Of a stretch of DNA of 64,000 bases, positions 1-64,000 are shown piece by piece. Under the pieces are notes generated by a model that was not told the DNA's origin, did not search any database, and saw only the letters and a list, made by a program, of their open reading frames with translations. The translations under genes were made by a program, and so were the position numbers. The DNA is from Fimbriimonadaceae bacterium (lineage in GTDB: Bacteria; Armatimonadota; Fimbriimonadia; Fimbriimonadales; Fimbriimonadaceae): contig JAHBTD010000003.1 of NCBI GenBank assembly GCA_019638775.1, positions 124,001 to 188,000 on the forward strand. The letters are read 5' to 3'. The first letter of the stretch is position 1, and every line of letters starts with the position of its first letter.

Positions 1-1517
1 ATTTGCGGATGTCCAGTGTAGTTGGTTTGAATGAGGTTTTGACCTATGCCGGTTCCCATGACGGCGTCGAAATCTCCGAACTCTTGGTCGAACTGGTCCA
101 TAAACATCCGTCGCAAGCGTTGGGCCTGCACATACTCGACCGCCGGAACATAACGTGCCGCTCTGAAGATGCCGGGCCATGCCGAGTCTTTCAGGTCATA
201 GATCCTTTGCGAGCGCGTCAGCTCGTCGAATGCGCTGGCGCACTCAACGTTGATGATCATGTCGATTCCTGGCCCCATTGCCGTGATCGAGACAGGCTTG
301 GGATCGAATCCGCACTCGCGCAGAATCTTGATCGCGGCATCGTTCTCGTCAAGGGGGTTGGGCTTCCCATCGCTGCCTTTGCGAGATAGGACGCCAAGCT
401 TGACCTTTTTGGGATCGATGGTTTTGGGCCAGGAATACGGGCGATCTACGGCAGAAGGGTCATTCGGATCGGAGCCGGCGATCGCGCCGAGGACAAGGGC
501 ACAGTCCTCGACCTCTCGGCATATCGGGCCAACCTTGTCCATGGTCCAGCTCAAAGCCATGCCTCCGGCTCGGCTGACGCGACCATAGCTCGGGCGCAGG
601 CCGGTTACCCGGCACTCGTTCGATGGGCTCAAGATACTGCCGTAAGTTTCGGTTCCTATAGAGAAGGCGACCAGCCCAGCTGCGGTCGAAGACGCAGACC
701 CGGCGCTCGAACCGCTGGAGCCTCGAGCCGGATTCCACGGGTTTTTGGTCTTGCCACCGAACCATACATCGTTCATTGCGAGTGCGCCGAGACTCGACTT
801 CATGATGAGAATAGCTCCTGCCTTTTCCAGCCGGTTCACGACCTCCGCATCGTAATCAAACTTCTGGTCTTTGTAGGGTCCGGCTCCCCATGTTGTGAGG
901 TCGCCTTTGGTGGCGAAGAGGTCTTTGAGGGCGTAAGGAAGTCCGTGCAAGGGGCCACGGTATTTTCCGGCTTTGATCTCCGCCTCGGCTTGTTTGGCAG
1001 ATGCCCTGGCACGGTCTTCGAGGAGCGAGATGACGTTGAGGAGCTTTGGCCCGTACTCTTTCAGTCTGGCGAGGTAAATCTCGGTGAGCCTAACTGGTGA
1101 AAGCTGTTTGGTGCGGACGAGTTCTCCCAACTCGCGCACCGAAGAAAAGGCGATGTCTTCGTCGGACATGGACTTGAGATCGAGCTTCTTCGCCCGGGTT
1201 GGCTTTGCGCTGATCTTCGCTCCGGCTTGTGTGCCACCACCGAGAGGCGTTTGGATGAGAGCCGGTTCAACGGTGTACGGAATCTCCGTTCGGCGCATTG
1301 CATTCATGCTTGCACGAGCCCGTCTTACATCATTTAGGATCGACTGGCGCTCCTCGTCGGTGAACGTAATGCCGATCATTTTTTCGTAGACTTTGAGATC
1401 ATCGACGGTGATGTCGGTTGGGTTTGGAGTCTGGTTCTCTTGTGTTGCAGGCATAGCCGCCGACGTAGCGGCGAGCAACGAAGAGATTAGAAACTCTTTG
1501 CGGGTTAGTAAATCCAT
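1..1517 (-). CDS. Amidase-signature family hydrolase (C-terminus cut by window edge)
   Basis: Reading frame open from ATG at 1517 to the window edge, about 505 codons, so the C-terminus lies outside. The amidase signature triad is visible: Lys198 in ALKDLF, the cis-Ser in RGSSGSSAG (about residue 268) and the nucleophile Ser294 in GTETYGSI. The family hydrolyses C-N amide bonds (GatA, amidases, 6-aminohexanoate cyclic dimer hydrolase). The N-terminus LTRKEFLISSLLAATSAA looks like a Tat-type or Sec signal peptide, so an exported amidase is likelier than the GatA subunit of tRNA amidotransferase. A linker of about 100 residues separates the signal from the amidase domain. It diverges from the glycosyltransferase gene at 1601. 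The substrate cannot be told from sequence. Confidence 0.85.
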   Translation of the reverse strand, partial: MDLLTRKEFLISSLLAATSAAMPATQENQTPNPTDITVDDLKVYEKMIGITFTDEERQSILNDVRRARASMNAMRRTEIPYTVEPALIQTPLGGGTQAGAKISAKPTRAKKLDLKSMSDEDIAFSSVRELGELVRTKQLSPVRLTEIYLARLKEYGPKLLNVISLLEDRARASAKQAEAEIKAGKYRGPLHGLPYALKDLFATKGDLTTWGAGPYKDQKFDYDAEVVNRLEKAGAILIMKSSLGALAMNDVWFGGKTKNPWNPARGSSGSSAGSASSTAAGLVAFSIGTETYGSILSPSNECRVTGLRPSYGRVSRAGGMALSWTMDKVGPICREVEDCALVLGAIAGSDPNDPSAVDRPYSWPKTIDPKKVKLGVLSRKGSDGKPNPLDENDAAIKILRECGFDPKPVSITAMGPGIDMIINVECASAFDELTRSQRIYDLKDSAWPGIFRAARYVPAVEYVQAQRLRRMFMDQFDQEFGDFDAVMGTGIGQNLIQTNYTGHPQ

Positions 1518-1600
1518 AGGGCCCTCAGACAATCCAGGGTTTACCCGCTTTCGACCTGGTGATTGCACGGGCAACGAAATTTAGCCAACGCCCGAGTACC

Positions 1601-2671
1601 ATGGTCGCTATGTGGTTGGCGTGGGCGCTTGCGGTTGTTTATGCCTATTTGCTTGGCATAGCCGCGACAAACCGGCTCTTGATGCGCAAGCCAGGACAAT
1701 CTCCTACCATCGAACCCCGATTTTCCGTCCTCATCCCTGCACGTAACGAAGAGGCTAACCTTCGGCGACTGTTGCCACGACTGATCGAGCAGGGCGTTTC
1801 CGTATACGTTTTTGACGATGAATCAGAGGATGAAACGGCGAGGGTAGCTCGTGAGCTTGGCGCCAAAGTGATTCAGCCTCGCGAGCCGCTGCCCGAAGGC
1901 TGGACCGGCAAAAACCGAGCTTGCCATGAGTTAGCTAAAGTCGCCGCCGAGGATAGTCCGTTTGAGTGGTTCCTTTTTCTGGATGCCGATACGTTGCCGC
2001 TTCCGAGCTTTACGAGCCATCTGAACTGGCTCATTGAGAACCTTGGAGGTCGGGCGAAGATGATCTCGGGCTTCCCGACCATGCTCCCTGGGGCAGGGAT
2101 TGAGCCGCTTTATCTGAGTTGGGTGCCCTGGGTTCTGCTTGCGATGAGCCCGTTTGGACTCGTTTCGCGGTCGGGCATTGGGCACGCGAAGTTTACGAAT
2201 GGACAGTTTGGGCTGTGGCATTCCCCCACCTATTTTGAGGTGAATCCAAACGAGCGGCTTCGAGACAAAGTGCTTGAGGATGTTCTGATTGGGCGACTTA
2301 TGGCAAAAGAAGGTCGACGGGTAGAGATTGTCGACTTGAGCCAAACCCTGCAAGTGGAGATGTATGAGACCTATCGCGAGGCGCTGGATGGGATGTCCAA
2401 GAACACTTATCAGATCACAGGCTCAACTGTAGGAACTGTGTGGCTAGCGTTCTGTTTTCTAGCCGTCGGCTGGGGCTGGCTGTTCACACCCTTGCCTTGG
2501 CTTTACTTTTTGATTGGGATGCTGGTGGCATCCAAGTTCATTACGGACAGCATTGTGCGCGGTCCATGGTGGCTCTTTCCATTCATTCCGATCACATGCA
2601 CTCTGGCGGCCTACACTTGCCTACGGTCACTCATGTGGCACAAGAAAGGGGTGACGACCTGGAAGGGGTGA
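1601..2671 (+). CDS. Membrane-anchored family 2 glycosyltransferase
   Basis: GT-A fold glycosyltransferase of family 2. The frame opens at 1559, but I choose the ATG at 1601 because MVAMWLAWALAVVYAYLL then forms an N-terminal membrane segment at once. Seen: the nucleotide-sugar entry motif SVLIPARNEEANL, the metal-binding DAD in FLFLDADTLP, and two or three hydrophobic segments near the C-terminus (VWLAFCFLAVGWGWLF and following). This topology, with the stretch LPEGWTGKNRACHEL, resembles the glycosyltransferases annotated near carotenoid and hopanoid genes (CrtQ-like), but no such genes are nearby. It probably transfers a sugar to a lipid carrier at the inner membrane. Acceptor and donor are unknown. 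The SpoIIM-like gene follows on the same strand after 58 bases. Confidence 0.8.
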   Translation: MVAMWLAWALAVVYAYLLGIAATNRLLMRKPGQSPTIEPRFSVLIPARNEEANLRRLLPRLIEQGVSVYVFDDESEDETARVARELGAKVIQPREPLPEGWTGKNRACHELAKVAAEDSPFEWFLFLDADTLPLPSFTSHLNWLIENLGGRAKMISGFPTMLPGAGIEPLYLSWVPWVLLAMSPFGLVSRSGIGHAKFTNGQFGLWHSPTYFEVNPNERLRDKVLEDVLIGRLMAKEGRRVEIVDLSQTLQVEMYETYREALDGMSKNTYQITGSTVGTVWLAFCFLAVGWGWLFTPLPWLYFLIGMLVASKFITDSIVRGPWWLFPFIPITCTLAAYTCLRSLMWHKKGVTTWKG

Positions 2672-2729
2672 ATTTACCCAACCTGAACCGTTTTAGTATC
2701 AAGTAAGCTATCGCGAGCGATTTACGGCG

Positions 2730-3734
2730 ATGAACGAGATTCAATTCGTCCACAAACGGGAGCCCGACTGGCAGCGGCTGCATATGCTCACTGCGAAGGC
2801 GGACGTCAGCCCCAAGCAACTCACACCTGACGAGATCAAAGAGTTCGTCAGGCTGTATAAACGTGTATCAGCGGACCTTGCGCTTGCACGGACGAAGTCC
2901 ACGAACTTGGAGCTTATTGAATTCCTGAACGATCTGTGTGGTCGCGCTTACGGCACCATCTACAGGCCTCGAAGTCGTGGCATCCGCAAATCGCTCGGCG
3001 ATGGTTTAGCGACGATTGCGATTACCTTTCGCAAACACTTTCGATTCATCTTTGCGAGCTTTTTGATCTTTGTAGCTTCGGGCTTTTTTAGCTATGGCAG
3101 CATGCAATTCAAGCCCGAGACTCGCCCCTACTTCATCTCTCCCGGTGATGAGGCCAACTTTGACGCTTGGAAGACCGGCAAGTTTGACGAGCGGAGTTTT
3201 GAGGACAGCGCAGGGATGTCTGGCTTTTACGCCTCGAACAATCCACGGGTGTCGTTGATCGCGGGGTCTTCCGCAGCGGTCACTTTTGGTGTGGCGTCTG
3301 TGTACATCTTGTACATGACCGGAGCCCAGTTCGGGGCTTTGGCTCATGAGCTTACGGGGGTTGGGCATGTGGGCCACCTATTTATCAGCGTGAGCCCGCA
3401 CGGAGTGACCGAACTTAGCGGCATTTTTGTGGCAGGTGGAACAGGCCTCCTGATGGGCTGGACGTTATTGTTTCCCGGCCGTCGTCGGCGTGGTGAGGCG
3501 TTGCTGGCGGCGGGTAAGGACGCCATCGTGCTCCTGGCAACCGGCGTGCTGATGATGTACATTGCCGCGCCTATAGAGGGGTTCTTCAGCTTCAATCCAC
3601 GTGTTCCCGATACGGCAAAAATCGCTTTCGCCTCTGCCTCGGCGGTTTGTTGGTTTCTGTTCTGGTACGGGTTCGGTAGAGACCGTGAAGAGGCAGAACA
3701 AGAGTCGGCGGAGGCTTTGTCGGCTTATTATTGA
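2730..3734 (+). CDS. SpoIIM-like (DUF95) integral membrane protein
   Basis: 334-residue membrane protein of the stage II sporulation protein M family. A cytoplasmic N-terminal helical part of about 95 residues (LTPDEIKEFVRLYKRVSADL) is followed by a membrane segment at FIFASFLIFVASGFFSYG, an extracytoplasmic loop, then several hydrophobic helices including GHLFISVSPHGVTELSGIFV, the conserved core of the family. In endospore formers SpoIIM takes part in engulfment, but homologues are widespread in non-sporulating bacteria, often beside RDD-domain and MoxR genes. Neither is seen here and no other sporulation gene is in the window, so a sporulation role should not be assumed. It may be cotranscribed with the upstream glycosyltransferase. 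Confidence 0.8.
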   Translation: MNEIQFVHKREPDWQRLHMLTAKADVSPKQLTPDEIKEFVRLYKRVSADLALARTKSTNLELIEFLNDLCGRAYGTIYRPRSRGIRKSLGDGLATIAITFRKHFRFIFASFLIFVASGFFSYGSMQFKPETRPYFISPGDEANFDAWKTGKFDERSFEDSAGMSGFYASNNPRVSLIAGSSAAVTFGVASVYILYMTGAQFGALAHELTGVGHVGHLFISVSPHGVTELSGIFVAGGTGLLMGWTLLFPGRRRRGEALLAAGKDAIVLLATGVLMMYIAAPIEGFFSFNPRVPDTAKIAFASASAVCWFLFWYGFGRDREEAEQESAEALSAYY

Positions 3735-3832
3735 GCGTTCAGTTCAGGGGCGGTAAGAATCGCTCCAGCACAGCCTATAGCCCTGACTAATTGACATTTT
3801 CGAGTCCGATCATCAACAATGGGTGTCCAAAC

Positions 3833-3909
3833 GGCGGTTGTAGCTCAGGGGTTAGAGCGCCTCACTGTGGCTGAGGAGGTCGTGGGTTCGAGACCCATCA
3901 GCCGCCCCA
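3833..3909 (+). tRNA. tRNA-His (anticodon GTG)
   Basis: Full cloverleaf. The acceptor stem starts at G3834 and pairs with C3905, and an extra encoded G at 3833 (G-1) faces discriminator C3906, the histidine identity pair. The anticodon loop CTGTGGC places GTG at 3867-3869. The T arm GTGGG-TTCGAGA-CCCAT is regular and CCA is encoded at 3907-3909. The gene stands alone between the SpoIIM-like gene and the tandem paralogue cluster. Confidence 0.95.
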
Positions 3910-4052
3910 ATTCTCCTTTCACTACGAGCACTGTCATTTCGTACTGGTGTGCCTATCCACTTTTGAAGATGCCCCATTTCTGCGTCAGCGTACTGTACAA
4001 AAATGTGCGCTCCGTGTGAGTTGGACCTGACGATCACTCACTTAGCTTATGG

Positions 4053-4538
4053 CTATGACCTGCACGACGCTGCGGCCCAGAGAAGCAGAACAAGAGGAAC
4101 GACGAAGGCCAAGATGATAAAAGTACTAATTCTCTCGCGCTCCTCCTTGTCAATCATCTCGTCAATGTATTCGCGTCGTCTGCGATCACTTAAGCTGAGT
4201 TTCTTAGTTGAGGCAGTTGTTTGTGGAGGTTGCTTTGACATGCTCTCGACTTTCTGTTCCACGCGATGTGTCCGGGCCTGCAAATTTTCAATTTTTTGAT
4301 CTCGTGGGCCAAGTGCTTTTTCGATCTTTTCATCTAAGTTCTCGTTTCGGATTGCCCGCAGCATCTTCGAAACAGTAAGCGCATCCGCTCCAGTCGCTTC
4401 AACCACAGCGCCGATGGTTGGATTAGGTTCGCCGAACTCCTGCTCGCCGAGGCGTTTGAGCAGGATTCGAAGCTCCTCCTGTGACATCTCCTCGGCGAGA
4501 AGCGCCAGATATTCGGGGCTGGATTGTTGCTCAATCAT
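4053..4538 (-). CDS. Unrecognised small protein: HTH-like core, coiled coil, C-terminal membrane segment (copy 1)
   Basis: 161 residues from ATG 4538, last of three tandem paralogues on this strand. I do not recognise the family. The block [20 protein letters not shown] (residues 16-35) and [20 protein letters not shown] (40-59) are almost identical in all three copies. The second block resembles a LacI-type helix-turn-helix in spacing and residues, which is only a resemblance. Residues 68-101 are heptad-like and charged (coiled coil). Residues 138-158 (STFIILAFVVPLVLLLWAAA) form one membrane segment at the very end, so the rest should face the cytoplasm. The start lies 7 bases past the end of the decayed middle copy, suggesting cotranscription. 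The upstream ATG at 4706 is rejected because paralogue alignment begins at 4538. Confidence 0.65.
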   Translation of the reverse strand: MIEQQSSPEYLALLAEEMSQEELRILLKRLGEQEFGEPNPTIGAVVEATGADALTVSKMLRAIRNENLDEKIEKALGPRDQKIENLQARTHRVEQKVESMSKQPPQTTASTKKLSLSDRRRREYIDEMIDKEERERISTFIILAFVVPLVLLLWAAASCRS

Positions 4539-4545
4539 CGCGTCA

Positions 4546-5253
4546 TCACTTACCGGATTGTTGCCCGCGAACCATCTGCATAAGTAATCCGGAACATAGA
4601 GAGCGTTCAGCCTCGTTCCGAGGCGGGCTCTTCTTGCCATCTTTTGAGATGTAATACATACCTCCAGCGCTATCGACCTGAAGCTTGCCGCCATCATCCG
4701 TTTCAATTGAGGAGATGGTTAACTTAGGAGAGGGCATTTGGTAGCTGGGATTGCATTGACTTGCGAGTAGGCCAAAAGTGATGAGCAGAAAGATTCCCGC
4801 GAATACGATCGAGAATGGCTCATATCTTTTTCTTTGTTTTTCGCGATCAATGTATGTAGTCAGTATCTCCCGCGACTCCGGGTCTTACAATATCGTTTCT
4901 GCACCAGGTTCCAGCGATGGTCCATTTTGCGTAGATTTGTCTAAGTGCCCCTCGATGCTTTCAGTGCGTACCTCGAGTCCTCCTGTGCGTGCTTCCAACT
5001 GCTCGATTTTCTTATCACGCGGTCGAAAAGCTCTATCTACCTTCGCATCGAGAGATTCTGAGCGAATTGCCCGCAGGATTTTCGAAACCGTGAGTGCATC
5101 CGCTCCAGTCGCTTTAACCACAGCGCCGATGGTTGGGTTGGGGTCACCGAACTCCTGCTCGCCGAGGCGTTTGAGCAGGATTCGAAGCTCCTCCTGTGAC
5201 ATCTCCTCGGAGAGAAGCGCCAGATAGTCGGGGTTAAGATTCTGCTCTATCGC
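4546..5253 (-). pseudogene. Decayed middle paralogue of the tandem family (copy 2): no start codon and an in-frame TAA
   Basis: Matches its neighbours over the whole length but carries two lesions. The codon aligned with the start ATG of copy 1 is GCG (5251-5253), and no ATG, GTG or TTG occurs between there and Met at 5202. An in-frame TAA at 4885-4887 then cuts the linker between coiled coil and membrane segment. After that stop the same frame stays open for 112 codons, encoding a recognisable membrane segment (PFSIVFAGIFLLITFGLL) and an extra tail of about 60 residues after it that the other copies lack. Either the gene is dead, or a 105-residue soluble fragment is still made from ATG 5202. 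The frame's apparent start overlaps the stop of copy 3. Confidence 0.65.
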
Positions 5254-5765
5254 TACCTGCTGTTAAGCAAACTGAATCCAAAGATCATGGACACGAGAAG
5301 CACAAGAAGGATGACATGAGGCAAGACCTCATACTTAACGATGTCTTGCATGTCACTGGCGCGTTTATTCTCCACTTCCCACTGGCTGAAACTTGCAGGC
5401 TCATACACTTGTGCGATGATAGGTGGCGCACTGATATACGATCTATCCCCAACAACTTGCTTAAGGGAACCGACATCCGTTTCGAGAGTTTTTGTTCGCG
5501 CCTCAAGTTGGTCTACTCGCCTATCTCTTTGCTCAAATGCACGCCTGATCTTCTCTTCGAGTTGATCATTTCGGACTCCTTGCAGCATTTTCGAAACGGT
5601 AAGTGCATCTGCGCCCGTTGCTTCCATAACTGCACCGATGGTCGGGTTGGGATCGCCGAACTCCTGTTCACCGAGGCGTTTGAGCAAAACGCGTAGCTCT
5701 TCTTGCGACATCTCTTCTGCAAGAAGAGCTCCATATTCTGGGTTCGTTTCGTTCTCGTGGTTCAC
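5253..5765 (-). CDS. Unrecognised small protein: HTH-like core, coiled coil, C-terminal membrane segment (copy 3)
   Basis: First of the three tandem paralogues. GTG at 5765 ([15 protein letters not shown]) is chosen because the alignment with copy 1 begins there; an ATG at 5804 in the same frame would add 13 residues. The shared blocks [20 protein letters not shown] and [20 protein letters not shown] are followed by a charged coiled-coil stretch, a linker richer in Pro, Ser and Tyr than in copy 1, and a terminal membrane segment ([18 protein letters not shown]). It diverges from aconitase, with about 160 bases between the starts. The function is unknown. Its close similarity to copy 1 in the core but not in the linker suggests the core is the conserved working part. 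Confidence 0.65.
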
Positions 5766-5924
5766 GCTTCCCCGTCCGACAATCAGTACGAGCCGAACGC
5801 GCATTTGGTTACGCTCAATTCGGCCTTAGAGAAGTATCCCTCGCAAAGGTACAATCTAACCAATAGCGCCTCTTCGATGAGTGCAGTTTTTCGCTCGGCG
5901 GAGGGGTCTCGGAGCCCCTTACGT

Positions 5925-8648
5925 ATGAACAGTTTTAACGCCAAAGCCAACTGGACCGTCGACGGCCAAACTTACACCATTTTTCGACTCGCTGCCGTAG
6001 CGGACCGAGGCCACAACTTGAGGCGGCTCCCGTTCTCCCTAAGGGTGCTTTTGGAGAATCTGCTCCGAAACCAAGAGACCGGCACGGTGGCAGACGAAGA
6101 TATCGAGGCGTTGGCGACTTGGGACCCCAAAGCAGACCCCAGCAAGGAGATCGCTTTTACGCCAGCCCGAACGCTCCTCCAAGACTTCACCGGTGTCCCT
6201 TGCGTTGTCGATCTTGCCGCTATGCGCGATGCGATGGCGGAGCTCGGCGGCGATCCTCAAAAAATCAACCCGCTGAACCCCGTTGAGCTGGTCATTGATC
6301 ACAGCGTTCAGGTCGATCAATACGGCACTGAAGCGGCGATTTTGATCAACCGCGACCTTGAGTTTGAGCGCAATGAGGAGCGCTACAAGTTTTTGAAGTG
6401 GGGTCAGAACGCCCTGCACAACTTTAAGGCCGTGCCCCCGAACACCGGCATCGTCCACCAGGTGAATATCGAATATCTCGCCCGAGTGGTGATGACCGAC
6501 GGCACGCCAGGATACGCCTATCCCGATACATTGGTGGGGACCGACTCGCACACCACAATGGTCAACGGTTTGGGCGTGCTGGGCTGGGGCGTCGGCGGCA
6601 TTGAGGCAGAGGCCGCGATGCTTGGCCAGCCGGTGAGCATGCTCATCCCGCACGTCATCGGATTTAAGTTAACGGGCACACTTCGGGAAGGAACAACTGC
6701 GACGGACCTCGTCCTTGTAGTCACCGAAATGCTCCGCAATAAGGGCGTTGTCGGCAAGTTCGTCGAGTTCTTTGGCGCGGGCCTCACTGGGCTCCCGGTG
6801 GCGGACCGCGCGACCATCGCGAACATGGCTCCCGAATACGGCGCAACGATGGGCTTCTTCCCGGTCGACGAAGAGACGATCAAGTATCTGCGCATGACCG
6901 GCCGTCCGGAAGAGCATGTAAAAATGGTCGAGGCGTACTGCAAAGAGCAGGGGCTCTGGCACAATACAGCCGATGGCGAGCCGGAGTACACGGATGTCCT
7001 CAGCCTAGATCTCGGCACGGTCGTGCCAAGCGTTGCCGGACCCAAGCGCCCGCAAGATCGTCTTGCCTTGCAGGATGCCGGACCGGCTTTTAAGAAGACA
7101 TTCGAGCCAGTTATGGCGGGACGCAGCACGAAGATGCCGTTGCCAATGGCTGGCGCTGCAACCGCAGTCTTGGAAAAGCCTGAAGACGAAGCCAATGCCG
7201 TTGCTGGCGATCTGCGTGATGGAGCGGTCGTCATTGCCGCGATCACAAGTTGTACGAATACGTCAAACCCGTCGGTGATGGTCGCCGCCGGGCTGCTGGC
7301 GAAGAAAGCGGTCGAAAAAGGTCTTGATGTGAAGCCTTGGGTCAAGACGAGTTTGGCCCCCGGTTCGCGAGTTGTCACCAACTACCTGACCGATTCTGGC
7401 CTCCTGCCGTATCTTGAGAAGCTAAATTTCTTTACCGTTGGCTATGGCTGCACGACCTGTATCGGGAACTCCGGTCCGCTGCCTGAAGAGATCAGCAAGG
7501 CGATCAACGAGAAAAACCTTGTTGCGGTCTCAGTCCTAAGTGGCAACCGTAACTTCGAAGGCCGCGTCCATGCCGACGTCAAGGCGAACTACCTGATGTC
7601 GCCTCCTCTTGTCGTCGCTTATGCGCTTGTTGGAACCATCGACATTGACCTCACCCAAGATTCGCTCGGCAAAGACAAGGACGGCAACGACGTGTTCCTA
7701 CGCGACATTTGGCCTTCGCAGCACGAGATTGCCGAAACAATCCACAAGTGCGGCATGACCGACATGTTCCGCAAGAACTACGCAGACGTTTTTAAGGGCG
7801 ACGAGAAGTGGAATGCACTTGATGCGGGCTCTTCTGACCGCTACGGTTGGGACCCGAAATCCACCTACATTAAGCGCGCGCCTTACTTTGATGGGATGCC
7901 AAAAACGGCTCCTGATGTGGTTGCCGACCTGAATGCGATGAAGGTTTTGGCGATTTTGGGCGACTCGATCACCACCGATCACATCTCTCCGGCTGGCAGC
8001 ATCAAGGGCTCTTCGCCGGCTGGGTTGTATCTGGAAGAGCACGGCATTGAAAAGAGGCTGTTCAACAGCTACGGTTCGAGACGCGGCAATCATGAGGTGA
8101 TGGTGAGGGGCACCTTTGCCAACATCCGATTAAAGAATCAGCTCGCTCCCGGAACGGAAGGCGAATGGACGACTTATCTGCCCACCGGTGAAGTGATGTC
8201 GATCTTCGACGCCTCAGAGAAGTATCAAGAGGACGGGGTTGGACTGATCGTTCTTGCCGGAAAAGAGTACGGAACAGGCTCAAGCCGGGACTGGGCGGCA
8301 AAGGGGCCGTATCTGCTCGGCATCAAATGCGTCATCGCTGAGAGTTTTGAGCGGATTCACCGCTCGAATCTGGTGGGGATGGGGATTCTCCCACTCCAGT
8401 TCGAGGCTGGCGACAGCATCGCTTCGCTCGGACTCACCGGGCAAGAGGAGTTCTCTGTGCTTGGATTGAGCGATGGTATTGCCCACCACTTCCACGAAAG
8501 CAAGTTACTTGATGTGCGGGCCACAGACGAGAGAGGAATGGTCAAGACGTTCCGAGCCTTGGCGCGAATTGACACTCCCCAGGAATGCCAGTACTACCGG
8601 CACGGCGGAATTCTGCAATACGTTCTGCGGCAGTTGTTGAAGGACTGA
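5925..8648 (+). CDS. acnA: Aconitate hydratase A
   Basis: 907 residues, the normal length for the AcnA/IRP-type aconitase that interconverts citrate and isocitrate in the TCA cycle. The [4Fe-4S] ligands are present: Cys443 in [11 protein letters not shown], and Cys509 and Cys512 in [14 protein letters not shown]. The active-site motif DSHTTM is at 207 and the C-terminal swivel domain carries [11 protein letters not shown]. The frame extends upstream to 5703, but the N-terminus chosen ([10 protein letters not shown]) has GGAG at 5911-5914, about 10 bases before ATG 5925, while the upstream ATG at 5877 has no ribosome site. No leader regulatory structure was seen. The stop is followed within three bases by a repeat with terminal inverted repeats. 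Confidence 0.97.
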
Positions 8649-8651
8649 AGC

Positions 8652-8885
8652 TGTAAAGGTTGTAAGGGGTAAGGATTGTAAGGCGCAGGAGTCGTCCGAG
8701 TTTCCGTCTACTATTCTTAATACTGCTCCCGTTGACTCGTCTTGCCGCAGACTGTAGGCGTGTCCGGCGGTGGTAGGAACACGACTGTCAAGTCAGGTCG
8801 GGAGCCTGAACACGCTCACGTTTTGATGTTCCCGTACAATAACGGCAAGAGGGCCTTACAACCCTTATTCCTTACAATCTTTACA
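8652..8885. repeat. Intergenic element with 32-base terminal inverted repeats (TTGTAAGG type, copy A)
   Basis: The left end 8652-8683 and the reverse complement of 8854-8885 match at about 28 of 32 positions. Each arm is itself built from imperfect copies of TTGTAAGG. The 170-base core encodes nothing I can support. It fills the gap between the convergent aconitase and riboflavin synthase genes, leaving 3 and 7 bases. A second element with the same arms but an unrelated core lies at 48967-49122. It may be a MITE-like element or a bidirectional terminator. No transposase is nearby. Confidence 0.7.
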
Positions 8886-8892
8886 TCCAACA

Positions 8893-9483
8893 TCACCCGG
8901 AATGATGCACGCCGATCAGCCTTTCGACGTGCTTGGCGATCACGTCGAACTCAAAGTTCACCTTATCGCCAGGCTGACGGACGGACAAATTCGTGTGTTC
9001 ATAGGTGATGGGGATGACCCATACATCGAACGCACCGGCAAATGGACGCACTACTGTCAAGGAGATACCATCTATGGTGATGGACCCCTTATCCACAAGG
9101 TACTTTCCGTAGCCTTGCGGGGCTTCAAACCGGAACACGTGCGATTCACCCTCGTCGTGCATGCTCAGAAGTTCGCCGATGGTATCGACATGGCCAAGAA
9201 CGATGTGCCCGCCAAAGCGGTCCGTGGGGCGCATTGCACGTTCGACGTTGACCCTATCGCCTGCTTGGATGCTGTGAAGGGTGGTCCGAGCAAGTGTCTC
9301 TTCGCTGAGGTGGAAGTTGAGCCCCTGGTCGAAGTCTGCGAGCGTTAGGCAGCAGCCGTTGACCGAGATGCTCTCCCCCAGCCTGTAAGGGTCGTCCCAG
9401 ACATCGTTAGGGACGTCTATAAGGAGCTTTGGGGCATCAATTTCGCGAATGACCCCGACGGTTTGGATGATTCCTGTAAACAT
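8893..9483 (-). CDS. ribE: Riboflavin synthase alpha chain
   Basis: 196 residues, made of the two repeated lumazine-binding barrels typical of the family. It begins with the hallmark MFTGIIQTVG and carries the second-barrel sequence HIVLGHVDTIGELL. It joins two 6,7-dimethyl-8-ribityllumazine molecules to give riboflavin and 5-amino-6-ribitylaminouracil in the cytoplasm. A purine-rich stretch (GGGAGGGCAGGAG) precedes the ATG. The gene stands alone, with no other rib gene in the window, and its leader shows no FMN riboswitch consensus. Confidence 0.95.
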   Translation of the reverse strand: MFTGIIQTVGVIREIDAPKLLIDVPNDVWDDPYRLGESISVNGCCLTLADFDQGLNFHLSEETLARTTLHSIQAGDRVNVERAMRPTDRFGGHIVLGHVDTIGELLSMHDEGESHVFRFEAPQGYGKYLVDKGSITIDGISLTVVRPFAGAFDVWVIPITYEHTNLSVRQPGDKVNFEFDVIAKHVERLIGVHHSG

Positions 9484-9683
9484 AGCTCCTGCCCTCCCAC
9501 TCAGTACATACGGACCTACGTCCCAAAAGAACCGGGTTTGGCTAATTCCTTGGGGCTCGATGTCGATGAAACCTGTTTCGCAGACGTACGCAATATTGGG
9601 TTTTCAGCCGATTAAGTCCCAACCCAATTGAACCCGGAAACTGCAACTGCCAAAATAGCCTTGGAGCAGTTAAGGTCCATACC

Positions 9684-10904
9684 TTGAAGAGCTACTACGA
9701 ACTCCTGAGCGTCGAGCGCAACGCCGACGTCGAAACCGTTCACCGAGCCTATCGCAAGCTCGCTCGGAAGTACCACCCGGATGTGAATCCGGATCCGAAG
9801 AGCCACGAAACGATGTCTCGGATCAACGAGGCATTCAAGGCCTTGAGCGATCCTCAACGCCGGATGGAATACGACGCAATGCTCAACGCGGGTCTTGCCG
9901 ACTCTCCAGCGCCCAAGCAAGAAAAACCTCGTGTGCCTCTTATCGTCCGGCTCCATCAGCGCTTAAGAGCACATAAAACTCCCGTCTATTCTCTCGCATT
10001 CGTTCCCGATACCGGGGAGCTCATCAGCGGGTCATTCGACAACGAAGTGTTCTGGTGGAATCCAGTCAATGGCGCTACGACGAGACGACTCAAAGTGGAA
10101 TCGGGCGCGATCTCGGCATTGAGGGCCGTCTCCGCCGCGAACGTTATCGCCGCGGGCACCAGCGAGAACTCCATCTCGGTTTGCCGAATCAACACGAAAG
10201 GGGCGGGTTCGTGGAAGAACACTCTTTCGGAGTGGGGCGCTTGCGTCGCCATATCGCCGGATGGCAAGCGAATAGCCACCGGTACGGTCTACCACGCGTT
10301 GATCGTCACGGACGCGATTCGCGGAGATGTCCTCTTTGAGCGCAAAGACCACAACGGGTCCATTTCTGCCGTTGCATGGTCGGCGGATGGCAGGTTTATC
10401 GCGACGGGGTCTAGTGACAATTCGGTGCGCCTTCGCAACGCCGACGACGGCAAGGTGCTGCACACGTTTTCAGCGATACGAACTACGGTTACGGCGCTTG
10501 CATTCAGCCCAGACAATCACTACCTCGTTGTCGCATCTGCTGATCTTTCGCTCCGTGTATTCAGTCTTTCTGACGGCTCGCTTGAGCGAGTACTGTTCGG
10601 GCATACGAAGCCGATTGAGTCGATCTCGTTCCACCCGAACGGCTGGCTTTTTGCCACGGGAGCAAGGGATGGTTCTGTAGGGCTGTGGAACGCTTCGGAC
10701 GGCCTTGGGCAGCTCAAGCTTGAGGCATCTTCCCGACCCATCCTAAGCGTGGCATTCAGCAGTGACGGCAATATGTTGGCGGCTGGTGGATTGGACAAGA
10801 ATGTGCGACTGTGGACCCTAATGGTTAACGAGGAAGCCCTCGGCAAGGACCCACGCACGAAGAAGAAGCCTGCTTCCCGAGAGAAATACGCTGCCGCAGT
10901 CTAA
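9684..10904 (+). CDS. J-domain/WD40 beta-propeller fusion protein
   Basis: 406 residues from TTG 9684, with AAGG nine bases upstream. Residues 1-65 are a DnaJ J-domain with the HPD motif at 31-33 (ARKYHPDVNPD), needed to stimulate DnaK ATPase. After a short linker, residues about 90-385 hold about seven WD40 repeats, for example VAWSADGRFIATGSSDNSVR and ISFHPNGWLFATGARDGSVG. The Gly/Phe region, zinc fingers and client-binding domains of a true DnaJ are missing, so this is not the housekeeping co-chaperone. It more likely recruits Hsp70 to a partner bound by the propeller. No signal peptide is seen, so cytoplasmic. It is convergent with the pst operon. Confidence 0.85.
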   Translation: MKSYYELLSVERNADVETVHRAYRKLARKYHPDVNPDPKSHETMSRINEAFKALSDPQRRMEYDAMLNAGLADSPAPKQEKPRVPLIVRLHQRLRAHKTPVYSLAFVPDTGELISGSFDNEVFWWNPVNGATTRRLKVESGAISALRAVSAANVIAAGTSENSISVCRINTKGAGSWKNTLSEWGACVAISPDGKRIATGTVYHALIVTDAIRGDVLFERKDHNGSISAVAWSADGRFIATGSSDNSVRLRNADDGKVLHTFSAIRTTVTALAFSPDNHYLVVASADLSLRVFSLSDGSLERVLFGHTKPIESISFHPNGWLFATGARDGSVGLWNASDGLGQLKLEASSRPILSVAFSSDGNMLAAGGLDKNVRLWTLMVNEEALGKDPRTKKKPASREKYAAAV

Positions 10905-10916
10905 TCGCACACTTTC

Positions 10917-10960
10917 AGATTGTAGATTGTAGATTGTGATTGCGGATTGAAGATTGAAGA
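10917..10960. repeat. Short tandem repeat GATTGTA / GATTGAA
   Basis: Imperfect head-to-tail copies of AGATTGTA, AGATTGTA, GATTGCG, GATTGAA, GATTGAA, starting 13 bases after the J-WD40 stop and ending 12 bases before the pstA stop. The units are too short and too variable for CRISPR. It resembles the other degenerate repeats found behind stop codons in this window. Confidence 0.6.
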
Positions 10961-10971
10961 GAGCTACCCTA

Positions 10972-11841
10972 CTACACTGCTTTGCGCTGGGTTCGCGATC
11001 TTAAGAAGATCGCCAGCGCATTGGTCAGCAGCAAAGCCCCCATCAGAACGATAATCCCCCCAGCAGCAACCTGGGCGAACTCTTTTTCTGGCCGTGATGT
11101 CCAGTTAAAGATTTGAATAGGGAGTACGGTGAACTGATCGCTCACCTTTGTTGGCGCATAGTTTATAAACGTCACCGCGCCGATGGTGATCAACGGAGCT
11201 GTCTCACCCATGGCGCGCGAGATCGCGAGAATGATCCCAGTAAGAATGCCAGGGAAAGCGCTTGGCAGAACCTGCCTGCTGATGGTCTGCCAGTGAGTGC
11301 CACCCAAAGCGTACGAACCCTCGCGGAACGACTTAGGAACGGCTTTCAGGGCCTCCTGGGAGACGATGATGATCATCGGCAGAATCAAAAGCGCCATCGT
11401 TAGCGCTCCAGATAGGACGCTGCGGTCGAAGGCCAGCCAACGTACGAAGACGGCAAGACCAAGCAGTCCGTAAACGATGGAGGGTACGCCTGCCAAGTTA
11501 GAAATGGTGATCTGGATGAACTCGGTGAATCGGGTTTTACGGTGAGTGAACTCCTCAAGGAAGATCGCAGCAGCGATCCCAATCGGAACCGCGATAACTA
11601 TCGTTAAGAGGATCACCCAAATCGTTCCCCACAGCCCCACCATAATTCCTGCTCTTGACGCTCGGCTTGAGGGTGGATTGGAGAAGAAAGCCGGGGAGAG
11701 TTTGGCATAGCCATCTACTCCGACTTTGTAGAGCAAAGCCATCAACAAGAGGAAGGCGATAAGGATCGCCCCAAAGCAAAGCGCACCAAAGATGCGGGCT
11801 TTGAGCTTGCGTGCGGGCAGATTCCCCGTTGAAACGATCAT
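10972..11841 (-). CDS. pstA: Phosphate ABC transporter permease PstA
   Basis: 289 residues with six hydrophobic segments and the BPD-transporter EAA loop around [20 protein letters not shown]. With PstC it forms the inner-membrane channel for high-affinity phosphate import. The start codon overlaps the pstC stop by four bases (translational coupling). It is the last gene of the operon: downstream lies a convergent unrelated gene, so the ATPase PstB and the regulator PhoU must be encoded elsewhere. Confidence 0.95.
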
Positions 11842-12788
11842 GCGTACACGATCCTGTACTTTTTGACAAACTTCACGGCGAGCATATTGAGCAGCGAAGT
11901 GATGGCGAATAGCGTTATGCCAACGGCGAAGATAGTGTAGTAAGCGGTGCTTCCAGAAGGCGTGTCGCCTTTGCTGACCTGGACGATGTAAGCGGTCATG
12001 GTTTGGATGCTCTCGCCAGGGTTTAGAGTCATATTTGGACTTTGTCCCGCGGCAAGAGTCACCGCCATCGTTTCACCGACGGCTCGGGATATCGCGAGGA
12101 CGAAGGCTGCCATCACACCGGAAAGCGCAGCCGGGACGGCGATTTTCATGGTCACTTCAAGCTTGGTGGAGCCGAGTGCATACGCGCCATCTCGCAACGA
12201 TCGCGGGACTGCCGAGAGTGCATCCTCGCACAATGATGAAACAAGGGGCAGGATCATAATTCCCACGACGATCGCGCCCGATGCGGCATTAAAGACCTTC
12301 ACGCTCGGGAAAACGCCTTGAAGGGCAGGCGTTACAAAATTCAGCGCAAAGTATCCGTAGACAACGGTGGGTACGCCAGCTAATAGCTCGAGGATTGGTT
12401 TGAGCCTTCGACGCAGTTTCGGGCTTGCATATTCGCTCAGGAATATCGCCGAAAGGAGGCCAAGCGGCAACGCAATCACCGCTGCACCGACAGTGATCTG
12501 TAGCGTGCCGACGACGAGCGGCAGAACTCCGAACGAGTACGGCTTGATCAGTGGAGACCAGTTGGTTCCGGTGAGGTAGTCGAAAAAGGAGACCTGCTGA
12601 AAAAAGTGGACGGACTCTTTGAGGAGGACGTAGAGAATGCCAAACGTGGTGATGATAGAGACGAGTGCGCAGAGCAGACAAAAGAGCCAGACGACCCTTT
12701 CTCCGAAGGACTTAATCGGCAAAGGGTTGCGGACGGCTTTGCCGCCCCCAACCCTTTTGCCCGATCCTCCAGCGAAGGCTTTTGCCAT
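11838..12788 (-). CDS. pstC: Phosphate ABC transporter permease PstC
   Basis: 316 residues. A cytoplasmic N-terminus rich in Gly and Lys leads into about six membrane segments and the EAA loop [20 protein letters not shown], nearly parallel to that of PstA. It is the second permease of the Pst phosphate importer. The ATG follows the pstS stop by six bases and its own stop overlaps pstA by four bases, so pstS-pstC-pstA is one transcript. Confidence 0.95.
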
Positions 12789-12794
12789 GACTCG

Positions 12795-13796
12795 TTAATG
12801 AGCGACGCGCTGAAGGATGTCTTCGATTCTCACGCCGACTTCTGCACCGTGAAAAACGGTGCCCGTTGTTTTGGCATCAATCCTCTTGTTAGCAAGCTCG
12901 TAGGCGCCATCCGGCAAGGGAACATAGCCCACGTCACGTAGAGATTTTGAGCCCTCTCCCATCACGTATTTCAGGAAAGAGACGATCTCAGGACGGTCCA
13001 GCGCCTTTGCCCGAACATAAAGGAAAAGCGGACGTGAGAGCGGCTGGTAGGTTCCATCGGCGATGCTCTCAAAGCTCGGTCCAACCTTGCTCTTGCCATT
13101 GTCGATGGTGACCGCTTTCAAGGATTCCTTGTTCTTCTCGTAATAGGCATAGCCAAAGTATCCCATCGCATACTTGTCGCCTTGCACGCCCTGCACGAGG
13201 GAGTTGTCGTCCTCGCTGGCAGTGTAATCGGACCGGCTGGCTTTCTCTTCTCCGTTGATCGCTTTGGTGAAGTAGTCGAATGTGCCCGAGTCCGTGCCAG
13301 GGCCAAATAGAGTGATCTTCTCGGCGGGGAAGCCTTCCCGCACTTCACTCCAGAGCTGAACCTTCGAGCCCGGCTCCCAAATCTTTTTAAGTTCGGCGAC
13401 CGTTAGCGTCCCCGCAAAGTCGTTTTGGGGGTTGATGACGACCGATACTCCATCAAACGCAATCGGGATTTCAACAAAGTCGATCCCGTTTGCTTTCAGA
13501 GCTTCAATTTCTTTCTCTTCGATTGCCCTGGAGGCATCGGCGATATCGATCTCTCCGGCGATAAATTTCTTGAATCCGCCGCCCGTTCCCGAAGTGCCGA
13601 CCGTAATACGAACGTTTTTGTTCGTATCCATGAAGTCCTCCGCCATCCGCTCCATAATCGGATAGACCGTACTTGAACCGTCGATCATGACATCGACAGT
13701 TCCTGCGCCATCGCCACCTTTCGGACCGCAGCCGGCAAGGGCCGAAACTCCGACGATAAGGATGCTAGCCAAACCTAAGAAGTTGCTCAATTTCAT
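12795..13796 (-). CDS. pstS: Phosphate-binding lipoprotein PstS
   Basis: 333 residues. The signal peptide ends in the lipobox SALAGC with Cys23 as lipidation site. The phosphate pocket is recognisable: IDGSSTVYPI, GTSGTGGGFKKF and DIADASRAI. It captures phosphate outside the inner membrane and hands it to PstCA. As first gene of the operon it carries the control signals: a Pho-box-like repeat at 13829-13845 and a hairpin at 13797-13822 that ends next to the ATG and holds the GGAG ribosome site. Confidence 0.95.
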   Translation of the reverse strand: MKLSNFLGLASILIVGVSALAGCGPKGGDGAGTVDVMIDGSSTVYPIMERMAEDFMDTNKNVRITVGTSGTGGGFKKFIAGEIDIADASRAIEEKEIEALKANGIDFVEIPIAFDGVSVVINPQNDFAGTLTVAELKKIWEPGSKVQLWSEVREGFPAEKITLFGPGTDSGTFDYFTKAINGEEKASRSDYTASEDDNSLVQGVQGDKYAMGYFGYAYYEKNKESLKAVTIDNGKSKVGPSFESIADGTYQPLSRPLFLYVRAKALDRPEIVSFLKYVMGEGSKSLRDVGYVPLPDGAYELANKRIDAKTTGTVFHGAEVGVRIEDILQRVAH

Positions 13797-13822
13797 CTCT
13801 ATACTCCAAGGCGAGTATAGAG
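13797..13822 (-). promoter_or_regulatory. Hairpin covering the pstS ribosome binding site
   Basis: Perfect 10-base inverted repeat CTCTATACTC (13797-13806) and GAGTATAGAG (13813-13822) with a 6-base loop, directly against the pstS ATG at 13796. On the mRNA the 3' arm includes part of TTGGAG, whose GGAG lies about nine bases before the start codon. Folding should therefore mask the ribosome site. There is no T run, so it is not an intrinsic terminator. Confidence 0.6.
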
Positions 13823-13828
13823 ACGGAT

Positions 13829-13845
13829 TGTTAAGAAACAGTTAA
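13829..13845 (-). promoter_or_regulatory. Pho-box-like direct repeat upstream of pstS
   Basis: Read on the minus strand: TTAACT-GTTTC-TTAACA, two hexamers spaced by five bases. This is the 11-base periodicity and TTAACA-type consensus known for PhoP boxes in Bacillus, about 30-50 bases before the pstS start. It suggests induction by a PhoB/PhoP-family regulator under phosphate limitation. No such regulator gene is in the window. Confidence 0.55.
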
Positions 13846-13879
13846 GACTGGGGCTCTTTTTGAAGCTAAAGAATGGTTA

Positions 13880-16300
13880 TCACATCAACGAATACGGATC
13901 GACATCAACAACGATCTGGACATTCTTTGCCTGGACGTTTGAGAGTGCATCGGCGATGAAGTCGGGCTTGGTCGTTGGCGGTAGCTTGATGATGAGGTGC
14001 ATTCGCCATCGGTTCTGAATGCGTTCGATGGGGCAATCGACCGGACCGAGAATTTCGCCCGACTTAAGGACAGCGGAGAGAGCATCCGCTGCTGCTCGTA
14101 CTGCTCGGCCGACTTCTGACCGGCCTTCTCCCGAGAAGACGATGTTGACCAATCTCCGAAACGGTGGGTAGCCGACTTCACGCCGTTCCTCGCGAACAGC
14201 CTCAAAGAATCGGATGAAGTCGTGGTCCCGTGCGCACAGAATCGCGTGGTGTTCAGGGTTGAACGTTTGGATGACGACTTCCCCAGGCCGCTGCCCTCTG
14301 CCAGCTCTACCTGCAACCTGAGAGAGGAGTTGGAAGGTGCGCTCGGTTGCTCGGAAGTCAGGGATGTTTAAGGAAACGTCTGCCGCGATTACGCCGACCA
14401 AAGTGACATTGGGGAAGTTCAGACCTTTTGCCACCATTTGGGTGCCAACCAGAACCTGAGTTTCTCCCGCACCAAACGCGGCCAGAGTTTTTTCAAGAGC
14501 GCCTTTGCGCTGGGCAACATCGCGGTCGAGCCGGTCGACGCGAACTGCGGGAAAGTGTTGCTTAACAGCCTCCTCGACCTTCTCCGTCCCGACGCCAAAC
14601 GGACGAATGCGGGTTCCCCGACAGTCCGCACATAGCGTAGGCGCCGCTTCGAAGTACCCACACTGATGACATCGCAATCGGTTGTCCCGTCGGCTGTAGG
14701 CCAAAGATACGCTGCACTGGGGGCAATGAAACTGGTGCCCACAATCGCGGCAGATGAGAAAAGGGGCGTAGGCTCTTCTATTGAGGAAGAGGATGGCTTG
14801 CTCGCCCCGCTTGATAGTGGCTTCCATGCGGTCCAGAAGGGTGTCGGTGAGGATCGACGGACTTCCTGCCCGGTAACCGCCTGTCAGGTCTTCGATATGA
14901 ACTGCGGGGAGTTGAGCGTTCGCGGCACGCTCGGGAAGGGAAAGAAGCACAAGATCTTCGTTCTCTGCCTCCGTAAAGCTCTCGACGCTCGGGGTCGCCG
15001 AGCCAAGAACAACAGGGCAACTGTGGAGCTTGCCCAAGTGTCGTGCGAGCGTCTTTGTGTGGTAGCGCGGCGATGACTCCTGCTTATAGCTGTTCTCGTG
15101 CTCTTCGTCGAGAATGATGAGCCCAATGTTCGACAGCGGGGCAAAGATCGCGCTGCGGGCCCCCAGGACGACCGCAGACCGCCCTTGACGGACGTCCACC
15201 CAGTTGTCGAGCCGTTCGCGAGGCAGGAGTTCACTGTGCAGAACCGCCACCGATCCGCCAAACCGCTGGCGAAGCTGGGCAATCGCTTGAGCGGCGAGGG
15301 CTATTTCGGGCACGAGATAAAGCACTTGCCGTCCCTTGCGTAAGGCTTCGGCGGCGGCGCGAAGATAGACCTCGGTCTTTCCGCTTCCCGTGATTCCATA
15401 GAGAAGAAAGTTTGTGGCTGTTTGCTTCTGGACAGCTTCGGTCACGGCCTCAATGGTGATCTGTTGGTGCTTGTTTGGACTAGGTGCAGCTTGGATTGAG
15501 GAGGAGCTTGAGGACTCTCGCTCAAGGATCGCCGATTCGATGAGCGATTTGACCGTTGTCTCTGCGACTCCGCAGAGACCTTTGATGTCGGAAATGCGCA
15601 GCGCTTTCTCTTCAACCTCCTGCATGCGCATGACCACGAGAGCTTGGGCAGGCCGCTTCTTGGCGTTCTTGGAGAGGAACTCCTCGATCTTCTCGCGATC
15701 GTTCGTAAGGTGGTAGAGTGCGGCCCCGCGCGAGTCTTCGCTTTCGGGGCGGAGGGTCATCGTCTCTCGCACAATCCCTTTGGCCCGCAACGCCTTCATC
15801 GCTTTTAAGGTTGTTGGGTTTTGAGCCTTCTTGGTTTGTTCAATACTCCCACCAGCGGCTCTCAGCGCTTCGACCAACTCTTTTTGAAGGGCAGTCAACT
15901 CGTGGCTATTCTGAGATAAGGCGTCCTCGTTGAGAGTCCAGATACGCTGAACACGATCGGCCACGCCCGGAGGCATCGCTGCAGAGAGGGCAGAAGGGAT
16001 CGAGCAAAGGTACTCGGCGGAGACAAAGTGCACGAGATCAACAAGCGGCTCAGGAAGGCTAAGGCCCTCGATCCGATCCTCGACACTTTTTAGTCGAGAT
16101 GCAGGGAAACCAAGGTCTTCTTCATCGACCTCGCGGACCCGGATGGCGTAGCCAACCGCTGCCCGATTGCCGACTGTGACAAAGAACCCATCGCCTGGAC
16201 GAGCGTCCTGCCCAACGGCATAAGTGAAGACCGCCTCGTTGCCGCCAGAGCGCACATCCAGCGCGATGTCGGCGACACGATAGGTGACTGCGGTTTTCAC
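13880..16300 (-). CDS. priA: Primosomal replication-restart helicase PriA
   Basis: 806 residues from a GTG start. The N-terminal DNA-binding domain is followed by a superfamily 2 helicase: Walker A GITGSGKTEV, Walker B LDEEH, and the PriA zinc-binding insertion with CRDCGHQFHCPQC and CHQCGYF...CADC. PriA recognises stalled or D-loop forks and reloads the replisome. The upstream secreted-protein gene ends 10 bases before it on the same strand, so they may share a transcript. The pst promoter region follows its stop. Confidence 0.95.
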   Translation of the reverse strand: MKTAVTYRVADIALDVRSGGNEAVFTYAVGQDARPGDGFFVTVGNRAAVGYAIRVREVDEEDLGFPASRLKSVEDRIEGLSLPEPLVDLVHFVSAEYLCSIPSALSAAMPPGVADRVQRIWTLNEDALSQNSHELTALQKELVEALRAAGGSIEQTKKAQNPTTLKAMKALRAKGIVRETMTLRPESEDSRGAALYHLTNDREKIEEFLSKNAKKRPAQALVVMRMQEVEEKALRISDIKGLCGVAETTVKSLIESAILERESSSSSSIQAAPSPNKHQQITIEAVTEAVQKQTATNFLLYGITGSGKTEVYLRAAAEALRKGRQVLYLVPEIALAAQAIAQLRQRFGGSVAVLHSELLPRERLDNWVDVRQGRSAVVLGARSAIFAPLSNIGLIILDEEHENSYKQESSPRYHTKTLARHLGKLHSCPVVLGSATPSVESFTEAENEDLVLLSLPERAANAQLPAVHIEDLTGGYRAGSPSILTDTLLDRMEATIKRGEQAILFLNRRAYAPFLICRDCGHQFHCPQCSVSLAYSRRDNRLRCHQCGYFEAAPTLCADCRGTRIRPFGVGTEKVEEAVKQHFPAVRVDRLDRDVAQRKGALEKTLAAFGAGETQVLVGTQMVAKGLNFPNVTLVGVIAADVSLNIPDFRATERTFQLLSQVAGRAGRGQRPGEVVIQTFNPEHHAILCARDHDFIRFFEAVREERREVGYPPFRRLVNIVFSGEGRSEVGRAVRAAADALSAVLKSGEILGPVDCPIERIQNRWRMHLIIKLPPTTKPDFIADALSNVQAKNVQIVVDVDPYSLM

Positions 16301-16310
16301 AACTGCGAGT

Positions 16311-17210
16311 TTACGACCGTTTCGACCAAATCGTCATCACAACATCGGCTCCGTTGAGTCGAAACACCTGTTGATTTGCAGGAGCGCCCCCTTTGCCCCT
16401 CGTTTTTAGCCGAACTGTATCTTTCTCAAATGAGACTGACCACGAGCCGTCGGGTGAGATGGTTGTCGCGTTTGGCCCAATAACGGAGGCGATCTCTTTG
16501 GGGACCTTGATCGGAATGGGGAACTCGTAAAAAACTCCGCGATCCCTTTCCAGAAGGTATCCGAGTCTTCCGAAAGCCTCCCAGCCGTCCTTTGTGAATT
16601 TTAAGGACCAGTTCGTATGGTCAGGGGTGGGAGAAAGCTTTGGCCTGAGTTCGTCGGGAGCTTTTCGGTAGGCTTCTATCGCAGCCTTCGCGAAGTCGAT
16701 CTCCGCCCCCTTGATCGCATTGCCGATGGCGAGAGAGGCGGTTGGGTTCGTAAGGGAATAGAACCGAAGCTCGCGATATCCAAACGCGCTGATTCCGCTC
16801 TTCGTTGCCCCCTCGGAGCTGTCCTCCACACCAACGTAGTTTGGACCTACAAAGGTGATGGATGTCTTGCTGTAGCCCCGCAGCAGGTCAGCGCTGTCTT
16901 TATCGATCTCAGGAGCTTTGGGTGTTTGGCTGGCGGGTCCAACAAGAAGAAAATCTTCGATCCAGTCTTTCGTTTTCTTTCGCTCCACGAGGACTTGCTT
17001 GAGTCCGTTTCCAGTAGGTGCGAAGAGGGCGCCCGGTTGAATCGTTTCGACGAACCGCCCGTTCGCGTACGAGTAAAGATGTGTGCGATAGGAACCGTCG
17101 CTGGCCCGAAGACCAAGCGAGAAGTGATCCGACGAACTAGACTGCGCGTTGCTCTCGGATGAAATTAACAAAACCACCGCCAAAAAAATCAGGCGGCCCG
17201 ACCAGTGCAT
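16311..17210 (-). CDS. Secreted protein of unknown function
   Basis: 299 residues. A signal peptide (LIFLAVVLLISSESNAQS) precedes a soluble extracytoplasmic body. I recognise no domain. The internal pattern (ATTISPDGSWSVSFEKDTVR at the end, repeated short beta-strand-like segments) hints at a propeller-like or beta-rich fold, which is inference. It lies 18 bases downstream of the GT39-like glycosyltransferase and 10 bases upstream of priA, all on the minus strand. No catalytic motif is seen. Confidence 0.6.
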   Translation of the reverse strand: MHWSGRLIFLAVVLLISSESNAQSSSSDHFSLGLRASDGSYRTHLYSYANGRFVETIQPGALFAPTGNGLKQVLVERKKTKDWIEDFLLVGPASQTPKAPEIDKDSADLLRGYSKTSITFVGPNYVGVEDSSEGATKSGISAFGYRELRFYSLTNPTASLAIGNAIKGAEIDFAKAAIEAYRKAPDELRPKLSPTPDHTNWSLKFTKDGWEAFGRLGYLLERDRGVFYEFPIPIKVPKEIASVIGPNATTISPDGSWSVSFEKDTVRLKTRGKGGAPANQQVFRLNGADVVMTIWSKRS

Positions 17211-17228
17211 GAAAAAAATTATGGCCTT

Positions 17229-18749
17229 TTACCTTGCCAGGGTTCCCTGTTCAAGAATATAGACCCGGAAGTTATCCTGTTTTGTTCGAGTTGGGGCGGG
17301 CTTAAGTACAAATCCAGCACGAAGTACCTGGGCTTCAAACTCGGGAGTGATCCGATTTTCACGTGTGAAGATGGTGAGAGGCTTTGGAGCGGCGAGCAGT
17401 TTTTCGAACTCTTCAGTTTGTAAAGTGGTGCGGTCCATGACCATCATCAGCGAGGGCAAGCTCGTCTCTTGCAGTCGGGGCTTGCCTGTCCCGAGAGACT
17501 TTTGGAGTCTGGGAAGTCGGAAAAGGGCGATGTTTGGATCGCTTTTGATCTCGCGGGCGAGGGCATGAGCCTCGCGCTGACCCGACTTGTCGTACCAGAC
17601 CCAAAGCGCAGAATTGATAAGAAGACATAGGAAAACCGCCCCGATAGCTGGTTTGAGAAATCCATTTGGGTTCAGTTTCCGCTCTTCGATTCGCCTTACC
17701 GAGTAGATACCGATCAGGATCGCGAGGGGCACACAGGCAGGGGCGATGTAGTGGGGGAGCTTCGCTCCGCTGGCGCTGAAGAATACGAGGATGGTGAAGA
17801 ACCAGATTGAACAAAAACGTCGAATTGCCGTTTCGGTGCCAATCGGGTCGGTGGCTTTGGGGAGGGCTTTGAAGAACCGGAGACTCCAGGGCAGACAGCC
17901 CAACAAGAGAATCAGTGGGTATCCCAAAAACATCGCAAAGAGATATTTTGCGGGGTCTTTTCCGTACTCCAGAGTGTGCGCTGCATCGCCTCCGGCAAAT
18001 CGCTTCAAGTTCTGGTCGACCAAGAACTTCTGCACGAACATTTCGCCAGCAGAGAGGTAGGCGGGCAGGAACCAACTTGCAATGACCGTGACAAGCAGCA
18101 CCGTACCCAGCAGCCACCCGCCCTTGAAGTTAGGCCGCAATTCGCGTAGTTTCCCAAACGCGATTCCCGCGATGATGACAAAGAAAATGAGCGCAACAGG
18201 CCCTTTTGCTAATACGGCAAAGCCCAGCCATGCTGCAGCCCAAGGTCGATATCTCTTGTCCCCGATCAGCGATTCGAGGAAGAACAGGAATGTGCCCGTC
18301 AGGCATAGGATGAGCCAGGGGTCGGCCATCATCATCCTTCCAAGGGCAGCCATCAGGAACATGCTGGAGAGGACGATCACCGACCAGCGAGCCGCCACAT
18401 CACCCAAATGTCGCCTGACAAACCAGGCCACGAGCCCATAGCTGCCTAGAGTGGCGAGCACGCAAGAGAGCCTCGCTCCAAACTCCGGACCGAAGAGCGC
18501 CATGAACGGTGCTGAGGTCCAGTAAAGCAGGATCGGCTTTTCAAACCATGGAGAGCCGTTATAGTGGGGAATGATCCAATCCCCTCTTCGAAGCATTTCA
18601 GAAACGACAGCCCCGTAAAAGCCTTCATCAACGTCGGTAAGTCCGGTGAGCCACCAGCCGATTAAGGGCAGTGCGGCGAGAAACCAGACGATGAGCCAGG
18701 GTTTGAGACTGGGAGATTCCGTTTCTGATGGATTGCCTGGGCTCTGCAT
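17229..18749 (-). CDS. GT39/ArnT-like membrane glycosyltransferase
   Basis: 506 residues with 10 to 12 hydrophobic segments. The first extracytoplasmic loop has the acidic motif TDVDEGFYGAVVSEMLRRGD and the later WFEKPILLYW, hallmarks of the PMT/ArnT superfamily that moves a sugar from a polyprenyl phosphate to protein or lipid A-like acceptors on the outer face of the membrane. The last 120 residues are soluble. The acceptor cannot be told from sequence: ArnT-type lipid modification and protein O-glycosylation are both possible. It is the first gene of a short same-strand run ending with priA. Confidence 0.8.
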   Translation of the reverse strand: MQSPGNPSETESPSLKPWLIVWFLAALPLIGWWLTGLTDVDEGFYGAVVSEMLRRGDWIIPHYNGSPWFEKPILLYWTSAPFMALFGPEFGARLSCVLATLGSYGLVAWFVRRHLGDVAARWSVIVLSSMFLMAALGRMMMADPWLILCLTGTFLFFLESLIGDKRYRPWAAAWLGFAVLAKGPVALIFFVIIAGIAFGKLRELRPNFKGGWLLGTVLLVTVIASWFLPAYLSAGEMFVQKFLVDQNLKRFAGGDAAHTLEYGKDPAKYLFAMFLGYPLILLLGCLPWSLRFFKALPKATDPIGTETAIRRFCSIWFFTILVFFSASGAKLPHYIAPACVPLAILIGIYSVRRIEERKLNPNGFLKPAIGAVFLCLLINSALWVWYDKSGQREAHALAREIKSDPNIALFRLPRLQKSLGTGKPRLQETSLPSLMMVMDRTTLQTEEFEKLLAAPKPLTIFTRENRITPEFEAQVLRAGFVLKPAPTRTKQDNFRVYILEQGTLAR

Positions 18750-18771
18750 AAGATCGACTCGCTAAACTCCT

Positions 18772-18886
18772 CCCCCTTGAGGAGGGATGCTGTGAACGCA
18801 GTGAACAGGGTGGGGGTGATCGAAATGCCGGTTCACCCCTTCCCGGTGCGCTTCGCTTACCGCCCTCCCCCTCAAGGGGAGGGAAC
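18772..18886. repeat. Palindromic intergenic element with CCTCCCCCTTGAGG ends
   Basis: Left end CTCCTCCCCCTTGAGGAGGG (near 18777) and right end CCCTCCCCCTCAAGGGGAGG (near 18862) are inverted copies, each with its own small palindrome. The middle, with AACGCAGTGAACAGGG and GTGCGCTTCGCTTACCGCCC, is the kind of sequence found in widespread REP-like intergenic elements. It lies between the GT39-like gene start and the Fe-S oxidoreductase stop. A related fragment (CCTTCCCCTTGGAGAAGG) lies near 48910. Confidence 0.6.
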
Positions 18887-18910
18887 GAATAAAACTGCAA
18901 ACTGTGCTCA

Positions 18911-20902
18911 TCACGCGTTCGCTTCCTGCATCGCCTCAGCAAGATCGACGATCTTGATCTCCTCGTCGGTCACCTGCTTGATCGAAGCATCCAGCATGAT
19001 ACGGCAGAACGGACACCCGATCGCGACGGTCTTGGCCCCGGTCGCCAGCAGCTCCTCGGCGCGGCGGTTGCCCGGACGCTGCTCGGGCGGCTCCTCCATC
19101 CACATCCGGCCTCCGCCCGCTCCGCAGCAGAGCGTCTTGCGGCCCAGGTGCTCCGGCTCCAGCAGGTTCGACGAAGAGGAGGAGGGATAGACCTGATCGT
19201 TGAGCTGGGTGTTCTCTCCCAAGAGCTTGCGGGGGGCGTCCGATTCGTTGTTGACACGAGCCAGGTAGCAAGGGTCGTGGTAGACGGTGCTTCCGGCAAG
19301 CGGCTTGTAGCCCTTGAGCTTGCCTTCATCCACCAGCTTCGCCAAAAGCTGGCTGTGGTGCCACACCTCAAGCTCGACCTCGAACTGGTGATATTCGTTC
19401 TTGAGCGTGTTGAGGCAGTGCGGGCAAGCGGTGACGACCTTCCTCACGCCGTACCGCTTGAATGCCTCGACGTTCATCGCGGCGTGCTCTTGGAACAGGA
19501 ACTCGTCGCCGACGCGCCGTGCCGGATCGCCCGTGCAGACCTCTTCGTTCCCGAGGCAGGCGAACTTCACGCCCGCCTTCTTCATCAGCGATGCCATCGC
19601 CTTGGTGGTGCGCACGGCGGCGGGATCGGTCGCTCCCGCACAGCCCACCCAGAACAGAACCTCGAAGTCCCCGTCTTTGGCAAGCGGGATGTCCAGGCCC
19701 TGCATCCACTCTTCGCGCGACCCTCGCGGAGCGCCCCAAGCGTGGTTGGTGCTGCCCAGCTGCCTCAGCATCGTCGCGCCCGTGCCGCTGAACTTGCCCT
19801 CAGCAACCAGGTTTCTGCGGGCATCAACGATCATATCGACGTGCCGGATCAGAACCGGGCAGGCTTCGACGCAGGCGTTGCAGGTGGTGCAGGCCCAAAG
19901 CGCCTCTTCGGTGACCGCATCGGCGACGGGGTTCTCGCTCGCCATCACACCCCGAATGCTCTGCACAACCAGCTTCGGATTGAGAACCTTGCCCACGCTG
20001 TTCGCCGGACAGACCTCCGTGCATCGCCCGCACTCCATGCAGGCATCGAGGGACATCAGGTGCCAGCGCGAATACTCCTGGGCTTTGGCGACGCCGATCT
20101 GCCCCGTCTCTTCCACCTCTTCGAGACTGATCGGCTTGAGCTCGCCCCAAGGCTGGTCGTTCGATCCGTAAGCGGTCAGTATCGCCATGACGATGTGGCG
20201 AATCCGCATCTGGGGAAGCAGGGCGAAGAAGGCGATCACCCACACCATGTGAAACCACCAGATGCCGATATATAGCCCCGGCGTCACGTCCGGCATCGCT
20301 TTTGCCATCGCATAGCCGACCGGTGAAAAGTGGTTGTAGGCGTTCTCGGCCGTGTTCGAGATGCGGGCGGCCTCCAGCAGATATCCGGTAAAGCCCACCA
20401 CCCAGAGCAGAATCAGCGCCCAGCCGTCGCTCGCTTCGTGGGTGACCGCCTTCGGCCTTTTTCCATAGCGTCGGAAGATCGCCCAGGTGAGGCCGACCAT
20501 AAACAGCAGCCCGAGCACGTCGAAGACAAGCTCGTAACTGACGTAGTACACTCCCTTGTGAAACTTCCAGGGCAGATAAGTGTTGATGGCGAGAAGCGTC
20601 GTGGCGAGAAAGAGGGAGAGAAACCCGTAAAAGATGAGCAGGTGCATTGGTGCGCCCGACTTGCGGCGGCTCGACCGCACCTTGCGCTGTCCGACGATGT
20701 ACTTCAAAAATGCCGAAAGCCCCTGCGGCTTCCACGAGATCGGCTTTCCCGCCATCCAAACCTTGCTTCGCTTCCAAATCTGGAAGAGCATCACACCGAT
20801 GGAGGCGAAAATCAGCACGTAGAACAGCCGAATCTGCCACGCGGGCATGTGCATGAACTCTTCACGGGTCGCGCTGCTGATGTCGGCAAAGTAAGGAAGC
20901 AC
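18911..20902 (-). CDS. Membrane-bound (Fe-S) oxidoreductase, HdrD-like with NarI-like cytochrome b domain
   Basis: 663 residues. The N-terminal 260 hold about five membrane helices with His residues (MHLLIFYGFL, WWFHMVWVIAFF), like the gamma subunit of nitrate reductase. Two ferredoxin-type clusters follow (CMECGRCTEVCP and CTTCNACVEACP), then two CCG domains (CPHCLNTL, DPCYLAR, LCCGAGGG, CPFCRIM) as in HdrB/HdrD and GlpC. Such proteins pass electrons between a cytoplasmic donor (electron-transfer flavoprotein, lactate or glycerol 3-phosphate oxidation) and the quinone pool. No EtfAB or dehydrogenase is adjacent, so the donor is unknown. GC content is visibly higher than in the flanking genes. 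Confidence 0.85.
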   Translation of the reverse strand: MLPYFADISSATREEFMHMPAWQIRLFYVLIFASIGVMLFQIWKRSKVWMAGKPISWKPQGLSAFLKYIVGQRKVRSSRRKSGAPMHLLIFYGFLSLFLATTLLAINTYLPWKFHKGVYYVSYELVFDVLGLLFMVGLTWAIFRRYGKRPKAVTHEASDGWALILLWVVGFTGYLLEAARISNTAENAYNHFSPVGYAMAKAMPDVTPGLYIGIWWFHMVWVIAFFALLPQMRIRHIVMAILTAYGSNDQPWGELKPISLEEVEETGQIGVAKAQEYSRWHLMSLDACMECGRCTEVCPANSVGKVLNPKLVVQSIRGVMASENPVADAVTEEALWACTTCNACVEACPVLIRHVDMIVDARRNLVAEGKFSGTGATMLRQLGSTNHAWGAPRGSREEWMQGLDIPLAKDGDFEVLFWVGCAGATDPAAVRTTKAMASLMKKAGVKFACLGNEEVCTGDPARRVGDEFLFQEHAAMNVEAFKRYGVRKVVTACPHCLNTLKNEYHQFEVELEVWHHSQLLAKLVDEGKLKGYKPLAGSTVYHDPCYLARVNNESDAPRKLLGENTQLNDQVYPSSSSSNLLEPEHLGRKTLCCGAGGGRMWMEEPPEQRPGNRRAEELLATGAKTVAIGCPFCRIMLDASIKQVTDEEIKIVDLAEAMQEANA

Positions 20903-20932
20903 GATCTTTTGTACCTGAATGCAAGGGACGGC

Positions 20933-21667
20933 TCAAACAGACTGGACGTAGCGTAGCTTTGCGCCGGTGCGAAATATCGTTCCCACATGGATCGTCTCAG
21001 CCCGATCTCTAAGCCATGCGCAGAGCTGTTGGTGGGCGCGGGCGTCAATCGCCCGATCACCGACTCCGATGGGTCCGAATCGAAGAACGGTCCAACTGCC
21101 AGGTTCACAGTACTGCTCCACGAGCTCAATGAGATCGACTCCGGCCATTTGCTCTGTATCGAAGGAACGTATCCACCCAAGGTCGAGGGATGAGATGTTG
21201 TTCACTCCAGGTTCGCCGCAACGTGCAATGTCGAAGACACGTTGGATCGCTTCACGATAGGAAGTCTCCGTTCGGTCGAATGTACTGCGCAAGCAACGGG
21301 TTTGGTCGCCTGGATAGGCAAAGCTAAAGTCTGTTTGATTCGGGAAGACTTCAAAGAAGAGACGCTTGTTTTGGCGCAGCTCCTCTTCTACCATCTCAAT
21401 GGTCCAGTTCCAAAGGTTGCCTCGCGGGTCCGTCGAACTGAAAAACGGGTGACATCCCATCTCATGCCCACCGTTTGCCACGGCCTGCCAGCGGTCTGCC
21501 CGGTCAAGCATCGGCGGCGGATCGACAAAGAAAGTCCCTTTCAGCTCGTAGCGTTCAAGGGTGTCAACGGCGGTTTCAAGGTGTGAAATGTCCGGGCCGT
21601 CGTAGGTTAGGGAAACGGCGGATGTACGTCCGTCTAACCATGTCCTCGCTACAGCTTCGACATCCAT
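20933..21667 (-). CDS. Divergent polysaccharide-deacetylase (NodB) fold protein with degenerate metal site
   Basis: 244 residues from ATG 21667, preceded by GGAAG five bases upstream; a further ATG at 21709 is in frame but has no such site. The NodB fold is recognisable from VSLTYDGPD (motif 1, normally TFDDGPD), ELKGTFFVDPP and GGHEMGCHPF (motif 2). Compared with active family members, one Asp of motif 1 is absent and the second metal His expected after CH is replaced (CHPFFSS). It may be inactive or use a different site. No signal peptide is seen, so it is probably cytoplasmic. A TATAAT lies about nine bases before the ATG. Confidence 0.6.
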   Translation of the reverse strand: MDVEAVARTWLDGRTSAVSLTYDGPDISHLETAVDTLERYELKGTFFVDPPPMLDRADRWQAVANGGHEMGCHPFFSSTDPRGNLWNWTIEMVEEELRQNKRLFFEVFPNQTDFSFAYPGDQTRCLRSTFDRTETSYREAIQRVFDIARCGEPGVNNISSLDLGWIRSFDTEQMAGVDLIELVEQYCEPGSWTVLRFGPIGVGDRAIDARAHQQLCAWLRDRAETIHVGTIFRTGAKLRYVQSV

Positions 21668-21801
21668 GTCGCTTCCATTATAGGGCTTTGACGCGTTCAA
21701 AATGCGCACTTCTCCATGACAAATCTACTTCTCACTTCTTGGCTGGGGCTTTGACTTAAAGCACATGCGGTCATTTGGCCCTTCCAACAGCGGTTTCAAC
21801 C

Positions 21802-23805
21802 CTACAGCGTTCGCTTCCACCAAGACAAAATCTCGTTAAGGCGGTGAATACGCAGGTCAGCGGGGCCGTTGCGTGACATCCCGTGCGATGTGTTCACCGG
21901 ATACCGGACGAAACGGGTCATGATTCCCTGCTCTTGCAGGGCAGAAAAGACCTGCTCGCTCTGTTCAATATTGCACCGCAGATCGCCTTCGCTGTGGATG
22001 ATCAGCATCGGCGTCTTCACCCGGTCGAAGTAGGCGATGGGTGAGTCTCGCCACAGGTCAGCGATGCTTTCGAGGTCGCCGTAAGCCTTCCCCTTCCAAT
22101 AAGAGCCGGAGAAATAGGGGTAATCGGAATTGCCCGCTTTCGAGACGAGATTGGAGACACATCGATCGGTGATGGCAGACTTAAAGTCGTTTGTATGCCC
22201 GACCGCCCAGTTCACGACATAGCCCCCGTAGCTTCCGCCCATAATGCCGATTCGGCTTGAATCGATGTATTCCTGAGATTTCATCCAATCCTTGACCGCA
22301 GCGATGTCTTCCCAGTCCTTCCCGCCCCATCGTCCGGCAATCGCACGAACGTGCTCTTCGCCATAGCCCTTTCCACCCCGTGGATTGCTGTAGACCACGA
22401 CGTAGTCAGCAGCGGCGAGCGTTTGGAACTCGTGGAAAAAGGTCCAGCCATACTGCATTTGCGGCCCACCGTGAACCTCAAGGGCAGCAGGGTATGTCTT
22501 GCCTGCCTCAAAACCGACAGGCTTGATCACCCAAGTGTGGACTTTCTTGCCGTCGGTGCTGGGTATCCAATGCTCCTCTGGCGCTTGGATCATGAGGTCG
22601 GCAAGCACGCTATCGTTCAGACGAGTGAGTCTTTTTGGTTCAGGAGCGGGGCTATCCAGGTCGATTAGAGCGACTTCGCCGATCTGGGTTGGATCAGTGT
22701 AGATGACAGCCGCTGTTTTTCCGTCGGAGGAGAGATTGCCGAAGGCAAGAGCGTGCTGCCCTTCCGTAACCATCCTTACTTTGCCCTCTAGAGAGACCTC
22801 CGCTAATTGGGTTTCTCCGAACGCGCCAAGACGCGCGTAAAGCCTTGTTGAATCTGCCGACCATGTGAGGAAGTCGGCGCTAAAGTCAGCCGAGTCACTG
22901 TTCGTCGAGGTGTCGAAGTTGAAGTCGGTGTCGTGGGTTAATGACCGGACGGTTCCCCCTTCTGCGGGCATGACGAATACTTCACAATTGGATACTCCCC
23001 GATGGTCATTAGGGTCCTCGTGCCCGAGGAATGCGAGCCACTTGCCGTCGGGCGAGCAGCATAGCTGAGTCTTGTATCCCGGCTGGCTTGCAAGTTGAGA
23101 GGGAGCATGCTCCAGATCGCTAACAAAAACCTGATCGCTGTCTGGATCGCTCCATGGGTTTGAGACTGTAGATCGCGTGTAGATTAGCTTTGAAGAGTCG
23201 GGGCTCCAATCAAAGGTGTACGAACCCAGTGGACATTCGCCATCAACGAGCTTTATCTGCTTGGTCGCCAACTCTAGGCAGTACAACTTGTAACGCTGCT
23301 CCATGTAGTAGCCATCGCCATCAAGTCGGTAGTTTGGCTTTTCGGTGATGCGCGGAGGGGTACTTTCGCCTGTATCTTCACGCCGTTTTTTGGCTTGCTC
23401 GGTGAAGTCTGGATGAGTCTCGCGAAATGTAAAGGCGATCTTAGACCCGTTGGGAGACCATTTCATGCCCCCAAACGATCCTTCAGGAAGCTCGCTTAAG
23501 GCAGTGGGGCCCGACCCATCCTGCCGCATTACCCAGATTTGCGGGGCTTCCTTCTCGACGGTTCGGATGAAGGCGATATGATTGCCATCGGGCGACCAGC
23601 GCCCCGTCGCCTGATTTGCGCCATCTTCGAGCACCATGCGCGGCTCGCTGGTGCGTGAGACAATCCAGATACGATTCTGGTACTTGTTCTTTTCGCCAAG
23701 CTGTTTGTGCAGAAAGATAACGGACTGTCCGTCAGGAGATATCTGAGGGTCGCTGAGATAGCGAAATCGAAGCAAATCTTCGGGCACAACGGCGCGTTTG
23801 GGCAT
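21802..23805 (-). CDS. S9 family peptidase (acylaminoacyl-peptidase/prolyl oligopeptidase type)
   Basis: 667 residues. The N-terminal beta-propeller has TolB-like repeats (ISPDGQSVIFLHKQ, WSPDGNHIAFIR, WSPNGSKIAFTF, CSPDGKWLAFLG), and the C-terminal alpha/beta hydrolase carries the full triad: nucleophile Ser in GIMGGSYGGY, Asp in HSEGDLRCN and His in NTSHGMSR. It cleaves short peptides or removes acylated N-terminal residues; the propeller filters substrate size. No signal peptide is seen, so cytoplasmic. A tRNA-Leu gene lies 37 bases upstream on the same strand. Confidence 0.93.
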   Translation of the reverse strand: MPKRAVVPEDLLRFRYLSDPQISPDGQSVIFLHKQLGEKNKYQNRIWIVSRTSEPRMVLEDGANQATGRWSPDGNHIAFIRTVEKEAPQIWVMRQDGSGPTALSELPEGSFGGMKWSPNGSKIAFTFRETHPDFTEQAKKRREDTGESTPPRITEKPNYRLDGDGYYMEQRYKLYCLELATKQIKLVDGECPLGSYTFDWSPDSSKLIYTRSTVSNPWSDPDSDQVFVSDLEHAPSQLASQPGYKTQLCCSPDGKWLAFLGHEDPNDHRGVSNCEVFVMPAEGGTVRSLTHDTDFNFDTSTNSDSADFSADFLTWSADSTRLYARLGAFGETQLAEVSLEGKVRMVTEGQHALAFGNLSSDGKTAAVIYTDPTQIGEVALIDLDSPAPEPKRLTRLNDSVLADLMIQAPEEHWIPSTDGKKVHTWVIKPVGFEAGKTYPAALEVHGGPQMQYGWTFFHEFQTLAAADYVVVYSNPRGGKGYGEEHVRAIAGRWGGKDWEDIAAVKDWMKSQEYIDSSRIGIMGGSYGGYVVNWAVGHTNDFKSAITDRCVSNLVSKAGNSDYPYFSGSYWKGKAYGDLESIADLWRDSPIAYFDRVKTPMLIIHSEGDLRCNIEQSEQVFSALQEQGIMTRFVRYPVNTSHGMSRNGPADLRIHRLNEILSWWKRTL

Positions 23806-23842
23806 GAGGTGACTCTACCCGGCAAACCCGAGAAGAGGGAGG

Positions 23843-23928
23843 TGGTGCGCGGAACTGGACTCGAACCAGCATGCCTTGTGGGCACTACGACCTCAACGTA
23901 GCGCGTCTACCAATTTCGCCATCCGCGC
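23843..23928 (-). tRNA. tRNA-Leu (anticodon GAG)
   Basis: Class II tRNA of 86 bases. The acceptor GCGCGGA (23928-23922) pairs with TCCGCGC, discriminator A at 23846, and CCA is encoded at 23845-23843. The anticodon loop TTGAGGT puts GAG at 23894-23892. The long variable arm TGCCCACAAGGCA is typical of leucine tRNA. It lies just upstream of the S9 peptidase on the same strand. Confidence 0.95.
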
Positions 23929-24097
23929 ACAAGTGAGGCGGAATTATACCGCATCGGAGGTTCCAAGCCAAGAGTCCCAAGGGGCTGTCAAATTTACCGG
24001 GATTCCCCTTGGTTGTTGTGAGAATTTAGACAACCCGCCAATGCAGCGTCGCACATTCGGTTTCAGGCATGTAGACTTTGTTTAGTAGCGCCGAAAT

Positions 24098-26092
24098 ATG
24101 GACCGGAGTATCGATAACCTTTCTCAAACAAATTTCTCAATCGAGGCAGAGAACGCAGAATTACGCAGGGGCGTATCTGCGCTTAAAGCAGCGCTCGACG
24201 AACTGAAACGCCAAGTTTCAGACAGCATTTTGCCGGTTGATGCTGAGTCTTTTCGAGCCCTCGCAGAGCAGGGCGAGGCGATGATTACGCGCTACGACAT
24301 GGATGGCACGTTCCTGTATGCAAGTCCGTCGCGAACTCAGATTACAGGCTACGAACTCGAAGAGATCGTAGGACAAAGCGCGTACGATTTCATGCACCCG
24401 GACGACATCGAGATGGTTAGTCGGGACATTCATCCTCGACTCCGCAACGGTGAAAGCGTCCGTTATCAATGGCGAGCAAAGATCAAGGGTGGTGGGTACC
24501 GTTGGATGGAATCCTCGACTCAGGTCCTCTTCGATGAGAAGCAGAACCCGCTCCAGATTCATTGCACGTCCATTGACATTCACCGGCAGAAAGAGGTCGA
24601 GCTTTCATTGCAGCAATCGGAAGCGCGCTGGCGAGCGATGGTGGAAGGATCGCCCGATTATGTACGCGTGGTCGACAAGAATCTCCGATTGATCTACGCA
24701 AACCGAGTCATGCCGGGCCAATCCTGGACTCCCGATCAATACGTCGATTATCGAGACTGGGTGCCAAAGGAATCGCGGGAATTGGTGGCAAATGCCGTCG
24801 CCGATGCGATTGCGACCCAAAGCACGATCGTTCTAGATGACCTCAATTACGGAACTTCTGTCGAGGAGTATTGGCTGCGCATCCGTTTTAGCCCAATCTT
24901 GCGAGATGGGGAGAGTCATGTCCTTATCATCGTGACGGACATTACGGCGCTCAAGCAGGGGCAAGCTGCTGTACGTGAAAGTGAAGAAAAGTACCGTCTT
25001 TTGTTTGAGCGTGGCCCCGAGCCGGCATGGGTCATCGAGCAGGATTCGTGGGCGTTCTTGGCCGTCAATCCCGCTTCCGTGAAGCACTATGGCTACTCGG
25101 AACAAGAGTTCCTTTCCATGACAGCTCTTGATGTTCGCTGTCCCGAGGATATCGAAGGCTTTGTATCCCGTATGAAGCGGTATCGCGGGCGCAAAGAGGG
25201 TCGTAACCGCTTCATTCGGCATCGCAAGAAAGATGGAAGCGTGATCTTTGTGGATGCTTTGTGGCATGAGATCGAGTTTCAGGGGCGACGTGCTTATCTG
25301 GTCCTGTGTAGGGACATGACGGATGAGAAAGAGGCGGAGGAGAGGATTCAGGCGACGAATCTGGAACTTGATCGGCGTGTGAGCGAGCGTACCGCTCAGC
25401 TTGAAGCGACGAATCAGGAGCTTGAGAGCTTCACCTATTCCGTCTCCCACGACTTACGATCACCCCTGCGAAGCATTGACGGGTACAGCACGATGTTGCT
25501 GACTGATCACGGCTACCTCCTCAACGACGAAGCCAAGGATTACTTGGAAAGAATTCGTGTGGCAGGACGTCGAATGTCCGATCTCATCAACAACCTTCTT
25601 GGGTTGTCACGGCTCACCCGAACGCCGCTCAAACCCGAAAAGCTTAGCCTGACCTATTTGGCGCAATCGATCTTGGATGATCTTCGTTCGCGTAATCCTG
25701 ACTTTACGGGAGACGTCTATGTCCATCCTGAAATGTGGGTGGTTGCCGATCCGCAACTCGTTCAGATTGCCATGACGAACTTGATTGAGAATGCAGTGAA
25801 GTTCAGTTCAAAGCGGTCAAATTCGATGATCGAGGTTGGGGTTGTGGACGAGCACGGAGACCGAAAGTTCTATGTGAAGGACAACGGCGCCGGGTTTGAC
25901 ATGGCGTATTCCGATAAGCTGTTTGGAGCATTCCAACGGCTTCATTCGGATCGCGAGTTTGAGGGGACAGGTATCGGCCTCGCAACAGTCCAACGCATCA
26001 TCCAACGCCATGGCGGGCGCATCTGGGCTGAAGCTGCCGTGGATAAAGGCGCGACTTTCTGGTTTAGCCTGCCTGACATGCCCGAAGGTTAG
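24098..26092 (+). CDS. Cytoplasmic multi-PAS sensor histidine kinase
   Basis: 664 residues with no membrane segment. A short coiled coil is followed by three PAS domains (roughly 50-170, 170-290 and 295-425; for example GTFLYASPSRTQITGYELEE), then a HisKA helix with the phospho-acceptor His in SVSHDLRSPLRSIDGYS and a HATPase_c domain with N box (NLIENAVKFSS), G1 (DNGAGFD) and G2 (GTGIGLATV). PAS domains probably sense a cytosolic ligand or redox state. It is an orphan kinase: no response regulator is beside it. Its TAG stop shares the bases TTAG with the TAA stop of the convergent gene downstream. Confidence 0.93.
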   Translation: MDRSIDNLSQTNFSIEAENAELRRGVSALKAALDELKRQVSDSILPVDAESFRALAEQGEAMITRYDMDGTFLYASPSRTQITGYELEEIVGQSAYDFMHPDDIEMVSRDIHPRLRNGESVRYQWRAKIKGGGYRWMESSTQVLFDEKQNPLQIHCTSIDIHRQKEVELSLQQSEARWRAMVEGSPDYVRVVDKNLRLIYANRVMPGQSWTPDQYVDYRDWVPKESRELVANAVADAIATQSTIVLDDLNYGTSVEEYWLRIRFSPILRDGESHVLIIVTDITALKQGQAAVRESEEKYRLLFERGPEPAWVIEQDSWAFLAVNPASVKHYGYSEQEFLSMTALDVRCPEDIEGFVSRMKRYRGRKEGRNRFIRHRKKDGSVIFVDALWHEIEFQGRRAYLVLCRDMTDEKEAEERIQATNLELDRRVSERTAQLEATNQELESFTYSVSHDLRSPLRSIDGYSTMLLTDHGYLLNDEAKDYLERIRVAGRRMSDLINNLLGLSRLTRTPLKPEKLSLTYLAQSILDDLRSRNPDFTGDVYVHPEMWVVADPQLVQIAMTNLIENAVKFSSKRSNSMIEVGVVDEHGDRKFYVKDNGAGFDMAYSDKLFGAFQRLHSDREFEGTGIGLATVQRIIQRHGGRIWAEAAVDKGATFWFSLPDMPEG

Positions 26093-26751
26093 CGATCTCT
26101 GAATTTGAGCGCGAGCATCATCGCTTTTGCGATGTACATCGCCCGTCTTTTGATGCCGTTCGTGATCTCCAGAGCCTTGGCATCGGGGCTTCCTGTAAGT
26201 TCGCGATTATCGAGTGTCCCAAGGTATTGCCCACCATAGACGCTTTCCCGCGCTGTATCCCCATCCTGCTCAAGGAGATCATCCTTTGCCATGTAAATCC
26301 AAATACGCGCCTTGACCTTGGTCTCGCTTTGGGGGAGCTTGGGGTTATTCAGCACCTCGCCTGGTGAGAAGCTTTTCTGAGAAACACTTTCGAGTTGAAA
26401 GTAAACAATGATGTCCGCTTTCAGGTTTTCATTGAGGTCTTGAAACGCGTCAATGTGCTTTTTGGAGTCGCCGGGGAGTTTGAATTTATTCTCTCCAAGG
26501 GCAAGTTTGAGCTCGGTGGCGGTGACCATCTCGTTGCCCGCTGCTTGAGCCCCCTTGGTGATCTCGTTTTCGAGGGCATCCTGCACATAGGCTCGGAACT
26601 CATCTTGCTTGGCTGGCTTCGGCGCGTAGCTGGTTTTGAACTCAATGGGGAGCAGAGCAATGCGCTGCTTGGGCTTGGTTTGAGCGAACCCACTGAATGT
26701 GAGGGTCAGGAGCAGGCCAGCAATGACAGAACGGGAAAGGAAACTGTTCAT
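26089..26751 (-). CDS. Secreted protein of unknown function, possible CsgG/TolB-like N-terminal fold
   Basis: 220 residues with a signal peptide (VIAGLLLTLTFSGFAQ). The mature start KQRIALLPIEFK, then FRAYVQDALENEITKG and VTATELKLALG, resembles the opening of CsgG/TolB-N type proteins, where a beta strand is followed by a helix and a second strand. This is inference. The middle has KADIIVYFQLESVS, as in proteins that normalise oligomer or lipoprotein partners. It is convergent with the histidine kinase and overlaps its stop by four bases. No lipobox Cys is seen. Confidence 0.6.
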   Translation of the reverse strand: MNSFLSRSVIAGLLLTLTFSGFAQTKPKQRIALLPIEFKTSYAPKPAKQDEFRAYVQDALENEITKGAQAAGNEMVTATELKLALGENKFKLPGDSKKHIDAFQDLNENLKADIIVYFQLESVSQKSFSPGEVLNNPKLPQSETKVKARIWIYMAKDDLLEQDGDTARESVYGGQYLGTLDNRELTGSPDAKALEITNGIKRRAMYIAKAMMLALKFRDR

Positions 26752-26962
26752 GAGAAATGCGAGGGATCCGCAGGTGGTCCCACTCTTTTGACGTCTTCAA
26801 CTCCGGGATTGACTCATAGGTTGGTCGATCAATCGATTGCTGTGCGTCAATCTCGGGAATTGCTATGGTCAGCAAGCCGAAAGAACGCAGTCAGTTAGTG
26901 ACATCTATACGTGTTGTCGTGATCGTGAGTAATGCTGCAGCCGAGCAGATCAGCAAAGAGCA

Positions 26963-27002
26963 AATAGGCAGAAGAGACCGAAAAGCGCTCATTCTGCCTA
27001 TT
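26963..27002 (-). terminator. Hairpin downstream of gyrB
   Basis: Perfect 11-base inverted repeat AATAGGCAGAA (26963-26973) and TTCTGCCTATT (26992-27002) with an 18-base loop, starting 17 bases after the gyrB stop in the direction of transcription. The bases after the stem (TGCTCTTTGC) are only weakly T-rich, so it is a terminator-like or 3'-end protecting hairpin rather than a textbook terminator. Confidence 0.5.
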
Positions 27003-27019
27003 GTACGAAGGAGGTCTGT

Positions 27020-29383
27020 TTAGTAGTGCCAGTCAACGTCGGAAGCTTGCTTTGCATGCTTCTCGATGAAGGCGCGGCGAGGTTCGACTTTCTCACCCAT
27101 CAGGTCGCTGAATAGTCGTTCGACATCCATCATAAATTGGGTGTCGTAGTTGACCTTGACCAGAGTGCGATGCTCCGGATTCATCGTGGTTTCTTCAAGC
27201 TCATCGGCGTTCATTTCGCCCAGACCCTTAAAGCGCTGAATCGTGCAGTTTCTCTTCTTGCCGAGACCTCGTACGATTTCGTCTCGCTCCTTTTCGGTCA
27301 TCGCGTAATGGCGCTCGTTATTGCCAACCTTGATCACGAACAACGGCGGCTGGGCCAAGTACAGATAGCCTTTCTCAATGATAGGGCGCATGTACCTGTA
27401 GAAGAAAGTCAGGAGAAGGGTTCGGATGTGCTCTCCGTCAACATCGGCGTCGGTCATGATGATGATCTTGTGGTAGCGCAGTTTCGAAAGGTCGAACTGC
27501 TTCTCCCTCTGATCCTTCTGCCCTTTACCGATTGTTGCGCTCTTCATCGCGGAAGTAGAGCTGCGCTTTCGGCCGTTTGCCGGTGCCTCGGCGGCTTCTT
27601 CCGATGACACAACTTCTTCGGAGACGTCGTCGCCTTCAACCGTAACGGCCTCATCGCTTTCTTCAAGGTCGTCAGCTTCTGTTGAATCTGACTCCTCTTC
27701 TTCGTCGGCGCCGACAATGATTTCGGTGTAATCATTGTTTGGCTCGGCACCGTTCGCGACCTCGCTGCGTACTTTGTCGTTTTCTTCGACGTTCGATTCG
27801 CTGAAAAGCGTCTCTTGTTCGTCTTCTTCTCCCCGGCCAAAGTCGAGGTCAATGCCAACCCCGAGCGCGGCAATGAGAGACTTAATCTCTTCGTTGTCGA
27901 GAGCTTTGTCAACACGGGCTTTCTCGACGTTGAGAATTTTTCCTCGCAGAGGGAGGATGGCTTGCGTCACACGGTCGCGCGCTCCTTTTGCTGAGCCACC
28001 CGCCGAGTCGCCCTCAACCAAGAAGATTTCACATTTCTGCGGGTCTTTGCTAACGCAGTCGGAGAGCTTTCCGGGCAGTCCAAAGCTGTCCATCGCCGAA
28101 CTTCGCTTGACCGCTTCGGCAGCCTTCTTGGCGGCTTCGCGCATACGCTGAGCAATCACGGCCTTTTCGACGATCCTGCGCGCGATGGCTGGGTTCTCTT
28201 CCATGTAGGTGTTGAGACCGTCGCCGACGAGCGAGTTCACCATGCCCTGAACTTCAGGGGTCACGAGTTTGACCTTGTCCTGTGAGTTGTACTGCGGGTT
28301 TTCGAGCCGGAGCGAAATGACGGCAGTGAGGCCGTCGCTAATATCGTCCGACGTGAAGTTGGTGTCCTTTTCTTTCAGATAGTTGCCCTTTCGAGCATAG
28401 GCGTTAATGACACGTGTGAGCGCTTGGCTGAATCCCGAAACGTGTGTTCCACCATCGGGCTGGTGGATGTTGTTCGAGAACGCAAGAACGGTCTGCGTGT
28501 AGCCGTCGTGATATTGCAGGGCGACTTCCAGTTCGGTCGTATCCTTTCGTCTCTTGAAGAAGATGACCGGGTGCAGCGAGTTCTTCGCCTCATTGACATC
28601 TTCGACGAGCTGAGGAATGCCTCGCTGATAGAAAAATTCTTCGTCGTCATCTGGGTTCTGTTCGTTCTTGAAATCGAACTTAACCTGAGGGTTGAGGTAG
28701 GCCAGCTCACGAAGTCTGTTCTTGAGGATGTGAGTGTCGTACTTCGACTCGGTGAGAACCGTATCGTCAGCCATCCAATGCTGAAGCGTTCCGGTGCCTT
28801 GAGATTTCCCGATGACCTCGACTTCCGTAACAGGACGGCCCATCTCATACCGCTGCCGATACAGTTTGCCGTTTCGCTTAACGGTGGTCTCCATCCATGC
28901 GGAGAGGGCATTTGTACAGCTCACGCCAACGCCGTGGAGCCCGCCCGATGTCTTATAGCCTCCGCCTTCGCCGAACTTTCCTCCGGCGTGTAGTACCGTC
29001 ATGACAACTTGGAGCGCAGAAACGCCCATCTTCGCATGCTTATCGACGGGGATTCCGCGACCGTTGTCTTCAACAGACATTGAGTTGTCGGCGTGGAGTT
29101 TGACTTGGATGAAGTCACAGTGTCCGGCGAGAGCTTCGTCAACAGAGTTGTCGAGAACCTCTCTAAACATCTGGTGGAGGCCTTTCTTGCCGTTGTCGCC
29201 AACGTACATCCCCGGGCGCTTTCGCACAGCTTCCAGGCCCTCAAGAACCTGGATCTGGTTGGCGTCGTAGTCGCCTTCGACGATGTAGCGTCCATCGCTA
29301 CCGAGTTCGAGGGCTTCGGTGGTAACTAAGTCGGCGGTTTCTTCTGTCGACTCAGGGGTTAGGTCTTGATCTTTGTCGGCCAT
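27020..29383 (-). CDS. gyrB: DNA gyrase subunit B with an acidic insertion in the TOPRIM domain
   Basis: 787 residues. The order is normal: GHKL ATPase (VLDNSVDEALAG, DNGRGIPVD, GGLHGVG), transducer, TOPRIM (Glu457 in EGDSAGGSAK, Asp645-Asp647-Asp649 in TDADVDG) and the GyrB C-terminal domain ending with QRFKGLGEMN. With GyrA it introduces negative supercoils. The oddity is about 117 extra residues (512-628, nucleotides 27500-27850) between EEIKSLIAALGVGI and FDLSKLRYHKIII, where most GyrB proteins have 5-10 residues. The insert is very acidic (ADEEEESDSTEADDLEESDE) and ends in a basic Ser/Lys patch. An acidic 30-residue N-terminal tail precedes the ATPase. A TATAAT lies at 29453-29458. Confidence 0.95.
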   Translation of the reverse strand: MADKDQDLTPESTEETADLVTTEALELGSDGRYIVEGDYDANQIQVLEGLEAVRKRPGMYVGDNGKKGLHQMFREVLDNSVDEALAGHCDFIQVKLHADNSMSVEDNGRGIPVDKHAKMGVSALQVVMTVLHAGGKFGEGGGYKTSGGLHGVGVSCTNALSAWMETTVKRNGKLYRQRYEMGRPVTEVEVIGKSQGTGTLQHWMADDTVLTESKYDTHILKNRLRELAYLNPQVKFDFKNEQNPDDDEEFFYQRGIPQLVEDVNEAKNSLHPVIFFKRRKDTTELEVALQYHDGYTQTVLAFSNNIHQPDGGTHVSGFSQALTRVINAYARKGNYLKEKDTNFTSDDISDGLTAVISLRLENPQYNSQDKVKLVTPEVQGMVNSLVGDGLNTYMEENPAIARRIVEKAVIAQRMREAAKKAAEAVKRSSAMDSFGLPGKLSDCVSKDPQKCEIFLVEGDSAGGSAKGARDRVTQAILPLRGKILNVEKARVDKALDNEEIKSLIAALGVGIDLDFGRGEEDEQETLFSESNVEENDKVRSEVANGAEPNNDYTEIIVGADEEEESDSTEADDLEESDEAVTVEGDDVSEEVVSSEEAAEAPANGRKRSSTSAMKSATIGKGQKDQREKQFDLSKLRYHKIIIMTDADVDGEHIRTLLLTFFYRYMRPIIEKGYLYLAQPPLFVIKVGNNERHYAMTEKERDEIVRGLGKKRNCTIQRFKGLGEMNADELEETTMNPEHRTLVKVNYDTQFMMDVERLFSDLMGEKVEPRRAFIEKHAKQASDVDWHY

Positions 29384-29698
29384 AGCGGTGACGTTAGGAG
29401 AGACGTTTCAGCGGGGCAATATGCACCTCGCTGTCAGTTCAAATGAACCTGAATTATACCTGCGCGGGCCACCAAAAATTGCACCTATGTGGGCCCTATA
29501 TTGCCAAAAACTTCGACGGCAAAAAAACTCAAAAATTGTGTGGAACTGGGGGAACACGAAACCTGATGCTCCAGTCGAACATCGTGGGGCATGTAATTCC
29601 GTCGTCACCACTAGGCCGCCCGGGTGGCGTATGGTAATGCCCCTTCACCATCTCTTTTCTGAAGGGTCTCTCTGCGTGTTGCTTTCCGAAGAAGCGCT
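29384..29698. promoter_or_regulatory. gyrB upstream region with a TATAAT -10 box
   Basis: 315 bases without a supportable gene between the gyrB start and the ilvC stop. On the minus strand a perfect TATAAT lies at 29453-29458, about 70 bases before the gyrB ATG, with only a poor -35 match. A small hairpin (TTGCC/GGCAA) lies around 29505-29525. The rest holds nothing I can name. Open frames across it are short and overlap the ends of gyrB or ilvC. Confidence 0.4.
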
Positions 29699-30694
29699 CT
29701 ATTCCGATTTCAAAAAGGGCATCCCCGCCCTCAAAACATTTCCCACATCTTCGACTGGGTGCTGGGCCTCTGCGTTCCTTAATTTTTGAAGATTTGGCTG
29801 TTTAGCGTTGCTTTCGGCCATCCAGCGCTCCGCAAAAGCTCCATTTTGGATTGCAGAAAGGGTCTCACGCATCGCCTTTCGCGATTCTTCGCTTATCACT
29901 TTTGGTCCTGCTTCGTACCCACCCCACTCGGCGGTATCACTGATCGACTCGCGCATGAACTTCAAACCGCCTTTGTAGATGAGGTCTGTAATCAGCTTGG
30001 CTTCATGCACACATTCAAAGTACGCGGCTTCAGGGGAGTAGCCAGCTTCAACGAGAGTCTCGAAGGCAGCTTTGATCAACTCCGGGATGCCTCCGCAGAG
30101 GACAGTCTGCTCTCCAAAGAGATCGGTTTCCGTTTCCTCCTTGAAGGTGGTCATCAGAACACCGCCCTTCGCGGCACCAATTCCGAGGGCGTAGCTGAGG
30201 GTGAGATCTTTGGCAAGTTTTGTGAAGTCTTGGTGGACAGCAACCATCGCGCACATCCCTGAGCCGCTGATGAACTCCTTTCTCAGCTTGTATCCTGCCC
30301 CTTTGGGTGAGACAAGCGCCACATCAACAAAGTTTGGTGGCTCAATAAGGCCGTAGAGGATATTGAAGCCGTGGGCAAAGAGGAGCAACTGGTCTGGGCG
30401 AAGATTGGGGCCAACGTGCTCTGAATAAATCTCCTTCATCGGGACATCGGGAAGCGTGAGCATGACGATGTCCGCCCACTCCACGCACTCACCCATCAAG
30501 TAGGGATCAAACCCGTCTTGCAGCGCTCGCTTCCAAGCGTCGCCCCCCGGCCTGGCTCCAACGCGAATATTGATGCCACTGTCTCGAAGGTTCAGGGCGT
30601 GCGCATGCCCTTGATTGCCGTATCCGATCACCGCGACCCGCTTTCGCTTGATCAGTTCGAACTCGATGTCGCGTTCGTAGAGGAGCTGAGCCAT
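29699..30694 (-). CDS. ilvC: Ketol-acid reductoisomerase (class I)
   Basis: 331 residues, the short class I form. It catalyses the isomerisation and reduction of acetolactate in valine, leucine and isoleucine synthesis. The Rossmann motif is GYGNQGHAHALNL; the Mg2+ ligands DLFGEQ and ECVHEAKLITDL are intact. The loop after beta-2 that chooses the cofactor reads RVGARPGGDAWKRA; the Ser usually found just before the Trp in NADPH enzymes is Ala and an Asp sits beside it, so NADH use is possible. No ilvB or ilvN is adjacent. A CATAAT box lies five bases before the ATG, compatible with a leaderless transcript. Confidence 0.95.
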   Translation of the reverse strand: MAQLLYERDIEFELIKRKRVAVIGYGNQGHAHALNLRDSGINIRVGARPGGDAWKRALQDGFDPYLMGECVEWADIVMLTLPDVPMKEIYSEHVGPNLRPDQLLLFAHGFNILYGLIEPPNFVDVALVSPKGAGYKLRKEFISGSGMCAMVAVHQDFTKLAKDLTLSYALGIGAAKGGVLMTTFKEETETDLFGEQTVLCGGIPELIKAAFETLVEAGYSPEAAYFECVHEAKLITDLIYKGGLKFMRESISDTAEWGGYEAGPKVISEESRKAMRETLSAIQNGAFAERWMAESNAKQPNLQKLRNAEAQHPVEDVGNVLRAGMPFLKSE

Positions 30695-30735
30695 GTGTGA
30701 TTATGGGTCAGGCTGGGGTTGCGACGTGTGAGGCG

Positions 30736-32100
30736 TTACCCTGGGTTGACAATCACGTTTGTTGTGTACACCTTGCCACCGATCCACGCCGACACCGTGA
30801 CAGTGCCCGCTTTTTGCGGGTAAACCATGCCGCCCTGATCAATCCAAGCGCTGCCTGTGGCTGCCCAAATTACGGCGACGTTCGGGACCATCACGCCGTT
30901 CTTATCGAAAACTTTGAAGGTCATTGGCTTGCCGACGACAAGCTTATCGGGTCCGACGACCTTTGGTTCTGTGTAGTTGCGGATGACGGGCTCTCCGAAC
31001 ACAACAATGCCGTTGGCAACTGGACGCTCCGTGCCATCACTCGGGCGGTTGAGTGTCAATCCCAACAGATTGAACGTTGTGCTTCCGCCACCGTCAAGGT
31101 TGATCGCTTCGACGCACCCCAAGCGAATCATAATCGCAGCGGCTTCGTCAAGTGTTGCGCCGTCGCTCATGGCTTGGCGTCCGTCAATCGCAACCAGCCA
31201 AAGCTCGCCCGATGCCGTTTTGCCGATCGCTGTGCGTGGATGTCTCTTCCGGGCGAATTCGGCAGTAAAGCCTTGCCTATCCCAATCCACTTTTGGACGC
31301 TTGTTCCTCACCAACTGAGGCCCGCCGCCGACTGCGTTGGTGATCTTCGTCCAATCGAATCCCTTAGCCTCAAAATTAATCGTTAATCGGTCGCCTACTT
31401 TAAAGGCATCGAGGACAGATTGCTTCGTCCCTCCAGCGCAAAGCACGACGTATCCTTCTGGAACAGCAATCTCTGCTTGGTCGCGGACCACACGCTCCAC
31501 GTCCACAATCGCAGCTTGCGAGGGCGTGAGGTTGCCAATCGCTATTTTGAGGAGGAGTTGCGTACACGGTAGTTTGGCCTTGGTCGCGGCGGCTTTGGAT
31601 GTGTACAGAATGATCTCGCCGCCAATCGTTTCGCGGTTCACGACGTCCACTTCAAAAGCTTCGCTGAAGGCACCCTTTACGGTGCACTTGAATGTCACGA
31701 AGCCCGATTCGGCGACGGTATGATTCCATCCCCAAACAGAGCGATTCTTGTATGGGCCGCTGACGAGTTGTCCGTCTTGGGACATGAATCCAATCGGTGA
31801 GTTCGTTTTCCCAAAAAAGTCTGCATTGATCCCGGCGATAGCGCCGGTTTGTCTTACCAACTGCGAAATGGTCTGCTTGCTTCCATAGAGGTCGGTAGCA
31901 AAGAGCGCGAGATTGCCGACCTCCGGCTTGGAGGTCACTTTCGAGCCGAGGCTCAGGCGTAGCCCATGAATGACCCTCGGCGTCGATTTATCGACCTCCA
32001 TGCGATAGGTCATGCCTTCGGTAATCAGCTTTTCCCAGACTTGGGCGGGGGCCGCACAAACGGCCCCGACGATCCCTATAATCCAGATTAACCGTCGCAT
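30736..32100 (-). CDS. Secreted phosphodiester-glycosidase (NAGPA/DUF2233) domain protein
   Basis: 454 residues with a signal peptide (IWIIGIVGAVCAAPAQ). The NAGPA domain covers about residues 60-375, with the family motifs AGINADFFG, HPRTAIGKT and the active-site core EAINLDGGGSTTFNLLG. Homologues uncover mannose 6-phosphate in animals; the bacterial ones (YngK-like neighbours, DUF2233) act on cell-wall or exopolysaccharide phosphodiesters. The last 75 residues form an Ig-like domain (VVGPDKLVVGKPMTFKVFDK). The start overlaps the end of the LD-carboxypeptidase gene by 13 bases, so both are probably one operon acting on the cell wall. Confidence 0.85.
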   Translation of the reverse strand: MRRLIWIIGIVGAVCAAPAQVWEKLITEGMTYRMEVDKSTPRVIHGLRLSLGSKVTSKPEVGNLALFATDLYGSKQTISQLVRQTGAIAGINADFFGKTNSPIGFMSQDGQLVSGPYKNRSVWGWNHTVAESGFVTFKCTVKGAFSEAFEVDVVNRETIGGEIILYTSKAAATKAKLPCTQLLLKIAIGNLTPSQAAIVDVERVVRDQAEIAVPEGYVVLCAGGTKQSVLDAFKVGDRLTINFEAKGFDWTKITNAVGGGPQLVRNKRPKVDWDRQGFTAEFARKRHPRTAIGKTASGELWLVAIDGRQAMSDGATLDEAAAIMIRLGCVEAINLDGGGSTTFNLLGLTLNRPSDGTERPVANGIVVFGEPVIRNYTEPKVVGPDKLVVGKPMTFKVFDKNGVMVPNVAVIWAATGSAWIDQGGMVYPQKAGTVTVSAWIGGKVYTTNVIVNPG

Positions 32101-33014
32101 AACGACTCCAAGTACGTCAGTTTGCCAGCGTCCGCATCCAGCCTCGCGCGGATTCCAAGCGGAAGGCTTAGCATTTGGGGAGCATGCCCGAATGGATAGT
32201 TGAGGATCATCGGAATACCAAGCGGGCCGAGGCGTTCCGTCAAAATGTGCCGCCAGGATTTCCCGCCGATCCCCTCGTCAATCCGCTCGTCCGTGCGTGT
32301 CATCTCGCCGATGACAAGACCAGCGACGTGCTGAATGAGCCCCGTATTAAGGAGGTGTGTCAGCATGGCGTCGATACGGTGTGGCGCTTCATCGACATCT
32401 TCAATCACCACAATCTTCCCCTTTGGATCGAACGGATAGCGTGTGCCAATGCTATCGCAAATGAGGCAGAGGCAGCCGCCGATGACTTCTCCTTCGGCAA
32501 TGCCTCCATTTACGGTTTCTCCATTCGGCGCTCCTTCCGGCAGTTGTACATCTCCCTTCAGTACGCGCTTAAGCGACTCGTAGACCCACTCTTCGCGAGG
32601 CATAAACAAAGTGATTGGCATGGGCGAATGGAGCGTGGGAAGCCCGAGTTGGTTGAGGGCTATATGGAGGGTCGTGATATCGCTGAATCCGCAGAAGAGC
32701 TTGCCGGAGGCCGCCATCCGCTCAAGGTCAAGGTAGGGCATAAGCCGAGCGCAACCATAGCCGCCCCGCGCACAAAAGACGGCTGAGACGCTTGGATCAT
32801 CGAAGGCATCCTGCATATCCTCCGCACGATGCTCGTCAGTCCCAGCGAGGTATTCGTCCACGTCCAGTGCGTGTTTGCCCAGCTCGACGCGGTATCCCTC
32901 ACTCTCAAAGAGATCAAGCGCAGGCTTGAGCTTTTCTTGGGGGAGGGGGGATGCGGGGGTGACGATTCGGATGAGATCGCCTGGTTTGAGGGGTTTCGGC
33001 TTGCGGACGGGCAT
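32088..33014 (-). CDS. LD-carboxypeptidase (peptidase S66, LdcA/MccF type)
   Basis: 308 residues. The S66 fold is shown by GDLIRIVTPASPL at the start, the nucleophile Ser in the elbow region (ARGGYGCARLMPYLD, FCGFSDITTLH), the Glu in IVVIEDVDEAPHRID and the His in NYPFGHAPQM. Enzymes of this family trim the terminal D-Ala from tetrapeptides in murein recycling (LdcA) or give microcin C immunity (MccF). No signal peptide is seen, so a cytosolic recycling role fits. It overlaps the downstream NAGPA-domain gene by 13 bases. Confidence 0.9.
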   Translation of the reverse strand: MPVRKPKPLKPGDLIRIVTPASPLPQEKLKPALDLFESEGYRVELGKHALDVDEYLAGTDEHRAEDMQDAFDDPSVSAVFCARGGYGCARLMPYLDLERMAASGKLFCGFSDITTLHIALNQLGLPTLHSPMPITLFMPREEWVYESLKRVLKGDVQLPEGAPNGETVNGGIAEGEVIGGCLCLICDSIGTRYPFDPKGKIVVIEDVDEAPHRIDAMLTHLLNTGLIQHVAGLVIGEMTRTDERIDEGIGGKSWRHILTERLGPLGIPMILNYPFGHAPQMLSLPLGIRARLDADAGKLTYLESLCDG

Positions 33015-33117
33015 GGGGATTCCTGCAGGTTATTTTACTTGGCTCAGAGCGCCATCGGTGTGCCGGTCTTAACATGCTATTGAAGGTATTCGAGGGGGCG
33101 CCAACGGACAATGACCG

Positions 33118-34911
33118 CTAACTGCCAAGCATCCGATGCAACTGTGAAAGTCGCGGATCGTCGCTGAAACGGGCGGACAACTCACGAATCGCAGTCTTTT
33201 CAATCGGGCGCCACGGGTAAGGCGGCTCTAGTGGTTTGCCTGATGCGCCAAGGACGAGGTCAGCAGCCTCAACAGCCATCCGCGTTTTCGAGAGCAGGCT
33301 CCATGCCTGTAAATAGCGGAGCATGGGTTCGTCGCGGTGCCGCCGCGCCTCATCCATCCATCGCATCGCCTCTTCATCCAACCCAGCCTCCAAAAGCAGA
33401 CAAGCCACTTCAATCATTGCCTCGGGGTGATTGGCAAGCGGCTTGATGATGGGGTTGGGCTCCTTGCCATGAGTTTGTGGTTGACGAAGGAAGCTTTCGG
33501 CGCGAAGAGCAGGTTCGAGTGGGGCGAGAAAGTGAGCCGTTGGCAGGTCCTGATCTTCCTCCTCCTCAAGGCCGTGAATTCGTTTGACGGTCGCCTTGAG
33601 CCACCAGATCAAGTGATCCTCTGCGTTGTAGCTAATCGCGTCCTCCAGCCAGACAAGAGCCTCTTCGTGGCGCTTTTGCCGCAACGCTTCAAGAGCCAAC
33701 GAAAGTCGGCATACCGACTGAAGCCCAGGAATATTCAGCCCGAGAATTGTCGATTCTGGGTTTTTATCGGTGATGCCTGCTAACACAAGGGCCTCACGAG
33801 AACCTGGGTCCGGCTTAGCGAAGGCATTGAGAGCTGCTGAGGGAGATGCAAGGCCAAGGGGTTTTGCTGAAAGCTGGTTTGGAGGGGATGAGAGATCGGC
33901 GACGAGAAGGTCGTTCTTATCGGAATCACGGATTGCAATAGCGGCAAGCAGTGGCATGCTGGCAATGTCTAAGGTCGTCGATTTTTCTGGGTAGAGATCG
34001 ACAGCAGCCTCAAAGCTCTCACCGGCTTCAGTTCCCACAAGGAGCTTTGCGCCTGCGCGGGGAGCAACCGATTGAACCGACAGCTTTCCTTCATTGAGGC
34101 AAATAGCCGCCTCAGAACTCCAAGCCTCAAGAGATGAAAGCTTTGATACTGGCTGAAGGACGACCGTCCAAGTGTCGGATTGCCTTGGGAGAAGCAGCTC
34201 GTGTTCTGCGCTTCGGTTGAGGCGAAGGCGACCCTCGATTGCTTCAACAGATTCAAAAAATGCGTCTGCATAGTGGAGCCCAAGCCCGCAGTTCAGATCT
34301 GGCGAGAACACGACGGAGGAGTTTGCCTGCGACAATGCTTGTGAACTCTCGCTTAGCCACGCGAGTAACCCCTGCTTGCAGTGCACCGGCAGCAGTTGCC
34401 GGTTTTGGACTTTTACGGAAAGGTGTAACTCTGCGCGGTCGGGTGGGAGTGTAAGTGTTGCATGCCAACTCACACCAAGGCCAGCGACAAGCTCGTGCAG
34501 GATTAAGTAAGGAGATTCATCCTCTTCGACTTGGTCGCGGATCTGGTACTCAACCGGTCCCATCGCGTTCATCCGGCCTGCCGTTCCGATGTCTACAAGG
34601 ATTCCCGCAGTTAACTCTGCACCTCTGGGCCCGCCAGAGGCTGCCGAAAGTGGCTTGGGTTGAGGGAGAATCTCGGTTTCAGTCCGCTTGTCGAAGAAGC
34701 TGAGTATGCGCCCGCCGAGGTCTGGAACAACCGTCACTCGAAGGTATGGGTTTTCAAGAGTTAGCGTCCGAAAGGACATGCCTGCTGTGCGTCCAGCCAC
34801 GCGCAGTTGGGGGTAGGGGTAGCAAAGCCCGAGGTTCTCGGGAGTGGGGTAAATCGCTTCAAGGGTGCCAGCCTCAAGCTCGATAGCATCTTCAAAGATT
34901 TCGGTCGCCAT
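33118..34911 (-). CDS. DUF5107 domain protein with C-terminal helical repeats
   Basis: 597 residues. Residues 1-330 match the DUF5107 type of galactose-mutarotase-like beta sandwich (IYPTPENLGLCYPYPQLR, VTVVPDLGGRILSFFDKRT, LTLPPDRAELHLSVKVQNR). Residues about 395-597 are helical and TPR-like (EALVWLEDAISYNAEDHLIW, DEEAMRWMDEARRHRDEPML). The domain is often fused to TPRs in carbohydrate-related loci and may bind or process sugars, but no catalytic residue is established. There is no signal peptide. It stands apart from the LD-carboxypeptidase by 103 bases and diverges from the small membrane protein at 34956. Confidence 0.75.
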   Translation of the reverse strand: MATEIFEDAIELEAGTLEAIYPTPENLGLCYPYPQLRVAGRTAGMSFRTLTLENPYLRVTVVPDLGGRILSFFDKRTETEILPQPKPLSAASGGPRGAELTAGILVDIGTAGRMNAMGPVEYQIRDQVEEDESPYLILHELVAGLGVSWHATLTLPPDRAELHLSVKVQNRQLLPVHCKQGLLAWLSESSQALSQANSSVVFSPDLNCGLGLHYADAFFESVEAIEGRLRLNRSAEHELLLPRQSDTWTVVLQPVSKLSSLEAWSSEAAICLNEGKLSVQSVAPRAGAKLLVGTEAGESFEAAVDLYPEKSTTLDIASMPLLAAIAIRDSDKNDLLVADLSSPPNQLSAKPLGLASPSAALNAFAKPDPGSREALVLAGITDKNPESTILGLNIPGLQSVCRLSLALEALRQKRHEEALVWLEDAISYNAEDHLIWWLKATVKRIHGLEEEEDQDLPTAHFLAPLEPALRAESFLRQPQTHGKEPNPIIKPLANHPEAMIEVACLLLEAGLDEEAMRWMDEARRHRDEPMLRYLQAWSLLSKTRMAVEAADLVLGASGKPLEPPYPWRPIEKTAIRELSARFSDDPRLSQLHRMLGS

Positions 34912-34955
34912 GGGCCGTTTGGAGGCTCAGAATACCCGTCTGCTACAATAGCAAT

Positions 34956-35372
34956 ATGGCAGGTCGCGGTACCTCCATTCTTTGGTTTTTTGTGAAGTGG
35001 TTGGTGATTCCGATTGGGCTGGCTGCAATCGGATATTTCTTTATTGGTTCGCGCATCGGTGCGAGCGGTGAAACGCCACGCCAGCCCGATATAGAGGACA
35101 CCGGCGCCACCACCAGCAATCCTCCAAAAGAGTCTCGACAAGCGGCTCACACCGAACCCCAAATCGAGATCGAATCTCGCCCTGTGAATCCCCGAAAGCG
35201 CACGAACAAGCTGCGCCCAAAGCCGGAGGAGCCTGAAGAAAGCACAGCGCCGAAGGACCCTGAACAGGACCCGGGCAGTGTGGGAGGAGCGGGTGATCCG
35301 CCGCCCTTAACTGATCCCGTAGAACCGCCTGCCGGTGGCGATGGTGGCGATGGCGCAGGCATCGGCGGTTAA
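34956..35372 (+). CDS. Small single-pass membrane protein with a Pro/Glu-rich tail
   Basis: 138 residues, unrecognised. One membrane segment near the N-terminus (ILWFFVKWLVIPIGLAAIGY) is followed by about 105 residues of low complexity, first Pro/Arg/Glu-rich (RPKPEEPEESTAPKDPEQDP), then Gly/Asp/Pro-rich to the end. Without a cleavage site the tail would be extracytoplasmic or periplasmic. A TACAAT box eight bases before the ATG and the lack of a ribosome site suggest a leaderless transcript. The last 66 bases overlap the 3' end of tatD in antisense. The bias could also come from chance in a Pro/Gly-rich frame, so moderate confidence. Confidence 0.5.
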   Translation: MAGRGTSILWFFVKWLVIPIGLAAIGYFFIGSRIGASGETPRQPDIEDTGATTSNPPKESRQAAHTEPQIEIESRPVNPRKRTNKLRPKPEEPEESTAPKDPEQDPGSVGGAGDPPPLTDPVEPPAGGDGGDGAGIGG

Positions 35373-36071
35373 GCCCAGGCATTCTGCCAATTTAGCGTTC
35401 ACTATAGGGAGCAGTTTAGGGCTGTTCGGCTTTCCGCGATAGGGTTCGGGCGTTAGATATGGTGAGTCCGTTTCCAGCACGATTCTATCCAGTGGGATGT
35501 GTTTCACTAACTCCCTCAGACCCTGTGAGTTCTTGTAGGTGATCGGCCCGTCCACGCCAAAGTATCCGTCGAGCTCCATCACCCGCTTCGCATCGTCGGC
35601 GTCGCCTCCAAAACAATGGAAGAGATACGAATGCGCAGGCTCCCGTTCCAGGATGCTCAGCAGATCGGGATAAGCCTCTCGACAATGGATGACGACAGGT
35701 TTCTTCTTGTCCCGGGCGAGGGCAAGCTGATCGAGTGTGCACCGCAATTGTTGCTCTGGCAGAGCGAAATCCCAATGATAGTCAAGTCCAATCTCGCCAA
35801 GGGCGACGCATTTTGGATGGTCTAAAAACTCCTCAACAAGTTTCAGCTCGGCAGGATCGTAATCGGCGGCGTAGTTAGGGTGACGTCCGGCAACGAATGT
35901 GACCCCATCGTGCGCGTCGGCTATCTCCATCGCTAACCGGCTTGAATCGGGGTCGATCCCGATGACCGTCATGAACTCAACGCCAACCTCTTTGGCCTCG
36001 CGAATCGCCTGACTGGGGTTGGGAAATGCTTTTGGGTCGTTGAGGTGGCAGTGTGTATCGAAGAGGACCAT
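35307..36071 (-). CDS. tatD: TatD family metal-dependent DNase/hydrolase
   Basis: 254 residues, an amidohydrolase-like TIM barrel with all metal ligands: DTHCHLN at the start, ALGEIGLDYHWD, VVIHCREAY, YLFHCFGG and VLETDSPYLTP. TatD enzymes are 3'-5' exonucleases or D-aminoacyl-tRNA related hydrolases. The start follows the LptA/LptC-like gene stop by three bases, making it the last gene of the envelope operon although its function is cytosolic. Its last 22 codons overlap the small membrane protein gene on the other strand. Confidence 0.92.
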   Translation of the reverse strand: MVLFDTHCHLNDPKAFPNPSQAIREAKEVGVEFMTVIGIDPDSSRLAMEIADAHDGVTFVAGRHPNYAADYDPAELKLVEEFLDHPKCVALGEIGLDYHWDFALPEQQLRCTLDQLALARDKKKPVVIHCREAYPDLLSILEREPAHSYLFHCFGGDADDAKRVMELDGYFGVDGPITYKNSQGLRELVKHIPLDRIVLETDSPYLTPEPYRGKPNSPKLLPIVNAKLAECLGLTADACAIATIATGRRFYGIS

Positions 36072-36074
36072 CGG

Positions 36075-37532
36075 TTAGAGGCCGCCCCTTCTTGTGGGCT
36101 GTCCTCCACCTATGCCGCCACGAAGCGGTGGTGGATTGCCTCCGCCTCCGCCAGTGCCGCCGCCCCGATCAGGGAGTTCGTCTTTGTTGACCATGACGGC
36201 ACCCTGAACTCCAAAGCCTTCCCAGTTGTCCTCTTCTTCATCCTTGGTTGAAATCTTAAACCAGAAAGCGATGAGGTCGTCTCCAATAGACGTCTTGGCC
36301 TGGGCGTCCCTCTTGCCGTCGCGACTTTCGAGCTTCAGCGTGTCGGCTTCGCCGTCATAAAATGCGGTATGCGACCAAACATGTCGCCATTCGCCTTCGG
36401 GCAGGTCCTGACGCGCTTGGGGGCGTCCAGAGATATTGGCTTTGCGATTGCCGTTGCCGTACCAGTACTCAATCTTTTCAGCAAACACGGAAACCGGATA
36501 CTTGCGAAGTGTGCCTGAATCTTGCGCAGGCGGAGTTCCTTGATCCTGTTTTGGAGCGGCTGGATTGGCGATCTTGATCTCGTCGGGCACGATTGGGTTG
36601 AACGGCTTTAACTCAGTCTCTTCCAGCTTCTCTTGATCTTTGGGCTTGATAAGCATCGTCACGTTGCCCGTCAGGACCGCGCGCTTTTCTTTCCGATAGA
36701 TCACAGCCTTGTCGCAGATTAGATTAGCCTGCCCGCTGTAGTAATAGACTCGTCCGGTGGCTGTCAAGACGTCGGTCTTCTTGTTGAGCTCAACTTTGGG
36801 AGCCTTGACGATGATTTCACCATCGGTTGCGTGTACCTGTTCGTAGGTCGCAATGTCTCCTCGCTGTGAGAAGGACCCCTTCGCATCAATCTCCCATCGT
36901 TTCAGGTCGCCTTGCTTTGGGTCCTGAGCTGTTGAGGATTGAATGTCGAGAGCGGAAGCAAGCATTCCTGTCCACTTGAGCGGTCCTGTCCGATAGGTTC
37001 CTTCGCTAGCTTGATACTCCAAGTCTACGGCCTGAATCTGACCGTTCATCAGCTTGCCCCGAATCGCACCGAAGCTGCGGAGTCTTTCGCTCTGTTCGGA
37101 ATAGGTGAAACCTTCAAGAGTTAGGTCCATGTCTTCGTTGGAGATACGGGCGCCCTCGCGAACGGTAATTACTCCTTGGAAAGCTTTGTAAAACGCCTTG
37201 TTTGCCGAGAAGTTGAACTTGCCATCCTTACCGATCATCACGCCATCGCGAATGCCGGTGAGCTCAAGGTTCTGCCGATCCGACTGGATATCGATCCGCT
37301 TCACAAAGGCTCGTGAAACCAGTCGCTCGCCATCATACGATGTGACCATCACATCTCCAAGCCGCATCGCAATATTGTCGCCGAGGCGCTTTTCTCCACC
37401 CTGTCGATAGCGCTGGAAAGGATCGACCGTCATCAGCCAACTCGCGTAATAGACCGCTCCGAAGACAGTCACGACCGTGAGGGTTGCCTTCAACGTGAAT
37501 ATTGCGAATCGCTTGCTAAGGGATCGATACAT
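36075..37532 (-). CDS. LptA/LptC (OstA-like) periplasmic protein, inner-membrane anchored
   Basis: 485 residues. An N-terminal membrane anchor (FTLKATLTVVTVFGAVYYAS) is followed by beta-jellyroll segments of the OstA/LptC type: NLELTGIRDGVMIGKDGK, VITVREGARISNEDMDLTLE, EIIVKAPKVELNKKTDVLTA and VIYRKEKRAVLTGNVTMLIK. In diderms LptC and LptA carry lipopolysaccharide between the membranes. At 485 residues it is much longer than either (about 190), so it may be a fused bridge. The last 45 residues are Gly/Pro-rich. The start overlaps the upstream lipoprotein stop by 17 bases and the stop is three bases from tatD. Confidence 0.65.
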   Translation of the reverse strand: MYRSLSKRFAIFTLKATLTVVTVFGAVYYASWLMTVDPFQRYRQGGEKRLGDNIAMRLGDVMVTSYDGERLVSRAFVKRIDIQSDRQNLELTGIRDGVMIGKDGKFNFSANKAFYKAFQGVITVREGARISNEDMDLTLEGFTYSEQSERLRSFGAIRGKLMNGQIQAVDLEYQASEGTYRTGPLKWTGMLASALDIQSSTAQDPKQGDLKRWEIDAKGSFSQRGDIATYEQVHATDGEIIVKAPKVELNKKTDVLTATGRVYYYSGQANLICDKAVIYRKEKRAVLTGNVTMLIKPKDQEKLEETELKPFNPIVPDEIKIANPAAPKQDQGTPPAQDSGTLRKYPVSVFAEKIEYWYGNGNRKANISGRPQARQDLPEGEWRHVWSHTAFYDGEADTLKLESRDGKRDAQAKTSIGDDLIAFWFKISTKDEEEDNWEGFGVQGAVMVNKDELPDRGGGTGGGGGNPPPLRGGIGGGQPTRRGGL

Positions 37533-38388
37533 TAGCTTGTATAACCTGATTGGGAGCGGTCAGCGTCACAATTTGTGGACTGGACGTTGAAGCTCCCTTC
37601 TCGCCGACCACGGTGTAAGTGCCCGGGTTCACGAAGAAGTAATACTTCCCGTCCGCTCCAACGTTAAACACGCGAACATCTACTCCACTTAACTTAAGAC
37701 GAATAATCGAGCCAGGCGCTCCACCGGGTGCGCTAACGATGCCCCAAATATTGTACGGAGCAGGCGGCGGGTTTGGATCGCTTAGCGGCGTCATGAGGAT
37801 GTCCCCGACATCGACGATCCCTGAGGAGGCGGTGTGAGGTTGTGTACTCCAGTCCGTTTTTAGAAATCCGGTCGCTTTAGCAGTTCCCAGAATTCCCCAA
37901 AAGGCGGTTTGAGTGGCGCTGGAATAGGCCACATTCGTGAGGATGAAGTTGCCGCTTGCATCGGTAACGGCATTCCGCCCGGCAAACGAAACCTGAGCGC
38001 CACTGATCGGGTTACTGTTTGAGGCATTGCGTATCGTGCCTTGAACCGACACCTTCTCAGGTCCGATCCACAGATCGCCCACGTCAGTCACACCATTAGC
38101 GCCAGCAAAGGTGTATGTGAAAGCACCAAATCCAAGACCGAGGGTATCAATCAAGAGCCCTGTCGTCCCTTTGGGCACAGTCAAATTAAAGGAGCCGTCG
38201 GCGGCGTTTGTAAACACGCTCGTTTGTCCGACCTGTACCGAAGATGCCGGGTTGGGAGGTCCTCCTGTCACGACGTTGAGAACGCGGCCTGTGAGAGTCG
38301 CAGAGCCTCCTCCACCGCCTCCTCCGCCGCATCCAAAAGCAACGACGAGAAGGCTAATCGCAGCCAAAAGTAAAAGCCATGTTCGCAT
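37516..38388 (-). CDS. Lipoprotein with carboxypeptidase-regulatory-like repeats
   Basis: 290 residues. The signal peptide ends in the lipobox VVAFGC, followed by eight Gly, a spacer style repeated in the lipoprotein at 41255. Three Ig-like beta-sandwich units follow: residues about 30-115, 115-200 and 205-290 (ATLTGRVLNVVTGG, SVQGTIRNASNSNPISGAQV, NIWGIVSAPGGAPGSIIRL), each like the carboxypeptidase regulatory or Cna-B fold that often binds surface components. The start codon shares one base with the stop of the large secreted protein upstream (TAATG), so translation is coupled. No enzymatic motif is seen. Confidence 0.75.
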   Translation of the reverse strand: MRTWLLLLAAISLLVVAFGCGGGGGGGGSATLTGRVLNVVTGGPPNPASSVQVGQTSVFTNAADGSFNLTVPKGTTGLLIDTLGLGFGAFTYTFAGANGVTDVGDLWIGPEKVSVQGTIRNASNSNPISGAQVSFAGRNAVTDASGNFILTNVAYSSATQTAFWGILGTAKATGFLKTDWSTQPHTASSGIVDVGDILMTPLSDPNPPPAPYNIWGIVSAPGGAPGSIIRLKLSGVDVRVFNVGADGKYYFFVNPGTYTVVGEKGASTSSPQIVTLTAPNQVIQANVSIP

Positions 38389-41177
38389 TAGAATGAATTG
38401 TTGTCGACGATAATGACGATCGTCTTCTCCGTTTTTGAAGTCGTGAAGGTGTACTCGAAGCTGCCGGTAACAGACCGATAGCTTGGTGTGTCCAGGTCTC
38501 GGAAAATATATCGCTTGAGCTTGCCTGTTTCCGGGTTGATTCTGACCCAGTAGCGTTGGTTCTTCTTGAGCCCGGTTAGGTTGATTTTGTAGACCTGTGG
38601 TGCGGGAGCTTTGCGCGTGTCCCGGTACAGCCCGCCCTCAACCGCGACCTGCATCCCTTGACTAAAGGCCGGCGGGAAGGCCGTGTCCTCTTTGGGATCG
38701 AAGGATGATGTCGCTGTCGCCGACCCTCCTACAATAACGCTCGATTCACGGTACCAATCGGTAAGAGTGACCCGCAGGCCCCAGTTCGATGGGGATGGGA
38801 CAGGCACGGCGCTCAATTGGGCGCTTCCCGGCAGCAATGGGGTGGCTGGAGTAAACAGCAGGCTTGCCCCTTCAGCAGCCAAAACGCGGATAAAGTACAT
38901 TTTTCCGGGCTGGAAATTTGTTGCTGCGGTCATGGACCCAGTCTCAGGAAAGCCACTAGCCGCGTCCGGCGCTCCGGGGCTAAATGTGAAGAAATCAGGG
39001 CTAAGAACTGGACCGATCGCATCGGCAAACGCTAGCGGTGAGTCCGCCGCAACAACAACGCGAACTCGTGAAGTTGGGACGACTTCATTGATCGGGGTTG
39101 TGATCATGTTCCAGCCTGGGCGTAGCGCGACGGCAACCGATGTGCCAGGGTGGTTGCGACCGAGTACGTTCAAAGCACCAACGGGAGCCGCCATTCGAGC
39201 AAAGTATCCGTTCCGACCGATAAAGCCACCGCCATCAGGGTAGATGTCATATTTGCCCTTTCCTCCGTTCCAACGCGCGGCAAGCACGTCGTTCTCGGGG
39301 ATGCCGAGGACCGTAGAAGGCAGGTTGTCGAGTGGATCGACGGGGAATCCAAAGGAGGAGAGCCCGCCGGGCAAGCCAGTTGTAAACAGCGATTCCCCGT
39401 TGCCAGTACGAAGATCGACAGCAAGTGCGCCTGGACCTTTGTTGACCCTTCGATCGATGACGACCGTGTCGAGCCCCGAAACCGTACTAATCACTTCGAT
39501 TCGGCAGCGTGCCGAGCCAAGAAACTGGGCAGCGGAGATGGTGAACCCAAAAGCGCCGTGAGTGACCGGGATGTTGTCGATCACGGTCGCCCCTATCGTG
39601 ACGCGAACACGAATGGATACGCCTGCACCCGTCGGCACTCCCAACACCGTGCCGTAGAAGTTGCGCGGACTGGGGTTTGAGCCGGTTGAGAAAGCGCCTG
39701 AAGGCACGTAGACACGTGCCATTTTGTCTTGGACAGGGACGTCTACGGCGACTCGGTAGGGTTGCCCCGCATATAGATTGCTGAAGTTCGGGGCGAGAGA
39801 ACCATATGCGCCACCAATATCCATACGCTCATCCTGAGCACTTGGGAAAAGGCGATCATACACATCCGTCCAGAAGATGGGATAGCTCACGCCGCTGCTG
39901 AGGATTTCGTTGCCATTTGCCAGCGTCTCGAACCAAGTTGCCTGAACGAGGTAAACGCCAAAGTCGCTCGTACCGCCATCGGCAAACAAAGGCAGCGGCT
40001 GTAGAAGAAGCTTCTGCCCCACGAGGTCTTGTGTTTGCAAAATGAACTGTCGTCGGTACCACTGGGCGAAGCTGAGGCCTTCGATGGTTGCATTCGGACC
40101 GCCGTTCAGTGTGTCGATAACGTTTTGACCCAGGGCAAGCAAAGCAGGGATGTTTCCGGCGATGCTTGGGTCCGCGTAGAACGCTTGATTGAATTGAGCG
40201 GCGAAGCCAGGGAATTCGACAAGCGCTTTTTGCCAAGCCGAACCTGCCATTTGATAACGCAGAAGGTAAATGCCACCAAGGCTTCCACCAATAGGCAAAG
40301 GCACGTCTCTCAGGTTTGGAGCTATGAAACGCTGACCCGAAAGCGCACGCTGGTTGTACCAGTCGTAGAAGTTGCCGACGTCGTAGGTGTTCTCAAGTGT
40401 CTCCTCGACCTTTTCCGCATCTAAGAATGCTGGAAGCGCCCCAGGGGTTCGCACGATGCGCATGGTTGCGGCCCGGACGATGCCTTCTTGGAACGCATCG
40501 AAAGAGTAGGAGCTTCCCCCCAAATAGGCAAGGCAAAGGCAATGGACGAAGTTCACTGCTGTCGCTTCGGGGCTGGAGTAGACAGGGAATCGAATCTCAG
40601 CTTGTCCCGAACCGTTATTGGCGACGAAATAGCCGCCAGCGATGGCATCTCGATCACCTATCGTGGCGTCGAAGTTTCGGACAAAAACGGTGCCGCTTGC
40701 CGCCGGAGTGCCGAAAACAAGGTTCATCGTAGCCTGAGCTGTTGTGAAGGTATCGATGAGCAGTTGTTTATAGCTTGGCAAGAATGCGGTTGACCCGCTG
40801 GGATCGAATGCGAGCGTGATGCTGTTGCCCTGAGGATCAAGTGTTTTACGGCCAGTGCGGCCGGTGAGGGCAGGAGGAAGAGGCACACCATTGACCGTGA
40901 GCTGAACAACAGTCGGCATTGAGAACGGAATGTTTGTGTTGTAGCGTCCGACCCGGGAAAGGGTCTCACGGTTTCTTTGGGTGAGGCTCGATAATCGTTG
41001 GGCGAAGTTTCGAACAGCCAAATCAGAGGCGTTCGTACCGGCTCCGGCGACAAAGAGTGGCGGCACTTCTACGCGGAGAACGTTGCTTTGTGCGAGTGCG
41101 GATGCAGCAAACCCGATGAGAACAACAAGGGCGGCAGGCAGCCGCAAAGAGGTCACTATCCAATTCATCAAATTCAA
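38388..41177 (-). CDS. Large secreted or surface protein of unknown function
   Basis: 929 residues with a clear signal peptide (PAALVVLIGFAASALAQS). I recognise no named domain over the first 420 residues, which look alpha/beta with a long helix near VNFVHCLCLAYLGG. Residues about 490-580 and 650-930 are beta-rich, including the phrase LRPGWNMITTPINEV, common in Ig-like surface proteins, and a last domain (YWVRINPETGKLKRYIFRDL) that ends at the stop. It has no lipobox, LPXTG, PEP-CTERM or SLH repeat, so the mode of retention is unknown. It sits between two lipoprotein genes in the envelope operon. Confidence 0.65.
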   Translation of the reverse strand: MNLMNWIVTSLRLPAALVVLIGFAASALAQSNVLRVEVPPLFVAGAGTNASDLAVRNFAQRLSSLTQRNRETLSRVGRYNTNIPFSMPTVVQLTVNGVPLPPALTGRTGRKTLDPQGNSITLAFDPSGSTAFLPSYKQLLIDTFTTAQATMNLVFGTPAASGTVFVRNFDATIGDRDAIAGGYFVANNGSGQAEIRFPVYSSPEATAVNFVHCLCLAYLGGSSYSFDAFQEGIVRAATMRIVRTPGALPAFLDAEKVEETLENTYDVGNFYDWYNQRALSGQRFIAPNLRDVPLPIGGSLGGIYLLRYQMAGSAWQKALVEFPGFAAQFNQAFYADPSIAGNIPALLALGQNVIDTLNGGPNATIEGLSFAQWYRRQFILQTQDLVGQKLLLQPLPLFADGGTSDFGVYLVQATWFETLANGNEILSSGVSYPIFWTDVYDRLFPSAQDERMDIGGAYGSLAPNFSNLYAGQPYRVAVDVPVQDKMARVYVPSGAFSTGSNPSPRNFYGTVLGVPTGAGVSIRVRVTIGATVIDNIPVTHGAFGFTISAAQFLGSARCRIEVISTVSGLDTVVIDRRVNKGPGALAVDLRTGNGESLFTTGLPGGLSSFGFPVDPLDNLPSTVLGIPENDVLAARWNGGKGKYDIYPDGGGFIGRNGYFARMAAPVGALNVLGRNHPGTSVAVALRPGWNMITTPINEVVPTSRVRVVVAADSPLAFADAIGPVLSPDFFTFSPGAPDAASGFPETGSMTAATNFQPGKMYFIRVLAAEGASLLFTPATPLLPGSAQLSAVPVPSPSNWGLRVTLTDWYRESSVIVGGSATATSSFDPKEDTAFPPAFSQGMQVAVEGGLYRDTRKAPAPQVYKINLTGLKKNQRYWVRINPETGKLKRYIFRDLDTPSYRSVTGSFEYTFTTSKTEKTIVIIVDNNSF

Positions 41178-41254
41178 ACCATCCCAAAGAAAAACGCGGG
41201 CCGGATATTGTCCGGCCCACGGACACCTACAGCTTCGACGGCTGCAGGGCGATG

Positions 41255-42577
41255 CTAGTTCGCTACGAAGCTGCCGATGGCGCTCAGCGACTTCGAGTCG
41301 CCGCCGTTCGCTTCAGCAAGAACGATGTAGTAGTAAGTTTTACCTGCCTGAAGGCTCGGCCCGGTGTAAACCTGGGACAGGCCGGCTGTCGGAGTGCTGT
41401 TCGTATTCCAAATCGATGAAATTCCGATGCTCGGGTACTTGTCGAACAGGAACACCTTGTATTCCTCCGCATCCAAACAGGCATCCCAACGGAAGGTAAG
41501 CGGACCAAACAGTGGCGACCGCAGCACCATATCACCAAGTGTATGCACCCCGTATCGGTTGCTGAAATTGCTCTCAGAATTGAATGTGTCCGGGAAGTTC
41601 GTGCCCAAAGACGTGATCTCGTAGTAGTAGTTTCTCCCTTCGATGAGTTCGGCGCTTACATCCGAATAGAAGATCGTGATGGGGTCTCGCAAAAAGTCTA
41701 CTGCTGTGCTGACGCCTCCCGAGGTCGTTGCGCGATAGATGCCGAATCCAAGCAGATTGTCGTCGTAGCTGCCGGGAAGCGGGTCCCAATAAAGATCGAC
41801 TTCGACATTGTTTCCGAGAATCGTATCTCTTCCGGAGGCTGGACGATTCCCTCGGCGAGGGTCGATCATTCGCTTGATGTACTCGTAAGTTCGGTTCACC
41901 TCGCTGTCGCGCGTGATCTCCTTAGGAGATGTCCAAGCCACGGCAACAAGGTTTTCTGGTGCGGGCATGACCGGATTCGTCGAATCCTTCACCGTAAAGT
42001 CAAATCGCTTCAATTCGCCGGGGCTCATCGTTGCTTGACCAAGGTCGTTGTCGTAAGTTCGTGCGCTTGCAGTGAGCAAGTAGGTGACTCCCGATGCCAA
42101 CTTCTCGATCCTATAGTCTCCGTCGGCGTCAGTGATCGCAATGGCGCTTGAAAGCGCGTTGCCGTAGGCGAAGACGCGAGCTCCTTGGACAACATGCCCG
42201 GAAGAATCCCGGACTTTGCCATGCAGCGTTGCAGTCTGATCGTTACGAACGAGCGCGATATTCAAGCTCTTGGAGCGTTCACCGCGAAAGATGGCGACGA
42301 CGTTTTGTCCAACCCACTTCAAACCATCACGGCTGACCTCGGCTCGGATGGTGTGGTTGCCTTCCGGTACACCGGATAGCACGTAGATGCCAGCAGAATT
42401 CGATGTGGTTTCGCGACTGTTTGAGAACACCTTGGCCCCTCTCACAGGGGAGCCGTTAACATCGGTGATTACGCCGGAAACTTCACCCTTGAACTGGGAG
42501 CCCGTGCCTCCGCCGCCACAACCCACGACCACGCTGAGAATCAGGATGGCAATTGAGCCTAAATAGAATCTTTTCAT
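41255..42577 (-). CDS. Lipoprotein with carboxypeptidase-regulatory-like and fibronectin-type domains
   Basis: 440 residues. Signal peptide with lipobox LSVVVGC followed by Gly-rich GGGGTGS. Residues 30-115 and 115-200 are carboxypeptidase-regulatory-like sandwiches (GVITDVNGSPVRGAKVFSNS, GKVRDSSGHVVQGARVFAYG). The C-terminal 240 residues contain two FnIII-like modules (VDLYWDPLPGSYDDNLLGFG, LTFRWDACLDAEEYKVFLFD). Such proteins are adhesive or structural at the cell surface. It lies between the outer-membrane barrel and the large secreted protein, 45 and 77 bases from each. Confidence 0.75.
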   Translation of the reverse strand: MKRFYLGSIAILILSVVVGCGGGGTGSQFKGEVSGVITDVNGSPVRGAKVFSNSRETTSNSAGIYVLSGVPEGNHTIRAEVSRDGLKWVGQNVVAIFRGERSKSLNIALVRNDQTATLHGKVRDSSGHVVQGARVFAYGNALSSAIAITDADGDYRIEKLASGVTYLLTASARTYDNDLGQATMSPGELKRFDFTVKDSTNPVMPAPENLVAVAWTSPKEITRDSEVNRTYEYIKRMIDPRRGNRPASGRDTILGNNVEVDLYWDPLPGSYDDNLLGFGIYRATTSGGVSTAVDFLRDPITIFYSDVSAELIEGRNYYYEITSLGTNFPDTFNSESNFSNRYGVHTLGDMVLRSPLFGPLTFRWDACLDAEEYKVFLFDKYPSIGISSIWNTNSTPTAGLSQVYTGPSLQAGKTYYYIVLAEANGGDSKSLSAIGSFVAN

Positions 42578-42622
42578 TGTGATTTAACTTACGCGTAGAA
42601 AGGTTCTTCGTTACACCAATCC

Positions 42623-45202
42623 CTACCGAGGAACAAACGTAAATGTAAGTTCTACATCGAATCCCCGAGACCGATAAGCTCCCGCCGAACCTCCTGCGAT
42701 GTTCTCTGTATTTCGGACAGTGTAACTTGTCCGAAGGGCGATGTTGCGCCAAATTTGGAATTGATGGGCAAGACTCATGTAAGTATCCGTCTGCCCAAAG
42801 TCGCCTGTAGAGCGTCCGTGCCCAAAATCAGCGATTAAGGAGTGCCTTCCACCTAAGTAATAGCCGAAGTATCCGCCGAAACTCGTCGAATCCTGTTTAT
42901 ATGTGCTGTTACCGCCAGAGAGAAGAAGGTTCAGCCCAAGGCTGTAGGAAAATCGTCCGGGCGATCCGTTAAAGCCGAGGTCGAACGTTGTGGCCTCAGA
43001 CTTAATGCTTGATGATACAAATTTGGTCGCACTGTTGGTGAAGCCGACTCCGAGATAGTGAGACTTTCCAAGGTCTGCATCAAATCGCGTCGAGAAAGCA
43101 GTGGTTTCGGAGTTTGAACTGACCGATCCTTTGGCGAAGGAATGTGTCGCATCAAAGCTCATGCTGTAGCGGTCGCTAAGAGCGTAATGCGAATCAAACC
43201 TCCACAGCTTGATCTTCGTAGCGGTCGTGGCGCCCAAGCCGCCGTTGTTTGAGACACCGCCGCTAAAACCGTTTCCTCCATAGCCTAAGCCATCACCAGT
43301 AAGGAATCCTCCCAAGGCTGCGAGTGCACCCGAATCGCTTGTTGTGTTGCTCAGATTCATGCGGAGGCGGTTGTTGGGGGCGTAACTGATGCTGAGCGAA
43401 TAGTCTTGACCTTCGCCAATTTTCTCACCGTCATTCACCCGGTTGAAGCTGGTTCGAGCGGAAACGGCAAGCCCGCGCCCTGCATTGTAGGAGGAATCGA
43501 ACCGCACCGAAAAGATATCGAAGTCTCGGGTCTCGGTACTGGATCCGTTTATGAATGGCGCTTTGCCTGCTTGTTGCTCAACTCCAAAAGTCGTCCGAAG
43601 CTTTCCAACGTTCTTGCGGCTGGAAAGAAAGATGCTGTCGAGTTGAGAGTCTTGGTCCTGATTTCGGGTGCGGATGCGATTGTAAGTCAGTTCAACGGGC
43701 AGTCCCTTGGTGGGTGTGTAGTTTGCCGAATTACGCAGTGCCGTAGATCTCGCATTGCGAAACGAAATATTTCCAAGCAGGTCCGTTTGCCGGATGCTCA
43801 CAAGGCTGTTCGTGAGCTTCGTATCCAGATTGTAGGGGCCGTCTCGAAAGGTCAGCCCGATGTCGGATGCTTTTTCGTTTCGGTTAAAGCCGCGGGTCTC
43901 GATATTGACGTAGCTATCGGGTACGTCTCGGACACCGGCGCTAAGCGCGATCTTTCCAAAATCGTACCGACCCTCAATGCCCCTGGCTGTTCCTTCCAGA
44001 GGCGTGACTGGGCTCTTGAGCTTTCCCGTTGCTTGGCTGTATTTGATGAAGCCGCGTCGTCCGTTGTTGCCGAGGGGAATCCGGTAGTCAAAACCGATGA
44101 CTTGTCGGTCGCCATCCACAGTTTGAGTCGGCGCGGGCGTGTAGACCACGCTGATCGTGCTTGAAAAAGGCACGAACTTGTCGAAGAAGAAGATCGATGG
44201 GTTGCTCGTATCGAAGTGGTAGTCAACGCCTTCAATCTGCAAGACACCATCTAAGCGAACGATAATCGGCTGTGATTGAAGAGGCTGGAATTGAAGAAAG
44301 TAGGGCGTGCTCGCTGCACCAGATCCTTGTAGCAGTTCTTGCCGAGTGCTGAGAGTGCTGCCGTTCCCCGTCTTTTGCTCCATCCAGGTCAGACCGATCT
44401 CACCCATTCTCCCCATGTTGTAGGAGGCGCCTCCAGCGAGAATCTTGCCCGCGTTTGTATTGAATCCTAGGGCCTCAAAGCTCACAGAGATGGTGCTCGT
44501 TGGAGAGATCAGCTTGTTGACGAAGGTGATCGTTCCAATCTCGTAGCTGATGACGTAGTCCTGTCCGAGTCTTTGGGTGACACCATCGACCCGCACCTCT
44601 TCTGAGCCTTTTACGATTTGAGAAACCTGGAGATAGTAAGGGCCTGATGAGTTGTTGCCTTGAAACGAAACGGTGCGTGCGCTTCCTCTTGTCTCACTGG
44701 TGACAGCCTGAACGCGAAGTCGTCCGCTTGTAATACCGCCCATTGCTCCGCGCAGTGTTTTGCTAAAGGAGGCGAAACGGTTCGTGTTCAGAAGGGAGCC
44801 CTGGATGTCACCGTAGCTCACAAAATAATCTTTCTTGCGATAGTCGAGCGTGTAACGTTGTGTCTGAGGATCGGCGTAACGGCTGGGGTCGAGAGTGGCC
44901 TCAAAGTTGAGAACACCGAGGACATTTCGTCCACTGATTGAGATCACTCCAAGGTCCGTAAACCGCCTCTCACCGAACCCTCCGTAGGTGAGAGTATTGA
45001 AGGTCTCGACATCGCCGCTTACGTCGTGGTCGTGGTAACCAAGGGTTCGTCGACCAGTGATTTGGATGCGGTCGACGATATTTTTATTGACCCACTTCCA
45101 AGTTGAACCCTGTCCCGCAAACGCAACGGGGTGCACACACAGGCCAATACTGGCCAGTGCAGCAATTCTCAGAGGGCGCTGGAAGCAAATTTTGGAAAGC
45201 AT
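42623..45202 (-). CDS. Large outer-membrane beta-barrel protein
   Basis: 859 residues with a signal peptide (RIAALASIGLCVHPVAFA). Residues 360-859 show the alternating pattern of a barrel of about 24-26 strands (YSLSISYAPNNRLRMNLSNT, FDVELTFTFVPR at the end). Two repeats precede it at about 183-246 and 298-355, each with VRVDGVTQRLGQDYVISYE or VRLDGVLQIEGVDYHFDTS followed by STISVSFE or STISVVYT. This DG..L..G.DY..D motif is known from SprA-like and usher-like outer-membrane proteins. It is good evidence that the organism is diderm. The gene follows csaB after 61 bases in the envelope operon; its cargo or partner is unknown. Confidence 0.75.
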   Translation of the reverse strand: MLSKICFQRPLRIAALASIGLCVHPVAFAGQGSTWKWVNKNIVDRIQITGRRTLGYHDHDVSGDVETFNTLTYGGFGERRFTDLGVISISGRNVLGVLNFEATLDPSRYADPQTQRYTLDYRKKDYFVSYGDIQGSLLNTNRFASFSKTLRGAMGGITSGRLRVQAVTSETRGSARTVSFQGNNSSGPYYLQVSQIVKGSEEVRVDGVTQRLGQDYVISYEIGTITFVNKLISPTSTISVSFEALGFNTNAGKILAGGASYNMGRMGEIGLTWMEQKTGNGSTLSTRQELLQGSGAASTPYFLQFQPLQSQPIIVRLDGVLQIEGVDYHFDTSNPSIFFFDKFVPFSSTISVVYTPAPTQTVDGDRQVIGFDYRIPLGNNGRRGFIKYSQATGKLKSPVTPLEGTARGIEGRYDFGKIALSAGVRDVPDSYVNIETRGFNRNEKASDIGLTFRDGPYNLDTKLTNSLVSIRQTDLLGNISFRNARSTALRNSANYTPTKGLPVELTYNRIRTRNQDQDSQLDSIFLSSRKNVGKLRTTFGVEQQAGKAPFINGSSTETRDFDIFSVRFDSSYNAGRGLAVSARTSFNRVNDGEKIGEGQDYSLSISYAPNNRLRMNLSNTTSDSGALAALGGFLTGDGLGYGGNGFSGGVSNNGGLGATTATKIKLWRFDSHYALSDRYSMSFDATHSFAKGSVSSNSETTAFSTRFDADLGKSHYLGVGFTNSATKFVSSSIKSEATTFDLGFNGSPGRFSYSLGLNLLLSGGNSTYKQDSTSFGGYFGYYLGGRHSLIADFGHGRSTGDFGQTDTYMSLAHQFQIWRNIALRTSYTVRNTENIAGGSAGAYRSRGFDVELTFTFVPR

Positions 45203-45263
45203 AGGTAGGCGGCTGCCAATTCTATTCAGTTTGACTGGCGGGGCGAGGTCTATGGTTCGCCGA

Positions 45264-46334
45264 TTAATTGTCGTTGATATACCTCGTCACGATCTCGATG
45301 TTGACCTGAGCCTGCTTGCGAAGCTCCTCTACACGACGCTCCATTGTGCGCACGTGCCGAGCATGGTCTTTTTCAAAGGTGATGAAGTTTTCGTACAATC
45401 GCTGGCCAGTAAGCCCTTCGACAGGGATAGCCGTTCCCAACCCAAGTTGCTTCGAGAATGCGGTGACCTTGGGATCGTAGCTGATCATCAACGGGGGAAC
45501 GCCGACTGATGCAGCGAGGATAGATGCGTGAAGCCTCATGGCGACGACGCAATGGATGCGGGCCATTCTCCTCTGCAACTGCATCGGACTTTCGAGCTTG
45601 CGGATGTCTGGCACCTTGCCCCCCTGACTCTTGCTGATCTCCAGAATCATCGGTCCGTCCTCGCTTCTGTCCAGTTCGATGAGGACGGGCATATAGCTGT
45701 TCTGGTAGAGCAATCTCGCCAGTTCACCGTAAGCCTTGATGAGATTCTTGGTCTCGCGACCGTAAGGGCGCGGAGCGATGCCTATCGTCTTCATTCCCGC
45801 AACTTCAAAGTTCTCGTCTTCTGTTGTCGGTCGAGGAAGCAAAAACGCCGTGTCGGCAGCGCTGTGCATACGCGTCTTGACGCCAAGGGACGAAAGCAAT
45901 TGCCCCGATGCTGGATCGCGAACGGCGATCTCGTCGGAGGCATTAAAAGCCGATGTAGCCCATCGCTTGCCCAGCCAAGTATTCAGAGGCCCAACCCCTT
46001 GCCCAAGCAAGAGGACTTTTTTGCCTGCTTTTTTTGCTTTTTGGACGAGTGTGTTGTAATAACTGGCGCTCATCGCACTGCTTGCGTCTTGGAAAATGCT
46101 GCCGCCGGGAAAAACAAGAATCGTGCAGCGTTTGATCGCCTCATCGACAGCCTTGAGGTCCTTGCGCGGCACCGAGCGAATGCCGTAGGCGCGGAAGCTA
46201 TCTTCGGGGCTTCCGCTGAGCATTGTGAGGTCAATGTCGAGATGCCGGATTCCCTCCACGAAGCCGAGCAGAATTGCATCGTCTCCAAGGTTTCCGCATC
46301 CGAAGTATCCCGCTAGCAGCAGGTGTGCGCCCAA
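45264..46334 (-). CDS. csaB: Polysaccharide pyruvyl transferase CsaB
   Basis: 356 residues of the pyruvyltransferase family: LLLAGYFGCGNLGDDAILLG at the start, VFPGGSIFQDASS, LLLGQGVGPL, and the C-terminal substrate motif VVAMRLHASILAASVGVPPL. CsaB puts a ketal pyruvate on the secondary cell-wall polymer, the ligand that SLH domains bind, so it anchors S-layers or, in diderms without Braun lipoprotein, outer-membrane proteins. No SLH domain protein is in the window. It lies one base after the DUF5693 stop and upstream of the outer-membrane barrel. Confidence 0.9.
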   Translation of the reverse strand: MGAHLLLAGYFGCGNLGDDAILLGFVEGIRHLDIDLTMLSGSPEDSFRAYGIRSVPRKDLKAVDEAIKRCTILVFPGGSIFQDASSAMSASYYNTLVQKAKKAGKKVLLLGQGVGPLNTWLGKRWATSAFNASDEIAVRDPASGQLLSSLGVKTRMHSAADTAFLLPRPTTEDENFEVAGMKTIGIAPRPYGRETKNLIKAYGELARLLYQNSYMPVLIELDRSEDGPMILEISKSQGGKVPDIRKLESPMQLQRRMARIHCVVAMRLHASILAASVGVPPLMISYDPKVTAFSKQLGLGTAIPVEGLTGQRLYENFITFEKDHARHVRTMERRVEELRKQAQVNIEIVTRYINDN

Positions 46335-46335
46335 T

Positions 46336-48222
46336 TTAGTTATGCCCTCCGGCCTGCGGGATCAAGCGCTTGATCAGGGTCCACAGAACGAGCCCGAGTA
46401 TACCGCCCGAGATGAGACCTACTCCGACGCGTGTAAGGCTTAATTCTACAGGTGTGTGAAGGTGGCACATCGTGTTTACGACGCTCGTGGACCCGATTGC
46501 TCCCACTGCCAACAATAATGCTGCTGCGCCTGGTAGCCACTTTGGAAAGTCAGCTTTTGTTTTGCTCATGATGAGCATGCCAATGCCGATGATGAGCGCT
46601 GGATGCCCGATCATGAATTCCTTTGTTCTTGGACGAACAACAAGGATGGCATCAAGCAGGGATCTTAACTTTAATTCGAGACCGCTCACCCCGGCAGGGT
46701 TGTCATTGCCCGTGCGTGTTGCCATAAACGCCAATCCCACCAAAACGGCAAGCGCCAAGAATGCCGCGCCCCACGTGATCGGACTCGCGAGAATCGCTTT
46801 CGTATCGAAGAATCGCATGAAGAAGTACACGCCGATGACGAAGATGGGCAAGAAGTGGGCGAGTTTAACGCCGGAGAACTGTTCGGCTCGGACGAAAAAG
46901 GGCAAGCCGTTAAGGAGTCCGGCGACACAAAGCCCCCCAATGAGGCTGATACCGGTGACGCCCAGCGTGAGCAAAACGATGTTTCTGGAGCTTGCTTTGT
47001 CGAGCCAGATGTAAGCGCCTAGAGGGAACAGAATCGTCGCCATCAAAGCCGCGTAGTTTCTTCCGGCATCGACAGCCGCCCCAGTCAGGATCAGAGCTGC
47101 AATAAGGGCAAAAACGAGAACTTTTCGACCCGAGAAAAGGCCACTGGCAACGTACCATGCGAGGGGTAATGCACCGAGGCCGATGACGGCGAAGAGGAAT
47201 GACGGGACTTTCGAGTCCTTGAACGGGTGGGCCTCGCCGATGGCCCCGCCTTCCTTCACGACGGCATTGTTAACCTTCCCAATGAATGTCGAAAATGAGC
47301 CGAGGGGTTTTGGCGAGGACAGAGTTGTGGGTCGAAGAAGCAGCACGCGCATGTTTCGCTCCCGTGCCGAGCGGCTGTAGCGATCGATGGCGTCCTTAAG
47401 GGGCATCCGGTCAAGCTCAATGGTCTGCGCGGAGTGCAATCGAACGACGATGTCCGGTGAAGCAGACAAGACATTGGAGTCACCGCCGATCTTGACGAAT
47501 TCGGGCGAGGCATAGAGCATCCCAGTCTGCCGCATCGCTTCGATCATCGCGGGTATGTTTTCGCGCCGACCCAGTACTTGGTCCCCTTGGGGGAGGAAGA
47601 TATCTGCGCCGTGTTCGCTTGCCCAACGGATCGTGTCGACCACCCCGGCTTCGGCGAGCCCTTGGGGATTGGATACCCGTGCGATAAGACGAAAACCGTT
47701 TGCTTTGGCGACACTGGCAGCCACTGGATCAAGACCGACCGAAACATCACGCAAAAATCCGGGGCTAAGGCCAGGAACCGCAAGAACGGGGAGCTTGGAA
47801 TTGGCCTGGAGGACAACCCGCTGACCAGGTACGCGGATTTGGATGCCGCGAACGACTCGCTCAACAAGGCCAGTTTCGTGCGTTTGGATCAGAGTTGTGC
47901 CTGCGGGGAGGTCTGCGCCTACATCCGAACCCGCGACCATTCCAAAACTGATCCGACCTTCACTCAAAAGGGTGTTGATCGACTCTTCCGAATCAATCAC
48001 CGCATTCAGGCCCGACTCCTTAAGCTTAAGCAAGGACTGCTCCAGCGTGAGGCCTTCGGATGCCCCCAGCATCTCGATGACGTCGATTTCGGCGGACAAG
48101 TTGACCGCTTTATTGGCCTGCTCAACCCGATATCGAAACGACATCGAATAAAGCGACGCAAGACCGCATACAGCCACCGAAATCAAGAGCGCCCAGATAG
48201 GCGCAAACTTAGTCGAATTCAT
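46336..48222 (-). CDS. DUF5693 family polytopic membrane protein
   Basis: 628 residues. An N-terminal anchor (ALLISVAVCGLASLYSMSF) is followed by a soluble part of about 310 residues with EVDVIEMLGASEGLTLEQSL-type helices, then about ten membrane helices to the end. DUF5693 is commonly encoded beside csaB in Terrabacteria, as here, which suggests a shared role in making or exporting the pyruvylated cell-wall polymer. The reaction is unknown. The start overlaps the rhomboid gene by 14 bases and the stop is one base from csaB. Confidence 0.8.
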   Translation of the reverse strand: MNSTKFAPIWALLISVAVCGLASLYSMSFRYRVEQANKAVNLSAEIDVIEMLGASEGLTLEQSLLKLKESGLNAVIDSEESINTLLSEGRISFGMVAGSDVGADLPAGTTLIQTHETGLVERVVRGIQIRVPGQRVVLQANSKLPVLAVPGLSPGFLRDVSVGLDPVAASVAKANGFRLIARVSNPQGLAEAGVVDTIRWASEHGADIFLPQGDQVLGRRENIPAMIEAMRQTGMLYASPEFVKIGGDSNVLSASPDIVVRLHSAQTIELDRMPLKDAIDRYSRSARERNMRVLLLRPTTLSSPKPLGSFSTFIGKVNNAVVKEGGAIGEAHPFKDSKVPSFLFAVIGLGALPLAWYVASGLFSGRKVLVFALIAALILTGAAVDAGRNYAALMATILFPLGAYIWLDKASSRNIVLLTLGVTGISLIGGLCVAGLLNGLPFFVRAEQFSGVKLAHFLPIFVIGVYFFMRFFDTKAILASPITWGAAFLALAVLVGLAFMATRTGNDNPAGVSGLELKLRSLLDAILVVRPRTKEFMIGHPALIIGIGMLIMSKTKADFPKWLPGAAALLLAVGAIGSTSVVNTMCHLHTPVELSLTRVGVGLISGGILGLVLWTLIKRLIPQAGGHN

Positions 48223-48898
48223 CGTCCGCCTCGAACTCCTTTTCGCGGCCTTTCAAGACCGTTGAACGTCCGCCCATGATCAGGACGGTGAGCATGCCCG
48301 CCATGAATCCGCCAGCATGGGCCCATGTCGCCACGCCCGGTTGGCGAACCACGAGCTGATACAAGAACCAAGTTCCCAGCAGCACCCATGCGCTCACCAC
48401 GAAGGGGATTGGCATGAACGGGATGATGATCTCAATTCGGTTAGTTGGGAACAGCAAGAAATACGCGCCCAAGACGCCGCCGATGGCTCCCGATGCACCG
48501 ATCGTGGGGATTTGAGAAGCCGGGTCGACAAAGATCTGGGCTGCAGCAGCGACCACGCCCCAAAACAGATAGTAAAGTGCGTATCGCCAAGCTCCCAGCG
48601 CGGACTCGACGCTTGTGCCAAACACCAGCAGATAGAGAAGGTTGCCGACGATGTGCAGGACGCTCCCGTGCAGAAACATCGCGGTAAAAATGGTGACGAG
48701 AGGAAAGCGGTCGGCTCCCTGAATGGTCAGGGCATCGACCACATCTCGGGGGCGCATGGCAAGGTCGGCAAAGGTGGCCGACTGGCCGAATGGGCTTAGA
48801 TTGCGGTCCCACAGATAGATCAGAATGTTCAGCCCGATCAGGGTGTAGGTGACCACTGGCAAAGCCAGGCCCTTTTGGTTGTCCCGGATCGGAATCAT
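48209..48898 (-). CDS. Rhomboid intramembrane serine protease
   Basis: 229 residues with six membrane segments. The catalytic dyad is visible: nucleophile Ser in GASGAIGGVLGAY (TM4) and His in WAHAGGFMAGM (TM6); the L1 loop and the oxyanion region FLHGSVLHIVGNL are present. Rhomboids cut membrane-anchored proteins inside the bilayer. It is the first gene of the envelope operon and overlaps DUF5693 by 14 bases, so its substrate may be one of the anchored proteins encoded downstream. That link is inference from position. Confidence 0.9.
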   Translation of the reverse strand: MIPIRDNQKGLALPVVTYTLIGLNILIYLWDRNLSPFGQSATFADLAMRPRDVVDALTIQGADRFPLVTIFTAMFLHGSVLHIVGNLLYLLVFGTSVESALGAWRYALYYLFWGVVAAAAQIFVDPASQIPTIGASGAIGGVLGAYFLLFPTNRIEIIIPFMPIPFVVSAWVLLGTWFLYQLVVRQPGVATWAHAGGFMAGMLTVLIMGGRSTVLKGREKEFEADDEFD

Positions 48899-48966
48899 GC
48901 GCCGTTAGTCTACACCTTCCCCTTGGAGAAGGAACGGACTGAATGGGGATGGGGTTCCAGGGATTC

Positions 48967-49122
48967 TGTAAGGATGGTAAGGGTTGTAATGTGTAAGGAT
49001 TGTCGAGAACGGTGGTTGAGGACAGTCCTGCGCGTCTTGACGTCGTCTTAGGAATCCGTTGAGAAGACGAGAGTACCGCTTGCTCAAAGACCTTACGATC
49101 CTTACTCCTTACAATCCTTACA
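48967..49122. repeat. Intergenic element with TTGTAAGG-type terminal inverted repeats (copy B)
   Basis: The left arm 48967-49003 and the reverse complement of 49091-49122 share TGTAAGGATTGTAAGG-type units with each other and with the arms at 8652-8683 and 8854-8885. The core differs from that of copy A. The right arm supplies the stop codon (49102-49104) and the last residues of the SRPBCC gene. A fragment of the CCTCCCC palindromic element lies just left of it near 48910. Confidence 0.65.
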
Positions 49123-49569
49123 TTCAAGCCTTTCCTTCGTCACCCGATGCCGATATGCGAACATCGCATCCAGATCGCGCGCGATATACAGCCAGTTGGC
49201 AACGATGCCCAGCGGCCCGGGCGGTGGCTTGTACGTGAGGGTGTCGCGAAGGATCGAAAGGCCCTCTTCAACCGACGGCAAAAATTCGTGCGTGTGTCGC
49301 CAGTATGCGAACGGTGATTTTTTGGCAACATCGACAAAGCGATGTGGTGCATCCACTTCCACGATCTCCGCTACCCACCGGCTGGGAATGCCAAAAATCG
49401 AGAACTTCATCTCCTGAATTGCGCCCTGCTCAACGGCCATCTCCTGGCTGATCGCTTCAATTCTCTTGCTTGGAGGCGTAAGGAGTTGAAGGACTTTGGC
49501 GTTGGAGTGGAACTCCCAAAGCTCCTGAACCGTGCAACGGATGTTGATTTCGTAGGTTTTGGTGATCAA
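49102..49569 (-). CDS. SRPBCC (START/Bet v1-like) domain protein
   Basis: 155 residues from a TTG start, with AGGA about eight bases before it. The helix-grip fold is recognisable from TYEINIRCTVQELWEFHSNA, the core VAEIVEVDAPHRFVDVAKKS and the C-terminal long helix. Relatives bind hydrophobic ligands or act as cyclases; the ligand here is unknown. The last residues (LECKDCKE) are encoded by the inverted-repeat element, which suggests that insertion replaced the original C-terminus. Confidence 0.8.
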   Translation of the reverse strand: MITKTYEINIRCTVQELWEFHSNAKVLQLLTPPSKRIEAISQEMAVEQGAIQEMKFSIFGIPSRWVAEIVEVDAPHRFVDVAKKSPFAYWRHTHEFLPSVEEGLSILRDTLTYKPPPGPLGIVANWLYIARDLDAMFAYRHRVTKERLECKDCKE

Positions 49570-49655
49570 ATTCTGATCCTGACCGGATTATGCGCCAGCT
49601 TGACGTGTTCGCCCCAAAACTGTCTTTCGACAGCGTAGACTTATGCGGTCAGCCC

Positions 49656-50234
49656 ATGAATCACCTCGTTATCCTTGCCCACCCGAACCCTAACAGCTTC
49701 TGTGCAGGGATTCGTGATGCTGTGCTGGACGCGGCGGGGCAATCCGGGCACCAGGTCAAGCTTCGCGACCTTTATGCACTGAACTGGAACCCGGTCCTGA
49801 GCGGGCAAGACATCGTCAGCATGCGGGCACACCAGACTCCGGTAGACATCACCGAAGAGCAGAGCTATTTGGCTTGGGCCGACCTTATCACCTTCATCTA
49901 TCCGGTCTGGTGGTCCGGCATGCCCGCCATCCTCAAGGGCTACATCGACCGCTGCTTCTCCAATGGCTTCGCGTTCCGAGCTGGTCCGGACGGCATCGAA
50001 AAGCTCCTGGCCGGCAAGCGGGCCGTCGTCTTTCATACGATGGGAAGCTCAGCAGAGTCGTACCGGAAGTCGGGACTGGACGACGCTTTGGACTCGGCGA
50101 TGACGGCGGGCATGATGAAGTTCGTGGGGATCGAGGTGGTGCAGGACATCCGCTTCGTCAACGTCCCCAAATCCACTGACGACGAGCGAGCCGCCATGAT
50201 AGAACATGCAAAGGAAACTATTCGCGGGCTTTAG
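49656..50234 (+). CDS. NAD(P)H dehydrogenase (quinone), flavodoxin-like fold
   Basis: 192 residues from ATG 49656 (MNHLVILAHPNPNSF); the frame opens earlier at 49590 but the family starts at this methionine. The FMN-binding loop and helix are typical of KefF/NQO1-type enzymes, with the active-site segment FIYPVWWSGMPAILKGYIDR. These enzymes reduce quinones by two electrons and protect against radicals. The stop TAG shares the bases TTAG with the stop of the convergent gene at 50231. Confidence 0.9.
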   Translation: MNHLVILAHPNPNSFCAGIRDAVLDAAGQSGHQVKLRDLYALNWNPVLSGQDIVSMRAHQTPVDITEEQSYLAWADLITFIYPVWWSGMPAILKGYIDRCFSNGFAFRAGPDGIEKLLAGKRAVVFHTMGSSAESYRKSGLDDALDSAMTAGMMKFVGIEVVQDIRFVNVPKSTDDERAAMIEHAKETIRGL

Positions 50235-50635
50235 CCGCCCCACCAGCTTCCCATCGGCACAGTGATCGCCAAATCGGCGCCAGCTTTTTCCGCAAGCTCG
50301 ACTGCAAAGTCAAGGTCGGGTACAAGGGCATAGATCGTCGTTCGTGGCTGGGTACGGTCAGCCGCCCGAGCCCCACTGACAAGCAGCAGATTGTCGGTGA
50401 GGATCAGGCTGAAGCGAACTCTCGCGTCCACGGGAGCGGGAGGCAGATCGCCAGGTCCCAGTGCCGTGTATCCCTCCGCTTCAAGCTGGCGCTCGAACAG
50501 GCTTTGATAGGCCGCGCTTCGTATCTGCACATACGCATAACCTTTGCGATCCTCATCCAGACCGCCCTCAACCAGCCGCAACGGGGGCGGAATCCACCTG
50601 CGTCCATCGTTCTGCGGAGAGCTGCCCTCGCTCAT
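50231..50635 (-). CDS. Hypothetical cytoplasmic protein
   Basis: 134 residues with no recognised domain. An acidic, Pro-rich N-terminus is followed by an alpha/beta pattern (RKGYAYVQIRSAAYQSLFER, RVRFSLILTDNLLLVSGARA, TTIYALVPDLDFAVELAEKA). No signal or membrane segment is seen. A ribosome site AGGATAGG lies about six bases before the ATG. It overlaps the quinone reductase stop by four bases (convergent). The coding bias resembles its neighbours, so I think it is real. Confidence 0.6.
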   Translation of the reverse strand: MSEGSSPQNDGRRWIPPPLRLVEGGLDEDRKGYAYVQIRSAAYQSLFERQLEAEGYTALGPGDLPPAPVDARVRFSLILTDNLLLVSGARAADRTQPRTTIYALVPDLDFAVELAEKAGADLAITVPMGSWWGG

Positions 50636-50720
50636 TCGACCTATCCTCTATTCATAGAAGCGCGAAATAATGGACTCCGTTCAATGAATATCGGCTCCTG
50701 CCGTCAAACGTGGCGAACTC

Positions 50721-51455
50721 ATGCGCATGAACCTTAACCCCAACGACCCCATCTCCATGTGGGAATCCTCGGCCCAAGCCTGGATCGACAGCCAGGGCGA
50801 AGCTGGCGATTGGATTCGCCGCTGGGTCTTGGACAAGGCGATGAAAGACGCTCTTCCGCCTGTCGATCAAGCCAGAAGTGTGCTGGACGTGGGCTGTGGA
50901 GAGGGCCGGTTCTGCCGCCAGTTGCAAGCCTTGGGATATGAAGCGACGGGAATCGACCCCATCGAATCCTTCATCCAGTCGGCTCGCACGCAAGACCCAG
51001 CAGGGCGCTACCTTGTCGAATCGGTCGAGAGTCTCTCTTTCCCGGCGGAGAGCTTCGATCTGGTTATCTCTTACCTCACCCTGCTGGATTTCACCGATCT
51101 CGACCAAGCGATGGACGAGATGGTGCGGGTTCTTCGTCCCGGCGGGTGGCTGCTATCTTGCACGCTCAATCCGTTCATGACCTCCATCGAGTACCCCTGG
51201 AAGCGCGATGAGAACGGTGACAAGCTGTACGCGATGGTGGATCGGTATTCCGAGGAAAGGCTGCAGGTGGTGGGCTGGAAGGGGATTGAGATCATCAACT
51301 ACCACCGCCCGCTCAGGCAGTATATGCAGGCATTCCTAAGCCGAGGAATGATCCTGGAATGCTTCGATGAACCCGACCCCTTGCCTGAAGCCCCCGACCG
51401 CGACGACTACCTGCGTGCGCCCTGGTCGATCCTGATGAAGTGGCGGAAGGGATGA
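50721..51455 (+). CDS. Class I SAM-dependent methyltransferase
   Basis: 244 residues. SAM-binding motif I is VLDVGCGEGRFCRQL, motif II and the acidic residue follow in ATGIDPIES, and the post-motif PAESFDLVISYLTLLDFTDL is of the Methyltransf_11 type. Substrate cannot be deduced. It lies upstream of ahcY, which removes the SAH that such enzymes make, but a DinB gene and about 1 kb separate them. A second ATG six bases downstream could be the start. Confidence 0.85.
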   Translation: MRMNLNPNDPISMWESSAQAWIDSQGEAGDWIRRWVLDKAMKDALPPVDQARSVLDVGCGEGRFCRQLQALGYEATGIDPIESFIQSARTQDPAGRYLVESVESLSFPAESFDLVISYLTLLDFTDLDQAMDEMVRVLRPGGWLLSCTLNPFMTSIEYPWKRDENGDKLYAMVDRYSEERLQVVGWKGIEIINYHRPLRQYMQAFLSRGMILECFDEPDPLPEAPDRDDYLRAPWSILMKWRKG

Positions 51456-51458
51456 TTC

Positions 51459-51487
51459 GTGATCGGTAATCAGTGATCGGTGATCAG
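51459..51487. repeat. Short tandem repeat GTGATCGGTAATCA
   Basis: Two imperfect 14-base copies, GTGATCGGTAATCA and GTGATCGGTGATCA, beginning three bases after the methyltransferase stop. Like the repeats at 8652, 10917 and 48967 it begins right behind, or at, a stop codon. No coding function. Confidence 0.5.
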
Positions 51488-51551
51488 CCGGAAAACTGTA
51501 CTGCCATGATGCTTGACTGACCGTTTTAGCCAGGAGCCCTTTCGTCAACTG

Positions 51552-51580
51552 TTGCCCTCCCCAGCTTTTCTGTGTATTCT
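51552..51580 (+). promoter_or_regulatory. Promoter of the DinB-family gene, probably leaderless
   Basis: TTGCCC at 51552-51557 and TATTCT at 51575-51580 with a 17-base spacer. The ATG at 51588 lies seven bases after the -10 box, where transcription should begin, and no ribosome site is present between them. Confidence 0.45.
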
Positions 51581-51587
51581 CTGCTTG

Positions 51588-52115
51588 ATGCCAGGGCACT
51601 ACGATCTTCAGATTCCCGACGGGTTTGACCCGCAGGTGGCACTTCTCCTGGGAGCGCTGCAGGACAGCACGCGCGAATGGCGCGACAACCTCGGCAAGCC
51701 TCCCGTCGAAGCCATCGTTTGGCAGCCCTATCCCCACGCCCACAGCATCGGCGCCGAGCTGCTTCATATGGCGGACACGGACGCCTACTGGTTCGAGACT
51801 TTTGCGGCAGGGAAGGCTCGCCCGCGCGGCGAGATAAAGCGGCTGATGGTCGACCAGACCAAGATTTATGGAGCGAAATGGCCCGAGCCCCCGCGCGAGC
51901 CTATCGAGTGGTACTTCGACATGATGGACCGCATTCGAGAGCGGTCGGTAGAGGCGCTGAGGGGCCTGTCTGCCGACACGCTGTATGAGCGGAAGACCTT
52001 CTCCTGCACGCTGAGATGGGTGCTGGCGCACGTCGTCGAGCACGACAGCTATCACGGCGGGCAGGCCGTGCTTCTGCACGAGCTCTGGAAAAAGGACCAG
52101 GGGAAGAAACGCTAA
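51588..52115 (+). CDS. DinB family protein (four-helix metal-binding)
   Basis: 175 residues from ATG 51588 (MPGHYDLQIPDG). The DinB/YfiT-type four-helix bundle is visible, with the His ligands expected in LLHMADTDAYWFE and HVVEHDSYHGGQ. Members bind a divalent metal; some conjugate thiols such as bacillithiol or mycothiol, others are induced by DNA damage. The specific role here is unknown. The gene is followed by the ahcY promoter region. Confidence 0.8.
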   Translation: MPGHYDLQIPDGFDPQVALLLGALQDSTREWRDNLGKPPVEAIVWQPYPHAHSIGAELLHMADTDAYWFETFAAGKARPRGEIKRLMVDQTKIYGAKWPEPPREPIEWYFDMMDRIRERSVEALRGLSADTLYERKTFSCTLRWVLAHVVEHDSYHGGQAVLLHELWKKDQGKKR

Positions 52116-52124
52116 GCTGTGGAA

Positions 52125-52130
52125 TAATAT
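52125..52130 (+). promoter_or_regulatory. -10 box of ahcY
   Basis: TAATAT at 52125-52130 lies seven bases before the first base of riboswitch stem P1 (52137), the position expected for the transcription start. The -35 region is not clear. Confidence 0.4.
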
Positions 52131-52136
52131 GAGTGT

Positions 52137-52238
52137 CCGCTGAGGAGCGTTGCGATGCCGGAAACGGCACCAGGCTCAGCGGTGAGGGAAGATTCAAAGC
52201 GCGAATAGATTCACGCATTCCCAAAACGAACGGCGCTC
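52137..52238 (+). promoter_or_regulatory. S-adenosylhomocysteine (SAH) riboswitch
   Basis: Stem P1 is CCGCTGAG (52137-52144) with CTCAGCGG (52175-52182), and the conserved core is GAGGAGCG followed by CCAGGCTC, as in the known SAH riboswitch consensus. The hairpin GCCGGAAACGGC closes P2. The pseudoknot P4 pairs GAGCGTTG (52145-52152) with CGGCGCTC (52231-52238), with two G-U pairs. SAH riboswitches turn on SAH hydrolase when the inhibitor SAH accumulates. The gene downstream is ahcY, which fits exactly. The P4 3' strand is shared with the terminator that follows. Confidence 0.92.
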
Positions 52239-52269
52239 GCAAGTCGAATTCGATTTGCGAGCGCTTTTT
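52233..52269 (+). terminator. Intrinsic terminator competing with the SAH riboswitch pseudoknot
   Basis: Stem GCGCTCGCAA (52233-52242) with TTGCGAGCGC (52255-52264), an inner palindrome TCGAATTCGA, and TTTTT at 52265-52269. Its 5' arm overlaps the 3' strand of P4 (52231-52238), so aptamer folding with SAH and terminator formation exclude each other. This predicts an ON switch: SAH bound, terminator open, ahcY transcribed. Confidence 0.85.
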
Positions 52270-52280
52270 GTTTGTGGGAG

Positions 52281-52300
52281 GGCATCGCTCTGTCGATGCC
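52281..52300 (+). other. Small hairpin in the ahcY leader
   Basis: GGCATCG (52281-52287) pairs with CGATGCC (52294-52300) across a 6-base loop, just after the terminator. No T run follows. Nothing else in the stretch from here to 52394 is assigned, apart from a TCTCGCAAAGGCGCAAAGAC phrase (near 52334) common as an intergenic repeat in many bacteria. Confidence 0.4.
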
Positions 52301-52394
52301 GGTTCTTGGACGTGAGCAATCTTAAGGGTCTCTCGCAAAGGCGCAAAGACGCTAAACGAGAAACCAGACAAAAACTCTCTACACTGAACTTGCG

Positions 52395-52460
52395 TGAGGG
52401 CGTTCCGCGATTCAAGGCGCGAATAAATTCGCGCACTCCCAAAAGTGAAACGGCGCTCGG
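52395..52460 (+). repeat. Degenerate second copy of the 3' half of the SAH riboswitch
   Basis: The segment repeats 52184-52240 with few changes: GATTCAAGGCGCGAATAAAT against GATTCAAAGCGCGAATAGAT, then CGCACTCCCAAAA against CGCATTCCCAAAA, and CGGCGCTCGG against CGGCGCTCGC. A GAGGGCGTT block precedes it. No second P1 stem (CTGAG/CTCAG) and no second terminator are present, so it cannot be a full tandem switch. It could still offer a competing CGGCGCTC strand to the first aptamer. Confidence 0.6.
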
Positions 52461-52485
52461 CGAAAGTACCGATAAGGATAAACAG

Positions 52486-53892
52486 ATGGAAACTGCAATC
52501 AAAACCGACTTTCATGTCGCCGACCTCGGCCTTGCCGGCTGGGGCCGAAAAGAGATCGCTATCGCCGAGACCGAAATGCCGGGGCTGATGGCGATTCGCG
52601 AAGAGTTCGCCTCCTCTCAGCCGCTCAAGGGCGCGCGCATCGCCGGGTCGCTCCACATGACGATCCAGACCGCTGTGCTCATCGAGACGCTGAACGCGCT
52701 GGGCGCAGAAGTGCGCTGGGCGTCGTGCAACATCTACTCGACGCAGGACCACGCCGCCGCCGCGATCGCGGCAGGGGGCACTCCGGTCTTTGCCTACAAG
52801 GGCGAAACCTTGGACGAGTATTGGGCCTACACCCACCGCATCTTTGAGTGGGCCGACGGCGGCACGCCGAATATGATCCTGGACGACGGCGGCGACGCCA
52901 CGCTCCTGATCCTCCTCGGCTCCAAGGCCGAGAGCAATCCGAGCGTCTTGGACAATCCGGGAAGCGAAGAAGAGGTTTGCCTTTTCAATTCGATCAAGGC
53001 CAAACTCGCCACCGACCCCACCTTCTACAGCCGCATCAAGGCGAACATCAAGGGCGTCAGCGAAGAGACGACCACCGGCGTCCACCGCCTTTATGAGCTT
53101 CAGAAGAAGGGCGAACTTCCGTTCCCGGCGTTCAACGTCAACGACTCGGTCACCAAGTCGAAGTTCGACAACCTTTACGGCTGCCGAGAGTCGCTGGTGG
53201 ACGGCATCAAGCGCGCGACCGACGTGATGGTCGCGGGCAAGATCGCGCTGGTCTGCGGCTATGGCGATGTCGGCAAGGGTTCGGCTCAGGCTCTGCGCGC
53301 GCTCAGCGCCCAGGTTTGGGTCACCGAGATCGACCCGATTTGCGCTCTGCAGGCCGCAATGGAAGGCTTCAAGGTTGTGACGATGGACTATGCTGCCGAC
53401 AAGGCTGATATCTTCGTCACCTGCACAGGCAACTACCACGTCATCGGGCATGACCACATGGCGAAGATGAAGAACAACGCCATCGTGTGCAACATCGGGC
53501 ACTTTGACAATGAGATCGACGTCGCCTCGCTGAACAAGTATCAGTGGGAGGAGATCAAGCCGCAGGTCGATCATGTCATCTTCCCCGACGGCAAGCGCAT
53601 CATCCTGCTCGCCAAGGGTCGGCTGGTCAATCTCGGTTGCGGAACGGGGCACCCCAGCTACGTGATGTCTTCGAGCTTTGCGAACCAAGTCATCGCTCAG
53701 ATCGAGCTTTGGACCAAGCGTGGCGAATACGCCCCCGGCGTGTACGTCCTGCCGAAGATTCTGGATGAGAAGGTGGCGCGGCTGCAGCTCAAGAAGCTGG
53801 ACGCTCAGCTCACCGAGCTTCGCCCCGACCAGGCGAAGTACATCGGCGTTCCGGTTGAAGGTCCGTACAAGACCGACATGTATCGGTATTGA
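52486..53892 (+). CDS. ahcY: Adenosylhomocysteinase (SAH hydrolase)
   Basis: 468 residues from ATG 52486, with AAGGA about ten bases upstream; the open frame back to 52255 runs through the riboswitch leader and is rejected. The family is clear: [30 protein letters not shown], the NAD-binding [16 protein letters not shown], and the C-terminus ending DMYRY. It splits SAH into adenosine and homocysteine, relieving inhibition of methyltransferases. Regulation by the upstream SAH riboswitch follows directly from this role. Confidence 0.97.
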
Positions 53893-53905
53893 GATTCGTT
53901 TCTAA

Positions 53906-53950
53906 GCCCCGGCTCGTCGGCTTTCTTATTGACTTGCCGGGGCATTTTTG
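53906..53950 (+). terminator. Terminator of ahcY
   Basis: GCCCCGGC (53906-53913) pairs with GCCGGGGC (53936-53943), a perfect 8-base stem with a 22-base loop, followed by ATTTTTG (53944-53950). It lies 13 bases after the ahcY stop and overlaps the 3' end of the convergent E1-like gene. Confidence 0.7.
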
Positions 53951-54672
53951 TGTGCCCCGCATGCAGGGCACTCCGGGCGGCGGCGGACGTCCACATTGCG
54001 ACTGATGCCGCTTTTCAGGTCTAAGAGCATCAGTCTGCTCGCAAGTGGGGTTTCGACCCCGAGCAGAACCTTAATCGCCTCGGATGCCTGAATCGTTCCG
54101 ATCGTTCCCACGAGCGGTCCAAGGACGCCGACTTCAGCGCAGGAGCCGCAGATCGTTCGATCCGTCCACACACAGTCGTAGCATGCGGCCCCAGGCATAT
54201 AAGTCTGAACAAATCCTGTCCATCCCACGGCACCGCCGAAGACGGCGGGCTTGCTCCGCGATATGGCGGCAAGATTGATGATGCGTCGAGCCCCCAGCGA
54301 GTCCGTGCCGTCGATTACAACGTCGCAGCTCTCAAGCAGCATTTCGGCGTTCCCTCTAGTGAGTCGATCCGGGATCGGCTCGATCTGTACGTCGGGATTC
54401 ATAGCCGCTAGCCTCTGCTGGGCTGCAACAACCTTCATGATGCCCATGTCGGAGGGGCCATAAAGCACCTGTCTGCCAAGATCAGGCTCACTGACCGAGT
54501 CGTCATCAAGCAGGGCAATCTTGCCGATCCCGGCTGCGCAAAGGTAAAGCGCGGCTGGACAGCCTAAGCCTCCGGCACCTACGATCAGAACGCTCGATCC
54601 TTGCAGCCGCGCGATGCCGCTCTCCCCGATTTCTGGCAGCTGCGAAAACCTCTGATAACGCCCCGGCTCCAC
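53926..54672 (-). CDS. ThiF/MoeB-type E1-like adenylyltransferase
   Basis: 248 residues from GTG 54672; a TTG at 54723 in the same frame would add 17 residues. The E1 Rossmann motif is VLIVGAGGLGCPAA, the ATP-binding acidic and Arg residues follow in LLDDDSVSEPDLGRQVL, and DVVIDGTDSLGARR is the conserved Asp. Zinc ligands CYDCVW and CPACG are as in MoeB, with CGSCAEVGVLGPLVGTIGTI beside them. There is no rhodanese domain. E1-like enzymes adenylate the C-terminal Gly of a ubiquitin-like protein. It diverges from a gene whose product ends in Gly-Gly, a likely substrate. Molybdopterin or thiamine synthesis genes are not nearby. Housekeeping MoeB remains the alternative. Confidence 0.88.
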   Translation of the reverse strand: MEPGRYQRFSQLPEIGESGIARLQGSSVLIVGAGGLGCPAALYLCAAGIGKIALLDDDSVSEPDLGRQVLYGPSDMGIMKVVAAQQRLAAMNPDVQIEPIPDRLTRGNAEMLLESCDVVIDGTDSLGARRIINLAAISRSKPAVFGGAVGWTGFVQTYMPGAACYDCVWTDRTICGSCAEVGVLGPLVGTIGTIQASEAIKVLLGVETPLASRLMLLDLKSGISRNVDVRRRPECPACGAHKNAPASQ

Positions 54673-54722
54673 AGAGGAAAGTATGGCGTAGAATAAGCGA
54701 ACCCGAACTCGCGAGAAAAACA

Positions 54723-55115
54723 ATGGTTCAAGTACTGATGGTCGATGAATCCACTGCCGGAGGGCGCATACAGGGGCTGACCTTGCAGATTGCCTCCCAC
54801 GAGATATCCATTAGAGATCTGATCGCACTTCGGGTACGGACGGAGATAGAGAATTACAACCGGGAGAGACCTGCCAGGTTTTACGGCCTGATCCAGCCGA
54901 CCGACGTCGAGACATTTCTGAACGGACCGAAGGAGAGAGCATACAAGCCCATCAATGCGGACAGACAGGTTCAAATCGCGCTGGATGCGTTTGAGAAACA
55001 GAGGTTTTTGGTGCTGCTGCCTGGGGGGCAGGCCCAATCGCTAGATGAGGTCGTCACGCTGCGCGATAACGACGAAGTGTCCTTCCTGCGGCTGGTTCCG
55101 CTGATCGGCGGGTAA
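54723..55115 (+). CDS. Ubiquitin-like beta-grasp protein with C-terminal Gly-Gly
   Basis: 130 residues ending DNDEVSFLRLVPLIGG followed directly by the stop. The end matches the beta-grasp C-terminus of ThiS, MoaD and ubiquitin-like modifiers, which are adenylated on the last Gly. The N-terminal half (GLTLQIASHEISIRDLIALR) fits strand, turn and helix of the fold; the middle (residues 45-95) is longer than in ThiS or MoaD (65-85 residues in total). The start diverges from the E1-like gene, and the DUF4132 gene begins three bases after the stop, so these two are cotranscribed. I infer a Ubl activated by the neighbouring E1. Whether it is a modifier or a sulfur carrier cannot be told. Confidence 0.65.
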   Translation: MVQVLMVDESTAGGRIQGLTLQIASHEISIRDLIALRVRTEIENYNRERPARFYGLIQPTDVETFLNGPKERAYKPINADRQVQIALDAFEKQRFLVLLPGGQAQSLDEVVTLRDNDEVSFLRLVPLIGG

Positions 55116-55118
55116 AGG

Positions 55119-57596
55119 ATGAGGCTGCCATTCCTTTCTAAAGCCCTGAAGGGGCAGACGGTCGATCTTTCCAAAAGCGACTATCAGGAAGAGCATCGCA
55201 TGCTGGCCTTGTATCTTGAGCAGAGCGATGCCTGGCGAAAGCAGGATGGGACCCACTTTATCTGGGGCTACGATCCATCAAGTGTGGAGGCGTCTGTGCC
55301 GATCCTCAAACGCACGAAGGAAGCTGGAGGCCGCATGATGACGGCGATCGGGGAGCGACTGGCGAATATCACGCCGATAAGCCAGCACGATTTTTTTGTT
55401 ACGCAGGGCGATCTGCCATTCCTATACTCGCTCGCGACGATGCTCTCCTGCAGACAGCCGGAGTTCACCCCGCAGCAGATTCAGCACCTCCTGATGCTTT
55501 CGATGCGCAGCCAGGCTTGTTCATGGACATTCGGCAAGGATAGCCTGACGTCGATGATCGTTGGCGCGGCCAAGCGGCAGGGGCTGACGCCCGAGATAAA
55601 AAAGGCTATCGATGCGATAATCGAAGCTTATGAAGAGGAGACCCGGCGCACACATCTCAGCAAGGAAGATCAGCGCAGTCTAGCTCGGCTCAGAGCGGTG
55701 CGCGAAAGCCAGGACCCCAACGCTCACCCACTCAACGAACCTTGGCAGGCTCCCCTGGCAACTGAAGAGACACGCTTGCTCGAGTTCATTCGCCATTGCG
55801 CGACTGCAAGCGGGAAGACGCCTTCCGAAAAGTGGAAGAAGGTTGCTGCTGGAATATTGGCGCGCTTCGAAACGAATGACCTGCTTGCTCTGTTCGAGCA
55901 GTCTCTCGCAGGCGTGCGCAAGATGGAGGTTCCCGTCGACGCGGCGCACAGCAGCATGCTGCGCGGATACTGCTGGATGATCGGGCTGATCAAAAGTCCG
56001 CGAGCCGCCTTTCTGCTTGGCGAGATGTTGCTTGCGTGCAACCATAAGCTCACAGGCTTCGGAGCCCGCTCGCAGAAGGGCTTCAGCGCCTGCGTGATCG
56101 CTTTGGAGCAGATGGGGGAAGTCTATGCCTTGGCTGAGCTTTCCAAGGCACGGGCTAAGGTCAAGACGCCGAGCCTGGCGGACCACCTGCTGAGCACACT
56201 GAACCACGCCGCAGCACAGCAGAATATCTCCCTGGAAGAGCTTGAAGAGATCATTCTTCCGACCTTTGAACTGGATGTTCCGGGCATAAAGAATCTTGGG
56301 TTTGGAGATTCGCAGGCAACTCTGGAGATCGTCGGCACCTCCGAGGTTGAGCTTCGATGGACAAAGGCAGGCAAGCCGGTGAAATCGGCTCCCGCACACG
56401 TGAAGGCCGAGTTCAAGCAAGAGCTTGCTGAGCTGACGAGGACAAAGAAGGAGATCGAATCGGCGCTTTCTGCTCAAAAGGCTCGACTTGAATCGCTCTT
56501 CATGATCGACCGGTCATGGCCCTATCCGCTCTGGCGAGAGAGGCATATCGATCATCCTCTCATGGCGAACATGACGCGGAGGCTGGTGTGGCGATTCCTC
56601 ACAGCGAAGGGTGAAGTGTTGGGTATCGCGACCGACGGCGTTCCCCTCGATATCGAGGACAAGCCGATTGAAGGCCTTGACGAAAACGCCGAAGTTCGTC
56701 TTTGGCATCCGCTCGACGCTGGGGTTTCCGCGGTCGAGGCATGGCGGGAGTACATCGTCGACCACGAGATCCGGCAGCCGTTTAAGCAGGCCCACAGGGA
56801 GGTTTATATCCTTACGGACGCCGAGCGAACGACCGGCATCTACTCAAACCGATTTGCCGCGCACGTGCTCAAGCAGCATCAATGCGCCGCGCTGATGCGC
56901 GCCCGAGGATGGAGATATCAGCTGCAGGGCTGGTTCGACTCGCAGTCGATACCGACGCTGGCTCTGCGCCAGCATGGATTGCGGGCTGAATACTTCGTCG
57001 AAGTCTCCGAAAACGACCCGGCGATGATGACGTCGGAGTCTGGCATCGCCACCTACGTCATCTCGGACCAGCTGCGGTTTCTCGATCTGGAAAACAACGC
57101 GGTCAGGCTTGATGAGATTCCGGCGAAAGTCTTTTCCGAAGTCTTGCGCGATGTCGACCTCTTTGTCGGCGTTTGCAGCGTCGGAAACGACGCGAGCTGG
57201 TTTGACCAAGGCGAGAGAATGGGCTTTGGCGCATACTGGCAATCATTCTCTTTTGGGGACCTGTCGGCTACGGCAGAGACCCGAAAGGCGATTCTGGGAA
57301 GGCTCCTTCCTCGACTGTCCCTCGCCAATGTTGCGCATATCGATGGCAGGTTCTTGGTTGTAAGGGGCAAGCGACGCACCTACAAGATTCATCTAGGCAG
57401 TTCGAACATTCTCATGGAGCCGAACGATCAGTATCTGTGTATCGTGTCGGCGCCGGACAAGGAACTGAAGACAGAGACGATCTATCTGCCTTTTGAGGGA
57501 GATCGGACGATGGCGGTTATTCTGAGCAAGGCTTTGATGCTTGCTGACGACGACAAGATCAAAGATCCGACGATCCTTAGCCAGCTTGAACGCTGA
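55119..57596 (+). CDS. DUF4132 domain protein, partner of the ubiquitin-like protein
   Basis: 825 residues. The N-terminal 450 are helical with repeat-like segments (LTSMIVGAAKRQGLTPEIKK, RGYCWMIGLIKSPRAAFLLG), then a coiled-coil-like stretch (ELTRTKKEIESALSAQKARL). The C-terminal half is DUF4132: ALMRARGWRYQLQGWFDS, DVDLFVGVCSVGNDASWFDQ, and the typical ending ADDDKIKDPTILSQ. The domain occurs in E. coli YehI and MolR; its activity is unknown. It has no signal peptide. It follows the Ubl gene after three bases (TAA AGG ATG), so translation is coupled and a stable complex or substrate relation is likely. Family length varies from about 800 to 1200 residues. Confidence 0.85.
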   Translation: MRLPFLSKALKGQTVDLSKSDYQEEHRMLALYLEQSDAWRKQDGTHFIWGYDPSSVEASVPILKRTKEAGGRMMTAIGERLANITPISQHDFFVTQGDLPFLYSLATMLSCRQPEFTPQQIQHLLMLSMRSQACSWTFGKDSLTSMIVGAAKRQGLTPEIKKAIDAIIEAYEEETRRTHLSKEDQRSLARLRAVRESQDPNAHPLNEPWQAPLATEETRLLEFIRHCATASGKTPSEKWKKVAAGILARFETNDLLALFEQSLAGVRKMEVPVDAAHSSMLRGYCWMIGLIKSPRAAFLLGEMLLACNHKLTGFGARSQKGFSACVIALEQMGEVYALAELSKARAKVKTPSLADHLLSTLNHAAAQQNISLEELEEIILPTFELDVPGIKNLGFGDSQATLEIVGTSEVELRWTKAGKPVKSAPAHVKAEFKQELAELTRTKKEIESALSAQKARLESLFMIDRSWPYPLWRERHIDHPLMANMTRRLVWRFLTAKGEVLGIATDGVPLDIEDKPIEGLDENAEVRLWHPLDAGVSAVEAWREYIVDHEIRQPFKQAHREVYILTDAERTTGIYSNRFAAHVLKQHQCAALMRARGWRYQLQGWFDSQSIPTLALRQHGLRAEYFVEVSENDPAMMTSESGIATYVISDQLRFLDLENNAVRLDEIPAKVFSEVLRDVDLFVGVCSVGNDASWFDQGERMGFGAYWQSFSFGDLSATAETRKAILGRLLPRLSLANVAHIDGRFLVVRGKRRTYKIHLGSSNILMEPNDQYLCIVSAPDKELKTETIYLPFEGDRTMAVILSKALMLADDDKIKDPTILSQLER

Positions 57597-57673
57597 CACA
57601 GCGCATTATCCACCCGTTAAGCAAGGTCTCTCTTTTCCTTCTCTTAACAATCAGGCTTCAGAATCCTGCGGTC

Positions 57674-57691
57674 GGGCCGGATATCCGGCCC
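57674..57691. repeat. Perfect 18-base palindrome GGGCCGGATATCCGGCCC
   Basis: Perfect palindrome in the 160-base gap between the DUF4132 gene and the PEP-CTERM gene, followed by CTTTCAGCCCGC. It may end DUF4132 transcription or be a REP-like unit. No T run of the usual length follows. Confidence 0.5.
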
Positions 57692-57756
57692 TTTCAGCCC
57701 GCTTGAGCTTCGGGACACCGTGCAGGGCGTGGCTTGATCTTGCAGGAAAAAGGAAG

Positions 57757-58890
57757 ATGGATAGCACCCGCGCACGCAGCTTTGCCGCTCTCGTCACTCT
57801 CACCGTCATCAGCACGACCGCTTTTGGACAGTCGGTCCGCATCGCCACCTGGAACGTCAGCAACTATTCCGGGGGGCGAGTGTCCGATATACAGAACGCG
57901 GTCTACGGCACTTTCCAGGGCCGGAGCTTCCGCCCCGATGCGATCTTGGGCGAAGAGTTTGCCAGCGTCTCCGCCGCCAACGCCTTCGTGACGGCGCTGA
58001 ATACGGCAGCCGGATCGCCGGGAGACTGGGCAGCGTCATCGGACACGGTTTTTTCGCTGTCAGGAATCAACGGCTCCAATGACAGCGTGTTCTTCTACCG
58101 CACCTCCAAGTTCAATCTGCTGAGCGCACCGATCAACGTCAGCCCCTCAGGAACCGTAGGCTCCGGCTCCAACCAGGCACCGCGTCACGCTTACCGCTGG
58201 GACCTTAAGATTCTCGGCAATGCAAACTCCAGCGAAGTTCTGGCCCTTTACGGCAACCACATGAAGGCGGGCTCAAGCTCGGCAGACCAGGCTCGAAGGC
58301 AGCCGACCGCTGATGCGATCCGCAACGATGCCAACGCGCTGCCCAGCAACTATCAGTTCCTCTACGGCGGAGACACGAACACGCAAAGCTCAAACCAGGC
58401 TCCCTATCAGACGATGGTCGGCTCTTCGGCCAACAACCGGGGACGGTTCGTCGATCCGATCCGAACGCCGGGTTCTTGGAACGGCAACTCTTCCTTCCGG
58501 TTTGTGCATACGCAAGACCCGACAGGGTCGGGCGGCATGGACGACCGGCACGATCAGATTCTGGTCGGCGGCGGGCTGGTCGATGGCGTGGGAACCGACT
58601 ATGTCGGCAACGCGAACATCGCCTATTCCACCTCTACATGGAACGACCCGAACCACTCCTACCGCGCTTGGGGCAACGACGGCACCAGCTTCAATACCAC
58701 GCTGACGGTCACCGGAAACACGATGGTCGGCGATTCGATCGCCCAGTCGCTCAAGAACACAGCTACCGGAAGCGGAGGCCACTTGCCGGTCTTCCTCGAC
58801 ATCGCCTACACTCCGGTGCCCGAGCCCGCCACGCTTGCAGTTCTGGGTGTGGGCGCGCTTGCCCTGATGCGGCGAAAGCGACGAAGCTAG
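57757..58890 (+). CDS. PEP-CTERM endonuclease/exonuclease/phosphatase-fold hydrolase
   Basis: 377 residues from ATG 57757, with AAGGAAG just upstream. A signal peptide (FAALVTLTVISTTAFGQS) leads into the EEP fold: Asn in IATWNVSNYS, Glu in AILGEEFAS, His in YGNHMKAGSS, Asp/Asn in YGGDTNTQSS, Asp in DDRHDQILV and the final His in GSGGHLPVFLDI. All expected active-site residues are present. The C-terminus is a PEP-CTERM signal: VPEPATLAVLGVGALALMRR with a basic end, so it should be cut and anchored by an exosortase, none of which is in the window. The substrate may be extracellular DNA or a phosphoester. Confidence 0.88.
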   Translation: MDSTRARSFAALVTLTVISTTAFGQSVRIATWNVSNYSGGRVSDIQNAVYGTFQGRSFRPDAILGEEFASVSAANAFVTALNTAAGSPGDWAASSDTVFSLSGINGSNDSVFFYRTSKFNLLSAPINVSPSGTVGSGSNQAPRHAYRWDLKILGNANSSEVLALYGNHMKAGSSSADQARRQPTADAIRNDANALPSNYQFLYGGDTNTQSSNQAPYQTMVGSSANNRGRFVDPIRTPGSWNGNSSFRFVHTQDPTGSGGMDDRHDQILVGGGLVDGVGTDYVGNANIAYSTSTWNDPNHSYRAWGNDGTSFNTTLTVTGNTMVGDSIAQSLKNTATGSGGHLPVFLDIAYTPVPEPATLAVLGVGALALMRRKRRS

Positions 58891-58894
58891 CGGG

Positions 58895-59301
58895 CTACAT
58901 CTCAAAGTGAGCGCTGACGCCTTCCAGGATCATCTCCCGGAAGGCGTTTTCGTCGAGGTCCCCGAACTTCTTGAACCGAAAGCAGCTCTTCCGATGCTGG
59001 CTTTCGGCTGGCGATCCTTGTACTGTTCTGCGATATATCCGTTCTCATTGCCTGCGCAGACATAGACCGAGATGTAGTTCTTGTTGCTGGCAAGTCCGAA
59101 GCGAAACCAGTCTCCCTCTCGGCCCGAGTCGTATTTGTAGTGGTAGGTTCCGTAGCCGATCATGCCGGAACGGATGTGGGGATTGAGGCCGGGGGCGAGC
59201 TCTTGGATCAGCCTGTGAATGCGTTCGATCTCAGACTTGCGCGGCTCTTCCAACCCTTCGATGTACTCTTCAGCCGTTTTCACGGCGGTATTGCCAGGCA
59301 T
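58895..59301 (-). pseudogene. DUF1801-type protein split by a frameshift
   Basis: From ATG 59301 the frame gives a normal DUF1801 start (AEEYIEGLEEPRKSEIERIH) and core (GDWFRFGLASNKNYISVYVC). Around 58988-58993 the sequence GGAAGAGC appears to lack one A (GGAAAGAGC). If it is restored, the frame reads ASIGKSCFRFKKFGDLDENA and runs to a stop at 58895-58897, the expected family C-terminus. As it stands the protein ends out of frame at 58930. This is a recent lesion or a sequencing error in a short A run. The family is small and cytoplasmic with unknown function. Confidence 0.7.
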
Positions 59302-59391
59302 AGCGAGATATTATCGCGCAAAGAGTTTTCGGGCAAGAATTGCAAGGGAGTTAGGGTTTAAATCGTTTGGTCGCGTTGTATCCTATGCACC

Positions 59392-60921
59392 ATGCGCGGC
59401 GAGGGCACCACCGAAGGCATGGCGGATGGTAAGCCGCTGGTCTCTGTGCGCGGGCTCGCGATGGCTTTCGGCGGTGTGGAGGTCCTCAAGGGCGTCGATC
59501 TTGATCTGCGGCCCGGCGAGGTCCACGCAATCACTGGCGAGAATGGGGCGGGGAAGTCCACGCTTGCCAAGCTGATCGCGGGCGTCCATCGCCCCATTAG
59601 TGGGGAAATCCTTGTCCAGGGCAAACCCGTGCGGATGGATGGGCCAAGCGCAGCCACTGCCAACGGAATCGCCCTGATCCACCAAGAGCCGCTCACTTTC
59701 CCAGATCTCACGGTCGCGGAAAACATCTTTGTCGGCAACCATCCCCGAACGGGCACGCGGCTGGTCGATTGGAAGGCGCTGAACGCCCGTGCCGAAGCGG
59801 TGATGGCGAATCTGGGTTTGAAGCTTAAGCCGACCGAGAAGGTGAAAGGGCTTTCGGTCGCGGATCAGCAGATGGTCGAGGTTGCCGCTGCGCTCACCCA
59901 CGACGCCAAGGTTCTCCTGCTCGACGAGACCACCGCTTCCCTCACCCCCAAAGAGGTCGAAGAGCTGTTCGTCATCGTACGGAGATTACGCGATCAGGGC
60001 TGTGCGCTGGCTTTTGTCAGTCACAAGCTGGAAGAGGTGTTTGCGATATGCGACCGGGTCACGGTCTTGCGCGACGGTGAGAAGGTTGGAGAAGTCATGG
60101 AGAAGGACTCCAGCCCAGCGGAGATCATCCGCATGATGGTGGGGCGGGACATCGAGCCCTCGTCGCATGCGCGAAAAGAGCCCGGCGAAACGCTTTTGGA
60201 GGTCAAGAACCTCAGTGTCCCCGGTCGGGTGAATGGGGTGAGCCTGAAGGTGCGGGAGGGTGAGGTGGTGGCATTGGCGGGGTTAGTAGGGGCGGGACGT
60301 ACCGACGTGGCCCACGCTATCGCCGGGGTTACTTCGGGAGCTTCGGGCTCAATCTCCTTGAAGGGACAAGCCCTTTCGGTCAAGAATCCTCAAGCCGCAC
60401 TCAGGCAAGGGATCGTTCTCGTCCCCGAAGACCGCCAGCACCACGGCCTTCTTCTGGCGATGGACATCGCTCAGAACGCTACGCTCCCGATTCTCAAGCG
60501 GCTTTCGTGCCTTTGGATGCGGGAGAAGGATCAGCGCACGATGGCGCAGGGATGGATCGAGCGGCTTCGCATCGCCTGCATCGGACCGATGCAGCCCGTG
60601 CGCGAGCTAAGCGGCGGCAATCAGCAGAAGGTGGTCCTTGCCAAATCGCTCCTTTGCGAGCCGAAGATTCTGATCGTCGATGAGCCAACGCGCGGGGTGG
60701 ATGTGGGAGCCAAAGCCGAAGTCCACCGACTCTTGCGCGAGCTTGCCGACCAGGGCCTTGGTGTGCTGATGATCTCTTCCGACCTGCCCGAAGTCTTGGC
60801 GGTCGCTGACCGGGTGCTGGTGATGCGAGCTGGGCAGATCGTGGCGGAGATGGACCGCAATGAAGCAAGCGAGGAGAGCATCATGTTTGCGGCTGCCGGG
60901 GAGACCGTTCATGCGGGCTAA
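59392..60921 (+). CDS. rhaT: Rhamnose-type sugar ABC transporter, double ATPase subunit
   Basis: 509 residues with two ABC domains, as in RbsA/MglA. First Walker A: GENGAGKSTLAKLI, signature LSVADQQMVEVAAAL, Walker B VLLLDETTAS. The second Walker A is degenerate (ALAGLVGAGRTDVAHAI), with signature ELSGGNQQKVVLAK and Walker B ILIVDEPTRGVDV. The gene opens the four-gene operon; gene order and the binding protein match the rhaT-P-Q-S arrangement known for rhamnose uptake. An ATG 27 bases downstream (MADGKPLVSV) is an alternative start. The permease gene overlaps its last 11 bases. Confidence 0.85.
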   Translation: MRGEGTTEGMADGKPLVSVRGLAMAFGGVEVLKGVDLDLRPGEVHAITGENGAGKSTLAKLIAGVHRPISGEILVQGKPVRMDGPSAATANGIALIHQEPLTFPDLTVAENIFVGNHPRTGTRLVDWKALNARAEAVMANLGLKLKPTEKVKGLSVADQQMVEVAAALTHDAKVLLLDETTASLTPKEVEELFVIVRRLRDQGCALAFVSHKLEEVFAICDRVTVLRDGEKVGEVMEKDSSPAEIIRMMVGRDIEPSSHARKEPGETLLEVKNLSVPGRVNGVSLKVREGEVVALAGLVGAGRTDVAHAIAGVTSGASGSISLKGQALSVKNPQAALRQGIVLVPEDRQHHGLLLAMDIAQNATLPILKRLSCLWMREKDQRTMAQGWIERLRIACIGPMQPVRELSGGNQQKVVLAKSLLCEPKILIVDEPTRGVDVGAKAEVHRLLRELADQGLGVLMISSDLPEVLAVADRVLVMRAGQIVAEMDRNEASEESIMFAAAGETVHAG

Positions 60922-61903
60922 TCCCCTCTCGGCATTGCTCAGAAGCCGCGAAGCCCGCACACTTGCCCTCATTATCGTCGTGCTTGTCATTGGCGCGATG
61001 AAGGAGCCTCGGCTCATCAGCCCCTCCTCGATCAGCAGCATGATCCTATGGATTCCGCTTCTGACCGTGATGGCGGTCGGGCAGATGTTCGTAATCGTTT
61101 CTCGGGGGATCGATGTGTCGGTAGGGTCAATTCTCGGACTGTCCGGCATTATCGTCGGGATGCTTTTCCGATCAAACCCCGAGATGAGCATTGCCCTTGG
61201 CGCGGGATTGAGCTTGGGAGTTGGAGCGACATTGGGCCTCATCAATGGTTCCCTCATCGCCTTCGTCAAAATCCCTCCCATCATCACGACGCTCGGCACT
61301 CTCAGCGCTTATCGCGGTTTGGTCTTCATCATCAGTGGCGGCGAGCAAGTGAACTCTAATCACATCCCAACGGCCATTACCGACTGGTCGAAAAATGGTC
61401 CGGTACACATTGGCGGAGTCACCCTCCCGTGGCTGATTATTTTCGCCTTGCTGGCGGCTGTGCTTGGACACATCTTTGCCCACCGCACCACGACGGGGCG
61501 CAATCTTTACGCCATCGGAAGCCACCCAGAAGCCGCTCATCTCCGTGGCGTCCCGGTGCGGCGAAGCGTACTGCTTGCGTATGTACTTTGCGGGGCGCTC
61601 GCTGGCTTTGCCGGGATCTTGTACATGTCGCGGTTTGGTTTTGTGAATCCTGGCTCGGTAGGGCAAGGTTATGAACTGACGGTCATCGCCGCGACCGTCA
61701 TCGGTGGGTGCGATGTGCGGGGCGGATCGGGCTCGGTGCTTGGTGTGGTGCTGGGCTGTGTGCTTTTAGGAGTGGTCAATGTGGCGCTCGCCGTGCTTGG
61801 CATCGCCGCCGACTGGCAAGTGCTGGTGTACGGCGCGGTGATCTTACTCGCGCTTGGGTTCGATGCGCTGATGGGCCGTCGCAGAGGGGAGGCTTTTGCA
61901 TGA
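60911..61903 (+). CDS. rhaP: Sugar ABC transporter permease (RhaP-like)
   Basis: 330 residues from ATG 60911, overlapping the ATPase stop by 11 bases. About eight to ten membrane helices in the RbsC pattern: ISRGIDVSVGSILGLSGIIV at the centre, and the later loop GRNLYAIGSHPEAAHLRGVP that contacts the ATPase. It ends with DALMGRRRGEAFA. Its stop overlaps the next permease start (ATGA). Confidence 0.88.
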   Translation: MRANPLSALLRSREARTLALIIVVLVIGAMKEPRLISPSSISSMILWIPLLTVMAVGQMFVIVSRGIDVSVGSILGLSGIIVGMLFRSNPEMSIALGAGLSLGVGATLGLINGSLIAFVKIPPIITTLGTLSAYRGLVFIISGGEQVNSNHIPTAITDWSKNGPVHIGGVTLPWLIIFALLAAVLGHIFAHRTTTGRNLYAIGSHPEAAHLRGVPVRRSVLLAYVLCGALAGFAGILYMSRFGFVNPGSVGQGYELTVIAATVIGGCDVRGGSGSVLGVVLGCVLLGVVNVALAVLGIAADWQVLVYGAVILLALGFDALMGRRRGEAFA

Positions 61904-62883
61904 GGAAGTTCCTCCAGCGTCCAGAAGCGATCCCGGCATTGCTCTTGCCTATCGCCTTTGGAATCGGCATCTTGCTTTCGCCGTTCTTTCTGGACCTCCG
62001 ATATCTGCTCGACAGCACTTCGCTTTACGCCGAGACAGGCTTACTCGTGCTTGGGATGACGTTCATCATCATTACGGGCAACATTGACCTTTCGGTGGCC
62101 TCCAGCATGGCATTGGTGGCTTGTACAGTGGCAAAGCTCACCGACTCAGGGATGCCGATCCCGGCAGCGATGATCATTGGCCTTGCCGTCGGGGGGCTTC
62201 TCGGCGCGTTCAATGGCCTGCTGGTAGCCTACGCCAAACTGCCTTCTTTCCTGGTGACTCTGGGAACGCTTGCCCTTTATCGCGGTATAGCTCAAGCCTG
62301 GATGGGAGCTGCTTCGGTGCCGCTTCCAGCATCCTTTGTCGGGCTGGAGAAGCTGGATTTCCCTCTACTCGGCGTCCCGATGCCGATGGGGATTGTGTTG
62401 ATGATCGCGCTGATTCTTGGGCTTGTCCTGCATCGAACCATCACAGGAAGGTGGATTTTCGCGGTCGGAATCAACGAGAATGCCGCTTACTTTGCCGCCG
62501 TGCCAACCCAAGCGGTGAAATTCTGGGTGTTTGTAAATGCAGGATTTCTCGCTGCCGTCGCCGGCCTCCTTATCGATTCGCGGCTGGGCGTTGCGCGCTA
62601 CGACGTCGCCCCTGGCTTGGAACTTGACGCGATCACTGCGACGGTCCTTGGTGGGACGAGCATCTACGGCGGGCGAGGGTCTGTTCTGGGCTCCATGCTC
62701 GCGCTATTCTTAATTGCGATTATTCGGGTTCAGATGGGGTTGGCGAACATCTCTGCCGAGGTGCAGATGACAGTTGTGGGGACCCTTTTGATCGTGGCGG
62801 TTGCCATCACTATGCTCACGAGTCGGCTTGGTGGCAACAGCCGTCGGGTTGTGGCAGGAGTGAAGGCCTCCTCTGGTGAATAA
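61900..62883 (+). CDS. rhaQ: Sugar ABC transporter permease (RhaQ-like)
   Basis: 327 residues from ATG 61900, which overlaps the previous stop by four bases. RbsC-type permease with GNIDLSVASSMALVACTVAK and the ATPase-contact loop GRWIFAVGINENAAYFAAVP. It forms a heterodimeric channel with the preceding permease. The frame extends upstream to 61708 within rhaP and is rejected. Confidence 0.88.
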   Translation: MRKFLQRPEAIPALLLPIAFGIGILLSPFFLDLRYLLDSTSLYAETGLLVLGMTFIIITGNIDLSVASSMALVACTVAKLTDSGMPIPAAMIIGLAVGGLLGAFNGLLVAYAKLPSFLVTLGTLALYRGIAQAWMGAASVPLPASFVGLEKLDFPLLGVPMPMGIVLMIALILGLVLHRTITGRWIFAVGINENAAYFAAVPTQAVKFWVFVNAGFLAAVAGLLIDSRLGVARYDVAPGLELDAITATVLGGTSIYGGRGSVLGSMLALFLIAIIRVQMGLANISAEVQMTVVGTLLIVAVAITMLTSRLGGNSRRVVAGVKASSGE

Positions 62884-62893
62884 TAAGCGCAGC

Positions 62894-63949
62894 ATGCGAA
62901 AACTGTTGCTCCTTTTGCCGATCGCCGCGCTTGTCCTGGCTGCGTGCCAACGCCCCGCCGACGAACTGAAATCTTCGACATCCGGCACACCAACCGCCGG
63001 TCAAAAGCTGAAGATCGTCTTCATCCCGAAAAACTCTGGCAATCCCTACTTCGACCAGGTCTCGGCGGGATTCGAAGAGGCGGCAAAGGCAGCGGGTTGT
63101 GAGTTCACGACTGTCGCTCCGGCAAAAGGTGATGCGACTTCTCAAATCCCGATCATCAAGGAGCAGATCCAGCGCAAAGTGGACGTGATCGCGCTTTCGG
63201 CAAACAGTCCAGACGCTCTAAACGTGGTCTTGGACGAGGCGAAGGCAGCCGGAATTTTGGTTGTAACCGTCGATTCTGACCTCACCCGAAACGAGTCGCA
63301 TCGAGAGGCATGTGTTCTTTCTCCCGATGCCAAGCAGATCGGCGAGAGCCAAGTGGAGCTTTTAGGTTCACAAATCGGCTACGAAGGCGACATCGCAATT
63401 TTGAGCGCCACCCACGACGCCCCCAACCAAAATGCTTGGATCGCCGTCATGCAAGAGGCGCTGAAGCAGCCCAAGTACGCGAAGATGAAGCTGGTGGATA
63501 CGGTTTATGGTGACGATCAGCCGGAAAAGAGCGCGACCGAGTTTGAGGCTTTGCTTTCCAAACATTCGAATCTGCGTGGTGTGATCTCACCCACCAGCGT
63601 CGGTCTTGCCGCCGCCGCCCAGGCCTTAGAGACATCCGGCAAGTTTCCGGGTGGACCGAAGGCCTCGGGAGCCGGCCTCTTCTTGACCGGCCTCAGCACC
63701 CCGAACCAGCTAAAGAAGTTTGTAGAAGGCGGCGTGATCCAGGCGTTTCAGCTTTGGAGTCCGCGCGATATGGGCGTGCTTTGCTGCAACGTCGCAATCG
63801 CGATCAAGCAGGGCAAGCTCACTCCAGGTGATGGCGTGGAGTTTGACGATCCGAAGCTGGGCAAGCAGAAGTTCGGCACGAATAATGTGATCAACATCAG
63901 CCCGCTGACGACGTTTGACAAGTCAAACATCGCAAATTTTGACTTTTGA
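62894..63949 (+). CDS. rhaS: Rhamnose-binding lipoprotein (RhaS-like)
   Basis: 351 residues from ATG 62894, after a GTG alternative at 62876. The lipobox ALVLAAC anchors it to the membrane. The periplasmic-binding-protein body matches the RhaS family: KIVFIPKNSGNPYFDQVSAG, QGDATSQIP-type helix (KGDATSQIPIIKEQIQRKVD), IALSANSPDALNVVL, DVAILSATHDAPNQNAWIAV-type strand and LVDTVYGDDQPEKSATEFEA. This family was defined on L-rhamnose uptake, but related aldoses or AI-2 cannot be excluded. It is the last transporter gene before the window edge. Confidence 0.85.
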   Translation: MRKLLLLLPIAALVLAACQRPADELKSSTSGTPTAGQKLKIVFIPKNSGNPYFDQVSAGFEEAAKAAGCEFTTVAPAKGDATSQIPIIKEQIQRKVDVIALSANSPDALNVVLDEAKAAGILVVTVDSDLTRNESHREACVLSPDAKQIGESQVELLGSQIGYEGDIAILSATHDAPNQNAWIAVMQEALKQPKYAKMKLVDTVYGDDQPEKSATEFEALLSKHSNLRGVISPTSVGLAAAAQALETSGKFPGGPKASGAGLFLTGLSTPNQLKKFVEGGVIQAFQLWSPRDMGVLCCNVAIAIKQGKLTPGDGVEFDDPKLGKQKFGTNNVINISPLTTFDKSNIANFDF

Positions 63950-63962
63950 TTGGTGAGGATGA

Positions 63963-64000
63963 ATGTCTTCGTATAACGTGAGGTTAAGTCAGCAAGACTT
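63963..64000 (+). CDS. Start of the next gene of the operon (partial)
   Basis: ATG at 63963 with GAGG seven bases upstream opens a frame without stop to the window edge (MSSYNVRLSQQD). Given the upstream rhamnose-type transporter, a sugar isomerase or other catabolic enzyme is plausible, but 12 residues do not allow a call. Confidence 0.4.
   Translation, partial: MSSYNVRLSQQD

Follow-up and report, generated by a model that had tools for sequence, protein, structure and literature searches.

The window analysed here is a stretch of 64,000 nucleotides from contig JAHBTD010000003.1 of an Armatimonadota genome (Fimbriimonadaceae bacterium, GCA_019638775.1). It carries genes for an E1-like enzyme, a ubiquitin-like protein (Ubl) and a DUF4132 protein (Table 1). 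The coordinates confirmed the layout given in the preliminary description, with the E1 gene divergent from the gene of a 130-residue protein and the DUF4132 gene starting three bases past the stop of the latter on the same strand, an arrangement also reflected in the conserved pairing of these two genes. Pfam searches of the neighbouring genes and the ORF list of the window showed no E2 or JAB gene and no thiamine or molybdopterin genes near the locus, as had been remarked from the letters alone. No deconjugase linked to the locus was found.

Table 1. Features of the Ubl-DUF4132 locus (positions in the window).
Feature	Position	Strand	Evidence
E1-like (ThiF/MoeB superfamily) enzyme, 265 aa as read	53926..54723	-	PF00899; clade of its own
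Ubl, beta-grasp, 130 aa, ending Leu-Ile-Gly-Gly-stop	54723..55115	+	AlphaFold2; PDB matches; homologues at DUF4132 loci
C-terminal Gly129-Gly130 codons	55107..55112	+	51 aligned homologues; 88/88 short-form pairs
DUF4132 protein, 825 aa	55119..57596	+	Pfam; structure model; invariant residues
DUF4132 domain, residues 418-598	56370..56912	+	Pfam; conserved residues
DUF7737 domain, residues 719-823	57273..57587	+	Pfam; structure model
Cys774 codon within YLCIV; cysteine predicted to accept the Ubl	57438..57440	+	Conservation; GG covariation; specificity control

The E1-like enzyme matched PF00899 across the whole model (E 1.3e-66). The GAGGLG motif and zinc cysteine pairs described earlier were found again on reading the sequence (CYDC and CPAC; C181/C184 and C252/C255), together with RYQR and GRQ motifs of the Arg-finger type, and a SCAEVG cysteine, the candidate catalytic residue being Cys195. 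Since homology starts only near residue 20, the true start is probably the GTG at 54672 rather than the TTG at 54723, which would leave a gap of about 50 bp between the divergent E1 and Ubl genes. The ThiF domain, GxGGxG ATP site, Arg finger and catalytic-type Cys place the enzyme in the ThiF/MoeB superfamily, and its best solved-structure relative was E. coli ThiF. PADLOC E1-E2 models matched it over the ThiF part only. In the tree, the enzyme formed a clade of its own with two other Ubl-linked Armatimonadota E1s (98/98) and did not group with the MoeB of the same genome, so that its separation from housekeeping MoeB, on which the preliminary description depended, was upheld.

Superfamily membership of the E1 would also suit a routine cofactor locus, with ThiS/MoaD and ThiF/MoeB genes for thiamine or the molybdenum cofactor lying beside an unrelated DUF4132 gene. 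This is very improbable, and cofactor synthesis was rejected as the role of the locus: the E1 scored below every NCBIfam MoeB/ThiF equivalog cut-off, no cofactor genes lie nearby, and the Ubl had no match to the ThiS/MoaD Pfam model (PF02597), whose one match genome-wide lies on a different contig with a separate MoeB-type E1 close by. In addition, DUF4132 is the partner of the Ubl in at least 13 phyla.

The Ubl ends in LRLVPLIGG followed by a TAA stop, exactly as first read. Its AlphaFold2 model (pLDDT 80, pTM 0.76) had top PDB structure matches that were mostly ubiquitin, SUMO, NEDD8 and MOCS2A (MoaD) folds with Z of 7-8, in line with a predicted beta-grasp fold for the 130-residue protein. 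The Ubl also hit PRK06194 in NCBIfam at E 5e-4, with 19.5 bits where the cut-off is 308; this match was taken as chance. The expectation of a constant C-terminus held for the clade of the window, where Gly-Gly was invariant among 51 aligned homologues, and failed in the long-form sister clade only, where the C-termini vary. Two Chloroflexota Ubls (L218 and L219) have one or two residues beyond GG, tails that would need trimming if these proteins were activated at GG.

The DUF4132 protein matched PF13569 (DUF4132, 7e-52) and PF24879 (DUF7737, 2e-39), with N-terminal helical repeats (about residues 19-378) followed by the C-terminal DUF4132/DUF7737 region, where many polar residues are invariant. 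In the DUF4132 domain, H530, Q553, K556, Q557, R560, E561, Y563, E569 and R578 are conserved in long-form DUF4132 proteins too. Structure comparison with the whole 825-aa model (pLDDT 84) gave matches that cover the helical repeats only, residues 20-375. DUF7737 is predicted to be ordered as a helix, beta strands, Cys774 and two helices; this order and the tail LSxxLSKxxLLAxDxxIxDPTI resemble E2, the order being compatible with a UBC fold. No E2 homology of the Cys774 domain could be demonstrated by hhalign against one E2 sequence, yeast Ubc4 (0.8% probability), or by phmmer against PDB sequences and Pfam searches, neither of which gave a match.

A scan for paired loci with DUF4132 alone as the query yielded at least 569 relatives, and 80 loci were covered; a Ubl was present at 73 of them and all 73 Ubls ended exactly in Gly-Gly. 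For the orphan DUF4132 loci L111, L116 and L149, a Ubl is encoded elsewhere in the same genomes. The short-form pairs were all co-directional (88/88) and their Ubls all carried GG (88/88), and together with the result of the DUF4132-only scan this indicates that the Gly-Gly tail is more than chance. Overall, the Ubl-DUF4132 adjacency, for which a survey of genomes had been proposed, was conserved across at least 13 phyla, and all-against-all comparison of the neighbours showed no third conserved partner. A phage or mobile-defence origin was rejected, as the phage records searched gave no match, no match in viral contigs was confirmed, plasmids gave few matches and PADLOC had no match for the Ubl or DUF4132. 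An integrase-like gene adjoins locus L197, which is insufficient for a mobile-origin reading.

The E1 was linked in five of roughly 125 pairs, three from Armatimonadota and two from Bacteroidota. Of the three-gene system first envisaged, the Ubl and DUF4132 thus stood as the conserved core while the E1 did not. In Armatimonadota the E1 is divergent (the window, G090 and G117), and in Bacteroidota (L137 and L197) it is the third gene of a Ubl-DUF4132-E1 operon with gaps of a few bases. The Ubl-linked E1s (233-283 aa) form separate clades and keep the ATP site and catalytic-type Cys, the zinc cysteines being missing from the two Bacteroidota enzymes; the E1 joined the locus at least twice, separately. 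Elsewhere, an E1 would have to act from another genome location. A ThiF-family gene was found in 47 of the 48 genomes reached via the DUF4132 scan, the exception (G335) being a GG genome, and a full-length E1 was absent from 4 of the 11 non-GG genomes examined (G030, G035, G215 and G536).

Comparison of 125 Ubl-DUF4132 pairs showed that the Gly-Gly tail strictly co-occurs with Cys774 of DUF4132: 114 pairs had both, 11 had neither and none was discordant. Cys774 was present in all 111 short-form DUF4132 proteins, and the DUF4132 proteins of distant clades that have no Ubl beside them (L098, L099, L101, L102 and L207) lack it. In the DUF4132 tree, GG and Cys were lost jointly in three separate long-form clades. 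As a specificity control, 3 of 308 invariant columns in long-form DUF4132 proteins discriminated GG from non-GG pairs, and Cys774 alone among these was also invariant in short forms. The coincidence of GG loss with Cys loss strengthens the idea of transfer, although the joint loss could instead reflect the loss of a non-covalent tail-binding pocket. The Ubl would then be a regulatory or folding subunit whose GG tail docks beside Cys774, with the E1 incidental or serving another Ubl. The absence of a linked E1 at most loci suits such a partner, as does the precedent of YukD and TmoB, known Ubls not shown to be conjugated (PMC1779556). Long-form pairs also persist in the three clades despite the loss of GG and Cys, so that a non-covalent interaction must itself be useful there. 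However, GG is invariant in 88/88 short forms, an E1 was recruited into the locus twice and Cys774 is almost the sole column that tracks the tail, and as a general account a purely non-covalent partnership appears improbable.

The locus is rather more probably a Ubl transfer system with the Ubl and DUF4132 as its core. The E1, dedicated in the window, would adenylate Gly130 of the Ubl; where no E1 is linked, a MoeB/ThiF-type enzyme from another locus of the genome would do so. The activated Ubl would then pass to Cys774 as a thioester, in which case DUF4132 would work like a combined E2/E3 with the helical repeats as a substrate arm, and the Ubl would move on to a protein acceptor or stay on DUF4132 as an activating modification. 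The conjugation or transfer put forward in the preliminary description is thus favoured by the fold, the E1 clade and the GG/Cys co-loss, conjugation itself being inferred. Of the roles suggested there for DUF4132 (ligase, target or scaffold), the data point to a predicted cysteine-bearing Ubl acceptor and not to a mere scaffold. Observations counted against transfer are the rare E1 linkage, G335 without a ThiF match, the L218/L219 tails, the missing linked deconjugase and the lack of demonstrable E2 homology.

ThiS, MoaD and CysO carry sulfur as a C-terminal thiocarboxylate. Sulfur transfer at this locus, in which the E1 would make the thiocarboxylate of the Ubl and the sulfur would pass to Cys774 of DUF4132 as a persulfide or acyl-disulfide, is unlikely. 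In its favour, the Ubl has a MoaD-like tail and a fold as much MoaD-like as ubiquitin-like (MOCS2A among the matches), ThiF is the closest solved structure to the linked E1, and a Cys partner suits a sulfur relay. Against it, the linked E1s are too short for a rhodanese domain, those of Bacteroidota lack the zinc cysteines, and the locus shows no conserved gene for sulfur mobilisation or for a cofactor.

SAMP/UbaA of archaea, Urm1/Uba4 and TtuB of Thermus share with the proposed transfer system a MoaD-like Gly-Gly Ubl, the lack of an E2 homologue and one MoeB-type E1, perhaps shared by several Ubls. Unlike these, the Ubl here is genetically tied to DUF4132 with its co-varying cysteine, and we know of no DUF4132-like partner for any of them. 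Bil and the E1-E2-JAB operons (Iyer et al. 2006, PMC1779556; CBASS Cap2/Cap3) likewise co-encode a bacterial Ubl and E1, whereas the window locus has no E2 (UBC) or JAB gene. ThiS/ThiF-ThiG and MoaD/MoeB-MoaE share a beta-grasp GG carrier, a ThiF/MoeB enzyme and a dedicated partner, but the Ubl of the window exceeds those carriers in length, has an extra insert between its two helices, and has DUF4132 as its partner and no cofactor genes nearby.

DRA0165 (SEP068184) and DRA0166 of D. radiodurans were found to be a distant long-form pair, the Ubl ending in AGG and the DUF4132 protein, which has about 800 extra N-terminal residues compared with that of the window, retaining the Cys. A role in stress response is plausible, because this pair is induced by DNA damage and irradiation (PMC8533742, PMC9650054). 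Published work on it covers a MoaD-like structure and conservation within Deinococcus only, not a Ubl-DUF4132 system (PMC9650054, PMC8533742). Many proteins were still recovered in pull-downs with DRA0165 tagged at its C-terminus (PMC9650054), an observation counted against Gly-Gly transfer. MolR/YehI-type proteins of E. coli and others share the DUF4132 domain; the comparison covered distant Ubl-less DUF4132 proteins of Armatimonadota, and these lack Cys774. The literature covered on DUF4132, Ubl operons and MolR/YehI, largely exclusive of subscription journals and preprints, gave no description of the system.

The DUF4132 family, which includes E. coli MolR/YehI and the damage-inducible DRA0166, is widespread and to our knowledge lacks an established function. 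The link of these proteins to a Gly-Gly Ubl and an E1, together with a single cysteine that follows the Ubl tail exactly, suggests a specific, falsifiable mechanism, with D. radiodurans as a tractable model organism and the three losses of the putative activation chemistry with the pair kept as natural experiments. As a tentative proposal, for which we would give somewhat less than an even chance, DUF4132/DUF7737 may be a new Ubl-conjugating class unrelated to E2, HECT and RING, whose members would form a thioester with the Ubl at Cys774 and modify targets in bacteria from at least 13 phyla, some long forms being secondarily regulated by non-covalent Ubl. If true, bacteria that include Streptomyces, planctomycetes and cyanobacteria would have an additional Ubl transfer system that seems to lack a recognisable E2.

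The E1-like enzyme, the 130-aa protein ending in Gly-Gly (GG) and the DUF4132 gene were all found where the preliminary description had placed them, and the DUF4132 gene started three bases past the gene of the ubiquitin-like protein (Ubl). The nearest solved structures to the E1 were E. coli ThiF and MoeB, and it scored below every NCBIfam MoeB/ThiF equivalog cut-off. The Ubl had no match among Pfam models. Immediately downstream of DUF4132 was a PEP-CTERM protein with endonuclease/exonuclease-like sequence (window 57541-58890), whose listed start runs into DUF4132 and whose true start is probably further downstream. On contig 1 of the same genome, the housekeeping MoeB (L091 8520-10061) resembled by eye a MoaE-MoeB-rhodanese fusion, with a ThiS/MoaD gene near.

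Coordinates of E1, Ubl and DUF4132 features in the window and at related loci
Locus	Feature	Position	Strand	Remarks
Window	E1-like protein	53926-54723	minus	ThiF family match over full length
Window	Ubl, 130 aa	54723-55115	plus	C-terminus LRLVPLIGG
Window	DUF4132 protein, 825 aa	55119-57596	plus	Domains DUF4132 and DUF7737
L137 (Bacteroidota)	E1	4357-5061		Follows DUF4132, which ends at 4352
L197 (Bacteroidota)	Ubl	7938-8327	minus	
L197 (Bacteroidota)	DUF4132	5368-7935	minus	
L197 (Bacteroidota)	E1	4664-5365	minus	
L208 (D. radiodurans)	DRA0165/DRA0166 pair	853-6140		Plasmid record NZ_OV024759.1

The AlphaFold2 model of the Ubl, built from 51 aligned homologues, had a pLDDT of 80 and a pTM of 0.76 with low confidence for the insert at 60-71, and its element order was that of a beta-grasp. 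Foldseek against the PDB returned mostly SUMO and ubiquitin structures as top matches (E 5e-3 upward, none below 1e-3), together with a few staphylococcal superantigen-like proteins and one spliceosomal chain. VIA-align gave Z of 7-8 against U11 snRNP chains, MOCS2A (MoaD), NEDD8 and ubiquitin. These matches were middling in score, yet the list was almost entirely a single fold. The DUF4132 model (pLDDT 84) combined a helical-repeat arm at the N-terminus with an alpha/beta half at the C-terminus; structure comparison with this model covered the helical part only. The many invariant polar residues of the C-terminal half (H530, Q553, Q557, R560, E561, E569, E674, R677, D680, H758, D795 and K804) are compatible with a putative enzyme.

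Among 291 genomes of Armatimonadota, the phylum to which the window's genome belongs, the Ubl was found in 24 (the weakest match, G275, is probably spurious) and DUF4132 homologues in 38. When 84,980 species genomes were searched with the DUF4132 alignment, at least 569 relatives emerged. Going by record titles, the 80 best represented Armatimonadota, Chloroflexota, Actinomycetota, Planctomycetota, Cyanobacteria, Melainabacteria, Bacteroidota, Pseudomonadota, Myxococcota, Nitrospirota, Verrucomicrobiota, Calditrichota, Deinococcota and Acidobacteriota. The pairing was established in these best 80, where a Ubl adjoined DUF4132 in 73 and all 73 ended exactly in Gly-Gly; the tails were not selected for, because the query was DUF4132. 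For the other seven, the locus stops at the contig edge in L117, L148 and L169, judging from match positions, a Ubl was present elsewhere in the same genome for L111, L116 and L149, and L171 is a contig of a genome (G010) which carries two Ubls. No third conserved gene was found among the neighbours of the pair. DUF4132 copies stood in tandem after one Ubl gene at L120 (4287-9917) and L068, and L064 (8679-9071, genome G080) had an intact Ubl ending VGG with the downstream DUF4132 reduced to approximately the last 39 residues. Five Chloroflexota genomes (L211-L215, approximately 8600-9450) carried a weakly similar Ubl-like frame ending GFMRLYQR with DUF4132 absent nearby, possibly another Ubl family.

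Long DUF4132 proteins of approximately 1,600-1,760 aa also paired with a Ubl. The Gly-Gly end in the preliminary description held without exception in short-form pairs (88/88) but varied in long-form pairs, which ended in AGG or VGG in some lineages and in AGA, AGL, RSS, GSYW, GAYW, GTYW or GRLW in others. A non-covalent partnership between Ubl and DUF4132 would fit those long forms that lack GG. The tail was found to covary with one cysteine of DUF4132, Cys774 (YLCIV, within DUF7737), which accompanied GG; where GG was missing, the position held Ser, Asn, Ala, Leu, Phe or Val. Among 125 pairs, 114 had both GG and Cys, 11 had neither and none was discordant (Fisher p 5e-16), with the Chloroflexota tails GGA and GGSA counted as GG; long forms only gave 8 with both against 11 with neither (p 1e-5). 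Five of the 125 pairs (L096, L097, L199, L221 and L235) were joined by hand, because their two genes were on separate contigs or more distant from each other, or because the Ubl frame was broken. The Chloroflexota Ubls at L218 (1314-1859) and L219 (8305-8835) end GGSA and GGA with the DUF4132 cysteine kept; at L219 the additional residue arises from ATGA at the gene end.

The tree outweighs the Fisher test because related sequences are not independent. GG and Cys were lost jointly in three separate clades of the DUF4132 tree (Bacteroidota, Armatimonadota family f30 and family f12), and the chance of three coinciding branches out of approximately 46 is roughly near 7e-5 if losses fall evenly. 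As a control, 308 of 1,526 aligned long-form columns were invariant in the GG group and three separated the groups perfectly; of the three, Cys774 alone was invariant in short forms as well (111/111). The cysteine was absent from distant DUF4132 proteins without an adjoining Ubl. An Acetobacter plasmid protein without the cysteine or an adjacent Ubl (L207 4945-7743) appears to belong to the short-form clade as a derived member. A full-length E1 was not found in four of 11 non-GG genomes tested (G030, G035, G215 and G536), a direction as expected, though not decisive.

A divergent E1 beside the Ubl was found only in the window, G090 and G117, and the E1 was the third gene of the operon in two Bacteroidota loci. 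Flanking the L197 operon (8888-11305) are genes that by eye resemble a DUF1016 nuclease and a tyrosine recombinase, suggesting horizontal transfer of the three-gene operon. Linked E1s of Armatimonadota formed one clade (98/98) and those of Bacteroidota another (94/94), both separate from MoeB enzymes of the same phyla, establishing two E1 recruitments and setting the window E1 apart from housekeeping MoeB. All linked E1s kept the ATP-site motifs and the catalytic-type cysteine; two from Bacteroidota were missing the zinc cysteines. The E1 proposed as part of the system is linked at the window locus, but such linkage was seen at five loci only and the pairing of Ubl and DUF4132 is far wider. 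Where no E1 is linked, one is available elsewhere in the genome: 47 of 48 genomes reached via the DUF4132 scan had a ThiF-family gene. Such genes are widespread in any case, being present in 12 of 14 control genomes.

In the most likely pathway, one of the conjugation type, the E1 would adenylate Gly130 of the Ubl, which would arrive at Cys774 as a thioester, and DUF4132 may then pass the Ubl on or be switched by it. A sulfur relay, likewise raised in the preliminary description, also fits.

In the literature searched, no paper naming DUF4132 described a Ubl with it, and the passages searched of a prokaryotic Ubl survey (PMC1779556) did not mention DUF4132. In D. radiodurans, DRA0165/DRA0166 form a long-form pair that has both GG and Cys. 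Induction of DRA0166 by mitomycin C depends on IrrE, and the operon carries a DdrO motif (PMC8533742). DRA0165 (SEP068184) increases upon exposure to gamma rays and to peroxide, survival of peroxide is higher when it is deleted, and its structural likeness to MOCS2A and SAMP1 was noted (PMC9650054). An RDRM motif upstream of the pair was reported in PMC8533742 but not in PMC9650054. DRA0165, regarded as Deinococcus-specific (PMC9650054), is placed by these data in a family present in at least 13 phyla.
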